Part shown: piece after piece, positions 1 to 64,000 of the stretch
Numbering within the stretch: position 1 is the stretch's first letter
Layout: every line of letters begins with the position of its first letter
DNA from: Gammaproteobacteria bacterium
GTDB taxonomy: Bacteria > Pseudomonadota > Gammaproteobacteria > Pseudomonadales > Azotimanducaceae
NCBI GenBank assembly: GCA_028821515.1
Contig: JAPPGA010000035.1
Coordinates: 62,001 to 126,000, forward strand
Length of the DNA: 64,000 nt
Direction of reading: 5' to 3'
Notes under the pieces: model-generated
What the model was told of the DNA's origin: nothing
What the model saw: only the letters and a program-made list of their open reading frames with translations
The model's database searches: none
Translations under genes and position numbers: made by a program

Positions 1-2
1 CT

Positions 3-1289
3 GACGGGGACGGGGTCCTGGACCTGGAAGATGACGTTCCGCTGGACGCGTCGGAGACAGTGGACACGGACGACGACGGCGTGGGCGACAACGCCGATCC
101 CGATGACGACAACGATGGCGTTGACGACGCCGACGACGCCTTTCCGCTGGACCCGAACGAGTCCGTCGACACCGACGGCGACGGGATCGGCGACAACGCG
201 GACGATGACGATGACAACGACGGCGTTCCTGACGGTGATGACCCCTTTCCCCTGGACCCGATGGTGCCGGTCTACGCCCACAACGTGATGCTGCGCGTTG
301 TGCGCGTAACGCCTGATTGGATGTCCTACGCGACAGTGAACGGCGGCTGGCCGGCCGCGGTGGACCGGCGCGAGAGCGATCACCTCAAGTACTTCGAAGC
401 GGTGATATGGGAAGAGACGGAATCCGTCCATCTCTACGAGTTCGACAACGACTTCGACCCTTCCCCGCCAGGGCAGGAGAGCTGGACGGACAACGAGAAG
501 ATCGAGTACCGGGAGGCCTACCGGATTCAGGCATTCACCGGAATGCCGGCGGCCTGGAAGGCAGAACGCAGCACGTTCTTGCGGATGGCATTCGAGAGCT
601 TTGCTACCGTCATCGTCGAGCGGTTTCCGGACTCCGGCCACCACCTGATGTACTCCGGTCATGGGGGTCCCGGCGGCAAGCTGTTCGGTGCCCAGATGTA
701 TCGGGAGGACGCGGGCAAGTTCCTGTCACATTGGCGCGAGAGCCTTGGTCGCCCGCTGGGCGTGATCGACATGGGCGGCCCCTGCAACAAGGGCGGTTTC
801 CGGGATCTGGAGACGTTCTGCCCGAACGTGAGCTACTACATCGCGTCGGACCTGGTTAACGGTGGATACACGATGGACGAGTGGACGCTGCGAAAGTGGA
901 AAGAGGTAAACCCCGAGAGTCAATATCACGGGATTTTTGCGCGCTCTGACACCCTGCGGTCGGCAATGGAAGCCCGAATTAATCTCCACCAGCGGCGCTA
1001 CGACTACTCACGTGAGAACATGATCGAGAATCGAACGGAGCAGGCAAACTATCTCTATTCGTGCCGGAACTTCGCGGTGTTTGCAGCGGTGCTTCGCGCG
1101 TGGCCTCCTTGGGCGGCGCGGTTCAATGCCGAGACCCGGGATGTTCTACGGTATTTGGAGTCGAACGAAGCGCCGGGTGAACTTGTGAAGCGGTTCGATG
1201 AGTTGATCGTCCACAGAGCGGACAATCGCGACTTCTTTGATTGGGAAGTGGACGCGAACGGGCTGTTGATGCCGACAGGTGACGAATGA
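3..1289 (+). CDS. Caspase-fold (clostripain/C11-like) peptidase with thrombospondin type-3-like repeats, 5' partial
   Basis: The reading frame is open from base 3, so the N-terminus lies outside the window. Bases 3-270 encode tandem Asp-rich units (DxDxDG, with FPLDP spacers) of the thrombospondin type-3/bacterial calcium-binding type, which usually tether or stabilise secreted proteins. The rest holds a caspase-like core: a His in YSGHGG (codon at 660) and, 41 residues later, a Cys in DMGGPCNKGG (codon at 783). That H...C dyad and spacing fit the clostripain/caspase clan CD. The substrate is unknown; a secreted Cys peptidase is inferred. The stop overlaps or closely precedes the next gene, so the first three genes probably form one transcript. 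Confidence 0.7.
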   Translation, partial: DGDGVLDLEDDVPLDASETVDTDDDGVGDNADPDDDNDGVDDADDAFPLDPNESVDTDGDGIGDNADDDDDNDGVPDGDDPFPLDPMVPVYAHNVMLRVVRVTPDWMSYATVNGGWPAAVDRRESDHLKYFEAVIWEETESVHLYEFDNDFDPSPPGQESWTDNEKIEYREAYRIQAFTGMPAAWKAERSTFLRMAFESFATVIVERFPDSGHHLMYSGHGGPGGKLFGAQMYREDAGKFLSHWRESLGRPLGVIDMGGPCNKGGFRDLETFCPNVSYYIASDLVNGGYTMDEWTLRKWKEVNPESQYHGIFARSDTLRSAMEARINLHQRRYDYSRENMIENRTEQANYLYSCRNFAVFAAVLRAWPPWAARFNAETRDVLRYLESNEAPGELVKRFDELIVHRADNRDFFDWEVDANGLLMPTGDE

Positions 1290-1417
1290 TCGATGAGTAC
1301 CGGGCGTCCATCGTGCCTGCTCGGGCGGAGGTCCTCGTGGGTTCGCCAACAGTTTGGACGACGAACGCCGTCACCGAACGTTCCGCGACGGCGCACCGAA
1401 ATAATGCAGGCACCTTG

Positions 1418-2314
1418 ATGGGCCTATGGTCGACTTTCGTCGGCGGTTGCCTGGTCCTCGGTGTGCCTGCGCACGGGGCAGACGATACGACGGCCTGGGA
1501 AAGGGAGACCTATGTGCTCTCGGTGGGCGAAATGGAAATCCTGCACGATGTCAATACGGACGACACGTGGTCGCCAGCACCCGACCTGGTCGTCCGTGTC
1601 TCGCGGTCGGACCCCGAGGTGAGCCGCCAGATTCGGCGGCTCGAGATTGCGAATGAACGTCGGGAAGAGCGACGGCGAAAAGTGGCGTCGGCGCGGGACG
1701 AACTTCGCGAGCAACGGGAGGAGAGCGCGAGGGAAAGCGTGGAGCCGCTGACCGGGGAGCAGACGGAACGGTTGAGTACGCTGTTGGCGGAGGTGGGGGA
1801 TACCTGCGAGAAGTCGAGGGCCGTTTGCGGCGGATGCCCCGGCGAGGCCGACTTCGACACCTGCCAGGCGTGCGCGAAATGCCCGGAACTAGAGCTGCTT
1901 CAGTGGCGGCAGAGCGAAAGCGAACGGGTCCCTATCCCACCCCTGACAGAAAGGCAACTGCAGCGCCTCGAAGATCACGAGGAGGAAGTGTTGGCGTTGG
2001 TCATGGAGATCGAAGCGACAGAGAAGGAAGTGACGAACCTGAAGCGGTTGATTTACGGTGCCTCCCGGCAGATCGAAACACACCGTCTCATCGTCGATTT
2101 CAGGGATCATGATGTCATTAGGGTGCATCCCGGAGACAGGATCACCGTTTCGGTCTGGGACAACGATGTCTTCAACGACGATCTCTACGGTCGCACCACT
2201 GTGACACTCGACCGCGCGACGCTGGAGCGGGGGACGCTCGACGTGTCGATGCCGAACATCAAGTTCGTGCGGTTGAGATTTCGGCGGGACGAGACACGCT
2301 CCATAGGAAATTGA
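1418..2314 (+). CDS. Secreted Cys-rich, coiled-coil, C2-like protein of unknown function
   Basis: No family was recognised with certainty. The ATG at 1418 is chosen because a hydrophobic signal-like segment follows (MGLWSTFVGG, ending near PAHGA); the frame is also open from an ATG at 1286 that overlaps the previous stop. After the leader come an Arg/Glu-rich helical stretch, a compact cysteine cluster (Cys-x6-CGGC, then C-x2-C-x2-C) that could bind metal or form disulfides, another charged helix, and a C-terminal beta-rich segment (DHDVIRVHPGD, VSVWDNDVFNDD) that resembles a C2-like fold. It lies between a secreted peptidase and a signal-peptide ankyrin/Sel1 protein, so an envelope or extracellular role is likely. 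Confidence 0.6.
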   Translation: MGLWSTFVGGCLVLGVPAHGADDTTAWERETYVLSVGEMEILHDVNTDDTWSPAPDLVVRVSRSDPEVSRQIRRLEIANERREERRRKVASARDELREQREESARESVEPLTGEQTERLSTLLAEVGDTCEKSRAVCGGCPGEADFDTCQACAKCPELELLQWRQSESERVPIPPLTERQLQRLEDHEEEVLALVMEIEATEKEVTNLKRLIYGASRQIETHRLIVDFRDHDVIRVHPGDRITVSVWDNDVFNDDLYGRTTVTLDRATLERGTLDVSMPNIKFVRLRFRRDETRSIGN

Positions 2315-2316
2315 AT

Positions 2317-3519
2317 ATGCCCATGCAATCTGCATCGTTGAACTCCGCCGCTGTCAGGGTGGCGACAGTGGTCCTGTGGGCCTGGGCAGGCGGTTTGCCA
2401 GCTCTGGCCGACGATGTGTCGACTGTGCCGCAGACCATTTCGACAGCGGTCCAGACACGAACGCAAACCGATGCCGACAACAGTTCTATGGAATCGCGAC
2501 TGTGGTCTGCGATTGCACGGGGTGATGTAACGGAAGTGCGGTCGTCAGTCGATGCTGGCGTGAACGTGAACTTGGAACAAAGTGTGAGCGTCGAGGGGTT
2601 GTTGGCAGACCAACTGCGGGAGGCGGGTTTGAGAGGACTGACGCCGGTAGTGTTGGCTGCGTTGGAGGGTCACGTTGACGTGACGAGAACCCTCATCGAT
2701 GCTGGCGCGGATGTGGATGCGATGACCGTTCGGGCGACTGACGGAGACGGAGTCGAGTTTTTGGGAACGGCCCTGATGGCGGCCGCCAAGAATAGTCATG
2801 TCAACGTGGCCCAGCTATTGATTGAACGCGGCGCTGATGTGATGGCGAGTTGGAGAAACATGAATGCTCTCATTACGGCAGCAGAGACGGGTAACGTGGA
2901 CATCGTGACCCTGTTGGTTTCGGCTGGCGCATATAAGCCCGGCACCCTCAATGGTCATAAGGCGTTGCAGACCGCCAAGGCTAGGGGCCATACGGAGGTC
3001 GCAGACCTGTTGCAGGCCGGACTTGACGAATACGCCAAGTCGGCGCCCGAGGTATTCGTGGAAGGGGTCCGAGACGGGGTCCTCGAGGGAGTCATCAATA
3101 CTTCCGTTGAGCGCGGCATGCCGGAGGACGAACTGGAGGCAGTGCAGCTAAGACAGGCCGCTGAAGGCGGCAACGCCGACGCGCAAGCCCGGCTTGGGCT
3201 GGCGTATTTTCTGGGTAAGGGTGTGAAAAAGCATGAAGCGGAGTCGGAACGTTGGTTCCGAAAGGCGGCCGAACAGGGGAACGCAAATGCACAGTTCGGA
3301 CTCGGAGCCTTGTATCTCAACGGGGGCCGAGGAGTGCGCCAGAGCTACGTGCTCGCACACATGTGGTTGAGCATCGCCATTGCCAACGGGACGAGTCAGG
3401 CTCGCAGTGCAGCTCACCTGATAGACATTGCGGAAAGCGAAATGACCTCCCGGGAAATCCGTCGCGCGACTAGACGTGCACGCAGGTGCGTCGACTCAAG
3501 CTACCAATCTTGTGGGTGA
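2317..3519 (+). CDS. Exported ankyrin-repeat and Sel1-repeat protein
   Basis: The start at ATG 2317 is set by AGGAAA at 2305-2310; the upstream stop ends at 2314. The first ~35 residues look like a Sec signal peptide ending in LPALA. Next come about four ankyrin repeats (for example TPVVLAALEGHVDV, TALMAAAKNSHVNV and ALITAAETGNVDI). The C-terminus carries two Sel1/TPR-like repeats (AAEGGNADAQARLGLAYF, AAEQGNANAQFGLGALYL). Both modules are protein-protein interaction scaffolds. The combination in an exported protein suggests a periplasmic or secreted adaptor, but its partner is unknown; the peptidase two genes upstream is one candidate. Confidence 0.8.
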   Translation: MPMQSASLNSAAVRVATVVLWAWAGGLPALADDVSTVPQTISTAVQTRTQTDADNSSMESRLWSAIARGDVTEVRSSVDAGVNVNLEQSVSVEGLLADQLREAGLRGLTPVVLAALEGHVDVTRTLIDAGADVDAMTVRATDGDGVEFLGTALMAAAKNSHVNVAQLLIERGADVMASWRNMNALITAAETGNVDIVTLLVSAGAYKPGTLNGHKALQTAKARGHTEVADLLQAGLDEYAKSAPEVFVEGVRDGVLEGVINTSVERGMPEDELEAVQLRQAAEGGNADAQARLGLAYFLGKGVKKHEAESERWFRKAAEQGNANAQFGLGALYLNGGRGVRQSYVLAHMWLSIAIANGTSQARSAAHLIDIAESEMTSREIRRATRRARRCVDSSYQSCG

Positions 3520-3691
3520 TAACGTGCCTCGGGGCTGGGTTACGGTCACGAGGATGTCGCCTGTCGGTAGCTTTTGCGCCTCTGTGGGCGCCACTGTCTT
3601 GCGGTGTACCCGGCTTTTGGTTCAGGCCGTCGCCCTGTCTGCATGCGTGACAGGACACTGATTGCGATTTGTCTTGCCGCCGCATGAGCGC

Positions 3692-4444
3692 CTACATCCA
3701 CCGATGCCTGGACACGCGCCGCTCGGCCTGTGAGCGATGGGCGGCGACATAGTCGGGACGCCGGAACAGCAGCACGAGGGCGAGGCCAGCGGCGAAGCCT
3801 CCGATATGTGCCCAGAAGGCCACGCCGCTGCCCTGTCCGAGTACCCCGCTCACGAGCTGGATCAGGAACCAGTAGCCGAGCATGAACACGGCGGGCACCG
3901 CGATCGTGGTCATGTAGAAGCCGAGAAACACAAACGTGTGCACGTGCGCCCGGGGGTAGAGCAGGGCGTATGCGCCCATGACGCCTCCGATGGCACCGGA
4001 TGCTCCGACCATCGGCACGGGGCTCGAAGGATCCGTGGCGATCTGCGCGAAGGCTGCGGCGAGGCCGCAAAGGACGTAGAAGACGACAAACCGAAACGGC
4101 CCCATCGCGTCCTCTACGTTGTCGCCGAAGACCCATAGGAACCACATGTTGCCGAGAATGTGAAACCAGCCGCCGTGCATGAACATCGACGTGACCAGCG
4201 TGGACGGATTGGCGGCGCCGTCGAGAACGCAAGCACGCGTTTCGGAGACCCGGATGGTGTCGCCCGGGACTATGTGGCCGAACAGGTCGCCCGGTATCAG
4301 GGCGTAGTAGCACAGGCTCTCCGCCAGGCTTGGATCCGTGCCGAAACCCTGCAGCAGCATCCAGCAAACAGCGTTCGCCGCGATGAGGACCATGGTCGCC
4401 ACGGGTTTGCGGGTGGTGGGATTCTCGTCGCGCAGCGGGAACAT
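3692..4444 (-). CDS. Rhomboid family intramembrane serine protease
   Basis: This 250-residue polytopic protein has the rhomboid hallmarks: HGGWFHILGNMWFLW with His95 and Asn99 (oxyanion site), catalytic Ser149 in GASGAIGG and catalytic His213 in WAHIGG. It is expected to cleave single-pass membrane proteins within the inner membrane. Length and six-to-seven hydrophobic segments fit the bacterial GlpG/YqgP-type core without a large extra domain. It is transcribed divergently from the TPP-riboswitch receptor gene. No substrate can be deduced. Confidence 0.92.
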   Translation of the reverse strand: MFPLRDENPTTRKPVATMVLIAANAVCWMLLQGFGTDPSLAESLCYYALIPGDLFGHIVPGDTIRVSETRACVLDGAANPSTLVTSMFMHGGWFHILGNMWFLWVFGDNVEDAMGPFRFVVFYVLCGLAAAFAQIATDPSSPVPMVGASGAIGGVMGAYALLYPRAHVHTFVFLGFYMTTIAVPAVFMLGYWFLIQLVSGVLGQGSGVAFWAHIGGFAAGLALVLLFRRPDYVAAHRSQAERRVSRHRWM

Positions 4445-4537
4445 GGATACAGCGGAACATGACGGGGTGGCGTTGGCAAGTGATCGTGGTCAGCCGGACA
4501 TCCACACCCGCTCGGCATGCCTGCTACAATAGCCGCG

Positions 4538-4628
4538 GACCCAAGGGGTGGCTTCGAGCCTGAGACGCGGATGCGATCCGCGGACCCTTTGAACCTGATC
4601 CGGACAATACCGGCGGAGGGATAGGGCG
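4538..4628 (+). promoter_or_regulatory. TPP riboswitch (THI element)
   Basis: The leader contains the conserved TPP aptamer blocks in order: GGGGTG at 4545, CTGAGA at 4560, ACCCTTTGAACCTGAT at 4584 and GCGGAGGGA at 4613-4621. This is a near-consensus THI box. It lies 44 bases upstream of the TonB-dependent receptor start, so the receptor is predicted to be repressed by thiamine pyrophosphate. Boundaries are approximate. Confidence 0.95.
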
Positions 4629-4645
4629 CCCATATCGGAAGCATC

Positions 4646-4666
4646 TCCCTCCCGCCCAAGAGGAGG
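4646..4666 (+). promoter_or_regulatory. Predicted riboswitch expression platform (Shine-Dalgarno sequester)
   Basis: CCTCC at 4648-4652 can pair with GGAGG at 4662-4666, the Shine-Dalgarno of the receptor gene, leaving a 9-base loop. The overlapping TCCCTCC (4646-4652) is perfectly complementary to GGAGGGA (4615-4621) in the aptamer core. The two pairings exclude each other, which fits translational control. This is pairing by eye; no energies were computed. Confidence 0.6.
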
Positions 4667-4671
4667 ATGAG

Positions 4672-6756
4672 ATGACGAGATTCCCCATCACGCTCGCACT
4701 GGCGCTGACCCTTGCCGGTCCGACCCTGCTCGCGCAGGAGGGCGAGGCGACGGAAGAGGCCCTTGAGATCGAGGAGATCGTCGTCACGGCCACGTTTCGG
4801 GGCGACGAGCTGTACCAGGTGCCGTCGAGTATCGGGGTGGTTCCCGCCGACGCCATCGCGCGGCGCGGTGCGACGCATCTTGAGGAAATCCTCAACATGA
4901 TCCCTAACCTGAACTACGCGAAGGGGGCGTCCCGGGCGCGCTTTCTGCAGATTCGCGGCATCGGCGAGCGCGGTCAGTTCAGCGAGCCGCTCAATTCGTC
5001 CGTCGGGCTGGTGGTGGACGGCGTGGACCTGTCCGGTATCGGTACGGTGGCGATGCTGTTCGACGTCGAGCAGGTCGAAGTGCTGCGCGGGCCGCAGGGC
5101 ACGCGCTATGGGGCCAACGCGCTGGCCGGGCTGGTCAACGTGGTGACGCGACCGCCGACCGATACGAACGAAGGTGAAATGGAACTGTTCGCGGGCAACT
5201 ACGGCTCGCTTGGCGCGGGTGCGGTCATCTCTGGACCGCTTGCCGAAGGCGGGCGCGGCAGGCTGGCGGCGCGCGTGGACCGGGCGAACGGGTTTATCGA
5301 GAACGACTACCTGGGTGTCGACGACACCGACAACACGGATGAGAAGCTGCTCCGGGGCAAGCTCTCCTGGGATGCGGGCGAGTCCTCGACGGTCGACATC
5401 TCCGCCGGCTACATCGACGCCAACAATGGCTATGATGCGTTCTCGCTCGACAATATACGCACCACCCTGGCCGACGAACCGGGCTACGACACACAGGAGA
5501 CGCTCTACGGATCCGCCGGTATCAAGTGGCACGACAATCCGGCGTTTACGGTCGAGGCCCATGTCGGTGCGGCTCTTTCGGACATGGCGTACGGCTATGA
5601 CGCCGACTGGGTCTATGTCGGGTTCCATCCCTGGGGCTATTCCGGTACCGACAGCTATCTGCGCGACCGGAACACCCTGACGGCGGAGGTTCGTCTTGTC
5701 TCGAAGGAGGGCGGGGAACTGTTGCGTGGTGCGACGGCATGGACCGTCGGCGCGTATACGTTGCGCCAGGACGTGGCGCTGACACGGCAGTCCACCTTCA
5801 TCGACTCGGACTTCACAAGCGACTACGGCATAGACAGGTTTGCCTTGTTCGGCCAGACGGAGACGGCGCTGGATGCCTGCTCGACCCTGACGGTAGGTCT
5901 CCGGCTTGAGCGGCATTCGGCCACCTATGACGACAGCGCCAATGTCAGCTCCGCGCCGGAGGACAGTCTCGTCGGCGGTCGTGTGTCCTATGACCGGGAG
6001 CTCGCGCCAGGAGTCGTCGGTTACGGGTCTGTTTCCCGTGGCTACAAGGCAGGTGGCTTCAACATCGACGGCACATTGCGCGCCGATCTCCGGGAGTACG
6101 ATCCGGAGGTGCTGTGGAACTTCGAGGCGGGGCTCAAGGCGCGGGCGGTGGACGGGCGCCTGAGTTTCCGGGGCTCGGTCTTCCGCATGCAGCGGGACGA
6201 CGTGCAGATCGACAGCTCCATCGTGATCTTTCACGATGACGGCAGCACCGAGTTCATCGACTTCGTCGGCAACGCGGCCCAGGGCACGAACAGCGGCGCG
6301 GAACTTGACGTGGAGTTCACGCCCTCGGACGCAGTCTCGCTGTACGCCCGCGTCGGCCTTCTCCGGTCGGAGTACGAGGACTACATCAACGGGGAGGGGA
6401 TGGACCTCGACGGCCGGGAGCAGGCCCACGCGCCGGGGTACCAGTTCAGCGTCGGGGCCAATTTCGCATTCGGCCAGGGGTATTTCGCGCAAGTCGGAGT
6501 GGATGGGCGCGACGAGTTCTACTTTTCCGACAGTCACAGCGAGAAGTCGGATCCGTACCGGCTGCTGAACGCGAGCATCGGCTATCGGGGCAGTGACTGG
6601 TCCGTGACAGCCTGGGCGCGCAATCTCGCCGACGAGGACTACCTGGTGCGCGGCTTCTTCTTCGGCAACGATCCGCGGGACGGCTACACCGACCGGGGTT
6701 TCACGCAACTCGGGGAGCCACGAAGGTTCGGCATCACCGCGAGCCGCTCATGGTAG
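4672..6756 (+). CDS. TonB-dependent outer-membrane receptor, predicted thiamine/TPP-regulated transporter
   Basis: This 694-residue protein has a signal peptide (start MTRFPITLALALTLAG), a TonB box (EEIVVTA near residues 36-42), a plug domain with the usual LRGPQGTRYGANALAGLVN block, and a long beta-barrel ending in aromatic-terminated strands (SRSW). The Shine-Dalgarno AGGAGG at 4661-4666 fixes the start. A TPP riboswitch precedes it, so the likely ligand is thiamine or a thiamine precursor moved across the outer membrane with TonB/ExbBD energy. THI-box-controlled receptors of this type have been predicted by comparative genomics. No inner-membrane thiamine permease or thiamine synthesis gene is adjacent. 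Confidence 0.9.
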   Translation: MTRFPITLALALTLAGPTLLAQEGEATEEALEIEEIVVTATFRGDELYQVPSSIGVVPADAIARRGATHLEEILNMIPNLNYAKGASRARFLQIRGIGERGQFSEPLNSSVGLVVDGVDLSGIGTVAMLFDVEQVEVLRGPQGTRYGANALAGLVNVVTRPPTDTNEGEMELFAGNYGSLGAGAVISGPLAEGGRGRLAARVDRANGFIENDYLGVDDTDNTDEKLLRGKLSWDAGESSTVDISAGYIDANNGYDAFSLDNIRTTLADEPGYDTQETLYGSAGIKWHDNPAFTVEAHVGAALSDMAYGYDADWVYVGFHPWGYSGTDSYLRDRNTLTAEVRLVSKEGGELLRGATAWTVGAYTLRQDVALTRQSTFIDSDFTSDYGIDRFALFGQTETALDACSTLTVGLRLERHSATYDDSANVSSAPEDSLVGGRVSYDRELAPGVVGYGSVSRGYKAGGFNIDGTLRADLREYDPEVLWNFEAGLKARAVDGRLSFRGSVFRMQRDDVQIDSSIVIFHDDGSTEFIDFVGNAAQGTNSGAELDVEFTPSDAVSLYARVGLLRSEYEDYINGEGMDLDGREQAHAPGYQFSVGANFAFGQGYFAQVGVDGRDEFYFSDSHSEKSDPYRLLNASIGYRGSDWSVTAWARNLADEDYLVRGFFFGNDPRDGYTDRGFTQLGEPRRFGITASRSW

Positions 6757-6772
6757 GGAACGCTTGAGGTTT

Positions 6773-6804
6773 CCCGGGCCGAGGTTCCGTTCACTCGGCC
6801 TGGG
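6773..6804. terminator. Hairpin between convergent genes, possible bidirectional terminator
   Basis: CCCGGGCCGAG (6773-6783) pairs with CTCGGCCTGGG (6794-6804), an 11-bp stem with one G-T pair and a 10-base loop. It lies between the receptor stop (6756) and the stop of the convergent crotonase gene (6808). There is no clear T-run on either side, so intrinsic termination is uncertain. Confidence 0.45.
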
Positions 6805-6807
6805 CGG

Positions 6808-7545
6808 TTATTCGCCTCTTCCCGCGGCGCGCGGAGACAGGGGATCCGTAACGGGACCCGTAGCGGCAGCCTTGTCGAACCACGCGCTGGCCGACGTGTC
6901 GTTGTACGCGCGTATCGCCGCCTTGGCGCCCATGACCGCCCCCGCCGGATACGAGGCCAGTTCGTTGGCCATTTCCTGAGCGCGAACGAGTACTTCCGCA
7001 TCGGGAACACAGGCGTGGGCGACGCCCATGCCCGTCAGTTCCGGCCCCGTGAACCGCCGTCCGGTCAGCGCCAGTCTCGCCGCCACCGACTCCGGGTGGC
7101 GCAGGCGCAGCCAGGCGATGTTGAACGGCGCCCGCATTCCCAACTGCACCTCGCCAACCTGCAGGAACGCGGTCTCTCCCGCCAGCAGCAGATCCGCCGC
7201 CAGCGCCAGCGCCGCGCCGCCGTTGATGGCAAATCGTTCGAGGGCGCCGACGATCGGCTTTCGGCAGTCGTACAGCGCAGTATGCACGGCGCGCCAGATG
7301 ACATTGAACTTCGGCAGCCACTCGGGCGGCGGATCGGCCCTGAAGGCCTTCAGGTCAAGGCCGGAGCAGAACGAGCCTTCGGCGCCCCGGAGCAGGATGG
7401 CGCGCACGTCGTCGTCGGTGTCCAGCGCGCGCAGCGCCCCGGCCAGCGCCATGCCGAGGTCCCCGTCGATCGCATTGCGCCGCTCGGGCCGGTTGAGGAC
7501 CAGCTCCGCCCAGCCGTCGTGCGCAATCGTTTCCACAGTTGCCAT
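6808..7545 (-). CDS. Enoyl-CoA hydratase/isomerase family protein
   Basis: A 245-residue crotonase-fold protein. The N-terminal RPERRNAID motif, the oxyanion-hole segment FCSGLDLKAF and the INGGAALALAADLLLA block define the family, which binds acyl-CoA thioesters and performs hydration, isomerisation or related chemistry. The typical catalytic Glu positions are not clearly both present (the second block reads FLQVGEVQLGM), so the exact reaction cannot be assigned. It stands alone, convergent with the TonB receptor and divergent from a GST gene. The C-terminus ends in a low-complexity Arg/Gly tail that may be a chance extension. Confidence 0.85.
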   Translation of the reverse strand: MATVETIAHDGWAELVLNRPERRNAIDGDLGMALAGALRALDTDDDVRAILLRGAEGSFCSGLDLKAFRADPPPEWLPKFNVIWRAVHTALYDCRKPIVGALERFAINGGAALALAADLLLAGETAFLQVGEVQLGMRAPFNIAWLRLRHPESVAARLALTGRRFTGPELTGMGVAHACVPDAEVLVRAQEMANELASYPAGAVMGAKAAIRAYNDTSASAWFDKAAATGPVTDPLSPRAAGRGE

Positions 7546-7723
7546 ACGCTTCGTTCCTGTGCTCTGTCGGCCTTCGGAATGTCAGAAGCCCGTCGGCAAT
7601 CCCGCCAGGCGACCGCTATGTTACCGTTCCCGGACGCGGTTCCGGGGCACCTTGTTCGATACTTGGCCGCAGAGTCAGGCGACCGCGATTGGCAGATATC
7701 GTACAACGACGGAGGCATCATCC

Positions 7724-8341
7724 ATGGCGAAGGAACTCGTCTTCTACACCAATCCCATGTCGCGAGGGCGCATCGTGCGCTGGATGCTGGAGGAGGTGGG
7801 AGCCCCCTACCGCACGCAGGTCGTCCAGTACGGTCCCGAGATGAAATCGGACGACTACCTGGCGATCAATCCGATGGGCAAGGTGCCCGCGATTCGCCAC
7901 GGAGACGTGGTCGTTACGGAGTGCGCCGCGATCTGCGCGTATCTGGCCGATGCGTTCCCCGAGGCGGGCCTGGCGCCCCCGGCGACTGCGCGTGGCGCCT
8001 ACTACCGGTGGCTCTTTTTCGCCGCGGGTCCGTTCGAGGCGGCAACCACCGATCGAATGCTGAAAGCCTTGCCATCGGCGGAACAGGAAGCGATGGTGGG
8101 ATACGGCAAGGCGCAGAACGTGGTCGACACACTTGCGCATGCGTTGACGAATACTGACTACGTCGCCGGCGAACGGTTCTCGGCCGCCGATGTCTACGTG
8201 GGATCCCATGTCCAATGGGGCATGGACATGACCGGGATGCTTGAGAAACGGCCTGTCTTCGTCGACTACTGGGCGCGGCTGCGCGGTCGGGAAGCCTACC
8301 TGCGGGCCGGGGAGCTGGACGACGCGATCATGGGCAACTGA
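7724..8341 (+). CDS. Glutathione S-transferase family protein
   Basis: The frame is open far upstream, but ATG 7724 with GGAGG at 7711-7715 begins the recognisable protein of 205 residues. The N-terminal thioredoxin-like domain has FYTNPMSRGR (Ser13 at the usual catalytic position), NPMGKVPAI with the cis-Pro and ECAAICAYLAD for glutathione gamma-Glu contacts. A helical C-terminal domain follows (GERFSAADVYVGS is the family N-capping motif). It probably conjugates or reduces hydrophobic electrophiles with glutathione in the cytoplasm. No neighbour indicates the substrate. Confidence 0.9.
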   Translation: MAKELVFYTNPMSRGRIVRWMLEEVGAPYRTQVVQYGPEMKSDDYLAINPMGKVPAIRHGDVVVTECAAICAYLADAFPEAGLAPPATARGAYYRWLFFAAGPFEAATTDRMLKALPSAEQEAMVGYGKAQNVVDTLAHALTNTDYVAGERFSAADVYVGSHVQWGMDMTGMLEKRPVFVDYWARLRGREAYLRAGELDDAIMGN

Positions 8342-8359
8342 AAGGCGCCGGAGACACTC

Positions 8360-10873
8360 TTACCATCTGTAACGGATTCGCGCCTGGAAATGGCGCGGCA
8401 ACTCCGGCAGGACGATGACTCCGCCGAAGAGGTTGGGGAAGTTCGAGCGGAAGTACCGCTCGTCGGTGAGGTTCTTGACAGTCGTGCTGAACGCCCAGTG
8501 GTCCGTTTCGAACACCGCGCCGACGTTCAGTAGCGTGTAACCCGGTAGCGTGACCGAGTTGGAGAAACTGGAGTGCACTGCTTGGGCATCGACCGCGCTG
8601 GCACTGACGGCGAACCCGTTGCCGAAGTCGTAGGTGGCGGTCAGCGACCAGATGTTCTCCGGTATGCCGGCGCGCCGTGCGCCCTGCGGGCCCGGACGAA
8701 CGAGGATCCCTCCCAGCGTGCCGCCGTAGAAGGCCTCGGGTGCGACGCCGGGGATGTCGTCCGCCCCCACGAAGCTGAAGCGGGAACCCGTTTCCCGCGT
8801 ATTGAGGTTGACCACCTCGATGTTCGAGTATCCGAGGGTCGTCACCAGTCGTTCGGTCAACACCCACCTGGCTTCCAACTCGGCGCCCCGCGTGTGAGTG
8901 GCCTGGTTGGTGACGATGGACTGCGCTGAAAAGTCCGTGCGCCGCTGTTCGTACATGGCCATCGCGAAGTACAGGGAATCGTTCAGCAGGCTTCCTTTCA
9001 GGCCCAGTTCCCGCAGTTCGGAGACATCGAAGGCGGTGCCGTCGGCGATGTTCGCGGTGGTGATTTCGGATCCCTGTCCGGCGATCACGGTGGACTGGGC
9101 GGAGAAGGTGGCGTAGGGGCGTAGACCCAGGGGACTCTCGTAGCTCACGCTCACGGTCCAGGAAAGACCGCCCACCTCGTCGGCCGCCTGCCATCGAACA
9201 CAGTCACCGGGCGGCGGGCAGAAGTTGTTCGAGCTGGGCAGCAGGAGCTTGTCGACCGGTTGGCGGCTTTCCATGTCGATGACGTCGTAACGCGCGCCAG
9301 CGAGCAGGTTTAGGCCATTGCTCCAGTCGGCATTGGCCAGCACGGCGAATCCGAGGTCGAGATAGTTCCCGATGTAGTACTCGGTGTAGTCGTCGTCGAT
9401 GCGGGTGGCGAGCAGCCGCCTGTCGAGCGGACCGCCCGGCTGGGTGAGATCGCGGCGGTCGAAGTGCTCGTTGGTGTAGTCGTCGGCGTGGTCGAAGTCC
9501 GTGTAGCGAACCGATGGAGATATCTGCATCGACGCCTCTGCGCCACCGGCCTGAAAGCTGTTGGACACGACGAGCTTTTCTTCCAGCACCCAGGTGTTGT
9601 GGAACTGGGAAAATCCGTAGGCGGATTCCGCCAGGGTATCGGCGGACTCGAAGAACAACTGGTTCTTCCACTCCCAGCCGTTCTCCGCGAACAGGATGGC
9701 ATCGAAGTAGAGAGTGAGGACCTGGCTGTCGAGGAGATCGTCGGGATCGACGAGGACCTGGTTGGGTTGGAGCTGTGCGATGCCGGGGTGCACCAGGCGC
9801 AGAAGGTCGAGGCGGCAACCGAACACGGCGGTGTCTCCTATGGCGCAGGTCCCGGAGAAAGGACCGGGGTGCCGCAGGGTGCCGGTGTCGCCAGGGATCA
9901 GGCTGGGGACAAAGGGGTTGAGGTCCGTAAAGCCATCGTTGTCGATGTCGAATTCCTGATGCGAAATGCGGCCGTCGCCGTCGGCATCGAGTGGCGGGGG
10001 ATGGCCGGTGACGTAGATCCCGTGGTCTATGAGTTCCTGCGTCAGGCGGTTCCAGCCGCCGACCTGGTTGCCCAGGTGGTCGTGGTACATGCCGCCGAAC
10101 TCAACGTGCCAGCGTTTGGCCAGGTCGGTATCGAAGGATGCCTGCAGCAGCGTCTGGCGCGTGCCGGTGTGATCGTAATAGCTGCCGGAGTCTTCGGTTT
10201 CGGCGTAGAAGTAGTATCCGAAATGGCGTCCTCCGAACGGGTCCGCTCCGCCGATCTCGGCGCTTAAGGTTCGCTTGTCCCAACTCCCGAGATCCACGCT
10301 GACCGCCCCGGTCCTGCGGTCGATGAACTCACCCGTCTCCTCGATCCTGGCGGACTTGGGGTTGAAGTTGAGGTAGCCGCCGATCTTGGCGGGTCCGTAA
10401 ATGGGAGAGGCTGGCCCGCGCACGATGTCGACCCGGTCCGACGCGCCGATGGGAGTCGGATAGTTGCCGGGATTGTCGAGCCGGCGGACGCCCCGGAAGT
10501 AGGTCTCCCCGGGCGTGCCGCGGATGTCGAGTGACCCGGCGACACCGAAAAACGACTGCGTGAAGCTCCCTGGGGCCAGTGCGATCAACTCGTCGATGTC
10601 CCGCATGTTGAAACGGTCCATCATTTCCGCGCTGACCGTCGAAACGGACCGTGGCGTCTCCAACAGCGACTTGTCGAAGCCGAAGACGGTCTTCACGGCT
10701 TCCCCCGGGAGGCTGCCGAGATCGCCGATCACCACGATCTCCTCGATGGTGCCGGAAATATCCTGGACTCGGGTCTGGTCTACCTCCATGGCAACAGAGG
10801 ACGCCGTCATGGCCAGGATCGCAGTCGCCCGGATGGCGCCGGCTGTGGGGCATTTCCTGGTGTGGTTGGTCAT
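8360..10873 (-). CDS. TonB-dependent receptor (siderophore-receptor-like) with EF-hand-type loop
   Basis: The start at 10873 gives a ~22-residue leader (MTNHTRKCPTAGAIRATAIL); an in-frame ATG at 10927 is less likely. A TonB box-like IEEIVVIGD is followed by a plug (TPRSVSTVSAEMM, VDIVRGPASPIYGPAKIGGY) and a barrel ending in IRYRW, 837 residues in all. The plug resembles FhuA/FepA-type receptors, so a ferric siderophore or other large metallophore is likely but unproven. An extracellular-loop segment carries a textbook EF-hand calcium loop (see findings). No Fur-like site was recognised upstream. Confidence 0.88.
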   Translation of the reverse strand: MTNHTRKCPTAGAIRATAILAMTASSVAMEVDQTRVQDISGTIEEIVVIGDLGSLPGEAVKTVFGFDKSLLETPRSVSTVSAEMMDRFNMRDIDELIALAPGSFTQSFFGVAGSLDIRGTPGETYFRGVRRLDNPGNYPTPIGASDRVDIVRGPASPIYGPAKIGGYLNFNPKSARIEETGEFIDRRTGAVSVDLGSWDKRTLSAEIGGADPFGGRHFGYYFYAETEDSGSYYDHTGTRQTLLQASFDTDLAKRWHVEFGGMYHDHLGNQVGGWNRLTQELIDHGIYVTGHPPPLDADGDGRISHQEFDIDNDGFTDLNPFVPSLIPGDTGTLRHPGPFSGTCAIGDTAVFGCRLDLLRLVHPGIAQLQPNQVLVDPDDLLDSQVLTLYFDAILFAENGWEWKNQLFFESADTLAESAYGFSQFHNTWVLEEKLVVSNSFQAGGAEASMQISPSVRYTDFDHADDYTNEHFDRRDLTQPGGPLDRRLLATRIDDDYTEYYIGNYLDLGFAVLANADWSNGLNLLAGARYDVIDMESRQPVDKLLLPSSNNFCPPPGDCVRWQAADEVGGLSWTVSVSYESPLGLRPYATFSAQSTVIAGQGSEITTANIADGTAFDVSELRELGLKGSLLNDSLYFAMAMYEQRRTDFSAQSIVTNQATHTRGAELEARWVLTERLVTTLGYSNIEVVNLNTRETGSRFSFVGADDIPGVAPEAFYGGTLGGILVRPGPQGARRAGIPENIWSLTATYDFGNGFAVSASAVDAQAVHSSFSNSVTLPGYTLLNVGAVFETDHWAFSTTVKNLTDERYFRSNFPNLFGGVIVLPELPRHFQARIRYRW

Positions 10874-10961
10874 TGTCCTGTCTGCAGTTTCGTTGACTTG
10901 CGTTTCACGCAGTAGACCGCCGATCATCGTCTGGCGTCCGAAGATCTGGGATTTGGAAAGA

Positions 10962-11672
10962 ATGCCGCAACTCTATCTGATTCGGCACGGTCAGTCGGAA
11001 AACAATGCGCGCGCCGGCGAGAGTCTGAGAACGGCGGATCCCGGACTGACGCACACCGGCCAGTTGCAGGCCGTGAGGGTGGCATCGCATCTAGCCCGCG
11101 AGGCGGACAGGACGGATGTCCGGGACGGGTTCGTTGTGGAGTGCGGCTACCGGATCGGCAGGCTCTTCTGCAGCCCGATGCTGCGGGCACTGCAGACCGC
11201 CCTGCCCATCGGCGAGGCTCTGAGTCTGTCTCCGGAAGTCTGGGTGGACACCCATGAAGGCGGCGGCGTCTGGCTCGATCGGGAGGATGGGCGCGGCCGG
11301 GTGGGCCACGGTGGCTTGACCCGGGCGGAGATGGAGACGCGGTTCCCGGAATTCGACATTCCCGACGCCGTCACTGGCGACGGCTGGTGGAACGGGACGT
11401 TCGAACTGAGGGAGCAGCTTGTCGCCAGGGCAGCGCGGGTGGCACGCGACTTTCGGGACCTCATGCCGGGCGCGACGGGTCGCATAGCCATGGTCAGCCA
11501 TGGGACCTTCCTCAACCTGCTCGTCCAGCACCTCGTGTTCGGCACTCACGTGCCGGGCTGCCGATTCAGCTGCCACAACACTGCCATCAGCCGCCTGGAC
11601 TTCGAGGGGGACCGCCTCATGGTCCGCTACCTGAACCGGGTGGATCACCTGGACGATGACCTGGTGACCTGA
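10962..11672 (+). CDS. Histidine phosphatase (phosphoglycerate mutase-like) family protein
   Basis: ATG 10962 follows GGAAAG at a good distance; the frame is open upstream antisense to the receptor gene but codes nothing recognisable there. The 236-residue product has the RHGQSEN motif (His9 is the phosphohistidine), the second Arg/Glu block in the middle and MVSHGTFLNLL containing the second catalytic His. It is a broad-specificity phosphomonoesterase or mutase-like cytoplasmic enzyme; substrate unknown. It is divergent from the receptor gene with 88 bases between starts. Confidence 0.88.
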   Translation: MPQLYLIRHGQSENNARAGESLRTADPGLTHTGQLQAVRVASHLAREADRTDVRDGFVVECGYRIGRLFCSPMLRALQTALPIGEALSLSPEVWVDTHEGGGVWLDREDGRGRVGHGGLTRAEMETRFPEFDIPDAVTGDGWWNGTFELREQLVARAARVARDFRDLMPGATGRIAMVSHGTFLNLLVQHLVFGTHVPGCRFSCHNTAISRLDFEGDRLMVRYLNRVDHLDDDLVT

Positions 11673-11757
11673 GGGCGGAAAGCACGTCGGAATCCAGTAG
11701 TCCTGCGAGTGCTGGACGAAGGGGGGTGCCGAGCCCCCAATGGTCGGACCGGCGTCC

Positions 11758-12207
11758 TCAGCCGCCGTTCTGATCGGGACCGGGCATTTCGTCCGTGTGG
11801 CGCGCGTGCTGTTCCACGACCCGCAATCGGGTGTCCGAACCGGCCATGGCGGTCTGGATGGCCGCAATTCCTACTTCCACCGAGCGAAGGCGGTCGTCGA
11901 GCTTGTTGACGCGATCATCGAGTCGGTTGATGTCATTGCCCAGTTCCGCGCGCAAGTTCTGGATATCGCTGCTGAGTTCCGCGCGCAAGTTCTGGATGTC
12001 GCCGCTGAGTTCTGCGCGCAAGTTCTGGATGTCACCGCTGAGTTCTGCGCGCAAGCTCTGGACGTCACCGCTGAGATCCGTACGCACACTCAGGATGTCG
12101 TTGCCGAGGCGCGAATGGGCTGTTTGCATCATCGTGCCGAGCGTCAGCGCGATCGTGAGCATGGTGGTGAGCACGGCGATGGTCTTGCCGTCGAGCCAAT
12201 TTGGCAT
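11758..12207 (-). CDS. Single-pass membrane protein with tandem coiled-coil repeats
   Basis: The chosen start (MPNWLDGK, ATG at 12207) precedes one hydrophobic helix (TIAVLTTMLTIALTLGTMM). Then come four to five 11-residue repeats of the form LRAELSGDIQN, and a further LDDRVNKLDDRLRSVE helix, giving a long parallel coiled coil. An alternative ATG at 12234 adds nine residues. Such small membrane-anchored coiled-coil proteins are common in proteobacteria, with no fixed role. The repeats are nearly identical at the DNA level, so copy number may vary between strains. A decayed relative of its MMQTAHS segment lies near 22.57 kb. Confidence 0.7.
   Translation of the reverse strand: MPNWLDGKTIAVLTTMLTIALTLGTMMQTAHSRLGNDILSVRTDLSGDVQSLRAELSGDIQNLRAELSGDIQNLRAELSSDIQNLRAELGNDINRLDDRVNKLDDRLRSVEVGIAAIQTAMAGSDTRLRVVEQHARHTDEMPGPDQNGG
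11941..12072 (+). repeat. Four tandem 33-bp coding repeats
   Basis: About four contiguous copies of a 33-base unit containing GCGCGCAAG TTCTGGAT, differing by a few bases, encode the 11-residue coiled-coil units of the overlapping gene. No spacers, so not a CRISPR. Confidence 0.85.
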
Positions 12208-12382
12208 GGTTTGACTGCTCTTGCTTGGGTGCATGACGAACTGCCCGAGGACCGGAACCCGACCTTGCCTGAAGCGAACGCGGCTTGCCACGGGACAATA
12301 CCACTTGTGCCCGTGCGAAATCTCTCAATCCGCCTGCCGTGATGCGTGGCCCTGGGCGGGTCGCTGCGCACGGCAAGTTCGG

Positions 12383-14008
12383 TCAACGGTCGCGCAAACC
12401 GGAAAGGGTGGTTGCGGGCGTAATGGCCTCTGGATCGATTGCCAGGTGCAGCAGCGCGGGAGCGTCGGCTTCTCGCGCCCGTGCGAAGGCGGCGGGGAAG
12501 TCGCGATCGTGCTCGACTCGTTCGCCGTAGCCTCCGCAGGCGCGCGCCAGTGCGGTGAAGTCGGGATTGGCAAGCGATGTGGCGTGAACGCGTCCCGGAA
12601 ACGAACGTTCCTGGTGGGCCCGGATGGTGCCGTACATGCCGTTGTCGGCGACCAGGACGATGATGTGCGCATCGTGCTGTGCCGCCGTTGCGAGTTCCTG
12701 TCCGGTCATCTGGAAGCAGCCGTCGCCAGCGAAGCAGACCACCGTGCGTTCGGGCCGGCGCAGTTTGGCCGCGATGGCCGCGGGGAGCCCATAGCCCATG
12801 GAGCCGGAGGTGGACGCCACCTGCGTGCCGAACCGCCGGAAACGGTGGAACCGGTGAATCCATGCCGAGTAGTTGCCAGCGCCGTTGGTCACAATCATTT
12901 CCGGGTCGTCGAGATTCCGTAGCGTGGCCATGACCTGCCCCATCGTCAGTGCTCCTGGGGACGGGTGCGGGAGCTTCGACCAGTCAAGGTAGTTCGTATG
13001 CAGCGCCTCGATGTAGGCCGTACGTGTGCCGCGCGCCCCGGATGCGGCAATGAAGGCCCCGGGACGCGCCTGGATCGCCAGTTCGGCCGGGTGGACACGC
13101 TGCAGTTCCCGGCTGTCCGGGTGGACGTGGACTACGGGAGTTCCCGGGCAGGGAAGGGTGTACGACTGGCTGGGTATCTCCGAAAACCGCGTGCCCAGGA
13201 GAGCCAGGAGATCAGTTTCCTCCACGGCGCGGCGCAATGCCGGGTTGAGTCCGATGCCGATGTCGCCCGCGTAGTGGGGATGCGCGTGGTCGAACAGCTG
13301 CTGGCGCCGGAACACGCACGCCACGGGAACGCCGGCTGTTTCGGCGAAGACTGCGAGCGCCCTGGTATCCGGGGCGCGCCAAAGCGAACCGCCGACCACC
13401 ACCAGGGGCCGCCTGGCGGCCTCAAGACGGGCATCCAACTCCCGCATCAGGTTGTCCTTGGGCGGATCGTCCCTGACTTCCACGCGAGCCGGGCAGGGTG
13501 CGGTGCAGGCTTCGCCCAGCATGTCTTCCGGCAGCGAGATCACGGTGGGGCCTGGCCGGTCCGACAGGGCGATGCGGAAGGCGCCCGCGACCTCGCGGGG
13601 GATTCTTTGGGCGTCTGTCACCTCGACGACGGATTTCGCCATGCCGCCGAAGAATGCCGGGAAGTCAAGTTCCTGGAAGGCGTCTCGTCCCTTCGCATTC
13701 CGCGCGACCTGGCCGGCGAACAGGATGAGAGGCGTGGAATCCTGGTGTGCGACATGAACGCCCGAACTCGCGTTCGTCGCCCCGGGGCCGCGGGTGACAA
13801 ATACGATGCCGGGGCGGCCGGTCAACTTGCCGTCCGCCTCCGCCATCATGGCCGCGGCGCCCTCGTGCCGGGCGACCACCGTCTCAATGGACGAGTCCCG
13901 CAAGGCGTCGAGCACATCGAGGTAACTTTCTCCAGGCACGCAAAAGACGCGGTCGACACCCTGGTTCTCGAGAGTCTCGACCAGCGCTGCAGCGGCGGTT
14001 CGCGTCAT
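12383..14008 (-). CDS. Thiamine-pyrophosphate-dependent enzyme (acetolactate synthase/benzoylformate decarboxylase-like)
   Basis: This is a 541-residue three-domain TPP enzyme. The N-terminal pyrimidine-binding domain has catalytic Glu49 in VVARHEGAAAM. The central domain is Rossmann-like. The C-terminal domain has the TPP/Mg motif GDG at 428-430 ending in DN at 455-456, and SGSMGYGLPAAI. It is thus a decarboxylase, carboligase or synthase acting on 2-oxo acids. It lacks a recognisable small regulatory subunit next door, so it is probably not the housekeeping ilvB. The start at 14008 is chosen because the family begins there; the upstream open frame is not homologous. Its cofactor need links it loosely to the TPP-controlled receptor 6 kb away. 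Confidence 0.88.
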   Translation of the reverse strand: MTRTAAAALVETLENQGVDRVFCVPGESYLDVLDALRDSSIETVVARHEGAAAMMAEADGKLTGRPGIVFVTRGPGATNASSGVHVAHQDSTPLILFAGQVARNAKGRDAFQELDFPAFFGGMAKSVVEVTDAQRIPREVAGAFRIALSDRPGPTVISLPEDMLGEACTAPCPARVEVRDDPPKDNLMRELDARLEAARRPLVVVGGSLWRAPDTRALAVFAETAGVPVACVFRRQQLFDHAHPHYAGDIGIGLNPALRRAVEETDLLALLGTRFSEIPSQSYTLPCPGTPVVHVHPDSRELQRVHPAELAIQARPGAFIAASGARGTRTAYIEALHTNYLDWSKLPHPSPGALTMGQVMATLRNLDDPEMIVTNGAGNYSAWIHRFHRFRRFGTQVASTSGSMGYGLPAAIAAKLRRPERTVVCFAGDGCFQMTGQELATAAQHDAHIIVLVADNGMYGTIRAHQERSFPGRVHATSLANPDFTALARACGGYGERVEHDRDFPAAFARAREADAPALLHLAIDPEAITPATTLSGLRDR

Positions 14009-14291
14009 CGTCCGGTCGCAACAGTCATTCACCGCTATGGTACAGGCTGTCGCGCGGGAAGGACCCGCGCCAGGCGCCCACCGTACAGTTGCGGCTCTCC
14101 AGCGGACCCCTGGGTTTCGTCCAACGACGCGATCATCGTGAGCGGCAACTCCGTGCGACTCAGAGGGGTCTCTGGTACATTCGGACGGCCACCTGCGGTA
14201 CAGGAGTCGGCTGTTGGCGCACGGCCGAGTCGATAGCACATGATGATCGCCTCACGCCGGCACGTAGCCGAAGCAAACGAAGGACGATGCG

Positions 14292-15500
14292 TTGCGTAGG
14301 CGCACAGGTTATCTGATCGCCGCCGCCCTGGTTGTCGGGTCCGTTGGCGTGGCCACGCTGCTCGTGTCACTCGCGCCCGAACCTTCGACCCGACCGCCGC
14401 CATCCCAGGTGCCGTATGCGGACGTCGCGAATATCATCGCTGGCGCCGGACCGATCCCGGTGTATGGGGCAGGGTCGGTGCGGCCTAGCGTCGAAGTCGA
14501 CATCGCTCCCCAGGTCGGCGGCCGGGTCGTTTGGGTAGACCCCGGTTTCCGCAGCGGTCTTCCGGTCGAGAAAGGTCAGACCCTATTCCGCATCGAGGAG
14601 GCGGACTACGAATACCGCGTGCGGGCGGCGGAGGCTGCCCTGGCGGCGCGGCGGGTAGCGCTTCTTGAAGCTCGTGAGGACGCGGCGATAGCCCGCGCCG
14701 AGCGCTCGCGCATGGCCGACAGGCGCGCCGACGAGGCTGCGCCGGAGCCCGGTCCGTTGGCCCTGCGCATTCCTCAGTTGGAAGCAGCGGAGGCCGCGGT
14801 GAAGCGGGAAGAGGCCACCCTGGCGCAAGCCTCCCTGGAATTGTCCCGTACCCGGGTCACCGCACCGTTCGATGGCATCGTGCGCGACGAATCCGTAAAC
14901 ATGGGGCAGTTGCTGACAGCCGGGCAACCGGTCGGGAAACTGTTCTCCTCCGATGCGGTGGAAGTGGTGATCTCCCTGTCTGACACGACCGCTGCGCTGA
15001 TTCCCCGACTCTGGGAGTCGGGAGCGGACGTGAAGGCGCCTACAGCGGTTCGGGTGTTCGCGGAGTACGGCGAGGGGCGTTACGTCTGGCCGGGTTACGT
15101 GGACCGTGCCAATGCGTCCATTGATGTTGAGACGCGGACCATCGATGTGATTGTGCGGGTGCCGGACCCACTCTCGGCCGGGACGCCCGTGGGGTTCGTG
15201 GGCAGCTCCGTCTCCAACCCGCCACTCCTGGTGGGCAAGTTCGTGGAAGTGGCGATAGACGGGATCGTGCCTGAAAGCTACTTCAGGATACGCCGCGCCG
15301 CGCTCCAGGCTGATAACGAGATCTGGACGGTGGGCATCGATGGCACCATTGGCATCGTGCCCGTTGATGTCCTGCAGCGCATGGACGATGAGGTCTTCGT
15401 GACGGGCGACCTGGAAGATGGACAGGCGGCTGTCACGGGGGGCATCCGGTTCGCCACGAACGGCATGACGGTGCGTACGGGGCCTGCCGCAACCCCATGA
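14292..15500 (+). CDS. RND efflux periplasmic adaptor (membrane fusion protein)
   Basis: The TTG start at 14292 is supported by AAGGA at 14280-14284. An N-terminal membrane anchor (YLIAAALVVGSVGVATLLVSL) is followed by a lipoyl-like half-motif (SVEVDIAPQVGGRVVWV, then GLPVEKGQTLFRI), a coiled-coil hairpin, the second lipoyl half (SRTRVTAPFDGIVRDE) and beta-barrel/membrane-proximal domains, 402 residues in total. It would link an inner-membrane RND pump to an outer-membrane channel. Its probable partner is the pump at 16.7-19.9 kb, oddly encoded on the other strand beyond the methyltransferase gene. Confidence 0.9.
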   Translation: MRRRTGYLIAAALVVGSVGVATLLVSLAPEPSTRPPPSQVPYADVANIIAGAGPIPVYGAGSVRPSVEVDIAPQVGGRVVWVDPGFRSGLPVEKGQTLFRIEEADYEYRVRAAEAALAARRVALLEAREDAAIARAERSRMADRRADEAAPEPGPLALRIPQLEAAEAAVKREEATLAQASLELSRTRVTAPFDGIVRDESVNMGQLLTAGQPVGKLFSSDAVEVVISLSDTTAALIPRLWESGADVKAPTAVRVFAEYGEGRYVWPGYVDRANASIDVETRTIDVIVRVPDPLSAGTPVGFVGSSVSNPPLLVGKFVEVAIDGIVPESYFRIRRAALQADNEIWTVGIDGTIGIVPVDVLQRMDDEVFVTGDLEDGQAAVTGGIRFATNGMTVRTGPAATP

Positions 15501-15579
15501 TCTTGAGCTATGTCTGCCCGGGCGGTGCCCCGCGTTCCACCGTGACGATTCGCCTCGTCTGCTAGCACCTTGTCGCGCA

Positions 15580-16668
15580 ATGCTGGATAACCTGGTGGAT
15601 CTGCCCGGCCGAATCAGGCGCGCTTATCGGCGTTGGTCTGTCGACAGCCGGCTGGACCGCCTGAACAGCTGGTTCGACAGGCGCGAACCGGGAGATGCCG
15701 GTGGACAGGCCTACGACCACGCCGAAACGGTGCGGGACTACTATGACCTTTGCCATGAGTTCATGGAATTCGGTTGGGGTGAGTCCCTGCACTTCGCGCC
15801 GCTGGTCCCCGGGGAGACGCTGGAGGATGCGGTTGTGCGGCATCAGCGGCTCATGATCCGCAAGCTTGAACTGAAAGAGGGCATGCGGGTGGTCGATGTC
15901 GGTTGCGGCGTGGGTGGCCCGATGCGTCGGGTCGCCCGCGAGGCTGGCGTCACCGTTGTGGGCGTCAACAACAACGAATACCAGCTGGCCCAGGCGAAAT
16001 CGAAAAACGTCGAGGCCGGCGTGGACCACATGGCGGAGTACGTGAGATGCGACTTCATGGATATGGGCGTATTGGAAGCCAATGCCTTCGACGCCGCCTA
16101 CGCCATTGAGTCCACGTGCCATGCGCCGGACAAGCAAGGGGCATTTGCGGAGATCTACCGGCTGTTGAAGCCGGGTGCCCTGTTCTGGGGGCAGGAGATG
16201 TGCTTGACCAACGCCTTCGATCCGAGCGATCCCAATCACGTCTCGATCAAGGGAGAACTGATGCGCGGTATCGCGTTGAACCACATTGCGTCCTTTGAGG
16301 AAGTTGACCGGGCGCTTGAAGCGGTGGGATTCGAAGTGGTGGGGGCGGCGGACCTGGGCGCCAGCGGCGGGCCGACCGCGTCATGGTGGGGTCCCATGGA
16401 GAGCCGCAATGGATCGTTCGGGAATTTCATCCTCAGGACGCCATGGGGCCGCAGGGCGATGGGCATGGCCATCCGGCTTGCCGAGACTGCGAGGGTTTTC
16501 CCGCGTAATTCCCACAAGGTGATTCGGTTCATGGACCGAACTGCGGACGCCTACGTGCACGGTGCGAAGGCGGGAATCTTCACGCCGCTGTACTGCTTCC
16601 TGGCCCGCAAACCCGTTGCTCGACCCGCCAAGGCCGAGCATCCTCCAGGCGAAAACGCCACGGGATGA
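15580..16668 (+). CDS. Sterol C-24 methyltransferase homologue (ERG6/SMT-like)
   Basis: The 362-residue protein matches eukaryotic sterol 24-C-methyltransferases over its whole core. Visible blocks are FGWGESLHF (64-72), the sterol-binding region of the family; VDVGCGVGG (105-113), SAM motif I; NNNEYQLAQAK; CDFMDM; and YAIESTCHAP (174-183), an SMT signature. The family adds a methyl from S-adenosylmethionine to the C-24 side chain of sterols. Its C-terminal third (IRLAETARVFPRNSHKV) is conserved as well. It is 80 bases downstream of an RND adaptor gene in the same direction and ends exactly where the convergent RND pump gene ends. No sterol cyclase or squalene epoxidase is in the window, so the true acceptor (sterol, hopanoid or other isoprenoid) is open. 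Confidence 0.85.
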   Translation: MLDNLVDLPGRIRRAYRRWSVDSRLDRLNSWFDRREPGDAGGQAYDHAETVRDYYDLCHEFMEFGWGESLHFAPLVPGETLEDAVVRHQRLMIRKLELKEGMRVVDVGCGVGGPMRRVAREAGVTVVGVNNNEYQLAQAKSKNVEAGVDHMAEYVRCDFMDMGVLEANAFDAAYAIESTCHAPDKQGAFAEIYRLLKPGALFWGQEMCLTNAFDPSDPNHVSIKGELMRGIALNHIASFEEVDRALEAVGFEVVGAADLGASGGPTASWWGPMESRNGSFGNFILRTPWGRRAMGMAIRLAETARVFPRNSHKVIRFMDRTADAYVHGAKAGIFTPLYCFLARKPVARPAKAEHPPGENATG

Positions 16669-19600
16669 CTAGGGCGCACCCGTCGCGGTGCTTCCTGGTT
16701 CAACACCTGAGGGCAGGGTTTCGCGCGACACCAAACGCAGGCGGGCCGAATACAGTGCGGGCACCAGCAGCATGAGTATGGACGTTGTTGCAAGGATGCC
16801 GAAGCCAAGGGACGCCGCGAAGGGCAGCAGGAACTGCGCCTGGATTGCCCGTTCCAGGATAAGGGGCGTGAAGCCCAGAAACGTGGTGACCGATGTGAGC
16901 AGTATGGGTCGAAAGCGGCCCTTGGCGCCTTCGACGATCGCCTCCAGTGTGGGCCCGCGGTCCTTTATGCGCTGGTCGATGAAGTCGATCATGACCAGGG
17001 AATCGTTGACCACCACCCCGCTCAGCCCCAGAAATCCCATGATGGCCGTGGTACTGAAGGCGATCCCCATGATCAGGTGGCCGAAGATGATGCCGACGAG
17101 CCCGAACGGAATCACGGCCATGATGATGAAGGGTTTCGTGTAAGAACGCAGAGGAATTGCGAGCAACACGAAAATCATGAACATGGCCAGCACAAACCCG
17201 CGATACAGCGCGCCCAGGGATTGCAGTTGCTGCTGTTGCTCGCCGCCGAACGTGTAGGTCAGGTCGGGATCCGAGGCGGTGAGTTCGGCAAGGATCGTGT
17301 CGCTGAGCACGGCGTTGGCCTCTGCGCCGGAGATCACCCCGGGGTCCACGTTGGCGGTGACGGTTACCACGCGTTGCCCGTCCCTGCGCTTGATGGCGGG
17401 CGGCGACGTGCCGGATTTCAGCACCGCGACCTGGCTCAACGGAACTTCCGTCCCGCTCGGCGTGAGGATCAGGTAGCCTTCGATGTCGGTGATGGCATTG
17501 CGTTCGTCGGCGGGCAGGCGCGCATAGACGCGAACCTCTTCCCGGCCGCGCTGCACCCGCAGCGCTTCGACGCCAAAGAACGCTGCCCGTGACTGCCGAG
17601 CCAGGTCTTCGACCGTGAGCCCCAGCGTGTCCGCTTCCGGTCGTAGCTCAAGCTGGATCTCCCGAACCCCCGGTGTGTGATCGGAGCGCACGTCGAATAC
17701 GCCCTCTATCCCGCGCAGGCCGTTCACCACGGTGGTCGCGATCTGGACCAGGCGATCCTCGTCCGGATGCGAAAGCACGGCCTCGACGGGATTGCCCAGG
17801 TTGACGACCTGGCCGCTGAAAGAGATGCCGCGCACATGCGGCATGTGGCCCACTTCCTCGCGCCAGGCCTGCGCTACCGCTTCCGTGGAAATGTCGCGCT
17901 GTTGGGATGCGACGAGCTTGAAATCTATGGCGGCGAGGTTGGCTTCCGGATTCAGCGTGGGTTGCGGAGCGAGTCCGCCGCCCTCGACACGCGGCGGCTC
18001 GCCGACGGTCACGGTCACTCCGGACAGCAAGGGGGGCTCACCCTCGGGGCGCTCTCGTGAGAATCGTTCGATGACCCGCTTGCCGGCGGCTTCGATTTCC
18101 TTTGCGACTTCGTAGGTTCGCCGCGCAGTTGTGCCTTCCGGCATCTCCAGGCTCGCCGACACGAAATCTCCCTCTACCGTATCGGCGAACTTGGATGGGA
18201 CGATTCCCGCCGGCAGGAGCGATACGCTCAGGATGAGCAATCCGATAGCGCCCGCGATGGTTATCGCAGGTTGCTCCGTGGCGAAACGCAGCGCTCGATC
18301 CAACGGGCCGTGCAGGAACCGGTTGAGGCCCCGGTCGACCAGCCCTTGCGTGCCTGCGAAGAATCGGTCGAACGCATTCTTCGGTGTCCAGTCCGGTCCG
18401 GGCAGGTGGGACAGGTGGCTGGGGAGGATGAACAGCGATTCGAAGAGGGAGATGAGCAGCATTGCGATGATGATGATCGGCAATGCGCGCCATATCTCGC
18501 CGATGCCACCAGGTATGAAGAGAATCGGAGTAAACGCTGCGATGGAGGTGAGAACGGCGAAGATCAGCGGCACCTTGATCCTCCGCGTGCCCCGGATCGC
18601 GGCAACGACGCCGGGCGTGCCCCGCTTGCGTTCCAGGTGGATGTGCTCTGCGACCACGATGGCGTCGTCGACGATGATGCCGATGGCAAGCACGAACACC
18701 AGCAAGGAAACAGGGTTAAGCGTGATGTCAAGGACCAGCATCACCGCCAGCGCGCCGACAAACGAGGTCACCAGGCCTGCGACCACCCATACGGCGAGGC
18801 GGATTTCCATGAATAGCGTCAGCGAGACAAAGACGAGGAGCAGTCCAAGGAATCCGTTCTTGAGAAGCAGGTTGACGCGCTCCGAATAGACCTGGGACTC
18901 GTCGTTCAGGATCTCGAGGTTCACCCCCGGCGGCAGAGACGGAACGATGGCATCGGCGACGTGTTGATGCACGGCCGTGGCGACATCCATCACCTGTTCG
19001 CCCTCGACGCGATAGACCTCGACGAACGCGGCCGGCTTGTCCTGGTGCTGGACGATGAGATCGATGTCCTGAAAGACGTCGCCCACGTTGGCGATGTCGC
19101 CCAGGGTCACGGATGTTCCGTCGTTGCGGCTGAGTACAACGACCTGCTCGAAATCGTGCTGATCGTAGCGCTGTCCTATCGTGCGGACGCGCACCTGGGC
19201 ATCGCGCGTGTCGATGCTCCCGGCGGACAGGTCGAGAGAACTGCGGCGAACCGCCTCCGCGATGTCCGAAAGCGTCAGCCCGAGGGCGCGCAGTTCGCGC
19301 AGGGGCACGTCGATCGAGATCTCGTAATTCCGCACGCCGGTGGTTTCGACCAGTGACACGGCGGGAAGCGAAGCGAGGTCGTCTTCGATCTGGTAGGCCA
19401 ACTCCTTCAGCGACCGCTCCGAGATGTCGCCGTACACAACGAGGCGCATGATGCTCTGACGGCTGGTCATTTCCCTGATTTCGGGACGCTCGGCACCGGC
19501 CGGAAACGATTGAATCCGCGCAACTGCGGATTCGATCTCGGCGATAGCCTCGCTGATGTCCGTGCCGGACTTCAATTCGATGCGAACCGATGCGATTCCC

Positions 19601-19884
19601 GGAGCGGCGAGGGACTTCACGGCAATCACGTTGTCGAGGGAACTCACCTGTTCTTCCACTCTCGCGATGATCGACTCCTCTACCTCGTCCGGGCTGGCGC
19701 CGGGATAGGTTATGGAGACTTCGATATGGTTGAACTTGATCGCGGGCCACGACTCGCGCTCCAGCCCGGTGAGCGACACCAGACCCGCGGCCAGGATTGC
19801 TAACATGAAGAGATTCGCCGCAACCCGGTTGCTCGCCATGTAGGCGACTGGACCGCGAGGCTCTCCTCCGTACACGTCGTCCAT
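16669..19884 (-). CDS. RND (AcrB/MexF-like) efflux permease
   Basis: A full-length 1071-residue RND pump: N-terminal TM1, a large periplasmic loop beginning SITYPGASPDEVEESI, TM2-6 with the LAIGIIVDDAIVVAEHI motif in TM4, the second periplasmic loop, and TM7-12 with GLSGVVVNDSLVMIDFI. These are proton-relay and substrate-loop features of hydrophobe/amphiphile efflux pumps rather than the CusA metal type. It is tail-to-tail with the SMT gene with no intervening base (TGA then CTAG). Its adaptor is likely the upstream gene on the other strand, and the NodT-type channel at 47.5-49 kb could complete the system. Confidence 0.93.
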   Translation of the reverse strand: MDDVYGGEPRGPVAYMASNRVAANLFMLAILAAGLVSLTGLERESWPAIKFNHIEVSITYPGASPDEVEESIIARVEEQVSSLDNVIAVKSLAAPGIASVRIELKSGTDISEAIAEIESAVARIQSFPAGAERPEIREMTSRQSIMRLVVYGDISERSLKELAYQIEDDLASLPAVSLVETTGVRNYEISIDVPLRELRALGLTLSDIAEAVRRSSLDLSAGSIDTRDAQVRVRTIGQRYDQHDFEQVVVLSRNDGTSVTLGDIANVGDVFQDIDLIVQHQDKPAAFVEVYRVEGEQVMDVATAVHQHVADAIVPSLPPGVNLEILNDESQVYSERVNLLLKNGFLGLLLVFVSLTLFMEIRLAVWVVAGLVTSFVGALAVMLVLDITLNPVSLLVFVLAIGIIVDDAIVVAEHIHLERKRGTPGVVAAIRGTRRIKVPLIFAVLTSIAAFTPILFIPGGIGEIWRALPIIIIAMLLISLFESLFILPSHLSHLPGPDWTPKNAFDRFFAGTQGLVDRGLNRFLHGPLDRALRFATEQPAITIAGAIGLLILSVSLLPAGIVPSKFADTVEGDFVSASLEMPEGTTARRTYEVAKEIEAAGKRVIERFSRERPEGEPPLLSGVTVTVGEPPRVEGGGLAPQPTLNPEANLAAIDFKLVASQQRDISTEAVAQAWREEVGHMPHVRGISFSGQVVNLGNPVEAVLSHPDEDRLVQIATTVVNGLRGIEGVFDVRSDHTPGVREIQLELRPEADTLGLTVEDLARQSRAAFFGVEALRVQRGREEVRVYARLPADERNAITDIEGYLILTPSGTEVPLSQVAVLKSGTSPPAIKRRDGQRVVTVTANVDPGVISGAEANAVLSDTILAELTASDPDLTYTFGGEQQQQLQSLGALYRGFVLAMFMIFVLLAIPLRSYTKPFIIMAVIPFGLVGIIFGHLIMGIAFSTTAIMGFLGLSGVVVNDSLVMIDFIDQRIKDRGPTLEAIVEGAKGRFRPILLTSVTTFLGFTPLILERAIQAQFLLPFAASLGFGILATTSILMLLVPALYSARLRLVSRETLPSGVEPGSTATGAP

Positions 19885-20023
19885 GACTACTGTCGGCGAG
19901 CGGTTCCGGCGCCGATGGTCGCGCCCTGGGTGCCGAACCCGTTGCAGTTGCTAATCAATGACATTTCGTCGCTGCCAATGCAGGCGCACAGGCCTTTGAT
20001 ACTGCCCGCCGTCTCGCGGCGGC

Positions 20024-20256
20024 CCCTAGCGCCATGAAACCCGCCGGCCCTTCGGGCGCGTCGTGTTCCATCCCAGCCCAAGCCCGCCTGGGGCCATGCG
20101 CCTTGATCGGCACTATGTGCCGTTCTGCGCGCACGGCCCTAGCGCCATGAAACCCGCCGGCCCTTCGGGCGCGTCGTGTTTCATCCCAGCCCAAGCCCCG
20201 CCTAGGGCCATGCGCCTTGATCGGCACTATGTGCCGTTCTGCGCGCACGGCCCTAG
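20024..20256 (+). repeat. Two tandem copies of a palindromic intergenic repeat (MITE/REP-like)
   Basis: Two direct copies (about 20024-20136 and 20137-20250), each opening with CTAGCGCCATGAAA and followed by CTAG. Each contains GCCC-TTC-GGGC and CGGCAC-TAT-GTGCCG hairpins. They belong to the same family as 23070-23209 and 29913-30052 but are shorter. The distal CTAG (20253-20256) includes the stop codon of the GPP34-P450 gene on the minus strand. Confidence 0.85.
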
Positions 20257-22268
20257 ACGGGGTTCCTGACTTCTGCCACGCGGAACTTCAGCTTCTTGTC
20301 GGGCGCGGCGGTCGGGAACGGGTTGATTCCGATCCGGTAGTCCTCGGGCACGATCTCCAGCCTGACGTGGTGGGCGATCATCATCAGGTTCACGACCATC
20401 TGAAGCTCCAGCCACCGGTGCCCCAGGCAAGTGTGCGTGCCGAGTCCATACGGCGCATAGGCTCCGGGGGCCATGTGCTCTTCCCGGTCAGGCAGGTAGC
20501 GATCGATATCGAACTTGAGCGGATCCTTGTACAGTTTCGCCGAGTAGTGTGGTGCGGTGTGACAGACAAGCAGCCGCGTTTGCGGAGGTATCTGGAAGCC
20601 GTCCACCACGCACTGGTTCATCGCCGTTCTCAACTGCCAGGGGATCACGGGATACAGGCGTTCGGACTCGAGAAAAATCCGATGCGTTACGTCCACGCTT
20701 TCGCGGCTGAATGCCGCAGCCTGCGGTTCGTGCCCGTTTCCGAATAACGCGTCTGCCTCCCGCCGGACCGCCTCGTGCAGACCCGGGTGGCGAACCATCG
20801 CGTAGGTGGCGAAGCCGAGCGAGCTGCCGAGATAGAGGCTCGCGACCATCGCCGCGACGAACGGAAACACGATATCCGTTTCTGGCAGGAACTGCGGGTC
20901 GGTCCGATGCAATTCGAGAATATAGTCGGCGATGTCCGGTGGCTTGCCGTCCCTTTGCGCCGGCGTGTGCGACTCGTGGATCGCCTGGTGAAGCCTCGCC
21001 ACATGCTTCCGTCCCCGCTTCATCTTCGGTGTCGACATCAGGAACTTCGGCAGGACGCCCTGCACATACGTGATGAGGGCGCGATGCTGGTAGGCCAACA
21101 GTTCGTCGGAATAGTGGCTGATATCCACGCCCATGGTCAGGTGGGAGACCTGGCTGCTGACGGTGCTCTGGAACATCCTGGTCGCCCCGAACACGTCGCC
21201 TTCCTTCCACTGGCCGATGCCGTCCTTTCCGAGGCTCAAGAGTTCCGGCAGTCTTTGCGCGAGCAGGGCGCGGGAATATCCGCCCCGCAGGGACTTTCGC
21301 ATCTTGTGGTGTTCGGCGCCATCCATGCCGGGCATGGTGCGAGAAGCTCCGAAGGCCCCTGCGAAATTCTCGATGTAGTCCTTTGACCGCAGGTAGAACC
21401 GCCCGTGCTTGTTGACCCATTGGTTGGCTTCGGTACCCATTATGGCGACGAGTCGTTGTCCGCCCATCCGAAAGGGGATCTCGACCACGGAGCCGTACTT
21501 CTCGTGGATTCCCCACATCGCTTTGGGGATGTTGCCCGTGCGGAAGTCGCGGTGTCGCAGAATGTCGATGATCCGGAGTTTTGGGATGGGCTTTGTCGGA
21601 AGGGTCCGGCGCGTCAGGGGCCTGTAGGCGCTTTCCCTGACCGCTTCCGATACGGTGCGCCCCACCAGGTCCAGTTTCGAGAGCGTCTCGATGCGCTCGA
21701 TGTTCTCCTGGTAGTCCTCCTCCGACAGGAGGAGCTTGAAGCCGTCGCATGTATGCATGAGGCCGATCAGGATCGCGTCGCGAGGATCCGGAATCTCGTC
21801 GTTCAGTATCGTGGCGAGGATCCTCGCCTTGGCCTCCAACCGCGTGGTGCCATTGGTGGACGGGTAATTGCCCGAACGGGACACCTGGCGGGACAGCGTC
21901 CAGAATCCGCCGGTCTCGTGGTCGAGTATCCCCTTCTCTACCAGTCGATCAAGCGCCACGGTGACGATGTCTTCGGAGCGGGCGGCACTGCGCTCGATCC
22001 AGTATTGTGGGGATGATGTCTCCTTCGCCTCGCTGATCTCCAGCAGCGTCGGGTCAAGCAACTCGTCGCCGGTTGGAGTGGCATCGACGAGATACAACGC
22101 TTGCAGATCGGTGTCGATTCGATGCTCGAGTGCGAGGTCGGCGACGACTGTACCCGCCATTACGCAGGCGAAATTCCAGCCGGGGACCATTTCCAGGTAC
22201 CCGCTCTCCTCGTTGAGCATCAGCAGGATCAGCTCTTCCGTGAGGCGCATGGATGAAGAGTCCGGCAT
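20253..22268 (-). CDS. GPP34 (GOLPH3)-cytochrome P450 fusion protein
   Basis: The start at 22268 gives 671 residues. Residues ~1-220 are a GPP34/Vps74-type domain (LTEELILLML, GTVVADLALEHRIDTD, VEKGILDHE), the fold that in eukaryotes binds phosphoinositides on Golgi membranes; a stand-alone relative is encoded at 40.2 kb. Residues ~230-671 form a cytochrome P450: a helix-C-like GMDGAEHHKMRKSLRGGYSR, ExxR at ~534-537 (ESER), and the heme-ligand Cys at ~614 in YGLGTHTCLGHRW. The helix-I segment (~471-483, VAAMVASLYLGSS) lacks the usual acid-Thr pair. The general look recalls CYP51/CYP7-like enzymes; a lipid or sterol substrate held at a membrane is inferred, supported by the SMT gene nearby. 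No redox partner is adjacent. Confidence 0.88.
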   Translation of the reverse strand: MPDSSSMRLTEELILLMLNEESGYLEMVPGWNFACVMAGTVVADLALEHRIDTDLQALYLVDATPTGDELLDPTLLEISEAKETSSPQYWIERSAARSEDIVTVALDRLVEKGILDHETGGFWTLSRQVSRSGNYPSTNGTTRLEAKARILATILNDEIPDPRDAILIGLMHTCDGFKLLLSEEDYQENIERIETLSKLDLVGRTVSEAVRESAYRPLTRRTLPTKPIPKLRIIDILRHRDFRTGNIPKAMWGIHEKYGSVVEIPFRMGGQRLVAIMGTEANQWVNKHGRFYLRSKDYIENFAGAFGASRTMPGMDGAEHHKMRKSLRGGYSRALLAQRLPELLSLGKDGIGQWKEGDVFGATRMFQSTVSSQVSHLTMGVDISHYSDELLAYQHRALITYVQGVLPKFLMSTPKMKRGRKHVARLHQAIHESHTPAQRDGKPPDIADYILELHRTDPQFLPETDIVFPFVAAMVASLYLGSSLGFATYAMVRHPGLHEAVRREADALFGNGHEPQAAAFSRESVDVTHRIFLESERLYPVIPWQLRTAMNQCVVDGFQIPPQTRLLVCHTAPHYSAKLYKDPLKFDIDRYLPDREEHMAPGAYAPYGLGTHTCLGHRWLELQMVVNLMMIAHHVRLEIVPEDYRIGINPFPTAAPDKKLKFRVAEVRNPV

Positions 22269-22374
22269 GGCGCTATCCCGTGGAACCGTAGCGCTAGTCA
22301 GCGCGCTTCCACCCCTGGCTTGGCAGACCATCGGACTTGGGCGGTGGCGCCAAGATCGACGGAATCGCGGGCGG

Positions 22375-22432
22375 AACATGGGCGGGGGTGAAACGTGGCG
22401 CCCCCGAAAGACCTACGGACTTCATGGCGCTG
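22375..22432 (-). repeat. Decayed half copy of the intergenic palindromic repeat
   Basis: Read on the minus strand, AGCGCCATGAAGTCCGT and TTTCACCCCCGCCC match the 5' half of the repeats at 23070 and 29913. The distal half and its hairpin are gone, and the bordering CTAG is changed to CCAG. Confidence 0.65.
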
Positions 22433-22483
22433 GCGGTAGATTCGCGAGTCACAAACGCAAGATGGCGGAACGGCAAGTGAAGG

Positions 22484-22592
22484 TCAAGGGTTGCCGGAGG
22501 TCCACGCACCGCCGACGGCGCGATGCAGCGCCAGTCGCGCATGTCCAGGTTCGCGAGGCTCGAATGCGCTGTCTGCATCATCGTACCGGGGT
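22484..22592 (-). pseudogene. Remnant of a NodT-type efflux channel and of the coiled-coil membrane gene
   Basis: On the minus strand, a frame ending at a TGA (22484-22486) reads ARLALHRAVGGAWTSGNP, nearly identical to ARLALHRAVGGDWTSAP near the C-terminus of the outer-membrane efflux lipoprotein at 47.5 kb. Immediately upstream (22549-22584) the DNA encodes GTMMQTAHS followed by S-L-A-N, a close match to GTMMQTAHSRLGN of the coiled-coil protein at 12.1 kb. Nothing else of either gene remains, so this looks like a short composite relic. Confidence 0.6.
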
Positions 22593-22677
22593 CGGTATCC
22601 TCATCACTACGGCAATATCGATGTAAGGCCGTTGACGTGGAGCGACTCACCAAGCGTTACACCAAGGAGTAATGAAC

Positions 22678-23073
22678 ATGATTGTCCCCATCACAGCCCT
22701 GTACGCCGCGCTGCTTGTTGCGGTTCTCGTCTGCCTGACGACCCGGATCGGATTGCTTCGGGCCAAGACTCGTATTTCCATCCTCGACGGTGGGAATGAT
22801 CGGGTTGCCGTGGAGATGCGCCGGCACGGGAACTTCGCGGAGCATGTGCCCCTGATCCTCGTTCTGATGGCGATCGTCGAGATCAACGGAGGCAGTCCCG
22901 TATTCCTGCATGTGGTTGGCATCGCGTTGGTCATCTGTCGCGTCGCGCATCCGCTCGGCCTGCACCGTGATCGAGTCCAGGCGCCGCTGCGCCTGGTCGG
23001 CGCCGTCGGGACGTCGCTGATCACGATCGCGCTCGGGGCCATGGCACTCTGGCAAGGGGTAGTGGCGATCTAG
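22678..23073 (+). CDS. MAPEG family membrane protein
   Basis: AAGGAG at 22664-22669 is 8 bases from ATG 22678 but only 2 from ATG 22672, so the later start is chosen (131 residues). Four hydrophobic helices and the segment RVAVEMRRHGNFAEHVPLIL (Arg...Asn-x2-Glu-x2-Pro) are typical of MAPEG proteins of the YecN type, membrane-bound relatives of glutathione transferases/eicosanoid enzymes. It probably acts in the inner membrane on lipophilic electrophiles or peroxides. Its TAG stop is part of the CTAG border of the repeat that follows. Confidence 0.85.
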   Translation: MIVPITALYAALLVAVLVCLTTRIGLLRAKTRISILDGGNDRVAVEMRRHGNFAEHVPLILVLMAIVEINGGSPVFLHVVGIALVICRVAHPLGLHRDRVQAPLRLVGAVGTSLITIALGAMALWQGVVAI

Positions 23074-23209
23074 TGCCATGAAATCCGTCAGCCCTTCGGG
23101 CGAGCCGTCTTTCACCCCCGCCCAAGCCCGCTTTCTCGCCCATCCCGCCCGTCCCGGATGCTACGCCTTGATCGGCACTAACGTGCCGTTCGACGGCGCA
23201 CCCTCCTAG
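23070..23209 (+). repeat. 140-bp palindromic intergenic repeat (MITE-like), copy at MAPEG stop codon
   Basis: It begins CTAGTGCCATGAAATCCG and ends GGCGCACCCTCCTAG. Two internal hairpins are visible: GCCC-TTC-GGGC and CGGCAC-TAAC-GTGCCG. It has the same length and layout as 29913-30052. The left CTAG supplies the TAG stop of the preceding gene. Confidence 0.88.
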
Positions 23210-23783
23210 TTCACTTCCAGCGATGGTGGGCTTGCCCGACCACTTGACGGTGTCCTGCCGTCGCGCGGGCGCCAGTGTAACGGTTGCGTCGAGCGCGCCA
23301 ACCGCCCCCCTACAACAGACCGGACAGTTGATTGGTTCTAAAAGCGGACACTTCTATTTGTTTGACAACATGTGCAGTGCAAAAAGTTGTCAATGGGACT
23401 GAATTGTGGCAGCGTGCAAGCCGCAATTCCGCGCATCGGCGCACCATATTTGTGTGCTCGACCAGGGGGGGACGTATCCGAACCGGAGCACAAGGCGGAT
23501 AATCTGTGAAGGCGCAGTATGAAGTCGAGCGTCGAGCGGGATGGTTCGTGCATGTCCTGATCGGCATCCCGATTCCCGATTGCGCACTGGTCGGACCTGT
23601 CAGGACATCTGGCACTACTCTTGTCTCCCTTGTCTCCCTTGTCTCGCGATTGCTTGCAGCTTGGCGCACCAACGTGGACGCCCACCCGTTTGGGGGATGG
23701 CGGCGGCTGCCTCGATTCCGGCCATCGAGAATCTCACGTTGCCGTAGCGCTGGGAGCGTAATCTCCTTGTCGAGGAGACTCGC
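23210..23783 (+). other. Long intergenic region upstream of the metal operon
   Basis: No convincing gene. The stretch 23320-23400 is clearly AT-richer than its surroundings and holds an inverted repeat (separate entry). Around 23622-23650 the unit TTGTCTCCC is repeated about three times. A short frame through this segment has no recognisable features. The region probably carries the promoter of the downstream operon, but no -35/-10 pair stands out. Confidence 0.5.
23362..23393. promoter_or_regulatory. Operator-like inverted repeat TTGACAAC-N16-GTTGTCAA
   Basis: Perfect 8-bp arms at 23362-23369 and 23386-23393, separated by 16 bases, lie in an AT-rich patch about 390 bases upstream of the permease-SPFH gene. 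The first arm includes TTGACA, a perfect -35 hexamer. It could be a regulator site; no cognate regulator gene is nearby. Confidence 0.35.
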
Positions 23784-26090
23784 ATGAGCGCGGCGGTCGA
23801 GTTTTTCGACTTTCTGTGGTCGTCGTTTCTTCTGCTGGCCCCGATGCTGCTGTTGGGGCTCTTCCTCTCGGGAGTGATCCATGTCTTCATTCCGAGACAG
23901 ACGATTCTTCGCTGGTTCCGCGAAGACAGTCTGAAGTCCGTGGCGACCAGTGCGGGCATTGGCGTGCCGATGCCGCTGTGCAGTTGCTCGGTAGTGCCAG
24001 TGGTTGCGGAGATGCGGCGGAAAGGCGCTTCGCGGTCATCCTGTATGTCGTTCCTCATCACGGCGCCGGAAACCGGGGCAGACTCGATACTCGTGACCAA
24101 CGCGTTTTTTGGCCCGTTGGTAGCGATCGTGCGCCCCGTCATCAGCTTCGTGACAGCGGTGGTCGCCGGAATCTTCTGCATCGGGTTGATGCGGGATTCC
24201 TCGGAGGCGGACCGGCGCGAGAAGGCGGAAAACGGGGATGGCGATGCACACGACCACGGTGGCCACGATCACGATCACGAGCACGAGCACGAAGGCCACG
24301 ATCACGATCACGGTACGCACACCTCGCTCTTTCCGGGGCGCGACGACTGCTACGTGAGCTTCGCCCAGTTGCGTGGTTTCGCGGGGCGATGGCTGCGCGG
24401 GCTGACCGCCGCCGCGGGCCGGTGGCGACATGCCTCGTGGCTGAAGCCCGACTTCTACAAGGACCGTCCGACTGCCACGTCCGAGGAGGAGGCGCCCCTC
24501 GGTTCGGACGACCAGGAGCGGGGTCCGGACTTCCCCACCGTCGTGCGGCACGTCCTGCGATACGGCTTCATCGAGATTGCCGACGACATCCTCTTCGCGC
24601 TGCTGGTCGGCATTGCGCTCGGCGGGGTTCTTTACCTGGCCATCCCGTCGGACCTGATGGCGAGCGAGCATGCTCGCTGGCTGTCCTATCCGGTAATGGT
24701 GCTCATCGGTGTTCCACTGTACATATGTGCCTCGGCGAGTACGCCGATCGCGGCCGCACTTGTAGCAAAGGGCGTCAGCCCGGGCGCGGCCCTGGTGTTC
24801 CTGATGACGGGGCCTGCGACGAACACCGGTACGATCGCCATCATCGTGAGCCAGTTCGGCACCCGGTTCGCGTCCGTATACGTCGTCGGAGTCATCGCGG
24901 TGACGGTAGTCCTGGGTGTGCTGATCGACGTCCTGCTGCTCGCGGCGGGGGTCTCGATAGCGGTGAATCTGGAGGCTTCCGACTCACCGGCGATTCTGGC
25001 GCTCCAGTGGGGCGGCGCCATCGGGCTGGCCGCGCTGATCGTGTGGCGGTTCAGGGCCGGCGCGTTGAAGAGCGGCTACGACGATCTGATGCTCAACCTG
25101 CGCCCGGTCGGTCGACGTATTGCGGCGCTATGGGTCCGGCTGACGCGAGGGCGCGGACTGGCGGGGGCGGTCGTGCCCAACACGCCTGCGGGCGCGTCAC
25201 TTCTGGTTGTTGCGCTCGCGTTGTTTCTCGGTTCCGGTTTTACCAGGGTCCCGCCGGGGTCGGTCGGTTACGGCCTCTTGTTCGGGGAGGTTCGCTGGCG
25301 CGATCTCGGGCCGGGGCTGCACTACCTGGCACCGCGTCCCCTGGTAAGGGTCGACCACTGGCCGGTGCGCGAAGTGAAGTCGATCATGTCCGACAAGGCG
25401 CACGAATTCGTCTCCGGCGACCTGAATCTGATGTCGTTCACGGTGGACGTGCAGTACCGGGTGGCGGATCCGTACGTCTACCATTACCGGACGACGGATC
25501 CCGAAGGTGTGATCTCGGCGTTCATCTCCGGCCACATGCGGTCGTTCATCTCGGCACGGCGTCTTGAGCCGTTGCTCAACGTTCACCGCGGACCGCTTGA
25601 GGATCACATCCGCCTGTTGTTCGATGAGCCGGAGTCCGGGCGTGATCCGGTGCTCAACTCGATCGAACTCGTGAAGGCGAACCTGGTGGATGTCAGTCCG
25701 ACAACAGAGACGGCGAGCGCGTTCCGCGAGGTGTCGAGTGCGCAGGAGGACCGCGAGCGGATCATCGTGAACGCGCAGCGCTTCCTGGTGGCACTGACGC
25801 CCCAGGCCTACGGCAACGCCTTCTACGAGGTCGAACAGGCGCATGGACAGGCGTTCCGCAAGACGGCCGGCGCCAGGGCGGAGGCCGAGGCGATCCTGGC
25901 GGTGGCCGTCGCGACCCGTACCGCACCGGGAGTGCTGCGCAACATGCTGTGGCGGGAAAAGCTGGAGTCGGCGCTCTCGGGTAACGCCAAGGTGATCGTC
26001 CCCAACGAGGAGAGCCTGGACAAGGTGGCGCTTTGGAAGCGCAGGTCGGGCAACGCCGGCAACGGCCATCACGGAGGAAACGGACGATGA
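23784..26090 (+). CDS. Cu/Zn-type permease (ArsP_1/SO_0444-like) fused to a C-terminal SPFH domain
   Basis: This 768-residue protein joins two families. Residues ~1-430 are a permease with the family motif PLCSCSVVPV (~63-72), a ~30-residue His/Asp/Glu-rich linker (~152-181) that probably binds Zn or Cu, and a second membrane half with ASTPIAAALVAKG and TGPATNTGTI. A further membrane helix (~472-490) leads into a periplasmic or cytosolic SPFH/band-7 domain (~491-740) resembling HflK: GSVGYGLLFGEV, GPGLHYLAPRPL, MSFTVDVQYRVADP, and a helical tail rich in Ala/Glu. Metal efflux is inferred from the permease family and the His linker. It is the first gene of an overlapping operon with two more SPFH genes. 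Confidence 0.88.
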   Translation: MSAAVEFFDFLWSSFLLLAPMLLLGLFLSGVIHVFIPRQTILRWFREDSLKSVATSAGIGVPMPLCSCSVVPVVAEMRRKGASRSSCMSFLITAPETGADSILVTNAFFGPLVAIVRPVISFVTAVVAGIFCIGLMRDSSEADRREKAENGDGDAHDHGGHDHDHEHEHEGHDHDHGTHTSLFPGRDDCYVSFAQLRGFAGRWLRGLTAAAGRWRHASWLKPDFYKDRPTATSEEEAPLGSDDQERGPDFPTVVRHVLRYGFIEIADDILFALLVGIALGGVLYLAIPSDLMASEHARWLSYPVMVLIGVPLYICASASTPIAAALVAKGVSPGAALVFLMTGPATNTGTIAIIVSQFGTRFASVYVVGVIAVTVVLGVLIDVLLLAAGVSIAVNLEASDSPAILALQWGGAIGLAALIVWRFRAGALKSGYDDLMLNLRPVGRRIAALWVRLTRGRGLAGAVVPNTPAGASLLVVALALFLGSGFTRVPPGSVGYGLLFGEVRWRDLGPGLHYLAPRPLVRVDHWPVREVKSIMSDKAHEFVSGDLNLMSFTVDVQYRVADPYVYHYRTTDPEGVISAFISGHMRSFISARRLEPLLNVHRGPLEDHIRLLFDEPESGRDPVLNSIELVKANLVDVSPTTETASAFREVSSAQEDRERIIVNAQRFLVALTPQAYGNAFYEVEQAHGQAFRKTAGARAEAEAILAVAVATRTAPGVLRNMLWREKLESALSGNAKVIVPNEESLDKVALWKRRSGNAGNGHHGGNGR

Positions 26091-27001
26091 CACGGACCGG
26101 CAAGGCAATCTCGTGGGCGATCGGTGCAACAGTTGCTCTGGCCGTCGCCTATGACAGCTTTTATATCGTGAAGGAGACCGAGCAAGGTGTGCTGACGCAC
26201 TTTGGCCGAATCGCACCGCCGGTGCGGCAACCCGGCTTCCATCCCAAGTGGCCGCGTCCCGTTTCCAAGGTGTACAAGGTCGACCGTCGCATGCAGACGA
26301 TGACGGACCTTCCCCAGGAACTCATCACGGAAGACCAGAAGAGCGTCCTGGTCGACGGCTACCTGCTATGGCGGGTGGTGGACCCGATCCTGTTCGTCGA
26401 GGCAATCCGAACGGACGAGAACGCGCTTGAGAAACTGCGCGACGTCTACCTGTCGAGCGTGGGCGTCGTCGTCAGCAACAAGGCCCGCGACGCATTCATC
26501 GGTCTCGGCCTGGAGCACGAAGAGTTCGACCAGGCGGCCGACCAGATTCTCGCGCGGGTGGCACCGGTGGCGCGGGACAACTACGGCATCGAGGTCATGC
26601 GTGCCGGGGTGGTCGAGTACACCCTTCCCGCCGAGAATCGGCCGAGTGTCATTCAGCGGATGGTGTCGGAACGGGCACGGATAGCGTCGCGGTATCGCGC
26701 GGAAGGGGAAGAAGTCGCGATGCGGATCGAGGCGGTGGCGGTCAACGAACACGAGAAGCTGGTGGCCGAAGCGCACGCGGAGGCTACTGTGATTCTCGGC
26801 AATGCCGAGGCCGAGGCGATGGCACTTCTGGGAGAAGCGTACCGCGAGGACCCCGAGTTCTACGAGTTCATCCGGGCCCTGGACAGCTACGACCTCATCA
26901 TCGACGAGAACACTACGCTGATGCTGCCCGCCGACAGCGAACTGTTCCGGTATCTGGACAGCCGCGCCATTCCAGATCGCGAGCCGGAAGTGAACGAGTG
27001 A
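26087..27001 (+). CDS. SPFH/band 7 protein, HflC-like
   Basis: ATG 26087 overlaps the previous stop (ATGA) and follows GGAGG. The 304-residue product has one N-terminal membrane helix, then the SPFH start SFYIVKETEQGVLTHFGR, the core LVDGYLLWRVVDPILF, and the HflC-type helical region SERARIASRYRAEGEEVAMRI with EAYREDPEFYEFIRALDSY, which strongly recalls HflC. HflK/HflC normally form a membrane cage around FtsH. Here the gene is embedded with metal transport genes rather than the usual hfq-hflX context, so a dedicated scaffold is more likely. Confidence 0.9.
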   Translation: MTRTGKAISWAIGATVALAVAYDSFYIVKETEQGVLTHFGRIAPPVRQPGFHPKWPRPVSKVYKVDRRMQTMTDLPQELITEDQKSVLVDGYLLWRVVDPILFVEAIRTDENALEKLRDVYLSSVGVVVSNKARDAFIGLGLEHEEFDQAADQILARVAPVARDNYGIEVMRAGVVEYTLPAENRPSVIQRMVSERARIASRYRAEGEEVAMRIEAVAVNEHEKLVAEAHAEATVILGNAEAEAMALLGEAYREDPEFYEFIRALDSYDLIIDENTTLMLPADSELFRYLDSRAIPDREPEVNE

Positions 27002-28293
27002 CGGAAGAGGCGCTACCGCGAAGTACCCGCGCAATCTACGCGGGGTTCGACTTCGTGGGCTTTCGCTGGCGCCTTTTGGCGGTGTTGACCCTCCTGTTCG
27101 GTCTCGCGGCTCTCGCTGCGAGCGGCTTGTACATCGTCAAGAAGGAGGAACAGGCCGTCCTCACGCGGTTCGGAAAAGTGGTGGACGCCGAGGTCGGCCC
27201 CGGTGTGCGCTACCGGATTCCGGTGATCGAAGCCGCCCATATAAGGCCGGTGAAGCGCATTGCCCGTCTGGGTGTGGCGAGCAAGAGCGGCGACACGGTC
27301 AACTTCACGATCCTGTCGGGAGACACCAACCTGCTTGAGATCGAAGTCGTGGTGCAGTATCTGATCGGGAATCTGCGCGACTATCTGTTCGCGGCGGCCG
27401 ATCCCGTGAAGCTGATGGAGATGGTAGTTCGCGAGGGACTCGTCGACGCGGTGGGGAGCAACTTCATCGACCTGATCTTCACGAGCAACCGAAACATCAT
27501 CGAAGAGCACCTGTTCGAAGACGTCGCCGACCGGGTCGCGGCGTACGGCATCGGCGTAGAGGTCGCAGCGCTTACGATCGTGGACGTGCGACCGATTGAC
27601 GAGACCGTCGCGGCGTTCCGGGATGTCAACGACGCGATCGCTGAACGGACGCAGGCCGAGAGTGAGGCGAACCGCCGCGCGGAACGCTTCCTGGCGCGCA
27701 CCCGCGGCCAGGGCGAGTCGTTGGTTCTCAATGCGCAGGCGCGGGCAAACGAGCGCATCGGTCAGGCGAGGAGCGCGGCGGACGCCTTCCTGGCGTTGCT
27801 GGCGGAGTTCCGGAGCGAGCCGAACCAGGTGGCCGTCACCCGCTATTGGCAGCGCATGCGGACCATATTCTCCCAGGCAAGCCTCGCGGCTGTGAATCCC
27901 GGCGACGCCTCGACCATCGACATCAACATGATCGATGGCGTCGGGGCGCCGCCGATCGGTCTCGGTGTGGTTGGCGCGCCGCCGGCTGCAGGCGATGACG
28001 GCAGTGGGCGGGCCTTGCGCGCGTCGACGGCGCCGCGGGACCTGCATGTGGGGACCGACGGCGAAATGGACCTGTTGACGATGGACGGACGGTTCCACGA
28101 CCGCCGGACGGAGAGGGACCACATGGGTCCCGCATCGCCTCGGTCCCTGATCTTCGACTCGCCGTCGATCTTCGCGCACGGCCATGTCCAGCGCACGGGT
28201 CCCGTGGTGGAACGGCAGCCGGAGCAGCAACCGCTCGTGGAGACCATTCCCGAGGAAACCCCCGAAGCCGATGCGACGAAAAAGCATGAGTAG
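26998..28293 (+). CDS. SPFH/band 7 protein, HflK-like, with long C-terminal tail
   Basis: GTG 26998 overlaps the previous stop by 4 bases. A membrane helix (LLAVLTLLFGLAALAASGLY) precedes the SPFH domain: VKKEEQAVLTRFGKV, GPGVRYRIPVIEA, NLLEIEVVVQYLIGNL, then the helical segment AESEANRRAERFLARTRGQ. After ~residue 300 a ~130-residue Pro/Gly/Asp-rich tail follows with no known domain. It would pair with the HflC-like neighbour and with the SPFH end of the permease fusion to form a hetero-oligomeric ring. Confidence 0.88.
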   Translation: MTEEALPRSTRAIYAGFDFVGFRWRLLAVLTLLFGLAALAASGLYIVKKEEQAVLTRFGKVVDAEVGPGVRYRIPVIEAAHIRPVKRIARLGVASKSGDTVNFTILSGDTNLLEIEVVVQYLIGNLRDYLFAAADPVKLMEMVVREGLVDAVGSNFIDLIFTSNRNIIEEHLFEDVADRVAAYGIGVEVAALTIVDVRPIDETVAAFRDVNDAIAERTQAESEANRRAERFLARTRGQGESLVLNAQARANERIGQARSAADAFLALLAEFRSEPNQVAVTRYWQRMRTIFSQASLAAVNPGDASTIDINMIDGVGAPPIGLGVVGAPPAAGDDGSGRALRASTAPRDLHVGTDGEMDLLTMDGRFHDRRTERDHMGPASPRSLIFDSPSIFAHGHVQRTGPVVERQPEQQPLVETIPEETPEADATKKHE

Positions 28294-29431
28294 CTTCGCG
28301 ACGCGGCTCCTGGGCGCGGTGGCTGTCGGCTTGTTGGCATGGCCGGCGGTCGCTGCGCCGGGCGTTACGGCGGAAGCGGTGACATTCGGCCAAAGCGCCT
28401 GCTTCTCCGGCCCGAACCAGCGCCTGGGCATCGACTACCGGTCGGGCATCCTGGCTGCGTTCGCGGAACGCAACGCGGCGGGCGGCGTCCGGGGACGGCG
28501 GCTGGAACTGATGGCGCTTGACGACGGCTACGAACCAGAGCAGGCGGCTCAGAATGCCGAGCGATTCGCCGACGCGAACGACGTGCTGGCCGTGGTCGGA
28601 GGCGTGGGAACGCCGACCGCCGCGCGCATCGCGCCCGTATTGCGCACTGCGGGAATTCCCTTCGTAGGCCATGTGACCGGAGCCGACTTCCTCCACGATG
28701 GGGAACGGTTTCCCAATGTGGTCAACATGCGGGCGAGCTACTTCGACGAGGTCCAGGTTCTGGTCCGCCATATGGTTGAGGAACGTGGCCACAGGAGGCT
28801 CGGCATCATCTATCAGGACGACGCGTTCGGCCGCTCGGTGATGCGCAGCTATCTGGCAGCGCTGGCGGAGCACGACATCCCCCTGCTGGCGAAGACGACG
28901 TACTCGCGGAACACCCACGCCGTGCACGCCAGCCTGTTCGGCCTGGCGAAGGCCGATCTGGACGCCATCCTGCTGGTCGGCAGCTACGCGGCGAACGCCG
29001 AGATCATCAACCTCGCGCACTCCCTGGGTCAGGATTACACGATGGCCAACCTGTCGTTCTCGCTTTCGCACGAGCTTCGCAGACGCGTGGAGGCGCCGAG
29101 CGGGCGGATTCTGGTCACCGAGGTGGTGCCGAGTCCGCACGACGGGGCTAGCGGCCTCGCTGGCAGTTTCCGCCGCGCCATGGCGGCTCGGGCGGGTGAC
29201 GGGGAAGCGGTGCTGAACGAACTCTCGCTGGAGGGCTACTTGCTCGGGCGCTATCTTGCAGCCACGCTGGAGCGGCTGGACGGCGAATTAACGCGCGCCG
29301 CGTTCATGGCGCAGGTCATGCCGCCCGATCCCGTGCTCGTCGACGACTGGACAGTGGCATTCGCATCGGGCTCGAACGCCGGTTCGACCTATGTTCGCCT
29401 GACTGACTTCGGGCCCGGTGACGGTCCATGA
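28271..29431 (+). CDS. Periplasmic Leu/Ile/Val-type ligand-binding protein
   Basis: ATG 28271 gives a good Sec leader (MRRKSMSSFATRLLGAVAVG, cleaved near PAVAA); ATG 28286 is an alternative. The 386-residue product is a periplasmic binding protein of the branched-chain amino-acid/receptor type (Peripla_BP_6): VTFGQSACFSGPNQRLGIDY, then AVVGGVGTPTAARIAPVL, GIIYQDDAFGRSVM and LVGSYAANAEIINLA. No ABC permease or ATPase genes are adjacent. It overlaps the SPFH gene and is followed with a 4-base overlap by a small membrane protein, so it may act as a sensor or accessory of that complex. Confidence 0.85.
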   Translation: MRRKSMSSFATRLLGAVAVGLLAWPAVAAPGVTAEAVTFGQSACFSGPNQRLGIDYRSGILAAFAERNAAGGVRGRRLELMALDDGYEPEQAAQNAERFADANDVLAVVGGVGTPTAARIAPVLRTAGIPFVGHVTGADFLHDGERFPNVVNMRASYFDEVQVLVRHMVEERGHRRLGIIYQDDAFGRSVMRSYLAALAEHDIPLLAKTTYSRNTHAVHASLFGLAKADLDAILLVGSYAANAEIINLAHSLGQDYTMANLSFSLSHELRRRVEAPSGRILVTEVVPSPHDGASGLAGSFRRAMAARAGDGEAVLNELSLEGYLLGRYLAATLERLDGELTRAAFMAQVMPPDPVLVDDWTVAFASGSNAGSTYVRLTDFGPGDGP

Positions 29432-29916
29432 AGCGCATGGACGATTTCTCGGTCGAAGAGACTGGCGAGGAGTGGCTGCGAGAACTGTACAAAGTGGTCG
29501 CGCAGCGCCGCGGCGTGATGTTTCGGCTGATCACCGAGTCGACACGTCTTCTGCTGCTTGGAAACGCGGGTGGAGCAGCGCTGATCATCGGCATCATGAG
29601 CGCGTCGGGGGGCGCAGAGGATCCGGCATACCATTGGATCGCCCTTCTGACGCTGTTGATGTTCGGCGTCGGCGTCCTCGCGTCGGCGTCGACAATGATC
29701 CTGGTGGCACTGGTGGCGATCAAGGAAGCGCACGGTGCGGAGACGGGTCTCAAGCGGTTCGTAGACGGAGAAATCGATCGTAGCGAGGTTCTCTTCACGG
29801 TTGAGGACCAGACGTTTCGCCTCGCCGATCTGGCGACCGCTTCGGGAGTGCTCAGTGCGATCGGCTTCATGGTGGGCGGTGTGGCCAGCATCGTACTACT
29901 GATGTTGTTTTTCTAG
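29428..29916 (+). CDS. Small membrane protein of unknown function
   Basis: A 162-residue protein whose ATG overlaps the preceding stop. It has an amphipathic N-terminus (EEWLRELYKVVAQRRGVMFR), three hydrophobic helices (LLLLGNAGGAALIIGIM, LLTLLMFGVGVLASAS, IGFMVGGVASIVLLMLFF) and a charged loop between the second and third. No family recognised. Being last in the permease-SPFH-binding protein operon, it may anchor or couple the binding protein to the SPFH assembly. The TAG stop is within the CTAG border of the repeat that follows. Confidence 0.72.
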   Translation: MKRMDDFSVEETGEEWLRELYKVVAQRRGVMFRLITESTRLLLLGNAGGAALIIGIMSASGGAEDPAYHWIALLTLLMFGVGVLASASTMILVALVAIKEAHGAETGLKRFVDGEIDRSEVLFTVEDQTFRLADLATASGVLSAIGFMVGGVASIVLLMLFF

Positions 29917-30052
29917 CGCCATGAAATCCGTCAGCCCTTCGGGCGTGCCGCCTTTCACCCCCGCCCGAGCCCACCGTCTTACCCATCCCACCCGTCCCGG
30001 ATGCTGCGCCTTGATCGGCACTGACGTGCCGTTCTACGGCGCACCCTCCTAG
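29913..30052 (+). repeat. 140-bp palindromic intergenic repeat (MITE-like), copy at operon end
   Basis: It begins CTAGCGCCATGAAATCCG and ends TACGGCGCACCCTCCTAG, with the same two hairpins as the copy at 23070 (GCCC-TTC-GGGC; CGGCAC-TGAC-GTGCCG). It follows the stop of the small membrane protein and lies 20 bases before the ZIP gene. Confidence 0.88.
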
Positions 30053-30071
30053 GCACGGGGCAGCAACGCCC

Positions 30072-30905
30072 ATGAGTGCCTCCCCGCCGGTGCTGCTGGC
30101 CGCCTACTGCATCGCGGTGTTCGTGGCGTCGATCATCGGTGGCCGCCTGTCCGAGTACGGCGCAATGACCCACATGCGAACGCAGGTGGTGATGAGCTTT
30201 GTGGCCGGCTTCCTTGCGGGTGTTGCCCTGTTCCACCTCCTGCCCCACAGCCTCGAGCGGATTCAGGGGCCCGAAGCGGTGGAGACGGCGGTGCTTTGGG
30301 TGGTGCTCGGCCTGGTTGCCATGATCGTTCTGTTGCGGGCATTCCCGTTCCACCAGCACGATTTCAGCCCGGAAGCGGACACGCATGGGCACGCCCGGAC
30401 CGGCGGAGGCGGGCTGGCGGGCATCGCACTGGGTCTGGGCCTTCATGCTGCGACCGAAGGGGTCGCCCTGGGGGCGAGCGTGCGCATCGGTTTCGTGGAA
30501 GATGGAATGCTGCCCGGACTCGGCGTATGCCTGGCCATCCTGCTGCACAAGCCGCTGGACGCGTTTTCTATCACGGGAATGATGAAGCACAACGGCAGCG
30601 GACGCGGCGCCAGGCTGGCGGCCAACATCTGCTATGCGCTGATCTGTCCCGTGGCGGCGACGCTGAGCTACTTCGGCGCAGGGATGCTCGGTGACGTTGC
30701 GGGAGGATCAGGGGTGGGGTACGCCCTCGCCTTCGCCGTGGGTGCGTTCCTGTGCATCGCGCTCAGCGATCTGCTGCCGGAGGTGCACTTCCACCGCCAC
30801 GACCGCGGCAAGCTCCTGCTGGCGCTGTTCGTGGGGGTCGCTCTCGCGTACGCGCTCTACTTCGTCGAGTCGATGGCGGTTCATGCGGGACAGGCGCATC
30901 ACTGA
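30072..30905 (+). CDS. ZIP family metal transporter
   Basis: A 277-residue eight-helix protein of the ZIP family. The metal-binding helices are visible as GLGLHAATEGVALGA (His and Glu of TM4) and AILLHKPLDAFSI (TM5). His-rich cytoplasmic or loop segments occur at FHQHDF, DTHGHA and HFHRHD. It moves divalent metal, probably Zn2+, towards the cytoplasm down its gradient. It stands between the permease-SPFH operon and the CzcCBA-like genes, and the next gene begins 11 bases after its stop, so co-transcription is likely. Confidence 0.9.
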   Translation: MSASPPVLLAAYCIAVFVASIIGGRLSEYGAMTHMRTQVVMSFVAGFLAGVALFHLLPHSLERIQGPEAVETAVLWVVLGLVAMIVLLRAFPFHQHDFSPEADTHGHARTGGGGLAGIALGLGLHAATEGVALGASVRIGFVEDGMLPGLGVCLAILLHKPLDAFSITGMMKHNGSGRGARLAANICYALICPVAATLSYFGAGMLGDVAGGSGVGYALAFAVGAFLCIALSDLLPEVHFHRHDRGKLLLALFVGVALAYALYFVESMAVHAGQAHH

Positions 30906-30915
30906 AGATCGGAGG

Positions 30916-32223
30916 ATGACGGGGGACTATTTGGCCCGCTGCGCCGAAGCATCGCCGAAAAGACCGGCCGGTGCGGTGGCCGCCATGGGGACCGCAATGC
31001 TGTCCCTCGCACTGTCAACGACCGCAATAGAGGAGGAACGCTCCCCTCTCGCGGGGTTCGTCCGGGACGCCGTGGCGGCCAATGGGGCCGTGCTCGCTGC
31101 GGAGGCGGCGCTGCGGGGGGATACGGAGCGGCAAGTCGGGGCCGCGCGATCGTACGACAATCCAGAAGTTTCGGTTCAGACCGAGGAGATCGGCGCCTTC
31201 GATGGTGCCGGACATGACAGGGAGCGTCGCGTCGTGATCGGCGTGGCCAAACGGGTGGATCTCCACGGCAAGCGTCGGGCACGGATGACAGTCGCCGAGG
31301 CGAAACGGCTGGTCGCGCGCGCGGAACTCGACGGCGTACGAACGGAGGTTGCAGCGGAGTTACTCGACGCGCTGGCGCGCTGGCGCACCGCATCGGCCCG
31401 GGTCGGATTGTTGGCGACGCACGAAAGTACAATGGCGGACTTCGAGGCGCTCGCGGAGCGACGGCGCGATGCCGGCGACATCAGCCGGATGGAGGCGAAC
31501 CTGGCCACGCTCGCCCTCGCCGAAACGCGCATGCGTCTGGCCGCGGCGAAAGCGGAACAGTCGGTGGCTGCGGAAGGGGTCCGCAACGTGACGTTCGCGG
31601 GAGACGAGCAGCGATGGCCCGCGCTGGATTTCGATCTCCCGGCGCTGGTCGGGGTGCGGTTGGACAGAGTGTCGGCGCTGCCGGTCGTGCGTGCTGCCCT
31701 GCTCAAGGCCCAGGTGGCGGCGGCGGAGGTTGACGTGGCGAGCCGCAACCGCCGGCCCGACCCGACCGTCAGTCTGGGCGTTGGGCGGGAAGCGGGGGCA
31801 GGGCTCGCAGAGATCGGCGTGTCGGTGCCGCTTCCCGTGCTCGACCGTGGTGTGCATGCGGTGTCGGCAGCGACGGCGGACGCTACGGCGGCGACGCGCG
31901 CGGGCGACGATGTGGCCCGACGCGCCCGGGTCAGGTTCGAGGCCAGCGCCGAACGTTACCGGATCGCCAGGCGCGCCTGGGAGGAGTGGCTGCGTGGCGG
32001 GGCGGGTTCGCTGGGTGAACGGGAGTCGCTTGCGAGGAGGTCGTGGGAGGCCGGAGAACTGGAGCCCGCGGATTACCTCGTGCATCTGGACGCGGCGATG
32101 GAATTGAGATCGTACGCGCTCGACCTGCGCCTGGCGGCGTGGAACGCCTGGTTCGAGTGGCTGGCGGCATCGGGAGGCTTCGACGATTGGCTCGGGATGC
32201 ATGCCGACGGAGGAGGAATGTGA
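30916..32223 (+). CDS. TolC-family outer-membrane channel, CzcC-like
   Basis: This ~435-residue protein has the two-fold outer-membrane efflux protein architecture: long Ala/Arg/Glu-rich helices (AEAALRGDTERQVGAARSYDN, AELLDALARWRTASARVGLL), the NPEVSVQTEE strand and the equivalent RPDPTVSLGVG strand in the second half. It would be the channel of a metal RND system with the next two genes. The ATG directly abuts a GGAGG, leaving the start uncertain; a TTG at 30931 is possible. A short hydrophobic leader is present (MGTAMLSLALSTTA). Confidence 0.85.
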   Translation: MTGDYLARCAEASPKRPAGAVAAMGTAMLSLALSTTAIEEERSPLAGFVRDAVAANGAVLAAEAALRGDTERQVGAARSYDNPEVSVQTEEIGAFDGAGHDRERRVVIGVAKRVDLHGKRRARMTVAEAKRLVARAELDGVRTEVAAELLDALARWRTASARVGLLATHESTMADFEALAERRRDAGDISRMEANLATLALAETRMRLAAAKAEQSVAAEGVRNVTFAGDEQRWPALDFDLPALVGVRLDRVSALPVVRAALLKAQVAAAEVDVASRNRRPDPTVSLGVGREAGAGLAEIGVSVPLPVLDRGVHAVSAATADATAATRAGDDVARRARVRFEASAERYRIARRAWEEWLRGGAGSLGERESLARRSWEAGELEPADYLVHLDAAMELRSYALDLRLAAWNAWFEWLAASGGFDDWLGMHADGGGM

Positions 32224-32224
32224 A

Positions 32225-33349
32225 GTGAGTGCCGGTACGGTCGGAATGACCCGGGCGATTGCCCTGGCCGTCGCGCTCGCCGGAGTGTGTACAACCGCGA
32301 GTGGCGAAGCAGACGCGGAGCACGCTGACGAGGGCGAGGGTTTCGTGACGCTGACGCGTCATGAGCAGATCGATGCAGGAGTCGAGACCGAGCCCGCCGA
32401 ACTGCGGAAGCTGCGCACGACGGTCGTGCTTCCGGCGGAGGTGGTGGTGAACGGCTACCGTTCGGCGCGCGTCACGCCCAGGATTCCCTCCATTGTCGAG
32501 GAGCGGCACGTCCGCCTCGGTGATGACGTTGACAAGGGAGAGCCGCTGGCGACCCTTTCGAGCGTCGTGATGGCCGAGGCGGCGGGCGAACTCATGCTGG
32601 CGGCGTACGAGTGGCGCCTCGTGCGTGAACTCGGACGCGATGCGGTTTCAGGGCGGCGGTACGCGGAGGCTGAGACGGCACAACGCAAGGCGATGGCGAG
32701 AGTTCTCGCATACGGCTTGACGGAGAGCCAGGCGGACGCACTCTCGAAGTCGGACGACCTGCGCGCACTTTCCGGTTGGTTCGACCTGCTGGCACCGCGC
32801 GCGGGAACGGTGTTCAGCGACGATTTCGTGGTCGGCGAGCTGGTCGAGCCGGGGCGCGTGCTGGTGGAGATCGTCGACGAGTCGAGCGTGTGGGTCGAAG
32901 CCCGTGCCGCGGACCTGCCGGATGCGGAGCGGGGCGACACGGCGCATATCGTGGCGGGCGATGGCGGGCGGTTCGAGGGCCGGGTGGTGCATCGCCACCA
33001 CAGGCTTGACGAGGCCACGCGCACCAGGGCCTTGCGGATCGAGGTGGACAACGTCGGCGACAGGCTCCATCCGGGGCAGTTCGTGGAGGTCGAAGTCGAG
33101 ACCGGCGTGACCGAGCCCATCCTCGCCGTAAGGCGCGCTGCTGTCACTCTGGTTGAAGGTAGCGAAAGCGTTTTCAGGCTGGAAGGCGACGAGTTTCATC
33201 CGGTTCGGATCACCAGGAGTGGTGACTTGGGTGACTGGGTCGTTGTCGCGGCGGGACTCGAACCGGGAGACATGGTGGCTACGGCCGGGGTCTTCCACCT
33301 CAAATCTCTGCTCCTCAAGTCGTCGCTCGGAAGCGGGCATGCCCACTAG
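32225..33349 (+). CDS. Periplasmic adaptor of a heavy-metal RND system, CzcB-like
   Basis: GTG 32225 is chosen because AGGAGGA ends 7 bases before it; an ATG at 32201 would overlap the previous gene. The 374-residue product has a signal segment (TRAIALAVALAGVCTTA), an acidic/His patch (EADAEHADEGEG), the adaptor core with PRIPSIVEERHVRLGDDVDK and APRAGTVFSDDFVVGELVE lipoyl halves, and a beta-barrel with HPGQFVEVEVE. It connects the CzcA-like pump to the outer-membrane channel and may hand metal to the pump. Confidence 0.9.
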   Translation: MSAGTVGMTRAIALAVALAGVCTTASGEADAEHADEGEGFVTLTRHEQIDAGVETEPAELRKLRTTVVLPAEVVVNGYRSARVTPRIPSIVEERHVRLGDDVDKGEPLATLSSVVMAEAAGELMLAAYEWRLVRELGRDAVSGRRYAEAETAQRKAMARVLAYGLTESQADALSKSDDLRALSGWFDLLAPRAGTVFSDDFVVGELVEPGRVLVEIVDESSVWVEARAADLPDAERGDTAHIVAGDGGRFEGRVVHRHHRLDEATRTRALRIEVDNVGDRLHPGQFVEVEVETGVTEPILAVRRAAVTLVEGSESVFRLEGDEFHPVRITRSGDLGDWVVVAAGLEPGDMVATAGVFHLKSLLLKSSLGSGHAH

Positions 33350-33392
33350 CGAGCGTGGCGGAGCCTATCGGGCCGGGCGGAGCGGATAGAGC

Positions 33393-36300
33393 GTGCTCGG
33401 CCGACTGGTCGAACTGTCGCTGCGGTACCGGTTGCTGGTGCTCATCGCCTCCGGGGGCGTCGCGTTCCTGGGTTGGCGGGCCGTGCAGACGGTACCGATC
33501 GACGCCTTTCCCGATGTGACGCCGGTACAGGTCAGCGTCTATACGGAAGCTCCCGGGCTCGCCGCCGAGGATGTGGAGCAACTGCTGACATTCCCCGTCG
33601 AGTCCGGACTGGCGGGGCTGCCGGGCGTCACCCAGATTCGGTCCGTGAGTCTGTTCGGGCTGTCGTACGTCGCCGTGTATTTTGAGGACGATGTCGACAT
33701 CTACTTCGCCCGGCGCCTCGTGATGGAGCGGCTGCAGGAGGTGGGAGAGCGACTGCCCGAAGGATATGGGACACCGGAGATGGGGCCGAATTCGTCGGGG
33801 CTGGGACAGGTGTTCTGGTACACGGTCGAGCAAGCGGACGAGGCGCTGCCCGACGCCGTGACAGACATGGAGCTTCGGACGCTCCAGGACTGGACGGTGA
33901 GGCCAATACTGCGGACTGCCGCAGGCGTGGATGACGTCATGTCGTGGGGCGGCCACGAGCGGCAACTGCAGGTGGTCGTGGATCCGATGCGCCTGATCGC
34001 GTACGACCTCAGCTTCTCGGACGTCGTCGAGGCGGTGGCAGCCAACAACCGGCAGGTCGGCGGGCAGTTCGTGGATTTGGGCGCGGAGCAGTATCTCGTG
34101 CGCGGCATGGGTCTCCTGCGAAGCGGCGACGACCTTGGCGACATCGTCCTGAAGGTGCTGGATGGGACGCCTGTGTTTCTCAGCGACGTGGCAGACGTTC
34201 GGGTCGGGGGCGCAGCGCGATTCGGGGCCGTCACGCGCGACGGACGGGAAGTGGTCCTGGGGATGGCGCTGTCGCGAACCGGCGAGAACGCCGCTGGCGT
34301 CGTCCACGCGGTACAGGACAAGGTCGCTGCCGTGAGCAACGCGCTCCCGGAGGGCGTCGTGCTCCGGCCGGTCTATGACCGGACTCGACTGGTCGACGAG
34401 GCGACCTGGACGGCCATCCGAGCGCTGCTTGAGGGTTCCCTGCTGGTGGCCCTCGTGCTTTTCCTTTTCCTGGGCGACTTTCGTTGCGCAGCAGTCGTGA
34501 TCACCGCACTGCCGATGGCGATGCTGATCGCGTTCATCTGCATGGGACAGGTGGGCATGTCGGCAAACCTGATGTCGCTGGCTGGCCTGGCGGTGGGCAT
34601 CGGCATGATGGTGGACGGTGCCGTGGTGATGGTGGAGAACGCCTTCCGTACGATGGCGCATCGGCGTTCGTCCGGCGTTCAGGTGGATCGGGCAGGGGCC
34701 GTGCTCGACGCGGGTCGGGAGGTGGCGAACCCGGTCGCATTCGCAATCGGGATCATCGTCGTCGTCTTCATTCCGCTGTTCACGCTGGAAGGGCTCGAAG
34801 GGAAGCTCTTCAAGCCGATGGCGCTGAACATCGCCTTCGCGATGGCGGGTTCGCTCCTGCTCGCGCTGACGCTGATCCCGGTGCTATCGGCGGCCTTCGT
34901 GAAGCCGAAGGAGGAGAAGGACACCTGGCTGCTCCGCACGGCGAAAGCCGCCTACCTGCCCCTGCTTGGCTGGGCACTGGCCAACCGGAAGACGGTTGTG
35001 GGCGGAGCGCTGGCCCTTCTGGTCGGGGCAATCGCTCTGTTCCCGATCCTTGGCAGGGAGTTCATGCCGACGCTGCAGGAGGGAGACATCATGTGGCGCG
35101 TCACCGGCATTCCGTCGGCCTCGCTCGACCAGTCGATCGCCGTGTCGATCGATATCGAGAACGCGCTCGGCCGCTTTCCGGAGGTCGAATCGACGGTGGC
35201 CATGATCGGCCGTGCGGAGAGGGGTGAGACCGTCGACGTGAACTACATGGAGATATACACCGACCTTCGGCCCCGCGAGGAGTGGCCTTCGGAACACGAC
35301 TACGGGAGCCTCGCGGAGGCGATGCGCGAGGAGATCGAGCGGGTGGCGCCTACGACCGTCGTGGCGTTCACGCAGCCCATCCAGATGCGTGTCGAGGAAC
35401 TTATCTCCGGCGTTCGCGCCACGCTTGCGGTCAAGATCTATGGCGAGGACCTTGCCGAGCTAGGCCGGCTGAGCACGGAAGTCAAGGACGTTGTAGCCAG
35501 CGTCGCGGGCGTCGCGGACCTGTCGCTGGAAGCCAATCTAGGCAAACCGCAGATACGCATCGAGGTGCGTCGCGACCGGCTGGCCCGGTACGGCATGAAT
35601 GCGGAGGAGGTTCTCGAGGTAGTGCGTACGGGTATCGGAAACGAGCCCGTGTCAGCTCTCCTGGACGGCGTGCGCCGTTTCGACATCACGGTGCGGTTGA
35701 ACGACGCGTCGAAGGCGTCTGTCGAGGCGATCCGGCGAATCCCGCTCAGGGCGTCGGACGGCGCCATCGTTCCGCTCGCGGCGGTGGCTGACGTGGACGT
35801 GGCGGAAGGACATTCGTTCGTGCGGCGGGAGCAGTTGAGCCGCTATGCGGTGATCCAGATGGATGTGCGAGGGCGCGACGTGGACGGGTTCGTGAAGGAG
35901 GCCGATGCGGCTATCTCTTCGAAGGTTGATCTGCCGCCGGGGTATTCCATCGAATGGGGCGGCGCGTTCGAGAACCAGCAACGGGCGCTTGAGCGGCTGG
36001 CATTGATCGTCCCGTTGACGGTTTTCCTGATCTTCGTGCTGCTTTACACGGCTTTCGGCTCCGCCCGATACGCGGCATTGATCATTGCGAACGTGCCGTT
36101 CGCGGCGATCGGGGGCGTCGCTGCGCTGTTCCTTGGAGGCCAGCACGTGTCCGTACCGTCGGCGATCGGCCTGATTGCCGTGTTCGGCGTGGCGATGCTC
36201 AACGGTATCGTGTTGGTGAGCTTCGTCAACCAGCTTCGCGTGCAGGGTGCGAGTGTGCGGGATGCGGTTCGCCGGGGTGCGGAACTCCGTTTGCGGCCGG

Positions 36301-36506
36301 TTCTGATGACCGCGAGCGTGGCGATCCTGGGCCTTGTGCCGATGCTTCTGTCCTCGGGAGTCGGCGCCGAGACTCAGCGGCCGTTGGCGGGGGTCGTGAT
36401 TGGCGGGCTGGTGACGTCGACCTTGCTGACGCTCGTTTTGCTTCCCGTGATGTACGAGTGGCTCGAGGACAGGGATGACAGACGCGTGGCTGAGCCCAGC
36501 AGGTGA
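33393..36506 (+). CDS. Heavy-metal efflux RND pump, CzcA/CusA-like
   Basis: A full-length 1037-residue pump beginning at GTG 33393. The N-terminal VPIDAFPDVTPVQVSVYTEAP block, GLAVGIGMMVDGAVVMVEN in TM4 (Asp/Glu proton relay of the HME subfamily) and the C-terminal FGVAMLNGIVLVSF identify the heavy-metal efflux RND group (Zn/Co/Cd or Cu/Ag). With the two upstream genes it forms a complete tripartite system exporting metal from periplasm or cytosol. Zn is the likely substrate, given the ZIP and ZnuD-like neighbours; sequence alone does not settle it. Confidence 0.93.
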   Translation: MLGRLVELSLRYRLLVLIASGGVAFLGWRAVQTVPIDAFPDVTPVQVSVYTEAPGLAAEDVEQLLTFPVESGLAGLPGVTQIRSVSLFGLSYVAVYFEDDVDIYFARRLVMERLQEVGERLPEGYGTPEMGPNSSGLGQVFWYTVEQADEALPDAVTDMELRTLQDWTVRPILRTAAGVDDVMSWGGHERQLQVVVDPMRLIAYDLSFSDVVEAVAANNRQVGGQFVDLGAEQYLVRGMGLLRSGDDLGDIVLKVLDGTPVFLSDVADVRVGGAARFGAVTRDGREVVLGMALSRTGENAAGVVHAVQDKVAAVSNALPEGVVLRPVYDRTRLVDEATWTAIRALLEGSLLVALVLFLFLGDFRCAAVVITALPMAMLIAFICMGQVGMSANLMSLAGLAVGIGMMVDGAVVMVENAFRTMAHRRSSGVQVDRAGAVLDAGREVANPVAFAIGIIVVVFIPLFTLEGLEGKLFKPMALNIAFAMAGSLLLALTLIPVLSAAFVKPKEEKDTWLLRTAKAAYLPLLGWALANRKTVVGGALALLVGAIALFPILGREFMPTLQEGDIMWRVTGIPSASLDQSIAVSIDIENALGRFPEVESTVAMIGRAERGETVDVNYMEIYTDLRPREEWPSEHDYGSLAEAMREEIERVAPTTVVAFTQPIQMRVEELISGVRATLAVKIYGEDLAELGRLSTEVKDVVASVAGVADLSLEANLGKPQIRIEVRRDRLARYGMNAEEVLEVVRTGIGNEPVSALLDGVRRFDITVRLNDASKASVEAIRRIPLRASDGAIVPLAAVADVDVAEGHSFVRREQLSRYAVIQMDVRGRDVDGFVKEADAAISSKVDLPPGYSIEWGGAFENQQRALERLALIVPLTVFLIFVLLYTAFGSARYAALIIANVPFAAIGGVAALFLGGQHVSVPSAIGLIAVFGVAMLNGIVLVSFVNQLRVQGASVRDAVRRGAELRLRPVLMTASVAILGLVPMLLSSGVGAETQRPLAGVVIGGLVTSTLLTLVLLPVMYEWLEDRDDRRVAEPSR

Positions 36507-36657
36507 CGCTCCTCGTCGAGCAGGACCCAGCGTGCACTATGGCGCGCTGCGTTGCGGCTCCCGGCGTACCGACACCGGCCGGTCGGCGCGTACTGTGGGC
36601 GCTGGCCCCCAGTACCGCAGCTTCGGGAACGTCCCGTCACCTGTTAGTATTGGCGCT

Positions 36658-36951
36658 GTGTCGAGTCCGCTGCTGAACCGTCATCGCATGCCGCAACGTC
36701 TGGCTTTGCTTGCGGCCATGGCGCTGTGTCTCGGCCAATCGGCCGCCGACGCGCACCTGCACCTCGACGAACTCGAGGACGAGGCCTGCATCGTCTGCGG
36801 ATTCTCCGATCCGGGACAGGGCCTGGATGTTGAAGGCGTTGACGGCGTGCCATCCGAATGGTGCCCGGCCGACAGCGTGCCCCTGTTCTCGACCCTCCTT
36901 GTTTCCCGTCAGTTTGAGGTCAGCCGCTCCCGCGACCCTCCCGTCTCCTGA
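36658..36951 (+). CDS. Small secreted Cys/His protein, metal-island associated (DUF2946-like)
   Basis: A short protein with a signal peptide (from GTG 36658 or ATG 36688: MPQRLALLAAMALCLGQSAA) followed by HLHLDELEDEACIVCGF and a Trp-Cys motif. The spaced His, Glu and paired Cys after the leader recall small periplasmic proteins often found beside TonB receptors and Czc systems. Function is unknown; metal binding is inferred. It sits directly between the CzcA-like pump and the ZnuD-like receptor. Confidence 0.6.
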   Translation: MSSPLLNRHRMPQRLALLAAMALCLGQSAADAHLHLDELEDEACIVCGFSDPGQGLDVEGVDGVPSEWCPADSVPLFSTLLVSRQFEVSRSRDPPVS

Positions 36952-37023
36952 CCGCCAGTAGGGCAAAGACCGCGCGACTGTTCTCGCATGTCGCGCGCCT
37001 GTTCGTTTGTTTGGAGATGGGAT

Positions 37024-39198
37024 ATGAACCGCAATCCGTTTTTTTTGCTGGCCATGGTGCCGTGGCTGGGGTCAACCGCACTCGCTGAAGAGGCCTCCCC
37101 CGGGGAGGAACAGTCGGAGACCATTGAGGAGATCATCGTTCTGGGTCATCCGCTGTCGGGAGAGGGACTTGCGCAGGCCACCGACGTGATTTCAGGGGAG
37201 GAACTCGACCGCAAGGCGGCGGACAGCATTGGTGCCACCGTCGGCAACGAAGCGGGAATCCACAACAGCTCCTTCGGCGCCGCTGTCGGCCGGCCGGTCA
37301 TCCATGGGCTGGACGGAGCGCGGGTGCGAATCATGGAGGATCGCATCGATACGCTGGATGTCTCCGTCACCAGCGGCGACCACGCCGTGACGGTCGACCC
37401 GTTCATTGCGAACCAGATCGAAATACTCAAGGGATCCGGCACTCTGCTATACGGCTCCGGGGCGATCGGCGGCGTCGTCGACGTGCATACCGGGCGGATA
37501 CCGCACAACGCCCTGGATAGAGTGGGCGGCAGGTTCGATCTCAAGCGAGGGGATAACGGGGACGGAACGAATGGATCGTTCCGCATGGACGGGGGCGTCG
37601 GGATGCTCGGCTGGCATCTTGACGGATTCTCGCGCCGCGCGGGCGACTTCGAGATCCCGGGCTTCGCGGCTTCCGCTCGGGAGCTTGCGAGGGAAGAGGA
37701 GGAAGAGGAAGAAGAGCACCACGACGAGGAAGAAGAAGAAGAGGAGGAGGGACACCACGAAGAAGAGGAAGAGGAGGAAATCTTCGGCGTGCTGCCCGGC
37801 AGTGGCTTCGAGGTGCGGGGCGGGTCTGCGGGGATCTCCCTCGTCGACAACGGTGAGTTCATTCTCGGCGTCTCCGTGAGCAGGATTACCGCCGAGTACG
37901 GGATACCGGGGCACGGCCACGAAGAACACGGTCACCACGAGGACGGCGAAGAAGAACACGAGGAAGGCGAAGAAGAAGAGGAGGATCACGCGGAGGAGGA
38001 AGAAGAAGGCCACGGCGAGGAGGGCACTCCTATCGCCGATCTGGACCAGACACGGGTGGACTTCGAGGCGGCTGTCGCAAACCCGCTCCCCGGTTTTTCC
38101 AGCCTTAACCTCCGCTTTGGCGTCAATCGTTACGCCCACAACGAAGTGGAACCCTCCGGGGAGATCGGTTCGGCATTCGAGAACGATGCCTGGGAGGCGC
38201 GGGGCGAGATGTCCCACTACGAAGTGGCGGGATGGGAAGGCGTGGCTGGCGCGCAGATGGGCGACCGGCGCTTTTCCGTGGTTGGGGAAGAGGCGTTCAC
38301 GCCGCCGGTAGACACCAGGACGTTCGGCGTATTCTGGGTGGGGGAGAGGTCTTTCCCCGGCTTTCAACTTGAGTCCGGCATTCGCTTTGACAGCGTCGAA
38401 CACGATCCCGCCGAAGGGGCCAGCAAGAGTTTCGGCGGCATCAGCGCCTCTCTCGGCATGGTGATCCCGCTTGAAGGAGACTGGACGGGCACCTTGCTCG
38501 CCGACTACTCCACCCGTGCGCCGGTCGGGGAAGAGCTCTATTCCAACGGCCCCCATTTCGCCACCCGGAGTTTCGAGATCGGCCATGCGGGCCTCGGCGA
38601 GGAAAAAGCGCTCAACCTCTCCGGGACGTTAACCCGGCGCGGAGAGGGCTGGACGGTGCTGGGGACGGTATATCGCACGTCGTTTTCCGACTTCATTTTC
38701 CAGGCGACGACGGGCGAGTACATGGAAGGGCTCGCCGTGCGTCAATTCAACCAGGCGAATGCGACGTTCTCGGGACTGGACCTCGAGGCTTCGGTCGAGG
38801 TTGCCGCCTGGGACGGCGGACAGCTTGAACTCAGCGGATTGTTCGACACCGTCTCGGCGAAGGTCGACGTGCCGGGCAACGACAATCTGCCGCGCATCCC
38901 GCCGGCCCGCGTGGGTGTCGGCATGGCGTACACCGGGGGACCGATTTCCGTCCACCTGGACTACATGCGGGTTTTCAGCCAGGACGAAGCGGCCGAGCTC
39001 GAGTTCGAAACGGATGGCTACAACGACCTGCGCGCCTATGTGGGCTGGGATGTGGAAATGGGCGACATGTCGGTCAGCCTGTACCTGCAGGGCAGGAACC
39101 TCACCGACGACGAGCAGCGAAAGCACACGTCGGTGGTGAAGGATCTCGTGCCCGAACCGGGGCGTACTGTCGAGGCGGGAGTCCGGATTCGATATTAG
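37024..39198 (+). CDS. TonB-dependent receptor, ZnuD-like, with Glu/His-rich loops
   Basis: ATG 37024 follows GGAG at 37013. The ~724-residue product has a signal peptide, TonB box-like IEEIIVLGH, a plug (FGAAVGRPVIHGLDGARVRI, LLYGSGAIGGVVDVHTG) and a barrel ending in VRIRY. Two extracellular-loop inserts are almost pure Glu with His and Asp, at ~223-254 and ~298-333. Neisseria ZnuD has metal-binding loops rich in His, Asp and Glu, and this receptor probably imports Zn2+ under limitation. It closes the metal island. A duplicated, internally deleted copy of its last 338 bases lies at 41816-42057. Confidence 0.9.
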   Translation: MNRNPFFLLAMVPWLGSTALAEEASPGEEQSETIEEIIVLGHPLSGEGLAQATDVISGEELDRKAADSIGATVGNEAGIHNSSFGAAVGRPVIHGLDGARVRIMEDRIDTLDVSVTSGDHAVTVDPFIANQIEILKGSGTLLYGSGAIGGVVDVHTGRIPHNALDRVGGRFDLKRGDNGDGTNGSFRMDGGVGMLGWHLDGFSRRAGDFEIPGFAASARELAREEEEEEEEHHDEEEEEEEEGHHEEEEEEEIFGVLPGSGFEVRGGSAGISLVDNGEFILGVSVSRITAEYGIPGHGHEEHGHHEDGEEEHEEGEEEEEDHAEEEEEGHGEEGTPIADLDQTRVDFEAAVANPLPGFSSLNLRFGVNRYAHNEVEPSGEIGSAFENDAWEARGEMSHYEVAGWEGVAGAQMGDRRFSVVGEEAFTPPVDTRTFGVFWVGERSFPGFQLESGIRFDSVEHDPAEGASKSFGGISASLGMVIPLEGDWTGTLLADYSTRAPVGEELYSNGPHFATRSFEIGHAGLGEEKALNLSGTLTRRGEGWTVLGTVYRTSFSDFIFQATTGEYMEGLAVRQFNQANATFSGLDLEASVEVAAWDGGQLELSGLFDTVSAKVDVPGNDNLPRIPPARVGVGMAYTGGPISVHLDYMRVFSQDEAAELEFETDGYNDLRAYVGWDVEMGDMSVSLYLQGRNLTDDEQRKHTSVVKDLVPEPGRTVEAGVRIRY

Positions 39199-40163
39199 TG
39201 TTCCGTCACCAAGATAACGTTTGCACTTGAGTTACTGTGCGAGCGGAGCGCTGTCGAGGGGTCGCCGCATCTGGCGAGGCCAAGGCACGCGACCCAGAGA
39301 TTTCGCACCTCAACCGTGAAAGCCGCGCCAACAGCGGCGATATCGTGCTTATGAGTAGCTCCACATGAGCAGTTCTTGGAGAACTCGCCGTTGCTCTTGA
39401 TCGCGACCGGACGGTGGCAGCGTTTCTGGCAACACCGAGGTCTGGCGTCCGGGAGAACGGTGGCGCTCCACTGGGCGCGCAGCAATTCGAGGTCCATAAG
39501 TTCTTCTGTTCAGGTTGGCGACGCGGAGTGCGTCGATGCCCGAGTGGGGGGGCATGCGCGCGCAGGCCGGTCACCGCGCGTGAGCGAGGTCGGAGCGCCA
39601 GCGAAGAACCCGTGCGGGTTAACTGGAGAGTATCCGTGTTGTCAAGGAGTGGCAGCCGGAGCGCTGTGGCTCACGCCGCGTCAAGCCGCTACGCGGCTCC
39701 TCCACTTCGTTCCGGCCCTGCGTGTGACCCATGCCAGACCGTACGGCGGGAAGGATGTCGAGAGGAGACCGTTGCTCCTTCAGTACGTTTCCGGTGACGT
39801 CCACCACCACCAAATATCAGCCCCACCGGCATGAACCCCAACTCCCGCGCGGAAGCGCACCCGCAGTAGCATCTCTTCCAACCGGGTCCATGATATGTTC
39901 GTGCCGGTGGCTTGGTCGGCGTGAGGGATGCCCGGGATGCTTGCCGTCCTGGATGACGCAGTCATTCGGGGTCAAGGAGACGCCTTGACACATAGAGTAT
40001 CGCCGAACAGAACGACGGTCCTATGGATCTGGGCGGTCTGTTCGATCGCCTTCTGCGGCCCGTGTTCACCGAGGATCCCTTCCAGGCGCCGCTCGTCGGT
40101 TCCTGGCCGTCGCGAATGCATGTGAGGCGACGCGCGCGAATGAAGGATCAGAATCTGTTCGCT
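39199..40163. other. Nearly 1 kb without a recognisable gene
   Basis: Short open frames on both strands show no known motif, no consistent start signals and odd composition (Cys/Arg-rich on one strand). One minus-strand frame near 39.8-39.9 kb reads NISWTRLEEMLLRVRF without recognisable homology. The segment may be decayed coding or mobile DNA. No tRNA, CRISPR or clear IS ends were seen. Confidence 0.5.
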
Positions 40164-40820
40164 TCAACTGAACCACCTGGTCTCCTCTCCGCGCGTCGCG
40201 TCCTGCAATTCGCGAATCGTCGCGGCGACCGACTGGCCAATCAGATCCAACTTGACGACCTGCGCGATCCTGGGCTCGAGCGCGACCAGTTCGCGTTGGT
40301 GGATCATGCCGCGCCACAGATCGCAGGCATCGGCCAGGCAGATGATCGCGATGTCCTTCGGGTCGGGGATCTTGTCGCTCAGCAGGACGTCCATGATCCG
40401 GCGCTTGACCTCGCGCAACGGACGTCCGTCCACCGTAGGGTAACGGCGCGAACCCAGCACCCAAAAAAACCGATCATCCTGGCGCCTGAGAATGCCGCGG
40501 GATACCAATCGGTCGAGGAGGCGCGGCTGAACGGAATTGAACTCGGCCGCGAACTCCCGGACCCAGTGACCGGTCGGCTGTGTCTCTTCCTCCCCGACGA
40601 CGCGTGCCAGCACCGGGTCCAGGACGGGCTCTCCGAGCGGCGTGGAGTCGATAATGTGAAGTTGATGGAGATCGGTGTCGATGCGGTCGCTGAAGGCTAG
40701 ATCCATCAGAAGTGCGCCGCTGACGGCGTTGCGCAGCGAGTGGACGGGGAGCCTGCGATTGACCTTGCCGGTTTCGTCGTCGAGGACCAGGAGCAGCACT
40801 TCCTCGGCAATGGTCAGCAT
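40164..40820 (-). CDS. GPP34 (GOLPH3/Vps74)-family protein
   Basis: A 218-residue stand-alone version of the domain fused to the P450 at 20-22 kb: MLTIAEEVLLLVLDDETGKV, ALLMDLAFSDRIDTDLHQLH, DSTPLGEPVLDPVL, LVSRGILRRQDDRFF and the KIPDPKDIAIICLADACD segment all align by eye with the fusion. Strong Shine-Dalgarno (GGGGGGAGG) before ATG 40820. Bacterial GPP34 proteins have no settled role; eukaryotic members bind PI4P and retain membrane enzymes. It is divergent from a PiT-like permease, 42 bases apart. Confidence 0.85.
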   Translation of the reverse strand: MLTIAEEVLLLVLDDETGKVNRRLPVHSLRNAVSGALLMDLAFSDRIDTDLHQLHIIDSTPLGEPVLDPVLARVVGEEETQPTGHWVREFAAEFNSVQPRLLDRLVSRGILRRQDDRFFWVLGSRRYPTVDGRPLREVKRRIMDVLLSDKIPDPKDIAIICLADACDLWRGMIHQRELVALEPRIAQVVKLDLIGQSVAATIRELQDATRGEETRWFS

Positions 40821-40862
40821 CCCGTTCCTCCCCCCGCGTGCGGTTGCAAGGCACTCTAGCGC

Positions 40863-41810
40863 ATGGGCCTGAGCGAAATCTATATGATCGCCGGGTTCCT
40901 GCTCGCGGGTTACGCGGTGGTCGCGAACGACGCCATCCAGACCCTGGGCACGTTCCTGAGTTCGAACGCCCATCGACCGTGGTGGCTGCTGTGGCTCTTC
41001 GCGGGAGCAATCCTGGTCTCGGTGTTCATATATGGCTACGTCGCCAACGATGGCGATCTGTCCTACGGCCGGCTGGCAAGCGTCCCGGAGACCGAGGTGT
41101 TCACGTGGTGGATGGTCATCCCTCCCCTGGTCATTCTCTTCCTGACACGCCTGGGCATTCCGGTAAGCACGACGTTCCTGGTCCTGACGGTGTTCAACCC
41201 GCGGGGACTGGAGAGCATGCTGACCAAGTCGCTCCTGGGCTATGGCGTGGCATTCGTCGTCGGCTACCTGGTCTACAAGCTCGTCATGAGCACCGTGGAG
41301 CGCCGCTTCATCGAAACGTCCAGGGACAGGCCCGCTTCTCACTGGGTCGTGCTGCAGTGGCTGTCCACAGCCTTTCTCTGGAGCCAGTGGCTGATTCAGG
41401 ACCTCGCCAACATCGTCGTCTATCTGCCTCGGCAGTTCAGCCTCGAGATGCTGATCGCCTTCATCGCGGTGATGCTCGCCCTGCACGCCTGGATCTTCTA
41501 TCGGCGGGGTGGACAGATCCAGCGCATCGTCACCACCAAGATCAACACCCGGGACATTCGCTCGGCGACGGTGATCGACTTCATCTACGGGTTGATCCTG
41601 TTCTTCTTCAAGGAGCTGAGCCAGGTCCCGATGAGCACCACCTGGGTGTTTCTGGGATTGCTTGCGGGCCGCGAGTTTGCCGTCGCGCTGGACACCTATT
41701 TGCGCTCGAACCGGGAGACCACGATGATCGTCGTCAAGGACGCGTTCAAGGGCGCGATTGGGCTCGCCGTGAGTGTTTCCGTCGCGCTGGGCGTGCGATG
41801 GCTCGCCTGA
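40863..41810 (+). CDS. PiT-like (inorganic phosphate transporter family) membrane protein
   Basis: This 315-residue polytopic protein has two inverted PiT-type half-repeats: VVANDAIQTLGTFLSSN with PVSTTFLVLTVF in the first half, and LIQDLANIVVYLPRQF with PMSTTWVFLGLLAGREF in the second. These match the ANDxxNxxGT and PVSTTH motifs of phosphate permeases but with substitutions, so the ion carried may differ. No phosphate regulon genes are adjacent. Only 5 bases separate its stop from a duplicated fragment of the ZnuD-like receptor. Confidence 0.78.
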   Translation: MGLSEIYMIAGFLLAGYAVVANDAIQTLGTFLSSNAHRPWWLLWLFAGAILVSVFIYGYVANDGDLSYGRLASVPETEVFTWWMVIPPLVILFLTRLGIPVSTTFLVLTVFNPRGLESMLTKSLLGYGVAFVVGYLVYKLVMSTVERRFIETSRDRPASHWVVLQWLSTAFLWSQWLIQDLANIVVYLPRQFSLEMLIAFIAVMLALHAWIFYRRGGQIQRIVTTKINTRDIRSATVIDFIYGLILFFFKELSQVPMSTTWVFLGLLAGREFAVALDTYLRSNRETTMIVVKDAFKGAIGLAVSVSVALGVRWLA

Positions 41811-41815
41811 AGCCC

Positions 41816-42057
41816 AGGTCGACGTGCCGGGCAACAGCCAGGACGAAGCGGCCGAGCTCGAGTTCGAAACGGATGGCTACCACGACCTGCGCGCCTATGT
41901 GGGCTGGGATGTGGAAATGGGCGACATGTCGGTCAGCCTGTACCTGCAGGGCAGGAACCTCACCGACGACGAGCAGCGAAAGCACACGTCGGTGGTGAAG
42001 GGCCTCGTGCCCGAACCGGGGCGCACTGTCGAGTTGGGGGTCCGGATACGATACTGA
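41816..42057 (+). pseudogene. Duplicated, internally deleted 3' fragment of the ZnuD-like receptor gene
   Basis: This segment is collinear with the last 338 bases of the receptor gene (38861-39198) except for a clean 96-base in-frame deletion (source 38881-38976). It keeps the distal barrel strands (SLYLQGRNLTDDEQRKH) and the VRIRY end. There are only about ten substitutions and no other indel, so the copy is recent. No start or signal peptide: it cannot make a receptor. Confidence 0.9.
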
Positions 42058-42174
42058 CCGCGCCGCGCATGGCGCCAGACCTTCCACACCGCGCCCAACG
42101 GTTTCTTCGGCGGGGGCGCGATGGTATAACGCATCGATTCATCTGCACGCCGTCGAAAGGAGCGAGGATCTCGG

Positions 42175-43386
42175 GTGCCACGACCCCGCGGTGGGGTGAG
42201 GAGCACGGCGCCCGGCATGATGCAAATACCAGGCGCATATACCGAAGGCTACGCCAAGGCGCGTGTTCACGACCCCGCACTGGCGGACCTCTACATCGAA
42301 CACACCTGCATAGGCGACCCGGAGTTGGATCCGGTGATGGAGGAAATCGCCTCTCTCCCCAACGACAGGCTCACGCGGTTCATCCGGGCCGGCATCATCC
42401 AGGAGGAAGGCGGCCTGAAAGATGCGCCGCAGGCGCTCAGGGATTTCTTCCAGCGGGTCGACACCGAAACGCCGCCCTGGCTCGACCATCAGGCCTTTCG
42501 CCCGGCCATCCGCGTCTTCAACCTCAACGTCACGAACATGCTCATCGCGTTCGTTTGCGGGGTTCTGATAGAGGGTTTCGCTACGCTCATCGCCAAGTCC
42601 TTCTTTGCGACGGGACGCGTCCTGGACCCGAACACCGGGAAGCGGCGCCTCATGCAGAACAACCGCCAGTTGTTGGAGGTTTTCTATCCGGGGGGACTCG
42701 AGAGGGAGGGCGATGGATTCAGGCTCTCCCTGCGCGTCCGCTTCGTTCACGCCCGTATCAGACAGTTGCTGGCGCACTCCGACACCTGGGACTACGCACG
42801 CTACGGCACGCCGATAAGCGCGGCGCACCTCGGCTTTGCGCTGACCGTCTTTTCCATGCGCCTGTTGCAGTACTCGGCACTGGTCGGGACCAATTTCAAC
42901 AAGGAAGAGCACGCCAGCGTCATGGACGTCTGGCGCTATACCGGATACGTCATGGGGCTTCCCGAAGCCGTGATCTACAAGACCGAAGAAGAGGCACGGA
43001 AGATCTTCGACATCGCCTACATGTGCGAGCCGCCCCCGGACGAGGATTGCGCCGCCACGGCGAATGGGCTCATCTCGGCGATCCCGGTGACAGCGAGCAT
43101 AGAAAATCCGCAGGAGGCGGAATCCGTCAAGGCGCTGGCCTATCGGATTTCCCGGGCCCTCATCGGCAACGATCTCGCCGACGCGTTGCATTTTCCGAGA
43201 ATGAACACGACGGGAACGCTGTTCGCCTGGCGGACGAAACAGCGCTTTCAGCGGCTCGTCCGGAGCAAGCAACTGCTCCGGTCCCAGAACTTCACCCAGC
43301 TTCTCGAAATCTCCGAGTACGAGGAAGGCGGATCGAGCTACCGCCTGCCGGACCACGCGGAGTCGTCGAAGTCCAACCCGTGGTAG
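42175..43386 (+). CDS. MpaB/rubber-oxygenase-like protein (DUF2236)
   Basis: GTG 42175 has GAGG 7 bases upstream; an internal ATG at 42217 is possible. The ~403-residue product has the features of the ER-bound oxygenase mpaB/latex-clearing protein-like DUF2236 family: the segments NVTNMLIAFVCGVLIEGFATL, TGRVLDPNTGKRRLMQNN, VRFVHARIRQLL (heme-ligand His region) and WDYARYGTPISAAHLGFAL. Family members are heme-dependent oxygenases that cleave isoprenoid chains. An isoprenoid or lipid substrate is inferred here, which fits nearby hpnD. The next gene starts 8 bases downstream. Confidence 0.82.
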   Translation: MPRPRGGVRSTAPGMMQIPGAYTEGYAKARVHDPALADLYIEHTCIGDPELDPVMEEIASLPNDRLTRFIRAGIIQEEGGLKDAPQALRDFFQRVDTETPPWLDHQAFRPAIRVFNLNVTNMLIAFVCGVLIEGFATLIAKSFFATGRVLDPNTGKRRLMQNNRQLLEVFYPGGLEREGDGFRLSLRVRFVHARIRQLLAHSDTWDYARYGTPISAAHLGFALTVFSMRLLQYSALVGTNFNKEEHASVMDVWRYTGYVMGLPEAVIYKTEEEARKIFDIAYMCEPPPDEDCAATANGLISAIPVTASIENPQEAESVKALAYRISRALIGNDLADALHFPRMNTTGTLFAWRTKQRFQRLVRSKQLLRSQNFTQLLEISEYEEGGSSYRLPDHAESSKSNPW

Positions 43387-43393
43387 CCGAGTA

Positions 43394-45694
43394 GTGGCCG
43401 AAACGCAGACCGCGATGGACCGCTACGGCGACTTCGTCCTTCGCCGGCGTTGGCCGGTCGTCGGCCTCGCTGCCCTTGTCATGCTGGCGCTGACCGCGGG
43501 CGTTCCCCGCATCGGCGTCACCAACGACCACCGTATCCTGTTCGACGAAGGCAATCCGCAACTCGCCGCACTCGAAGCCCTCGAGGCGACCTTCTCCGAA
43601 TCGAAGACGGCGCTCATCGCCATCGCGCCCAGGGACGGCTCCGTATTCACGCGCGAGGCGCTCGGCGCCATTGAGGACCTGACCGAAGCCGCGTGGCAGG
43701 TACCGTATTCCACGCGGGTCGACTCCCTCACCAACTACGACCACAGCGAAGCGTTCGAAGACGACCTCGCCGTCGAGCCGCTGGTCTACGGCGCCCCGGG
43801 CTTGAGCGATGCCGACCTCGGCCGAATCGAGGAGATCGCCCTGAACGCGGTCGAGATCGCCGGTCGACTGGTTTCCCGCGACGGGCGGGTAGGGGGATTG
43901 GCGATCTATTTCGCGCTGCCGGAGGACGCGGACGCGGCAGTGGTCGAGATCACCGACCATCTCGACGCGCTTCTGGACGAGGCCCGGGAAAGCCATCCGG
44001 AAATCGCCTATTACGCGACTGGCGATATCGTGATGAATCGGGCCTTCGCCGATGCCACGAAGAGCGACATGGAGACTCTCACGCCGATCGTGTTCCTCGT
44101 CATCCTCGTCGCCACCATCGCGCTGCTGCGCTCGGTACTCGCGACCATCGCCGTGATGCTGACGCTCATTTTCACCATAAACACGACGATGGGCGTTGCC
44201 GGGTGGATCGGAACGGTGTTCAGCCCGATCAACGCGGGCGTCCCCATCATCGTCATGACCATCGCGGTCGCGGACTCGATTCACATCGTGACCTCCGTCC
44301 TGGCGGGGCTGCGCCGGGGGCTCGAAAAGAGCGCGGCGATCGCGGAGTCGCTACGCAGCAACATGAACCCCGTATGCCTCACGTCCGTGACGACAGCCAT
44401 CGCCTTCCTGAGCCTGAACGCCTCGGATTCGCCTCCCTTTCACATCCTCGGCAACCTCGTGGCATTCGGCGTGATGTGCGCCTTGCTCTTCTCGGTAACA
44501 TTACTCCCCGCCCTGCTCTCGATCCTGCCCCTGCGCGCACGCGCGGCGCGAGAGGAAAAGCCGGACTATTTCGACCGATTCGCCGACTTCGTCATCGGCC
44601 GCCGCAAGGTCCTGCTCGTCTCTGTTTCCCTCGCCACCGTCGTCCTGGTATCCGGCATCTGGCGTATCGAACTGACCGACAACTGGACGAAGTACTTCGA
44701 CGAGCGGTACGAATTCAGGCGCGATACGGACTTCATCATCGCGAACCTGACCGGGCTCGAATCTCTCGAGTACCCGCTCGATGCGGGGAGCGAAGGGGGT
44801 ATTACCGATCCGGACTATCTCCGTACGGTCGACGCGTTTGCCCGGTGGTTCCGGGAGCAGCCGGAAGTCAGCTACGTGCAGGCGTTTCCGGACATCATGA
44901 AACGTCTGAACAGGAACATGCACGGTGATGATCCGGCCTACTACCGCCTGCCCGAAGACGCGTCGATGGCGGCGCAATACCTGCTGCTCTACGAGCTTTC
45001 GCTGCCATTCGGCCGGGACCTCAACGACCGCATCGACATTGCCAAGTCGGCGACCCGCATGACCGTTGCGACCCGCGGCAACCTGACGGCGGAGGACCAG
45101 CGCCAGCTCGATGCGAGGGCGCAACAGTGGCTGAACGACAACGCGCCCGGGCTTGCGACGGAGGCAACGGGTTTCAGCATGACTTTCGCGCACCTGTCGC
45201 AGCGGAACATCGAAAGCATGCTCCGCGCCACCATTATCGCCATGGGACTGATTTCGCTCATCCTGGTATGGGTTTTGAAAAGCCCGCGTCTGGGTGTCGT
45301 CAGTCTCGTGCCCAATTTCATCCCCGCGGCCATGGCCTTCGGGCTCTGGGGGTACCTCGTCGGCCAGGTGGGGCTTGCGGGCTCCGTGATGACCGCGATC
45401 GCCTTCGGCATCGTCGTCGATGACACGACGCATTTCCTGACCAGGTACCAGAGGGCCCGCCGAGAAGGACTCGACGCAGCCGACGCCGTGCGCACGACCT
45501 TCCGAGCGGTTGGCAAGGCGCTGTGGACGACGACCGCGGTGTTGGCGGCGGGATTCCTTGTGTTTGCTTCCTCCGGCTTCGAAGTCAGTTGGGCGCTCGG
45601 CCTCCTGGTCACCATCACGATCGTGTTCGCGCTTCTCGCCGATTTCCTGCTGCTCCCGCCACTGTTGATGGCCATCGATAGGAGAAAACAATGA
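43394..45694 (+). CDS. MMPL/RND-superfamily hydrophobe exporter
   Basis: A 766-residue protein starting at GTG 43394 (ATG 43415 also possible). It has two SSD-like halves, each with one helix, a periplasmic domain and five helices. Motifs are VPIIVMTIAVADSIHIVTSVL in the first half and TAIAFGIVVDDTTHFLTRYQ in the second, the proton-relay Asp pair of the MMPL/HpnN-type group. Such proteins move lipids, hopanoids or polyketides. It overlaps the following LolA-like gene (ATGA), a standard pairing, and follows the MpaB-like gene by 8 bases. Confidence 0.9.
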   Translation: MAETQTAMDRYGDFVLRRRWPVVGLAALVMLALTAGVPRIGVTNDHRILFDEGNPQLAALEALEATFSESKTALIAIAPRDGSVFTREALGAIEDLTEAAWQVPYSTRVDSLTNYDHSEAFEDDLAVEPLVYGAPGLSDADLGRIEEIALNAVEIAGRLVSRDGRVGGLAIYFALPEDADAAVVEITDHLDALLDEARESHPEIAYYATGDIVMNRAFADATKSDMETLTPIVFLVILVATIALLRSVLATIAVMLTLIFTINTTMGVAGWIGTVFSPINAGVPIIVMTIAVADSIHIVTSVLAGLRRGLEKSAAIAESLRSNMNPVCLTSVTTAIAFLSLNASDSPPFHILGNLVAFGVMCALLFSVTLLPALLSILPLRARAAREEKPDYFDRFADFVIGRRKVLLVSVSLATVVLVSGIWRIELTDNWTKYFDERYEFRRDTDFIIANLTGLESLEYPLDAGSEGGITDPDYLRTVDAFARWFREQPEVSYVQAFPDIMKRLNRNMHGDDPAYYRLPEDASMAAQYLLLYELSLPFGRDLNDRIDIAKSATRMTVATRGNLTAEDQRQLDARAQQWLNDNAPGLATEATGFSMTFAHLSQRNIESMLRATIIAMGLISLILVWVLKSPRLGVVSLVPNFIPAAMAFGLWGYLVGQVGLAGSVMTAIAFGIVVDDTTHFLTRYQRARREGLDAADAVRTTFRAVGKALWTTTAVLAAGFLVFASSGFEVSWALGLLVTITIVFALLADFLLLPPLLMAIDRRKQ

Positions 45695-46536
45695 GCCGCG
45701 TCCGCGCTTCGTTTCGGTCGGCGCAATTCCTGACCCCGATCCTGTTCCTTGGCCTGGGTGGCCTGCCCGCCTCGGCGTCGGAAGGCGCGAGCCCCGAGGA
45801 GGTCGGCCTGGCGCTCGCGCGCGAAGCCCGCGAAGCCAAGCTGGGGTTCGGCAATTTCACCGCGGCCCAGACGATGGTCCTGCGCAACAAGCAGGGGCGG
45901 GAAAGCCGGCGCGAACTCCGCGTGAAGGTGCTGGAAGTCGAAGGCGACGGGGACAAGAGCATGTTCGTCTTCGATCAGCCGCGCGATGTCGAGGGAACCG
46001 CCTTGCTCATCTATTCGCACAAGGAAGCGGCGGACGAACAATGGCTCTATCTGCCCGCGCTCAAGCGTGTCAAGCGCATCAGTTCAGCCAGCCGTTCCGG
46101 TTCCTTCATGGGCAGCGAATTCGCCTATGAGGACATGAGCGCGCAGGAGGTGGAGAAGTTCACCTACCGGTATCTGCGCGACGAGCAATGTGGTGATGGT
46201 GGTGATGGTGGCGATGGCGAAGCACTGACGTGCGCGGTGATGGAGCGCTTTCCCGTCGACAAGCGGTCGGGATATCTCCGGCAAGTGGTCTGGCAGGACC
46301 GGGATGGGCAACGCCTGTGGAAGGTCGAGTATTACGACCGCAAGAACGCTCACCTGAAAACGCTCACCGTGCGGGACTACCAGATCTACCTGGACAAGTA
46401 CTGGCACGCGGGCGAGATGGCCATGGTCAACCATCTCACGGGCAAGAGCACCGTATTGACCTGGTCGGACTACCAGTTCGGAAACGACCTCGATGCCGGC
46501 GACTTCAGCCAGACGGGGCTCAGGCGGGTTCGCTGA
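45691..46536 (+). CDS. Outer-membrane lipoprotein-sorting (LolA-like) protein, MMPL partner
   Basis: A 281-residue exported protein (leader ending LPASAS) with the fold features of the LolA/VioE-like outer-membrane lipoprotein-sorting family: AREAREAKLGFGNFTAAQTM, FVFDQPRDVEGTALLIYSHK and QWLYLPALKRVKRIS. In many genomes it follows an MMPL pump and probably accepts hydrophobic cargo in the periplasm. A GGTGAT-rich microrepeat at about 46193-46216 adds a Gly/Asp run. It is translationally coupled to the pump gene. Confidence 0.88.
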   Translation: MSRVRASFRSAQFLTPILFLGLGGLPASASEGASPEEVGLALAREAREAKLGFGNFTAAQTMVLRNKQGRESRRELRVKVLEVEGDGDKSMFVFDQPRDVEGTALLIYSHKEAADEQWLYLPALKRVKRISSASRSGSFMGSEFAYEDMSAQEVEKFTYRYLRDEQCGDGGDGGDGEALTCAVMERFPVDKRSGYLRQVVWQDRDGQRLWKVEYYDRKNAHLKTLTVRDYQIYLDKYWHAGEMAMVNHLTGKSTVLTWSDYQFGNDLDAGDFSQTGLRRVR

Positions 46537-46548
46537 TCTGGTTTGAAG

Positions 46549-46570
46549 TGCTCCGGAACGTTCCGGAGCA
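46549..46570. terminator. Perfect 22-bp palindrome between convergent genes
   Basis: TGCTCCGGAAC (46549-46559) is followed by its exact reverse complement with no loop bases between. It lies 13 bases after the LolA-like stop and 47 bases from the hpnD stop on the other strand. As RNA it would fold into a hairpin in either direction; there is no T-run, so a terminator or an operator are both possible. Confidence 0.45.
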
Positions 46571-46617
46571 GGGCATTGGCAGGGCTGGCCAGGTGGTCTC
46601 CGGCCCGGCTGGTGCGG

Positions 46618-47484
46618 TCAGAGCAGGCCGTGGCGCACGGCAAGCCAGATTTTTCGCGTTTGCTTCAGACGAACCGGTTCGTCGATTCTCTTCCACCCGC
46701 GAGCCCGCAGTTTCTCAAGCGTCTCTCGATACCCCGCCATCATGACGGCAGCGGGCCGCATGCGCCGGGACTGGAGTTCCTTCATGAGTTTGTCGGCCTC
46801 GTCGTAGTGGGAGCGGGCAAGTTCCGCCAGTTCGGCGCAGACATCCGCAAATCGGGGATGCACGAATACCTCTTCGAGCGACCTGGTCGCAATACCGTGT
46901 TTGGCTAGCAGGTCGAGCGGCACGTAGAGTCGCCGCAGACCCGCATCTTCCTTCAGGTCGCGCAGGATGTTCGTCAACTGGAACGCATTTCCGAGCGCAC
47001 GGGCGATGCGCGGCCCCGGCTCGCGGGGCACGCCGAAGGCATGGATGGACAATAAGCCGACCGCGCCCGCGACATTGCGGCAGTAACGCAGCAGGTCCTC
47101 CAGTGTGGTCATCCGCACGGTGGGCGACGCATCTGTCTCCATGCCGTCGATGACCGCGAAGAATTCGTCCTGCGGCAGGTTGAAGCGCCGAACCGGGTCC
47201 AGCAGCGCCCGGGTTGTCGGGCGCGTGGGTTCGCCGGCATAGAGTCGACGGATTTCCTCCCGCCAACCGGTAAGCGCCCGTCTCTTCTCGGCGACCTCTC
47301 CGGGTTCGTCCGCGATGTCGTCCACCTCCCGGCAGAACGCGTATATGGCAAACATCGCGCGCCTGCGTTCCCTTGGCAGGATACGCATGCCCCAAAGGAA
47401 CGACGAACTGGACTGCGCGACAATCCGGTTGACGTGAAGCAGTGGATCCGGTCCGTTCCCGGACGGATCGAGGGCGGCTTTCAC
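46618..47484 (-). CDS. hpnD: Presqualene diphosphate synthase (HpnD-type)
   Basis: A 288-residue trans-isoprenyl diphosphate synthase (squalene/phytoene synthase family). The block SSFLWGMRILPRERRRAMF followed by FCREVDDIADEPG (first Asp-rich motif) is characteristic of HpnD, and LTNILRDLKEDAGLRRLYVP contains the second Asp-rich motif. It condenses two farnesyl diphosphates to presqualene diphosphate on the way to squalene and hopanoids; hpnC and hpnE are not in the window. The first base of its ATG overlaps the end of the outer-membrane channel gene upstream on the same strand, so they are probably co-transcribed. Confidence 0.88.
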   Translation of the reverse strand: MKAALDPSGNGPDPLLHVNRIVAQSSSSFLWGMRILPRERRRAMFAIYAFCREVDDIADEPGEVAEKRRALTGWREEIRRLYAGEPTRPTTRALLDPVRRFNLPQDEFFAVIDGMETDASPTVRMTTLEDLLRYCRNVAGAVGLLSIHAFGVPREPGPRIARALGNAFQLTNILRDLKEDAGLRRLYVPLDLLAKHGIATRSLEEVFVHPRFADVCAELAELARSHYDEADKLMKELQSRRMRPAAVMMAGYRETLEKLRARGWKRIDEPVRLKQTRKIWLAVRHGLL

Positions 47485-48971
47485 GGCGCTACGCGCACGG
47501 GCGAGGGGGGGACCGGAGCGGATGTCCAGTCACCACCCACGGCACGGTGCAGGGCGAGTCGCGCGTATCCGAGTTCACGTTCCCCAGCGGCCCTGGCGGA
47601 TTTTGCGCCGAGCGACATCTGCGATGCGGCCAGGAAGATTCCATAGTCATCCAGCCCGGATGCGTACCTGTCGTGCCGCAGGTCGGCCTCGGCCTGGGCC
47701 GCTTCCTCCAGCGCGGTCAGGATTTCAACGCGGCGGCGGCTGGCCGAGAGGCCGGCAATCGCGCTCTCCACTTCGTGGACTGCGGTCAGGACAGACCGTC
47801 CGAACCTGGCGACCGCCTCGTCGAGCGTGGCTTCAGCAACCTCGACATTGCCTCGCAGCCGTCCTCGTTGCAGCACCGGCGCGAGCAGGTTCGCACTCAG
47901 ATTGCGGAACCACTGGTCTGGATCAAACCAATCGGCGGACTCCGAGCTTTGCAGGCCGATCGAACCGGACAGTGACAGTGAAGGCAATAGTTCAGCCCGG
48001 CGGGCCCCCAGTGAGTATCGGGCTGCCTCGACCCTTTGCCGCGCAGCCCTGACATCAGGTCTCTGGTTCAGGAGATCAGCCGGAACTTGCGCGGAACCGG
48101 ACCCAAGTGACGCCGCAGTCGCGAGTACATCCGGGAGCACTTCTTCGAGTTCCTCCCGGTAACCCCCGACCAGCACCCAGAGTCGTGACTCGGCGTTGGC
48201 CAGCAGGGCGTCGAGTTGGGGCAACTCCGCCTCGGCGTCGCCGAGTTGCCGTCGCGCGGCGTAGACGTCCTGTGCTTCCACCAGCCCGCCGTCATAGCGC
48301 GTCTCCATCAGCCACTTCCACTCCTTCAGGAGTTGGACGATCTGTCCTGCCAGCCTTCGCTGATGCCTGAGATCCACAACCTCGAAATACGTGCCGACCG
48401 TGCCTGCTACCGCGCCGATGCGAGCGGCATGCAAGTCCGATTCCGCGGCCAGGCTCTCTGCCCTGGCTGACCGGGCCACGTTGCGGTCCCGAAGCCAGAA
48501 GTCGGCCTCGTAGGCGAATTCCGCCCCCACGGTGTAGGTGGTCAGATCGAGTCGGTCCGGTAATGCGAAACCGAATGCCTCAAAGACATCGGAACCGAGG
48601 CCGAGCTGGTCCAGTTGCGCACCAAGGCCGGCGCTGGTGGGCATGCGGACCTCACTCGGGCCAACCGCCGCCTGCATCGCGGGCAATCGGACGGCCCTCG
48701 CGATGCGGGCTCTGGCCCTCGCCTGATCGACCCGGGCGACCGCTTGCTCAAGGTCGAAATTGGAACCCAGCGCGGTTTCCACCAGCCTGTTGAGCACAGG
48801 GTCGTCGAAGGCCTGCCACCATTCGACCTGTTCGCGCATGGTGGGTGGATCGTGTTCGGTCAACGCGTCTTCAATTTCGGCGATCTGTTCGGGAACCCGC
48901 GGACTCGGCGCCAGGGAACAGGATGCGAGCAGCATGGGCACCGCAAGCAAGATGATCAACAGATACGGCAA
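47481..48971 (-). CDS. Outer-membrane efflux lipoprotein (NodT/OprM family)
   Basis: A 496-residue RND outer-membrane factor. A lipoprotein leader (MPYLLIILLAVPMLLASC) gives Cys18 as the lipidation site. The two repeated OEP domains carry WWQAFDDPVLNRLVETAL, SNFDLEQAVARVDQARA and LLNQRPDVRAARQRVEAA. It makes the TolC-like trimeric duct. The only uncoupled RND pump in the window is at 16.7-19.9 kb with an adaptor at 14.3 kb. A relic of the same C-terminus is at 22.5 kb. Its stop overlaps hpnD. Confidence 0.92.
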   Translation of the reverse strand: MPYLLIILLAVPMLLASCSLAPSPRVPEQIAEIEDALTEHDPPTMREQVEWWQAFDDPVLNRLVETALGSNFDLEQAVARVDQARARARIARAVRLPAMQAAVGPSEVRMPTSAGLGAQLDQLGLGSDVFEAFGFALPDRLDLTTYTVGAEFAYEADFWLRDRNVARSARAESLAAESDLHAARIGAVAGTVGTYFEVVDLRHQRRLAGQIVQLLKEWKWLMETRYDGGLVEAQDVYAARRQLGDAEAELPQLDALLANAESRLWVLVGGYREELEEVLPDVLATAASLGSGSAQVPADLLNQRPDVRAARQRVEAARYSLGARRAELLPSLSLSGSIGLQSSESADWFDPDQWFRNLSANLLAPVLQRGRLRGNVEVAEATLDEAVARFGRSVLTAVHEVESAIAGLSASRRRVEILTALEEAAQAEADLRHDRYASGLDDYGIFLAASQMSLGAKSARAAGERELGYARLALHRAVGGDWTSAPVPPSPVRVAP

Positions 48972-48975
48972 GGCT

Positions 48976-50142
48976 TCAGTACGACCGGGGAAGCCCCAGC
49001 ACGTGCTCCGTCACGTAGTTCAGCACCATCTCCTGGGAAATCGGCGCGAGTCGCTGCAGGCGCGCCTCGCGCCAGTAACGTTCGACGTGGAACTCCTTGG
49101 CGTAGCCGAACCCGCCGTGGGTCTGCACGGCCTGGTCTGCGGCCTGGAAGCAGGCGTCGGCGGCGAGCCACTTGGCCATGTTGGCTTCCGCGCCGCAGGG
49201 CTCGCCCCGGTCCATGAGCCAGGACGCCTTGCGGATCATCAGCTCCGCGGCGTCGAGGCGCATCCTGGCTTCGCCGAGAGGGAACGACACACCCTGGTTC
49301 ATGCCGATGGGGCGATTGAAGACGACGCGGTCGTTGGCGTAATCCACGGCCCGGCGCAGGGCGGCACGGCCAATGCCCAATGACTCCGCAGCGACGAGGA
49401 TCCGCTCGGCATTCAGGCCGTCGAGCAGGTAACGGAAGCCCATGCCTTCCTCGCCGACGCGGTCGGTTACGGGCACGGGCAGGTCATCGTAAACGACCTC
49501 GCAGGTGGCGATGGCGTTGCGGCCGACCTTCTCGATCGCCGATATGCTGACTTCCGGGCGCTGCAGCTCCGCGAGCAGCAAGGTCATTCCCTCGGTTCGT
49601 TTCTCGACGGCGTCAAGCGGCTGCGTGCGCACAAGCAGCAGCACGCGCTCGGCATCGAGCGCTTTCGTGGTCCACACCTTGCGCCCGCGGACGATGTAGT
49701 GGTCGCCGTCGCGGCGCGCGGCCGTGGTAATGGACGTCGTGTCGGTGCCGGCGTCCGGTTCGGTCACGCCGAACGAGATGTGAAGGTCGCCTTTCGCGAC
49801 CCTTGGCAGGTATCGCTGCTTCATCTCCTCGGACCCGTGGCGGACCACCGGGTGCATGCCGAAGATCGAAAGATGAACGCTGCTCGCGCCGTTCATCGCG
49901 GCCCCGGAGGCGCACACTTCCTCGAGCACGATGGAGGCTTCGGTGATCCCCCGCCCGCTGCCGCCGTACTTCTCCGGAATGGCGATGCCGATCCACCCGT
50001 CCGCCGCCATCGCGTCGTAGAAGTCCCAGGGGAACCGGTGTTCGCGGTCGCATGCGGCCCAGTAATCGTCCGGGAAGTTGGCGCAAAGTTTGCCGATCGC
50101 ATCCCGGATAAGCTGGTGCTCGCCGTTCGTTTCAAAGTCCAT
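48976..50142 (-). CDS. Acyl-CoA dehydrogenase
   Basis: A 388-residue flavoenzyme with the full acyl-CoA dehydrogenase layout: N-terminal helical domain (IAIPEKYGGSGRGITEASIV), FAD-contacting SFGVTEPDAGTDTTSI, the beta domain with GRKVWTTKALDAERVLLLVR, and the C-terminal helices with RPIGMNQGVSFPLGEAR and THGGFGYAKEFHVERYWREAR. It oxidises acyl-CoA to enoyl-CoA, passing electrons to ETF. It is divergent from a MaoC hydratase gene, and a CoA lyase gene lies downstream of that; together they suggest an acyl-CoA catabolic set. Confidence 0.93.
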   Translation of the reverse strand: MDFETNGEHQLIRDAIGKLCANFPDDYWAACDREHRFPWDFYDAMAADGWIGIAIPEKYGGSGRGITEASIVLEEVCASGAAMNGASSVHLSIFGMHPVVRHGSEEMKQRYLPRVAKGDLHISFGVTEPDAGTDTTSITTAARRDGDHYIVRGRKVWTTKALDAERVLLLVRTQPLDAVEKRTEGMTLLLAELQRPEVSISAIEKVGRNAIATCEVVYDDLPVPVTDRVGEEGMGFRYLLDGLNAERILVAAESLGIGRAALRRAVDYANDRVVFNRPIGMNQGVSFPLGEARMRLDAAELMIRKASWLMDRGEPCGAEANMAKWLAADACFQAADQAVQTHGGFGYAKEFHVERYWREARLQRLAPISQEMVLNYVTEHVLGLPRSY

Positions 50143-50180
50143 CTGCCAGAGGTTAGCATGGCCTCGGGGAGGATCATTCG

Positions 50181-50630
50181 ATGGCGGGAAAGTATTTCGA
50201 AGAGCTTGAGATAGGGCGTACGTTCGCGCACGAACCCGGCCGCACGGTCACGGAAACCGACAACCTGCTCTTCACGGCGCTGACCCTCAACCCGCAGCCG
50301 CTGCACCTCGACGCCGAGTTCGCGAAGAACACCCAGCACGGCCAGATCCTCGTCAACAGCCTGTTCACCCTGGCGCTCGTGGTTGGGCTGTCCGTGGGCG
50401 ACACTACGTTGGGCACGACCATCGGCAACCTCGGGTTCGACAAGACGACATTCCCCAACCCGGTATTCCTTGGCGACACGATCCGGGTCACCACCACCGT
50501 CGTCGACCGGCGCGAAAGTCGCTCAAGGCCGGACCGTGGCATCGTCACCTTCGAACACGTCGGGACCAATCAGCGCGGCGAGGTCGTCTGCTCGTGCCTT
50601 CGCGGTGCCATGATGATGCGGCAACCGTAA
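50181..50630 (+). CDS. MaoC-like (R)-specific enoyl-CoA hydratase
   Basis: A 149-residue hot-dog-fold protein of the MaoC type: KYFEELEIGRTFAHEPGRTV, then ETDNLLFTALTLNPQPLHLD, where the Asn-Pro-His/Asp region forms the hydratase active site, and the Gly-rich helix HGQILVNSLFTLALVVGL. It probably hydrates an unsaturated acyl-CoA. It is transcribed divergently from the acyl-CoA dehydrogenase, 38 bases apart; mesaconyl- or crotonyl-type CoA substrates would fit the CitE-like lyase nearby. Confidence 0.88.
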   Translation: MAGKYFEELEIGRTFAHEPGRTVTETDNLLFTALTLNPQPLHLDAEFAKNTQHGQILVNSLFTLALVVGLSVGDTTLGTTIGNLGFDKTTFPNPVFLGDTIRVTTTVVDRRESRSRPDRGIVTFEHVGTNQRGEVVCSCLRGAMMMRQP

Positions 50631-50644
50631 CCGGTCCTGCGTCT

Positions 50645-51163
50645 CTAGTCGCCGAGAATTTCCTCCAGCGCGTAGAGCGTTTTCTGGGGTATGCGCTCAG
50701 TCGGGTAATAGCGCGTTACGATTTCCATCGCGGTCTCGTAGTCGGTGACATTCAGGTAGCGCAGCAGGTATCGAATGTCGGCCTCGTCGTGAAACTCAGG
50801 TCCCAGCCGCATACCCAGGCATTTCATGGCAAGCAGGTATTCAGGGCTGGCCGTCATCACCGAGAGATTTGATAGTTCAAGAAATGGCTGATAGTCGCCC
50901 CGCTGGCTCAGATAGCCCTTGACCGCGTCGTTTAGCCAGTCTGGAGGACATTGCTCCTCGTCGGCGATGCGTTCTGCCGCCTTGCGAATCACGTCGGCGG
51001 GACGAAAGAAGGCGTCCAGGTCCTGTGTGCTCTGACGCGCCTCGTGTAGGAGACACATGACGGCGCCACCCACAAGATAGATCTCCCCCCGGACATCGAC
51101 TTCCGCAAGTCTTTCGTTCAGAACCGCAAGCAGGCGGTGAATGTCGTCGCGATGGAGCATCAT
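50645..51163 (-). CDS. Nucleotidyltransferase (DUF6036-like), probable toxin of a TA pair
   Basis: A 172-residue protein with a minimal nucleotidyltransferase core: YLVGGAVMCLLHEARQSTQD, with Gly32-Gly33 and the acidic pair in DLDAFF (Asp48, Asp50), followed by helices and YLLAMKCLGMRL. This pattern is typical of DUF6036/AbiEii-related enzymes found in toxin-antitoxin pairs. Its ATG overlaps the stop of the upstream gene (TGATG), indicating translational coupling. Target of nucleotidyl transfer unknown (tRNA or antitoxin-like protein are the known options). Confidence 0.82.
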   Translation of the reverse strand: MMLHRDDIHRLLAVLNERLAEVDVRGEIYLVGGAVMCLLHEARQSTQDLDAFFRPADVIRKAAERIADEEQCPPDWLNDAVKGYLSQRGDYQPFLELSNLSVMTASPEYLLAMKCLGMRLGPEFHDEADIRYLLRYLNVTDYETAMEIVTRYYPTERIPQKTLYALEEILGD

Positions 51164-51654
51164 CAGACTCTGTCGCCCAAGGTGCTGTCTACGAACAAGT
51201 TGCGGCGGCGGAAGGGTGGAGGAGACGACGTCAGGAGGTGCAGTCTCAGCGACTCCAGCCGCGACGCGAACCAGGGGGCCTCCAGCGGCGGAATGTCTTT
51301 CGGCCACTCCGGCACCGGCACGTGCTTGCTTGCGCACGCGTATTCCACCATCGCCGCAAGGCAATTCGAGGTCCATGCATCCATGTGCCTGAGGTCTGCA
51401 GACTGCACGGCGACCTCCAGTCTGGTCGCGCTGCACCGTTGGAGAAAATCGTGAATCGCCGCAAGCGTCAGCGACTGCGGGGAGGGGTCTGACTTCAACC
51501 GGTTGATCAGTCGCTGGAACTCGTCGGACGGCGGCGGCAGCAATCTGCTCAGCACCCACTTGGACACATCTTCTCCCGCGCGCGCGGCCTGTGCCTTGAT
51601 TTGTTTCTTCTGCTCCGCGCTGATCCGCAGCTGAAGTTGTTCGGTCTTGGCCAT
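51163..51654 (-). CDS. Ribbon-helix-helix-type protein, probable antitoxin partner
   Basis: A 163-residue protein with an N-terminal CopG/RHH or plasmid-mobilisation-like DNA-binding segment (QLQLRISAEQKKQIKAQAA, then EDVSKWVLSRLL) and a ~110-residue helical C-terminus with no known domain (FQRLINRLKSDPSPQSLTLA; WTSNCLAAMVEY). It is coupled to the nucleotidyltransferase gene through a TGATG overlap. Autoregulation at its own promoter in the 180-base upstream gap is expected for such modules, but no operator was identified. Confidence 0.72.
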   Translation of the reverse strand: MAKTEQLQLRISAEQKKQIKAQAARAGEDVSKWVLSRLLPPPSDEFQRLINRLKSDPSPQSLTLAAIHDFLQRCSATRLEVAVQSADLRHMDAWTSNCLAAMVEYACASKHVPVPEWPKDIPPLEAPWFASRLESLRLHLLTSSPPPFRRRNLFVDSTLGDRV

Positions 51655-51835
51655 GCAACTATCGTAGTGATCGCTTCCCGAAATGTCCATACGGTGTATT
51701 GACAGTGTGACAGCTTTCCGTTGTTTGTGTGCATGCGACACCTTGACGTGCGCCTGCCAGGAGCCATGTTGACTAATCCGCCTCAATCGCGGACTGTGCG
51801 TCATATCCATTGTGAGCGGGGAATGAGCTGTTCGC

Positions 51836-52729
51836 ATGACACGCCTGCGTCGATCGGTACATTTCGTCCCGGGCGGCAACGAGCGGATGCTCGTCAAGGC
51901 GCTCGCTACCAACGCGGACAGCCTGATCTTCGACCTGGAGGATGCGGTCACGCCCGATCGCAAGGACGAGGTGCGTGGCATGGTGGCATCGTGGCTCGCC
52001 GACACCGACTTCGGCACGAAGGAAAAGACCGTGCGCATGAACCCGCTGGACACGCAGTGGGGCCATTCGGATCTCGAGGCGACCATGGTTTCGCCCCCGG
52101 ACGCGTACGTGGTCCCGAAGCCGGAAACGCTGGAGGGTCTCAACGCCATAGATGCCGAGTTGTCGCGCCTCGAACGATTGCATGGACATCCCGATAGGGG
52201 AGTGGGCCTCATTCTGATCGCCGAGACGCCGTTAGGCGCGCTCAACAACCCGACCTTCCCGGGATGTCCCCGCGTCGAGGCGATGACCTGGGGCGGGGAG
52301 GACATGTCTGCGGTTCTCGGCGTGCCCGGCAACCGGGATGCCCACGGCAACTACCTGTCCGTGTACCAGCACACCCGCGTGGTGACCCTGCTGAGCGCGG
52401 CTGCGGGTGGCGTGCAACCTCTCGATGCCGTGTACGTCGACTTCCGCGACATCGACGGCCTTCGAGAGGAGTGCGAGGAAGGGGCGCGGCTCGGCTTCAC
52501 CGGCAAGCTGTCCATCCACCCGGACCAGATCGACGTGATCAACGAAGCGTTCACGCCGGCGCCGGAACTGGTTGCCGAGGCGCGGGCCCTGATCGAGGCG
52601 TTCGATGAAGCCCAGGCCCAGGGCCGCATGGCGTTTTCGTTCAACGGCCAGATGGTGGATATGCCGCACCTCAGCCGCGCCCGGGCGCTGCTGGAGCGGG
52701 CGCGGCTGATCGAGGAGAACGCGTCCTAG
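51836..52729 (+). CDS. CoA ester lyase, CitE-like (HpcH/HpaI aldolase family)
   Basis: A 297-residue TIM-barrel enzyme of the CitE-like/malyl-CoA lyase group: RRSVHFVPGGNERMLVKAL, DSLIFDLEDAVTPDRKDEV (Mg-binding Glu-Asp), LILIAETPLGALNN (Glu), MTWGGEDMSAVLG and KLSIHPDQIDVINEAF. It cleaves or forms (S)-citramalyl-, malyl- or related CoA esters. With the neighbouring dehydrogenase and MaoC gene it may serve a dicarboxylate-CoA pathway. Its TAG stop overlaps the CTAG at which the IS1182-family element begins. Confidence 0.9.
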   Translation: MTRLRRSVHFVPGGNERMLVKALATNADSLIFDLEDAVTPDRKDEVRGMVASWLADTDFGTKEKTVRMNPLDTQWGHSDLEATMVSPPDAYVVPKPETLEGLNAIDAELSRLERLHGHPDRGVGLILIAETPLGALNNPTFPGCPRVEAMTWGGEDMSAVLGVPGNRDAHGNYLSVYQHTRVVTLLSAAAGGVQPLDAVYVDFRDIDGLREECEEGARLGFTGKLSIHPDQIDVINEAFTPAPELVAEARALIEAFDEAQAQGRMAFSFNGQMVDMPHLSRARALLERARLIEENAS

Positions 52730-54291
52730 GAGCTTGCGCCGTAGGATGATGCCCTGATCGCGCGACCGCCGCCGAGCGAACGTCGGCGGACGGCGACCGC
52801 CCCGGTCTTGGGGACGACGGGTGATTCGCCCGGCCCGAGGGCTATAGCTTTTCCTTATGGGCAGGCCCGGAATCATAGCGAACGGGGCCGCGAAGCCTGT
52901 TCTCAGGCCGCCTGGAGGCCCCGCAGCCGCCTGATGTTCAGCGCCAGGCACACCAGGCCCCACTCGCCCCGCGCCTTGTCCAGCCCGCGCACGCTGAAGC
53001 GACGGAAGCCGAGCGCCTCCTTGATCCATCCGTTCGGCGCCTCCGACAGCCACTTGCGCTCGGCGTATCGCGCCCGCCCCGCCGCCGTCGCCAGCTTCTC
53101 CGCCATGCGCGCCTTCGCCGGATGCTTCTCCGCGTCCGCCGACACGTCGCGCCGGCCCTCCCGGCCCAGGGCCACATAGCCGTCCACGCCGCGATCCTCC
53201 AGCGTCGCGAGGTCCGCCTCGTTGCAGTACCCGGCGTCCGCCAGCGCCGACGCCGGGCGCTCTCCGAAGGTCGTCTCCACCTCGTCCAGCAGCGGCACCA
53301 TGCGGCCCTGGTCGGTGGCGCTCGACGACACCTCGGTGGCGACGATCAACTGGTTCTCGCCCTCCACCGCCACCTGCGCGTTGTAGCACTGCTGGAAGCC
53401 CTCCTGCGAGGTCTTCATGATCCGGCTCTCCGGGTCCGTGAAATTGTCCTGCGCCTGCTCCTCCGGCTCGCCGTAGGCGCGCTTGTAAGGCCGGCCCCCC
53501 TTCGGGTTCCGCTTCATGCCCGGCTTGCGCCCGCGCGCCGCGTCCGCCTCCCGCTGCCGCGCCTCCAAACGCTTCTTCGCCGCCCGGATCGCCGCCAGCC
53601 GGTCCTCGCGCCGCTTCAACTCCTGCGGCAACTCGTCGCCCCGGAAATCCTTCCCGAACCGCGCGTCCTCCGCCGCGTCCGTCTCCCGCGCCCGATCCAG
53701 CAGCGCCCCGATCTCGCCCTCCAGACGCCGCTCCTCCTCCAGCATCCGCCCGTAGCTCATCGCCTTGCGCTTGCTCGCGTTCGCCCGAACCTTCGTCCCG
53801 TCGATCGACAGCTTGCCGAAGTTCGCCACCCCCATCTCGCGCGCCAGCCGAACCACCTCCGCGAACAAACGCTTGAAATCCGCCAAGTGCCGCCGCCGAA
53901 ACTCGCAGATCGTCCGGTGGCTCGGAAAGTTCCCCGCCGCCAGCACCCGGAACGCCACATCCTCCTCCAGCCGCCGCGCCATCCCCCGCGACGAGAACAC
54001 CCCCGTCGCGTAGCCGTAGATCAGAACCTTCACCATCATCGCCGGCTCGTACGGCGACTTGCGCCGCCCGTCCCCCTCGTACGGCGCGTAGAACGCCGAC
54101 AGGTCCAGCCCGTCCACCAGGTCGCTCACATGGTCCGCCAGGTGGCCCTCCGGCAGCCACTCCCGCAAACTCGGCGCCAGCAGCAGCGCCTGGTCCGGCT
54201 GGTACGGGCGAAACGTCGTCGGCATCGCGGCTTCCCACAAACAACTATGCGCGTATTATCCCATTTCGTTTCCTACGGCGCAGGCTCCTAG
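52726..54291. mobile_element. IS1182-family insertion sequence
   Basis: CTAG at 52726-52729 and at 54288-54291 flank the element. Inside are 17-bp inverted repeats, GAGCTTGCGCCGTAGGA (52730-52746) and the complement of GAGCCTGCGCCGTAGGA (54271-54287), one mismatch. Body length about 1558 bp, one transposase on the minus strand, plus ~155 bases of non-coding DNA at the 3' end of the gene. CTAG on both sides fits a 4-bp target duplication. It looks intact. Confidence 0.88.
52903..54225 (-). CDS. IS1182-family DDE transposase
   Basis: ATG 54225 follows GGGAAG; an in-frame ATG at 54240 adds five residues. The ~440-residue product has the N-terminal TTFRPYQPDQALLLAPSLRE and GHLADHVSDLVD region of IS1182/IS5-like enzymes, a helical DNA-binding part (NFPSHRTICEFRRRHLADF), the first catalytic Asp in KLSIDGTKVRANAS, the second in ALADAGYCNEAD, and a Glu near the end (YAERKWLSEAPNGWIKEA). 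A charged coiled-coil insert separates the first two. No frameshift seen; probably active. Confidence 0.93.
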   Translation of the reverse strand: MPTTFRPYQPDQALLLAPSLREWLPEGHLADHVSDLVDGLDLSAFYAPYEGDGRRKSPYEPAMMVKVLIYGYATGVFSSRGMARRLEEDVAFRVLAAGNFPSHRTICEFRRRHLADFKRLFAEVVRLAREMGVANFGKLSIDGTKVRANASKRKAMSYGRMLEEERRLEGEIGALLDRARETDAAEDARFGKDFRGDELPQELKRREDRLAAIRAAKKRLEARQREADAARGRKPGMKRNPKGGRPYKRAYGEPEEQAQDNFTDPESRIMKTSQEGFQQCYNAQVAVEGENQLIVATEVSSSATDQGRMVPLLDEVETTFGERPASALADAGYCNEADLATLEDRGVDGYVALGREGRRDVSADAEKHPAKARMAEKLATAAGRARYAERKWLSEAPNGWIKEALGFRRFSVRGLDKARGEWGLVCLALNIRRLRGLQAA

Positions 54292-54316
54292 GGGTCGACT
54301 GGACTGGGCGGAAGGC

Positions 54317-55231
54317 CTACATGCCCTGCACGGTGTTGTCCGCAGGGGTGTCGGAAGCACTCCTCAGGAAGTCCCGGAGCTGTCGGTCGTGCCGCCGCGT
54401 CGCGCCTTTTTCGTGTATGTACGGTTCCCAGCGCGGCGAACTCGCCGCTTCGGGCACGTCGCCTACCACCGTCACGCGCTGGATGATGCGCTCGCCGTCG
54501 AAGTCGTCGAGCACGAAGTGCTGGGTACACCGGTTGTCCCAGATGGCGACCGTCCCTTCGGACCATTGATAGCGCACGGTAAACCGCGGACTCGACACCC
54601 ACCGTGTCAGGTAATTCAGGAGCAATTCGCTCTCCTCGTGGCTCATCTCGACGATGCGGCGCGTGAAGTGCTCGTTGACGAACAGCGATTTCCTGCGGGT
54701 CACGGGGTGAATGCGCACCACCGGGTGGGTCGCCATCACGTCGGCGCGGTTGTGGGGATGGGCGTCGTGCAGCGCGGTCAGGCCCTCGCACAGGTCGCGT
54801 AGCGGCGCCGATAGCTCGTCGTACGCCTTGTACATGTTGGCCCACATCGTATCGCCGCCCACATCGGGGCACGTCACTACCCGCAGGATGGACAGGATGG
54901 AGGGTTCCGACTGGAACGTCAGGTCGCTGTGCCACTCGTCGGCGACGCCTCCACGGCTTCCCACGAGTTCAAGGATCTCGGGGTACGGCGTGCGGTTCCT
55001 GACGTTGGGATGCCCCTCGATGTGCCCGAAGTGTTTGCCGAACTCGATATGCTCTTCTGTCGTCATGTACTGCCCGGGGAAGAACAGGACGAGATGCTCG
55101 TGGAGCAGATCCAGGATCTCCTCCGCCTCGGCCGGGCCGGCGTGTGCCAGCGATATGCCGCGCACCTCGGCACCGAGACTCGGCGAGACTTTGGATACTT
55201 CGTACTGATTGATCTTTGGTCTGGTCGCCAT
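54317..55231 (-). CDS. TauD/TfdA-family Fe(II)/2-oxoglutarate dioxygenase
   Basis: ATG 55231 with AGGAGGG upstream gives 304 residues; the open frame extends further but without homology. The iron ligands His101 and Asp103 (EWHSDLTF) and His238 (RCTQHFVLDDF) are visible, with Arg252 for 2-oxoglutarate. N-terminal KVSPSLGAEVRGISLA and FFPGQYMTTEEHIEFGKHFG are typical of TauD. It hydroxylates a small substrate, commonly a sulfonate, phenoxyacetate or carnitine-like compound. No transport genes for taurine are adjacent. Confidence 0.9.
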   Translation of the reverse strand: MATRPKINQYEVSKVSPSLGAEVRGISLAHAGPAEAEEILDLLHEHLVLFFPGQYMTTEEHIEFGKHFGHIEGHPNVRNRTPYPEILELVGSRGGVADEWHSDLTFQSEPSILSILRVVTCPDVGGDTMWANMYKAYDELSAPLRDLCEGLTALHDAHPHNRADVMATHPVVRIHPVTRRKSLFVNEHFTRRIVEMSHEESELLLNYLTRWVSSPRFTVRYQWSEGTVAIWDNRCTQHFVLDDFDGERIIQRVTVVGDVPEAASSPRWEPYIHEKGATRRHDRQLRDFLRSASDTPADNTVQGM

Positions 55232-55386
55232 CCGGGCCGCCCTCCTGGATGCCTGCTGGATGGTTCCAAAGGCTACTAGGGTGCATGGGAATAGGCCAGC
55301 GACGGGTCGCATCCCTCTGCATGACGAGCATCCGAAGGGGACCGCCAGGTGGCATAATCCGGAAGGACACGACGGAGATCATGGCC

Positions 55387-56133
55387 ATGGTGAAGAAGCT
55401 GGCGATTTCGGTATTGGCCACTGGCTGTTTCGCGGCGCACGGCGCGGGGATCCAGGCCGATCACATTGAAACCCACCGTGGCGTTACCCCTTGGGGTGGC
55501 GATCACGAGAGAGTGGAGGCGGGCCGGTGGACCCAGGACGAGGAGGGGCGCACCCGCCACGATATCGACGACTGGACCCAGATCGTGGACCCGATCGAGG
55601 GCGTCGTGTGGAGGGCCAACTCGAAGCGCGGCAGATATAGCGAGGCGCGAAGAAGGGTCGCCACTGCGCCGATGGGCACTCCGCTGATCGATTTGCCGGG
55701 ATCATTCGCCGGTCCGAACGTCCGGGAGATTTCGCGAACCGATTTGGGCACCCGGGAGATCAACGGTGTGGAGTGCGAGGGGACCCTGGTGGAGGTCGCG
55801 ATGACTGGCGGCGGCTTCACCAGGCACTTCGAATTCGAGGCGTGGAAGACCGAGGCGTTCATCTTCCCGTTCAACGTGGTATTCGCGACCCGTTCCGACG
55901 ACGGCGAGCAGAGGACGGAACTGCGCAACATCGTTGAATTGACGGACACCCAGATGGAGGGGATCTTTCCGGCCGGACGAAGACTGGAAGGAAACGCGCT
56001 TTCAGATAGTGCGTACCAACGTCGCCTGGAGCGGCCTGTGGCCGTTCACGAAACCGGGGACCAAGGTCACCGGTACCATCTGGCCCAAACCCCGAGAACG
56101 GGATTGGTAGCGGCCCGGAGTCAAATGACGTGA
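55387..56133 (+). CDS. Secreted protein of unknown function
   Basis: ATG 55387 is 9 bases from GGAG and begins a short signal peptide (MVKKLAISVLATGCFAAHG); ATG 55381 is an alternative. The 248-residue product is predicted to be beta-rich, with WTQIVDPIEGVVWRANSKRG and EINGVECEGTLVEVAM. That wording (a DUF-like periplasmic domain in which a residue is tracked across measurements of 'previous state') is reminiscent of uncharacterised exported proteins, but no family was assigned. The stop overlaps the next gene's start, so the pair is probably co-translated. Confidence 0.7.
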   Translation: MVKKLAISVLATGCFAAHGAGIQADHIETHRGVTPWGGDHERVEAGRWTQDEEGRTRHDIDDWTQIVDPIEGVVWRANSKRGRYSEARRRVATAPMGTPLIDLPGSFAGPNVREISRTDLGTREINGVECEGTLVEVAMTGGGFTRHFEFEAWKTEAFIFPFNVVFATRSDDGEQRTELRNIVELTDTQMEGIFPAGRRLEGNALSDSAYQRRLERPVAVHETGDQGHRYHLAQTPRTGLVAARSQMT

Positions 56134-56804
56134 TGGCAGAGGTGGCCACCTACGAACTCATCGACCATGTGGCCGTGGTCACCATGGACGACGGCAAAGC
56201 CAACGTCTTCGGCCCGGACATGATCGCCGCATTGAACAGCCATCTCGACCGGGCGGCGGACGATGCCAAGGTCGTCATGCTGACTGGACGCCCGGGTCTG
56301 TTTTCCGGCGGTTTCGATTTACGGGTGATTCGCGGCGATGACGAGGAAACGGCGCGGAACATGACCCGTGGGGGCGCACGCCTCCTCATGCGCCTCTACG
56401 GTCTGCCACAGCCGCTGGTGATCGCTTCCACGGGGCACGCGGTAGCCCTGGGCGCGTTGTGCCTCCTGACCGGAGACTACCGGGTCGGTGCAGACGGCGA
56501 CTTCCGAATCGGGCTGAACGAGACGGCGATCGGCCTGGCCCTGCCGCCCTTCGCCGTGATGCTCGCTGACGAGCGGCTGTCGAGGCGTCACCTGGCCCGG
56601 GCAACCCTCGGTGCAAGGATATTTTCACCAGCGGGAGCCAGGGACGCGGGATTCCTGGACGAAGTGGTTGCGCCCGAGGAGCTTCGGGAGTCCGCTCTCG
56701 ACGTGGCCCGCCAGATGGTGGATCTTGACGGTTCCGCTTATGCGGGAACGAAACAGGGGCTAAGGGGCGCTTCCATCGCCAGGATTCTTGAAAGACTGCG
56801 TTAG
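56133..56804 (+). CDS. Enoyl-CoA hydratase/isomerase family protein (crotonase)
   Basis: Start ATG 56133 overlaps the preceding stop; a GTG at 56130 also fits. The 223-residue product is crotonase-like: VVTMDDGKANVFGPDMIAAL, oxyanion-hole GLFSGGFDLRVIRG, STGHAVALGALCLLTGDYR and GLNETAIGLALPPFAVML, the second with the Asn-Glu pair that is common in hydrolase or isomerase members. It acts on an acyl-CoA; substrate unknown. It differs clearly from the crotonase at 6.8 kb. Confidence 0.85.
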   Translation: MAEVATYELIDHVAVVTMDDGKANVFGPDMIAALNSHLDRAADDAKVVMLTGRPGLFSGGFDLRVIRGDDEETARNMTRGGARLLMRLYGLPQPLVIASTGHAVALGALCLLTGDYRVGADGDFRIGLNETAIGLALPPFAVMLADERLSRRHLARATLGARIFSPAGARDAGFLDEVVAPEELRESALDVARQMVDLDGSAYAGTKQGLRGASIARILERLR

Positions 56805-56827
56805 CCGATTTCTATCCGCTTGGGACG

Positions 56828-57046
56828 CTAACCGCTCCGAAACGCCCTGCGGAACACGCGGATGGAAACCCACGTGGCGGCGGACCCGCAGATGAGGATG
56901 ACAAGGACGCCGATTGCAGGATGCACCGGCTTCAGCATATTCAGAAGGTGGCCAACTGCGAAGAACGGGAGGGCCACGACGACGAATGTGCCCGGCCACA
57001 CATATGCCAGAATGCCCAGCGTCGCGAGAACCTTGCGTCCGTCCAA
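56828..57046 (-). CDS. Small two-helix membrane protein
   Basis: A 72-residue frame from TTG 57046 with two hydrophobic segments (LGILAYVWPGTFVVVALPFF and IGVLVILICGSAATWVSI) and a basic C-terminus (RVFRRAFRSG). No Shine-Dalgarno and a rare start lower confidence. It follows the DUF2087 gene by 8 bases on the same strand. No family recognised. Confidence 0.5.
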   Translation of the reverse strand: MDGRKVLATLGILAYVWPGTFVVVALPFFAVGHLLNMLKPVHPAIGVLVILICGSAATWVSIRVFRRAFRSG

Positions 57047-57054
57047 GACTGAAT

Positions 57055-57495
57055 CTACGCCCCTCTCAAGCGGGATTGCTTGCGCGCTTGACGATGTCGC
57101 AGGACCTCGGCGTTGATCGCGCCCGCGTCGATTTCAATGGCGGGGTCGCCGAGTACTTCCGCGACGCGGCCATAGTTCAGAAAATACACCGAACCGTCCA
57201 TCCGGCGCATGAGGAAACCGTAGTCCACCATTCGCCGCCGCAGCGTCACGTGATCGATCTCCGCCCGTACCGAGGCCAGCCAGTCAGAAAGTGCCTCGTT
57301 GACCTCCCACTCGGTGTGAGGGCGTCTCCGGGTCAGGCAACCGGCCGCCACGGCGAGTACAGCGTCGAGTTCCACTGGATGCGTCGGGAATCCCTGCAGG
57401 CGGCCAGATTGAAGAAGACGGCGAAACAGCTCCTCGACGTTCGCCCGGGTCGCCGCTGAATCCGGATTCGGCAGCCCGATATCAGGGTGCGACAT
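57055..57495 (-). CDS. DUF2087 domain protein
   Basis: A 146-residue protein whose second half has the DUF2087 pattern: EWEVNEALSDWLASV, DHVTLRRRMVDYGFLMRR and SVYFLN. The domain is found alone or fused to ArsR-type regulators and is thought to be nucleic-acid or ligand associated. The N-terminus (RANVEELFRRLLQSGRLQGF) is helical. Function unknown. Confidence 0.75.
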   Translation of the reverse strand: MSHPDIGLPNPDSAATRANVEELFRRLLQSGRLQGFPTHPVELDAVLAVAAGCLTRRRPHTEWEVNEALSDWLASVRAEIDHVTLRRRMVDYGFLMRRMDGSVYFLNYGRVAEVLGDPAIEIDAGAINAEVLRHRQARKQSRLRGA

Positions 57496-57562
57496 TTTGC
57501 GATACCGCGGTGGATTGAAGGCGGACAGTCTATCAGGCGTGGTTTGCCCGCCGGCGCCAAGC

Positions 57563-58888
57563 CTAGATGCCCGGCCCGACGCGTAGCGGCGTGCCGTCGT
57601 GGAAGCGAGAGAACCGAAATCGCGTCAGGTCATGTCCGGGGAATTCGCCGAGCACGAGCGAGGCCATGACTCTGCCGGCGCCAGGTCCGATGCCGAAACC
57701 GTGACCGCTGAACCCGGTAGCGATGAACAGTCCGGGGCGGTCGTCGACCTCGTCCAGCACCGGCACCACGTCCGGCGTCATGTCGATCATACCGGCCCAG
57801 GACTCCACGAGCGGTATTCCTTCCAGTACCGGTACGCGCTTTCTGATGGCCTCGGCGAGCCTGCGCAAGGCGCGGTCAGATGGCGGTGGGTTCAGCACGC
57901 GGTCGCGTTCAAAAGGGCTTTCCCCGTCGTCACGCCAGGTCCGCGGCTTCATGCGGCCGAGCAGTCCGTCGAACCGTAGTTGAAGGTTGCCCGCGTTGGC
58001 TTTCAGGATGTGCAGGAAACGTGAGAAATAGCGGAATGAGTCGAGGCTCACCAAGTGATCGTTTGTCCCGGCGGCCGAGACGGTGTATCCGCCGTCCTGA
58101 CGGCGGCGGAATCCGAACCCGGGAGCCGAAGCATTGCCGTCGTAGAAGTCGGGCGCAGGTGCCGTTCGCGCCACGGTCGCCCGAAACGTGAGCTGCGGCA
58201 GGTCGAGCCCGACGTGGCGCAGGAGGAGCGAACTCCACGCACCGCACGCGCAGACCGCCGCCTGTGTCCTGACACGTCCGAGTTCGGTGAAGACGCCGGA
58301 TACGGTGCCCGCCTGGAACTCGATCCCCCGCACCGCGCAGCGTTCGATGATCCGACCTCCGGCGCGCCGAACCGCCCGTGCCAGTGCTGGAACCGCAATG
58401 AAGGGCTCGGCGCGCGCGTCGCTCGGCGTATGCAGGCCGCCCGCATAGCGTCCCGGGAGGCCGGGGATCAAGGCATCCACTTCGCTGCTCGTGAGCAGTC
58501 GGGTGTCCAGTTGATGCTGTTCCGCGATCTTGAGCCACTCCTCGTGCTTCGCCATCTGGCTTTCCGTGTCGGCGAGGTAGGCAACGCCCCGGCGCGCGAA
58601 ACCGATGTCTTCGCCGATCTCCCTGGACAGCCCCGCCCATATCTCCTGGCTTTCGATGACGATGGGCAGTTCGTCCGCATCCCGGGCCTGCTTGCGAATC
58701 CACCCCCAGTTGCGGCTGGACTGCTCACCCGCCACCCGTCCTTTTTCGAGGACGAGGACGTCGATGCCACGCTTCGCGAGGAACCAGGCGGTGGAGATGC
58801 CGGCCACGCCGCCACCGATGATGACGACGTCGGCGCTTTCAGGCAGTTCGTCCTGAAACGAGATGGGGCTTTGGTCGCTCAGGACCAT
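57563..58888 (-). CDS. FAD-dependent oxidoreductase (DadA/glycine oxidase-like)
   Basis: ATG 58888 follows AGGAAC; the frame is open further upstream antisense to nothing coding. The 441-residue product starts with a Rossmann dinucleotide site (VVIIGGGVAGISTAWFLAKR, Gly 25-30) and has VCACGAWSSLLLRHVGLDLP and an ATGFSGHGFGIGPGAGRVM C-terminal FAD motif typical of DAO-family amine/amino-acid oxidases. It oxidises an amine or amino acid. It is co-directional with, and 40 bases downstream of, the CmcJ-like gene. Its TAG stop is part of an unoccupied CTAG. Confidence 0.9.
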   Translation of the reverse strand: MVLSDQSPISFQDELPESADVVIIGGGVAGISTAWFLAKRGIDVLVLEKGRVAGEQSSRNWGWIRKQARDADELPIVIESQEIWAGLSREIGEDIGFARRGVAYLADTESQMAKHEEWLKIAEQHQLDTRLLTSSEVDALIPGLPGRYAGGLHTPSDARAEPFIAVPALARAVRRAGGRIIERCAVRGIEFQAGTVSGVFTELGRVRTQAAVCACGAWSSLLLRHVGLDLPQLTFRATVARTAPAPDFYDGNASAPGFGFRRRQDGGYTVSAAGTNDHLVSLDSFRYFSRFLHILKANAGNLQLRFDGLLGRMKPRTWRDDGESPFERDRVLNPPPSDRALRRLAEAIRKRVPVLEGIPLVESWAGMIDMTPDVVPVLDEVDDRPGLFIATGFSGHGFGIGPGAGRVMASLVLGEFPGHDLTRFRFSRFHDGTPLRVGPGI

Positions 58889-58928
58889 TCGGGTTGTTCC
58901 TGTTGCTGCGTGAGGGGATGCGCCTCGA

Positions 58929-59762
58929 TCAGAAAAACGCGAACAGGCGCATCTCCACGCTGTGCCTGGGCGCGGCCTTCGGGCCCGCATCCGGCAACTC
59001 GAAAGCGGTGTGCAACGTGTATCGCGCCCGCCCGTCCGTAGCCGAGTCGTAGACCTTGAAGAACACTGCCTCGTCCGGCGCCAGGTACGGATAGTAGAAG
59101 AACCGGTGCTTCGGGTTGTAACGCGCCCGCCAGACCTCCCCCACACGCCCGGGTGCTGGTCGGGGCGCTGGAATGAAATCCGCTTCGTCCACCGTGCGGG
59201 CATCGGCGACGGTGATCGGGTCCGATTCGATCCGATGACCGATGGGGCGCCATGCCTGCACGATGGCGAACCTTCGCTTGAGCAGCGTGTCGGCTTCTTC
59301 GGGCAACAGGTCACGCACGCGTTTTCTGGCCGACCAGTGCGTATAGTCGTTGTGCACGCCCCTCGCCGGACCCTTGAGCCCTTTCGTCCGGCGGATTTCC
59401 TCGTCGCCGTGACGCACCGTGTGATCGAAGATGTGGATTCGGGACGCACCGGTGCAACGTTTCGCGATCTTTTCCATGGCCGGGTAATAGATTCGCCTGA
59501 CGCATTCGGCGTCCAGGAAGTCGATCGGTGGCAGCACGTCGCGCTGCAGTTCGAATCCGTGCACGTCGAGCGTGATCGGCTCGGGCCATTCGCGGGCATT
59601 GAAAACCGACACGTCGTGCCGGGCGGTGCCGCTGCCCAGGTTCCGACCCTCGGAATCGGGCGCCGCGATCTCGTAGTAGTACTTGTCGCCCTCGTTGGTG
59701 GCGTAGCCCAAGGAGGTACGTACGGCGTGCTGTTCAAGCGTGGAAGCGGGTTCGGCCATCAT
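58929..59762 (-). CDS. CmcJ/NvfI-family oxygenase-like protein
   Basis: The 277-residue protein matches the CmcJ/NvfI (asaB-like) family: HNDYTHWSARKRVRDLL, VQAWRPIGHRIESDPI, YYPYLAPDEAVFFKVYDS and APRHSVEMRLFAFF are the conserved blocks. Members are Fe/2OG-type oxygenases involved in secondary metabolite tailoring such as 7-alpha-cephem methoxylation. It is encoded just upstream of a DAO-type oxidoreductase on the same strand; the two could modify the same compound. The start (ATG 59762 or 59759) abuts the divergent YihY gene region. Confidence 0.85.
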   Translation of the reverse strand: MMAEPASTLEQHAVRTSLGYATNEGDKYYYEIAAPDSEGRNLGSGTARHDVSVFNAREWPEPITLDVHGFELQRDVLPPIDFLDAECVRRIYYPAMEKIAKRCTGASRIHIFDHTVRHGDEEIRRTKGLKGPARGVHNDYTHWSARKRVRDLLPEEADTLLKRRFAIVQAWRPIGHRIESDPITVADARTVDEADFIPAPRPAPGRVGEVWRARYNPKHRFFYYPYLAPDEAVFFKVYDSATDGRARYTLHTAFELPDAGPKAAPRHSVEMRLFAFF

Positions 59763-59868
59763 GGAGCTCGGCGATTGGGTTCCCGGGGATTATAGAAAAA
59801 ATGGCGTTCGTGGCGCGCAGTCGCCAACGGTGCTAAAAGTCACGGGCAGGTCATCAGGTAGCGCGGTA

Positions 59869-61095
59869 GTGCTCGATCTCGGACTGAAGTCATGGCGATA
59901 CGGGCGCTGGTTCCTGCGGCAGGTGGCGCGCCAGTTTCGCGATGACGGTTGCACCATGGCCGCCGCCGCGCTGACGTTCACGACGATGATCGCTGTGGTG
60001 CCGTTCTTCGCGGTCGTCTACCGGATCCTGTCGCTTCTGCCGGAATTCGCTGGTGTCGGCGACACGATCACGAGCTTCGTCTTCGAGACCTTCTTGCCCG
60101 GCTCCAGCGAGGCCGTGCTCGACAAGGTGCGGGAGTTCTCCGCCAAGGCGAACGAACTGACGCTGGTCGGAGTCGGTGTCGTGTTCGTTACCACCATGCT
60201 CATGCTGATGCGCATGGAAGAGTCGTTTAACCGCATCTGGCACGTTGCGAACACCCGTGCCGGCATCGCGCGGTTTCTCTCCTACTGGGGGATCGTGTCG
60301 TTCGGTGTTCCCATGATCGGGGTCGCTGTCACCGCCGCGAGCTACGACTTCGGTGTCGACTACCTGGCCGACCTGCGGGGTTCCTCGGTCATGGAAGGTG
60401 TTCGCGAGGCGGTTCCGCCATTGGCGACGGCGTTGACGTTCACGTTGCTCTACTACGCGGTGCCGAGCTACCGCGTTCGGTTCGACCACGCCCTGGTCGG
60501 TGGCGTCGTGACCACTGTGCTCCTGACCTTCGCGAAGGAGGTCTTTGCCTGGGCGGTTCCGTGGTTTCAGAACGAACTTGTCTACGGGGCCTTCGCGGCG
60601 CTGCCGCTATTCGTCATGGGGCTGTACTTGGTCTGGGTGCTTATCCTCGTCGGTGCGATCTGTGTGCGCACCCTGTCTCTTGTCCCCTGGGAGGACGAGC
60701 CGGATGGCGTGCCGGCGGCGGTCAAGTGCGCGAAAGTGCTGGAATTGCTGCATCGGGCGCATCTCGACGGACGTGCTGTCACGGATGCCGAAATCCTGCA
60801 GGCCGTGCCGATGACGCGGACCGAGCGGGCCCGTGTCTTCGACGTGCTGCACGAAGGCCGCTGGCTGCGTTCCACGGAGAACAAGGCCTGGGCGCTCGGA
60901 CGGGGTCTTGAGAGCATGACGTTGTGGGAACTTTTCCTGCAGCTTCCCGACGGCATCGCAGAGGAGAATCTGGGGGGCGACAGCACGGTCGAGGCGCGTT
61001 TTCGGGCGTTCCTCGCCGAGGGCGCGGTCCACCTTGAAGTCAGCCTCGCCGAGCTTGCGGTCGATGCACGGTCCACCGGCGTCCGGCGGGATTGA
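59869..61095 (+). CDS. YihY/BrkB-family inner-membrane protein
   Basis: A ~408-residue membrane protein: FLRQVARQFRDDGCTMAAAALTFTTM, WGIVSFGVPMIGVAVTAASY, YYAVPSYRVRFDHALVGG and FGLxxVW-like MGLYLVWVLILVGAICVR are the family blocks. GTG 59869 is preferred because earlier in-frame ATGs at 59740 and 59761 would overlap the start of the divergent gene and leave no promoter; it also gives the usual N-terminal length. The family was once called RNase BN but has no proven nuclease activity. The C-terminal ~120 residues form a soluble winged-helix-like extension (AEILQAVPMTRTERARVF). Confidence 0.85.
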   Translation: MLDLGLKSWRYGRWFLRQVARQFRDDGCTMAAAALTFTTMIAVVPFFAVVYRILSLLPEFAGVGDTITSFVFETFLPGSSEAVLDKVREFSAKANELTLVGVGVVFVTTMLMLMRMEESFNRIWHVANTRAGIARFLSYWGIVSFGVPMIGVAVTAASYDFGVDYLADLRGSSVMEGVREAVPPLATALTFTLLYYAVPSYRVRFDHALVGGVVTTVLLTFAKEVFAWAVPWFQNELVYGAFAALPLFVMGLYLVWVLILVGAICVRTLSLVPWEDEPDGVPAAVKCAKVLELLHRAHLDGRAVTDAEILQAVPMTRTERARVFDVLHEGRWLRSTENKAWALGRGLESMTLWELFLQLPDGIAEENLGGDSTVEARFRAFLAEGAVHLEVSLAELAVDARSTGVRRD

Positions 61096-61202
61096 ACTGG
61101 CGCAAGGTGATAGTGTCAGGCTTTCGGGGCACGTAACGGCCCGTTTGGCCGAGTCAGAACGCCGGGGCAATTGCGTCCGGCATCAGCGCAAAGGATGGAT
61201 CC

Positions 61203-62579
61203 ATGGACCAACTGAACTCTTTCATCGACCAGGTCAACGCCTTTGTCTGGGGGCCGCCGATGCTCGGGATGCTGGGCGTCACCGGCCTGCTGTTGACCCT
61301 CGGACTGGTGTTCATGCCGTGGCGCAAGATCATCTATGGTTTCCGGCTGCTGTTCGACAGGTCCGATCCGTCCGGCTCTGGAGAAATCAAGCCGTTCAAC
61401 GCGCTGATGACGGCGCTTTCGGCCACGGTCGGCACGGGAAACATCGCCGGCGTCGCAACCGCCATCGCGCTTGGCGGTCCGGGCGCCATCTTCTACATGT
61501 GGCTGATCGCGCTTTTCGGAATGGCCACGAAGTACGCGGAAGCGGTGTGCGCCGTCACCTATCGCGAAGTGGACAAGGACGGCAGGCATGTCGGCGGACC
61601 GATGTACTACCTTCGCAACGGCGTTGGCGAATTCGCTCCGGAACTCGGCAAGTGGCTCGGCCTCGCTTTCGCCGTGTTTGGCGCTGTGGCGGCATTCGGC
61701 ATCGGCAACGCCGTGCAGGTCAACTCGATGGCGGCGGCTCTGACGAACAGCTTCTCCGTTCCCGCGTGGGCGACGGGCATCGTTGTCGCCGCGCTTGTGG
61801 GCGTCGTCGTCATCGGCGGCATCCGGCGGATCGGCGAAGTCGCCGGCCGGCTCGTTCCGATCATGGTGGTGCTCTATGTGGGTGCCGCCCTGGTGATCAT
61901 TCTCATCAACATCGTCGACGTCCCCGCCGCGTTCGGGTTGATCTTCACGCATGCCTTCACGCCAGCCGCAGCGACGGGTGGTTTCGCGGGAGCGGCGGTC
62001 GCCGCCGCGATCCGTTTCGGCGTCGCCCGGGGCGTGTTCTCCAACGAGTCAGGCCTTGGGTCTGCCGCCATCGCACATGCGGCGGCGCAGACCAACAGCC
62101 CCGTGCGGCAGGGCATCATCGCGATGCTCGGCACCTTCATCGACACCCTGGTCGTCTGCACAATGACGGCGCTGGTCATCCTCACTTCGGGCGCGTGGAC
62201 CATGATGGGCGCGGACGGCGGCGGCCTGACCGGCGCCGTGCTCACGTCCACGGGATTCCAAGCCTCCATTCCCGGTGGCAAGTACATCGTCACCATTGCC
62301 CTTGCCGTATTCGCGTTCACGACGATCCTCGGCTGGTCCTACTACGGAGAGCGGTGCTGGCAGTACCTGTTCCGCGAAAAGAGCCTCTGGATCTATCGGG
62401 GCCTCTGGGTGCTGGCGGCATTGGCCTTCGCCAACGTGAAGGTGGACTTCGTCTGGAACCTGTCCGATACGCTGAACGGGCTCATGGCGATTCCCAATCT
62501 CGTCGGCCTGCTGCTGCTGGCGCCGATGGTGTTCAAGGTGACGCGGGAGTACTTCGAGAAGGTCGATAGATCGGGGTAG
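61203..62579 (+). CDS. Alanine/glycine:cation symporter (AGCS family)
   Basis: A 458-residue symporter with the AGCS signature: GEIKPFNALMTALSATVGTG, NIAGVATAIALGGPGAIFYMW, HVGGPMYYLRNG and RGVFSNESGLGSAAIAHAA. It couples Na+ (or H+) entry to uptake of alanine, glycine or similar. It is the only gene of its transcript before the TSUP permease 50 bases downstream. Confidence 0.95.
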   Translation: MDQLNSFIDQVNAFVWGPPMLGMLGVTGLLLTLGLVFMPWRKIIYGFRLLFDRSDPSGSGEIKPFNALMTALSATVGTGNIAGVATAIALGGPGAIFYMWLIALFGMATKYAEAVCAVTYREVDKDGRHVGGPMYYLRNGVGEFAPELGKWLGLAFAVFGAVAAFGIGNAVQVNSMAAALTNSFSVPAWATGIVVAALVGVVVIGGIRRIGEVAGRLVPIMVVLYVGAALVIILINIVDVPAAFGLIFTHAFTPAAATGGFAGAAVAAAIRFGVARGVFSNESGLGSAAIAHAAAQTNSPVRQGIIAMLGTFIDTLVVCTMTALVILTSGAWTMMGADGGGLTGAVLTSTGFQASIPGGKYIVTIALAVFAFTTILGWSYYGERCWQYLFREKSLWIYRGLWVLAALAFANVKVDFVWNLSDTLNGLMAIPNLVGLLLLAPMVFKVTREYFEKVDRSG

Positions 62580-62629
62580 TGCGGATCAGACCGCTGACTT
62601 TGCGATAAGCGGGTGAACTCCCGACAGCG

Positions 62630-63382
62630 ATGACCGCCTTCGTAATCCTGGCCACGGTGCTGGCCACCGCGGTTCTGTCGGGTGTCATCGGCATGGCCGG
62701 CGGCGTGCTGCTGATGGCGGTGCTGGTCACGCTGCTGCCGGTAGCCAGCGCGATGATCCTCCACGGCGCCGTGCAGGCAGCCTCCAATGGCGCACGGTTC
62801 CTGTTCCTGCGCGAGCACGTGATGTGGGGGATTCTGCCGTTCTACGCTGTCGGCGCATTGCTAGCCGTTTTGCTGTTCATCGCCTTGGCGTTCATCCCGG
62901 ATCCCGCCCTCGTATTGATACTGGTCGGTTCCTTTCCCTGGCTGGCACGGATTGTCCCTACGCTCAGGGGGCTCGATGTGCGGCGCCCGGCCACAGGAGC
63001 GGCCTGCGGGGCCACGGTCACGGCCGCGCAACTGCTTGCCGGGGCCTCCGGCCCGCTGCTCGACGCTTTCTATCTGCGCACCGAGGTCGACCGGCGCAGC
63101 ATCGTCGCGACCAAGGCGCTGACGCAGGCAGCGGGGCACGTCGTGAAGATCGGCTACTACGCCTGGGTATCCAACGCCGTTCTCGACGAGTTCGCCATCG
63201 CCGACATACCCATCTGGCTGGTCGGCGCCGGGATCGTGCTCGCCGTGCTGGGGGCCAGGATCGGCACGCGTCTGCTCGAGAGGTTCGACGACCGGCAGTT
63301 CCGGCGCGTGACGGGCTGGGTGATCCTCGGCCTCGGCGCGCTCTGCATCGTGAAGGGTGCGCGCGACCTGTTGGTGGCTTGA
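62630..63382 (+). CDS. TauE/SafE (TSUP) family permease
   Basis: A 250-residue protein with about eight membrane helices in two half-repeats. GVIGMAGGVLLMAVLVTLLP and the HGAVQAASNGARFLF block are typical of TSUP transporters, which export or import sulfur-containing organic anions (sulfite, sulfoacetate, taurine products). The second half has LLAGASGPLLDAFYL and RSIVATKALTQAAGHVVKI. Substrate not determinable. Adjacent to an amino-acid symporter. Confidence 0.9.
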   Translation: MTAFVILATVLATAVLSGVIGMAGGVLLMAVLVTLLPVASAMILHGAVQAASNGARFLFLREHVMWGILPFYAVGALLAVLLFIALAFIPDPALVLILVGSFPWLARIVPTLRGLDVRRPATGAACGATVTAAQLLAGASGPLLDAFYLRTEVDRRSIVATKALTQAAGHVVKIGYYAWVSNAVLDEFAIADIPIWLVGAGIVLAVLGARIGTRLLERFDDRQFRRVTGWVILGLGALCIVKGARDLLVA

Positions 63383-63413
63383 TGGGCCAATGGCGCCTGA
63401 CTAGTATCTGGCC

Positions 63414-63887
63414 ATGATCCCGTTCCAGGCTGTCGCGCGAACCCTCGTCATGGGGACGCTGTGTCTCGCGTTGGTCGCTTGCTATCCCCAGCGACTGGAT
63501 ATCGGCGACGCAGAAACTGCGGCCGAACTCGCTCCGTCCCTGGATGCGTTGCGTGAAATGGCGCCCGAATATCACCGTCGCCTGGAGGACGGGACCTTTG
63601 ATTCCCTGTCGTTGCTGGAGCAATGGGATTTTGTGGCGGAGATTCGCGAACTCGAGGATGCCCAGCGGAAGGCAGGGCGTGGGAGCTTCCAGGCAGAGCA
63701 AAGGCAACGGACCCTTGAGTTCCTTGACTCGATTGAGGCCATGCCGTCGGAATTCGCAGAAGAGTCCTTGGCTTTTCGGCGCGAAATGCTGTTGCGTGAG
63801 TTAAAGCTTGAGAGTGATTCCCTACGCATGGAGAACTGGGCTTCGGGGTTCGCGCGACTACCGACCGTGAAGGACGCTCCTCGATGA
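63414..63887 (+). CDS. Small lipoprotein of unknown function
   Basis: A 157-residue protein with a lipoprotein leader (MGTLCLALVAC, Cys23 as acceptor after LVA) followed by a long charged helix (LLEQWDFVAEIRELEDAQRK; AESLAF-type helices) and no recognised domain. The next gene, 26 bases downstream, also begins with a lipobox, suggesting a lipoprotein pair or tandem. Confidence 0.7.
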   Translation: MIPFQAVARTLVMGTLCLALVACYPQRLDIGDAETAAELAPSLDALREMAPEYHRRLEDGTFDSLSLLEQWDFVAEIRELEDAQRKAGRGSFQAEQRQRTLEFLDSIEAMPSEFAEESLAFRREMLLRELKLESDSLRMENWASGFARLPTVKDAPR

Positions 63888-63912
63888 CGGCGCGAACGTC
63901 CAGGATTCCGGA

Positions 63913-64000
63913 ATGAACGGCGTGCGGACCTTGGCACTTGGGGCAATTTGCCTGGTTGTGGCCGCCTGCGGCTTCGGGAGTATCGGTGACGCGAAAACCG
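63913..64000 (+). CDS. Lipoprotein, 3' partial
   Basis: From ATG 63913 the frame runs to the window end: basic start, hydrophobic LALGAICLVVAAC and then Gly/Ser, a clear lipobox. GGAAT precedes it. Only the leader is visible, so function cannot be judged. It resembles the preceding lipoprotein leader. Confidence 0.55.
   Translation, partial: MNGVRTLALGAICLVVAACGFGSIGDAKT

Follow-up and report, generated by a model that had tools for sequence, protein, structure and literature searches.

A GPP34 domain and a cytochrome P450 in one reading frame

The window, a stretch of 64,000 nucleotides from a gammaproteobacterial contig, belongs to a 4.04-Mb draft genome of 86 contigs that is rated 100% complete (G000). 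A single unbroken frame on its minus strand runs from an ATG at 22268 to a stop at 20253 and encodes 671 residues (Table 1); the frame can be extended in-frame to 22379, and close homologs such as P0003 are likewise 671 amino acids long. We searched the full protein against Pfam and found both GPP34 (PF05719, 114.5 bits against a gathering score of 29.1) and p450 (PF00067, 103.8 bits against a cut-off of 22.8) above their cut-offs, which, with the unbroken frame, bore out the earlier note's description of a GPP34 domain fused to a P450. The ExxR and heme-Cys motifs that it had read in the C-terminal part held up as well: E534, R537 and C614, together with His612, were invariant in all 126 aligned rows. 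The predicted model of the whole protein bears a P450 fold in the heme domain and a GOLPH3/Vps74-like fold in the GPP34 domain. The stand-alone GPP34 protein noted near 40.2 kb is real but lies on the minus strand (ATG at 40820, to 40164), and the plus-strand open reading frame at 40023-40700 gave no match in a Pfam search. The genome has five GPP34 matches. A 114-base unit, present in 2.1 copies with 97% matches at 20024-20256 of the window, ends at the fusion's stop codon.

Table 1. Features of the fusion gene and its neighbors in the window
Feature	Position	Strand	Evidence
GPP34-P450 fusion gene, 671 aa	20253..22268	-	Open frame; Pfam GPP34 8.5e-33, p450 1.2e-29
GPP34 domain, residues 9-212	21633..22244	-	Pfam
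Cytochrome P450 domain, residues 244-645	20334..21539	-	Pfam; whole-protein predicted model matches P450 structures
I-helix segment ASLYLG, residues 476-481; acid position Tyr, Thr position Leu	20826..20843	-	
ExxR motif, residues 534-537	20658..20669	-	E and R invariant, 126/126 rows
Heme-binding loop YGLGTHTCLG, residues 607-616, Cys614	20421..20450	-	Cys614 invariant, 126/126 rows
RND pump permease (AcrB type), next downstream of the fusion on the same strand	16669..19884	-	Pfam ACR_tran 5.2e-160
Sterol methyltransferase (SMT) homolog	15580..16668	+	Pfam Sterol_MT_C (PF08498) 55.3 bits, cut-off 21.7
RND periplasmic adaptor (HlyD/MFP)	14292..15500	+	TIGR01730 145.9 bits, cut-off 94.9
Outer-membrane efflux channel (OEP)	47481..48971	-	Pfam OEP 1.1e-37; TIGR01845 above cut-off

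Neither a Rieske nor a flavoprotein gene lies beside the fusion in the window, and the genome's single KshA_C match is on another contig. The motif MEFGWGESLHF of the methyltransferase resembles what we take to be the SMT motif of yeast Erg6; a literature search for that motif found nothing. At a locus of the same genus (L006), a homolog of the window's OEP channel is on the fusion's own contig, and a block homologous to 42.2-49.0 kb of the window adjoins the fusion, from which it lies about 20 kb away in the window. In the window, this block includes the OEP channel and, in a row on the plus strand at 42175-46536, genes for a homolog of MPAB/Lcp-type oxygenases, an MMPL transporter that gave a sterol-sensing match and a LolA-like protein. 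Also on the plus strand, at 23784-28293, the window encodes a 768-aa fusion of an ArsP-type permease with a Band 7/SPFH domain, and two further Band 7 genes come after it.

The fusion is rare and patchy across several phyla

A protein search scored 778 relatives of the fusion at E ≤ 1e-20, and the best 120 of these all carried PF05719 and PF00067, with 66 to 95% identity and 97 to 100% query coverage. Named contigs of Gammaproteobacteria, Acidobacteria/Acidobacteriota, Terriglobia, Candidatus Aminicenantes and Rhodothermales bear the fusion, which the earlier note had suggested looking for in other genomes. Because the listed homologs share both domains and contigs of several phyla carry the fusion, it is not an assembly artefact, and we ruled out an assembly join or sequencing error as its origin. 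Names among the listed homologs add Bryobacterales and Rhodospirillaceae, and the fusion of a genome of the same genus (G003) is 93% identical to that of the window.

At E ≤ 1e-60, 5 of the 390 genomes from the window's order had the fusion, as did 17 of 396 from the phylum of an Acidobacteriota-type genome and 12 of 394 from the phylum of a Rhodothermales genome. In a quick tree, in which the long rows L045 and L046 meet, the window's gammaproteobacterial rows sit among those of the Acidobacteriota-type phylum sample (support 90-91), a placement that suggests horizontal transfer. The prefixes COS and RHO in the isolate names match the sponges Coscinoderma matthewsi and Rhopaloeides odorabile, which are among those sampled according to part of PMC8163846; going by these names, the window probably comes from a sponge symbiont.

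Several related arrangements were observed. L046:8986-10296 (minus strand) encodes a stand-alone P450 without GPP34 that is 32% identical to the P450 half of the fusion. Two differing fusions (43% and 47% identity to the window's) stand on opposite strands within one module, with a flavoprotein gene between them, at L101:7322-12711 and L102:7243-12686. L047:3502-4674 (minus) and L051:5974-7152 (plus) each encode a GPP34 protein roughly 390 aa long, with no Pfam match in its second half; a cytochrome c3/c7-type gene adjoins the former, and homologous genes adjoin the latter.

Altered residues in the P450 active site and in the GPP34 pocket

The fusions fell into two groups that differ at the P450 active site. 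In the first group, the I-helix has lost its acid-Thr pair, carries Tyr at the acid position and is one residue shorter (39/39 rows each), with a Thr directly after that Tyr retained in 6 of the 39. The second group has a D/E/H-Thr pair in 12/12 rows and a normal P450 active site. As read from the alignment, the first-group P450 lacks the acid-alcohol pair that classically marks an O2-activating monooxygenase, and the loss of the pair in every row leaves in doubt whether it is an oxygenase in the ordinary sense. With the usual proton relay missing, oxygen activation would be substrate assisted rather than classical. In CYP107A1, a hydroxyl of the substrate takes the role of the I-helix Thr.

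The head was altered as well. According to part of PMC4414131, the phosphatidylinositol 4-phosphate (PI4P) pocket of GOLPH3 is formed by W81, R90, R171 and R174. In the first group, W81 was kept in 39/39 rows, R90 was replaced by Ala or Val and R171 by Asp or Glu, and R174 was never Arg (for R171 and R174, the positions come from extending the helix without gaps). With W81 the sole survivor of the four, the analogy to PI4P binding drawn in the earlier note is unsupported, and on these replaced arginines we rejected PI4P as the likely ligand of the head.

A recurrent gene module surrounds first-group fusions

Recurrent neighbors of first-group fusions were genes for an RND pump, an adaptor, an outer-membrane channel, a KshA_C Rieske oxygenase, an SMT and an amine-oxidase-like flavoprotein. 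Before counting neighbors and I-helix rows, we removed L114 (the same locus as L010), L040 (the same as L006) and L046 (a P450 without GPP34). The fetched loci did not include the first-group fusions of G534, G543, G585 and G639 or the second-group fusions of G534, G543, G552, G585, G631 and G639, of which G552 and G631 were still tested for PF13243. Within 8 kb of the fusion, the 37 first-group loci held an RND gene, the most frequent neighbor, in 31 cases, a Rieske gene in 22, an adaptor in 17, a flavoprotein in 14, an SMT in 13 and a channel in 10; a Rieske and/or SMT gene was present in 28, both in 7 and neither in 9. Since many loci end at contig ends, these counts are minima. Each of the six genes was absent within 8 kb from all 12 second-group loci (Fisher P = 3.2e-6, indicative only because the loci include near relatives and were gathered by similarity to the window's protein). 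The linkage to SMT that the earlier note had thought worth looking for is present both in the window, through its PF08498 gene, and in part of the first-group loci.

Further linkage is compatible with at least four contigs (143804, 134209, 304493 and 151514 bases) that appear in both the fusion and the SMT lists. L122 and L123 have no module seed gene near the fusion, and the RND genes of L044 and L057-L059 are only 23-28% identical to that of the window. L041, a candidate Rieske-linked locus, fell in the Rieske cluster yet gave no Rieske hit, its genome has no KshA_C match, and it was left uncounted.

The prominence of the RND gene, together with the missing acid-Thr pair and the shortened I-helix, would suit a P450 domain that is no enzyme in the usual sense but binds and carries sterols, or works as an isomerase or dehydratase, and passes a lipid to the pump. 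We consider this unlikely: the invariance of the heme Cys, the ExxR motif and His612 points to retained heme chemistry, and the Thr kept after the Tyr in some rows also argues against it.

Sterols, their source and the triterpenoid context

A profile search of the draft genome G000 found neither squalene epoxidase (PF08491) nor triterpene cyclase (PF13243), and we rejected de novo synthesis of sterols or hopanoids by the window's organism on that ground. As this genome carries an SMT without detected sterol synthesis, the sterol would have to come from a host, probably a sponge. Among the 37 carrier genomes, PF08491 went undetected in 27, PF13243 in 14 (8/14 in one batch and 6/23 in the other) and both in 13, including G000, G003 and G005, the last a single contig; in G043, G441 and G467, which count as having PF13243, the match is weak, partial and scores about 26 bits. 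Symbiont SMTs methylate desmosterol and act on 24-methylenecholesterol in vitro, according to sections of Brown et al. (PMC10070321).

Other carriers do possess synthesis genes. In G014, a squalene epoxidase-cyclase protein adjoins a P450 and an ERG4/ERG24 reductase. Pfam matches to squalene epoxidase and squalene/oxidosqualene cyclase lie in one frame at L129:1378-4731 (minus strand) and L130:968-4462 (plus strand), of 1117 and 1164 aa, and P450 and ERG4/ERG24 reductase genes adjoin the frame of L129. Epoxidase and cyclase matches also lie within one long frame in G004, G164, G270, G344 and G1198. A literature search for squalene epoxidase-cyclase fusions with the term sponge found none.

The nearest solved structure to the Rieske protein is 3-ketosteroid 9alpha-hydroxylase (KshA; 1.3e-24), as expected if the module degraded steroids, with the Rieske protein acting as KshA, the P450 as a hydroxylase starting side-chain catabolism and the pump serving uptake or tolerance. 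HsaC-like proteins scored above 200 bits in 8 of the 37 carriers, some of which may have aerobic 9,10-seco degradation by the look of these sequences, and sections of PMC5790920 describe, for sponge metagenomes, organisms that degrade steroids and a KshA cluster confined to sponges. All of the HsaC-like proteins were nevertheless below the TIGR03213 cut-off, which none of the 37 genomes passed, and G000, G003 and G005 had no HsaC-like match above 47 bits (the best in G000 was a partial TIGR03213 match of 42 bits), so this route is not the common denominator. Moreover, an SMT, present in 13 of the 37 loci, builds side chains. Degradation seems to us unlikely, and slightly less probable than the carrier or isomerase role.

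Second-group fusions occurred in another setting. In G506 and G525 (L110 and L111), the fusion adjoins a squalene-hopene cyclase gene of 661-662 aa; the L110 protein scored 602 bits with TIGR01507 (cut-off 431), and a sulfotransferase gene follows the fusion there. G552 and G631 have a strong PF13243 match 24 bases from the fusion match. Thus PF13243 was beside the fusion in these 4 of 12 second-group genomes searched for it and not in G042, G467, G270, G344, G1018, G1069, G1089 and G1198; further neighbors include acyltransferases and class-III aminotransferases. The link to polycyclic triterpenoids hence reaches beyond the sterol module, although in the second group it was seen in one phylum sample only. 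These results agree with the sterol or hopanoid context supposed in the earlier note, the SMT/Rieske module standing around the first group and squalene-hopene cyclase beside part of the second. Least probable of the alternatives, and in our judgment improbable, is a substrate that is some other lipid or natural product, with PF08498 and KshA_C marking only distant relatives of sterol enzymes: it accords with the undetected sterol synthesis in G000, with the nearest solved structures of the methyltransferase (other small-molecule methyltransferases) and of the flavoprotein (LkcE, 6.5e-23) and with the three NCBIfam P450 models matched, two of them terpene oxygenases far below their cut-offs, but it is opposed by the PF08498 match, above cut-off here and found in all 120 listed of the methyltransferase's 3084 homologs, by KshA as the nearest structure to the Rieske protein and by the cyclase adjoining part of the second group.

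Proposed function and meaning

The reading we prefer, at about an even chance of being right, is that the fusion is a membrane-docked heme enzyme, likely modifying host-supplied sterols, and that the neighboring RND pump probably moves the products. The GPP34 domain would be a peripheral-membrane head on the inner membrane, presenting membrane-dissolved sterol to the heme domain, and the substrate would be a sterol of the kind alkylated by the neighboring methyltransferase. The heme domain would then modify this sterol, with a substrate hydroxyl possibly replacing the Thr. Further changes to the sterol would be made by the SMT and, in other genomes, by the Rieske protein and the flavoprotein, and the pump would export the product, presumably outward. 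Second-group proteins, with their normal active site, may oxidize lipids, hopanoid-type or other, in the conventional way.

A broader proposal is possible, though on balance doubtful: that a GPP34-tethered P450 without ordinary oxygen activation, the SMT, the KshA-type Rieske oxygenase and the RND pump together make up a module shared horizontally among sponge symbionts of several phyla, a sizeable share of which cannot make sterols, and that these symbionts use it to convert host sterols to unusual ones, among them possible precursors of the "sponge" sterane biomarkers. If true, bacterial GPP34 would gain a biochemical setting, that of polycyclic triterpenoids; the known P450 architectures would be joined by one in which the I-helix is altered and the head is of a membrane-protein type; and there would be a second enzyme, after the SMTs, through which bacteria could shape sponge sterols. 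This would bear on whether 24-isopropylcholestane marks animals, a debate outlined in part of PMC10070321.

Comparison with known systems

A literature search for a GPP34-P450 fusion found no paper. The fusion differs from GOLPH3 and Vps74 in its replaced R90, R171 and R174, its attached P450 and its bacterial origin. SCO4440 of Streptomyces is likewise a bacterial GPP34 protein, but it stands alone without a P450 and was studied for peptidoglycan and wall-deficient cells; the same source, in the part concerned, states that GOLPH3-like proteins were previously undescribed in prokaryotes (PMC12402492, 2025).

Among P450s, CYP51s, including the Methylococcus CYP51-ferredoxin fusion, share the P450 fold, ExxR, heme Cys and sterol setting and gave the best full-span matches among PDB sequences (~1e-15). 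They differ in having about 19% identity to the fusion, an I-helix Thr where the fusion has Leu and a ferredoxin in place of GPP34. Identity to CYP46A1 (cholesterol 24-hydroxylase) is 17%. Structural comparison scores were nearly tied (CYP46A1 37.1, CYP51-ferredoxin 36.6 and BM3 34-35), and we abandoned the attempt to assign the P450 to a family on structural grounds.

The SMT clusters of sponge symbionts also hold bacterial SMTs, and one active SMT came from a metagenome-assembled genome without other sterol genes; many of these clusters, however, also contain further genes for sterol synthesis, which went undetected in the window's genome (sections of PMC10070321, the main text of which does not contain the word P450). 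KshA-type Rieske oxygenases are likewise present in sponge bacteria, where the sections concerned treat them as steroid degradation and describe no GPP34-P450 linkage (PMC5790920). Fused P450s and SMT clusters in bacteria were known before; the GPP34 partner, the altered I-helix and the conserved gene module set this case apart from them.
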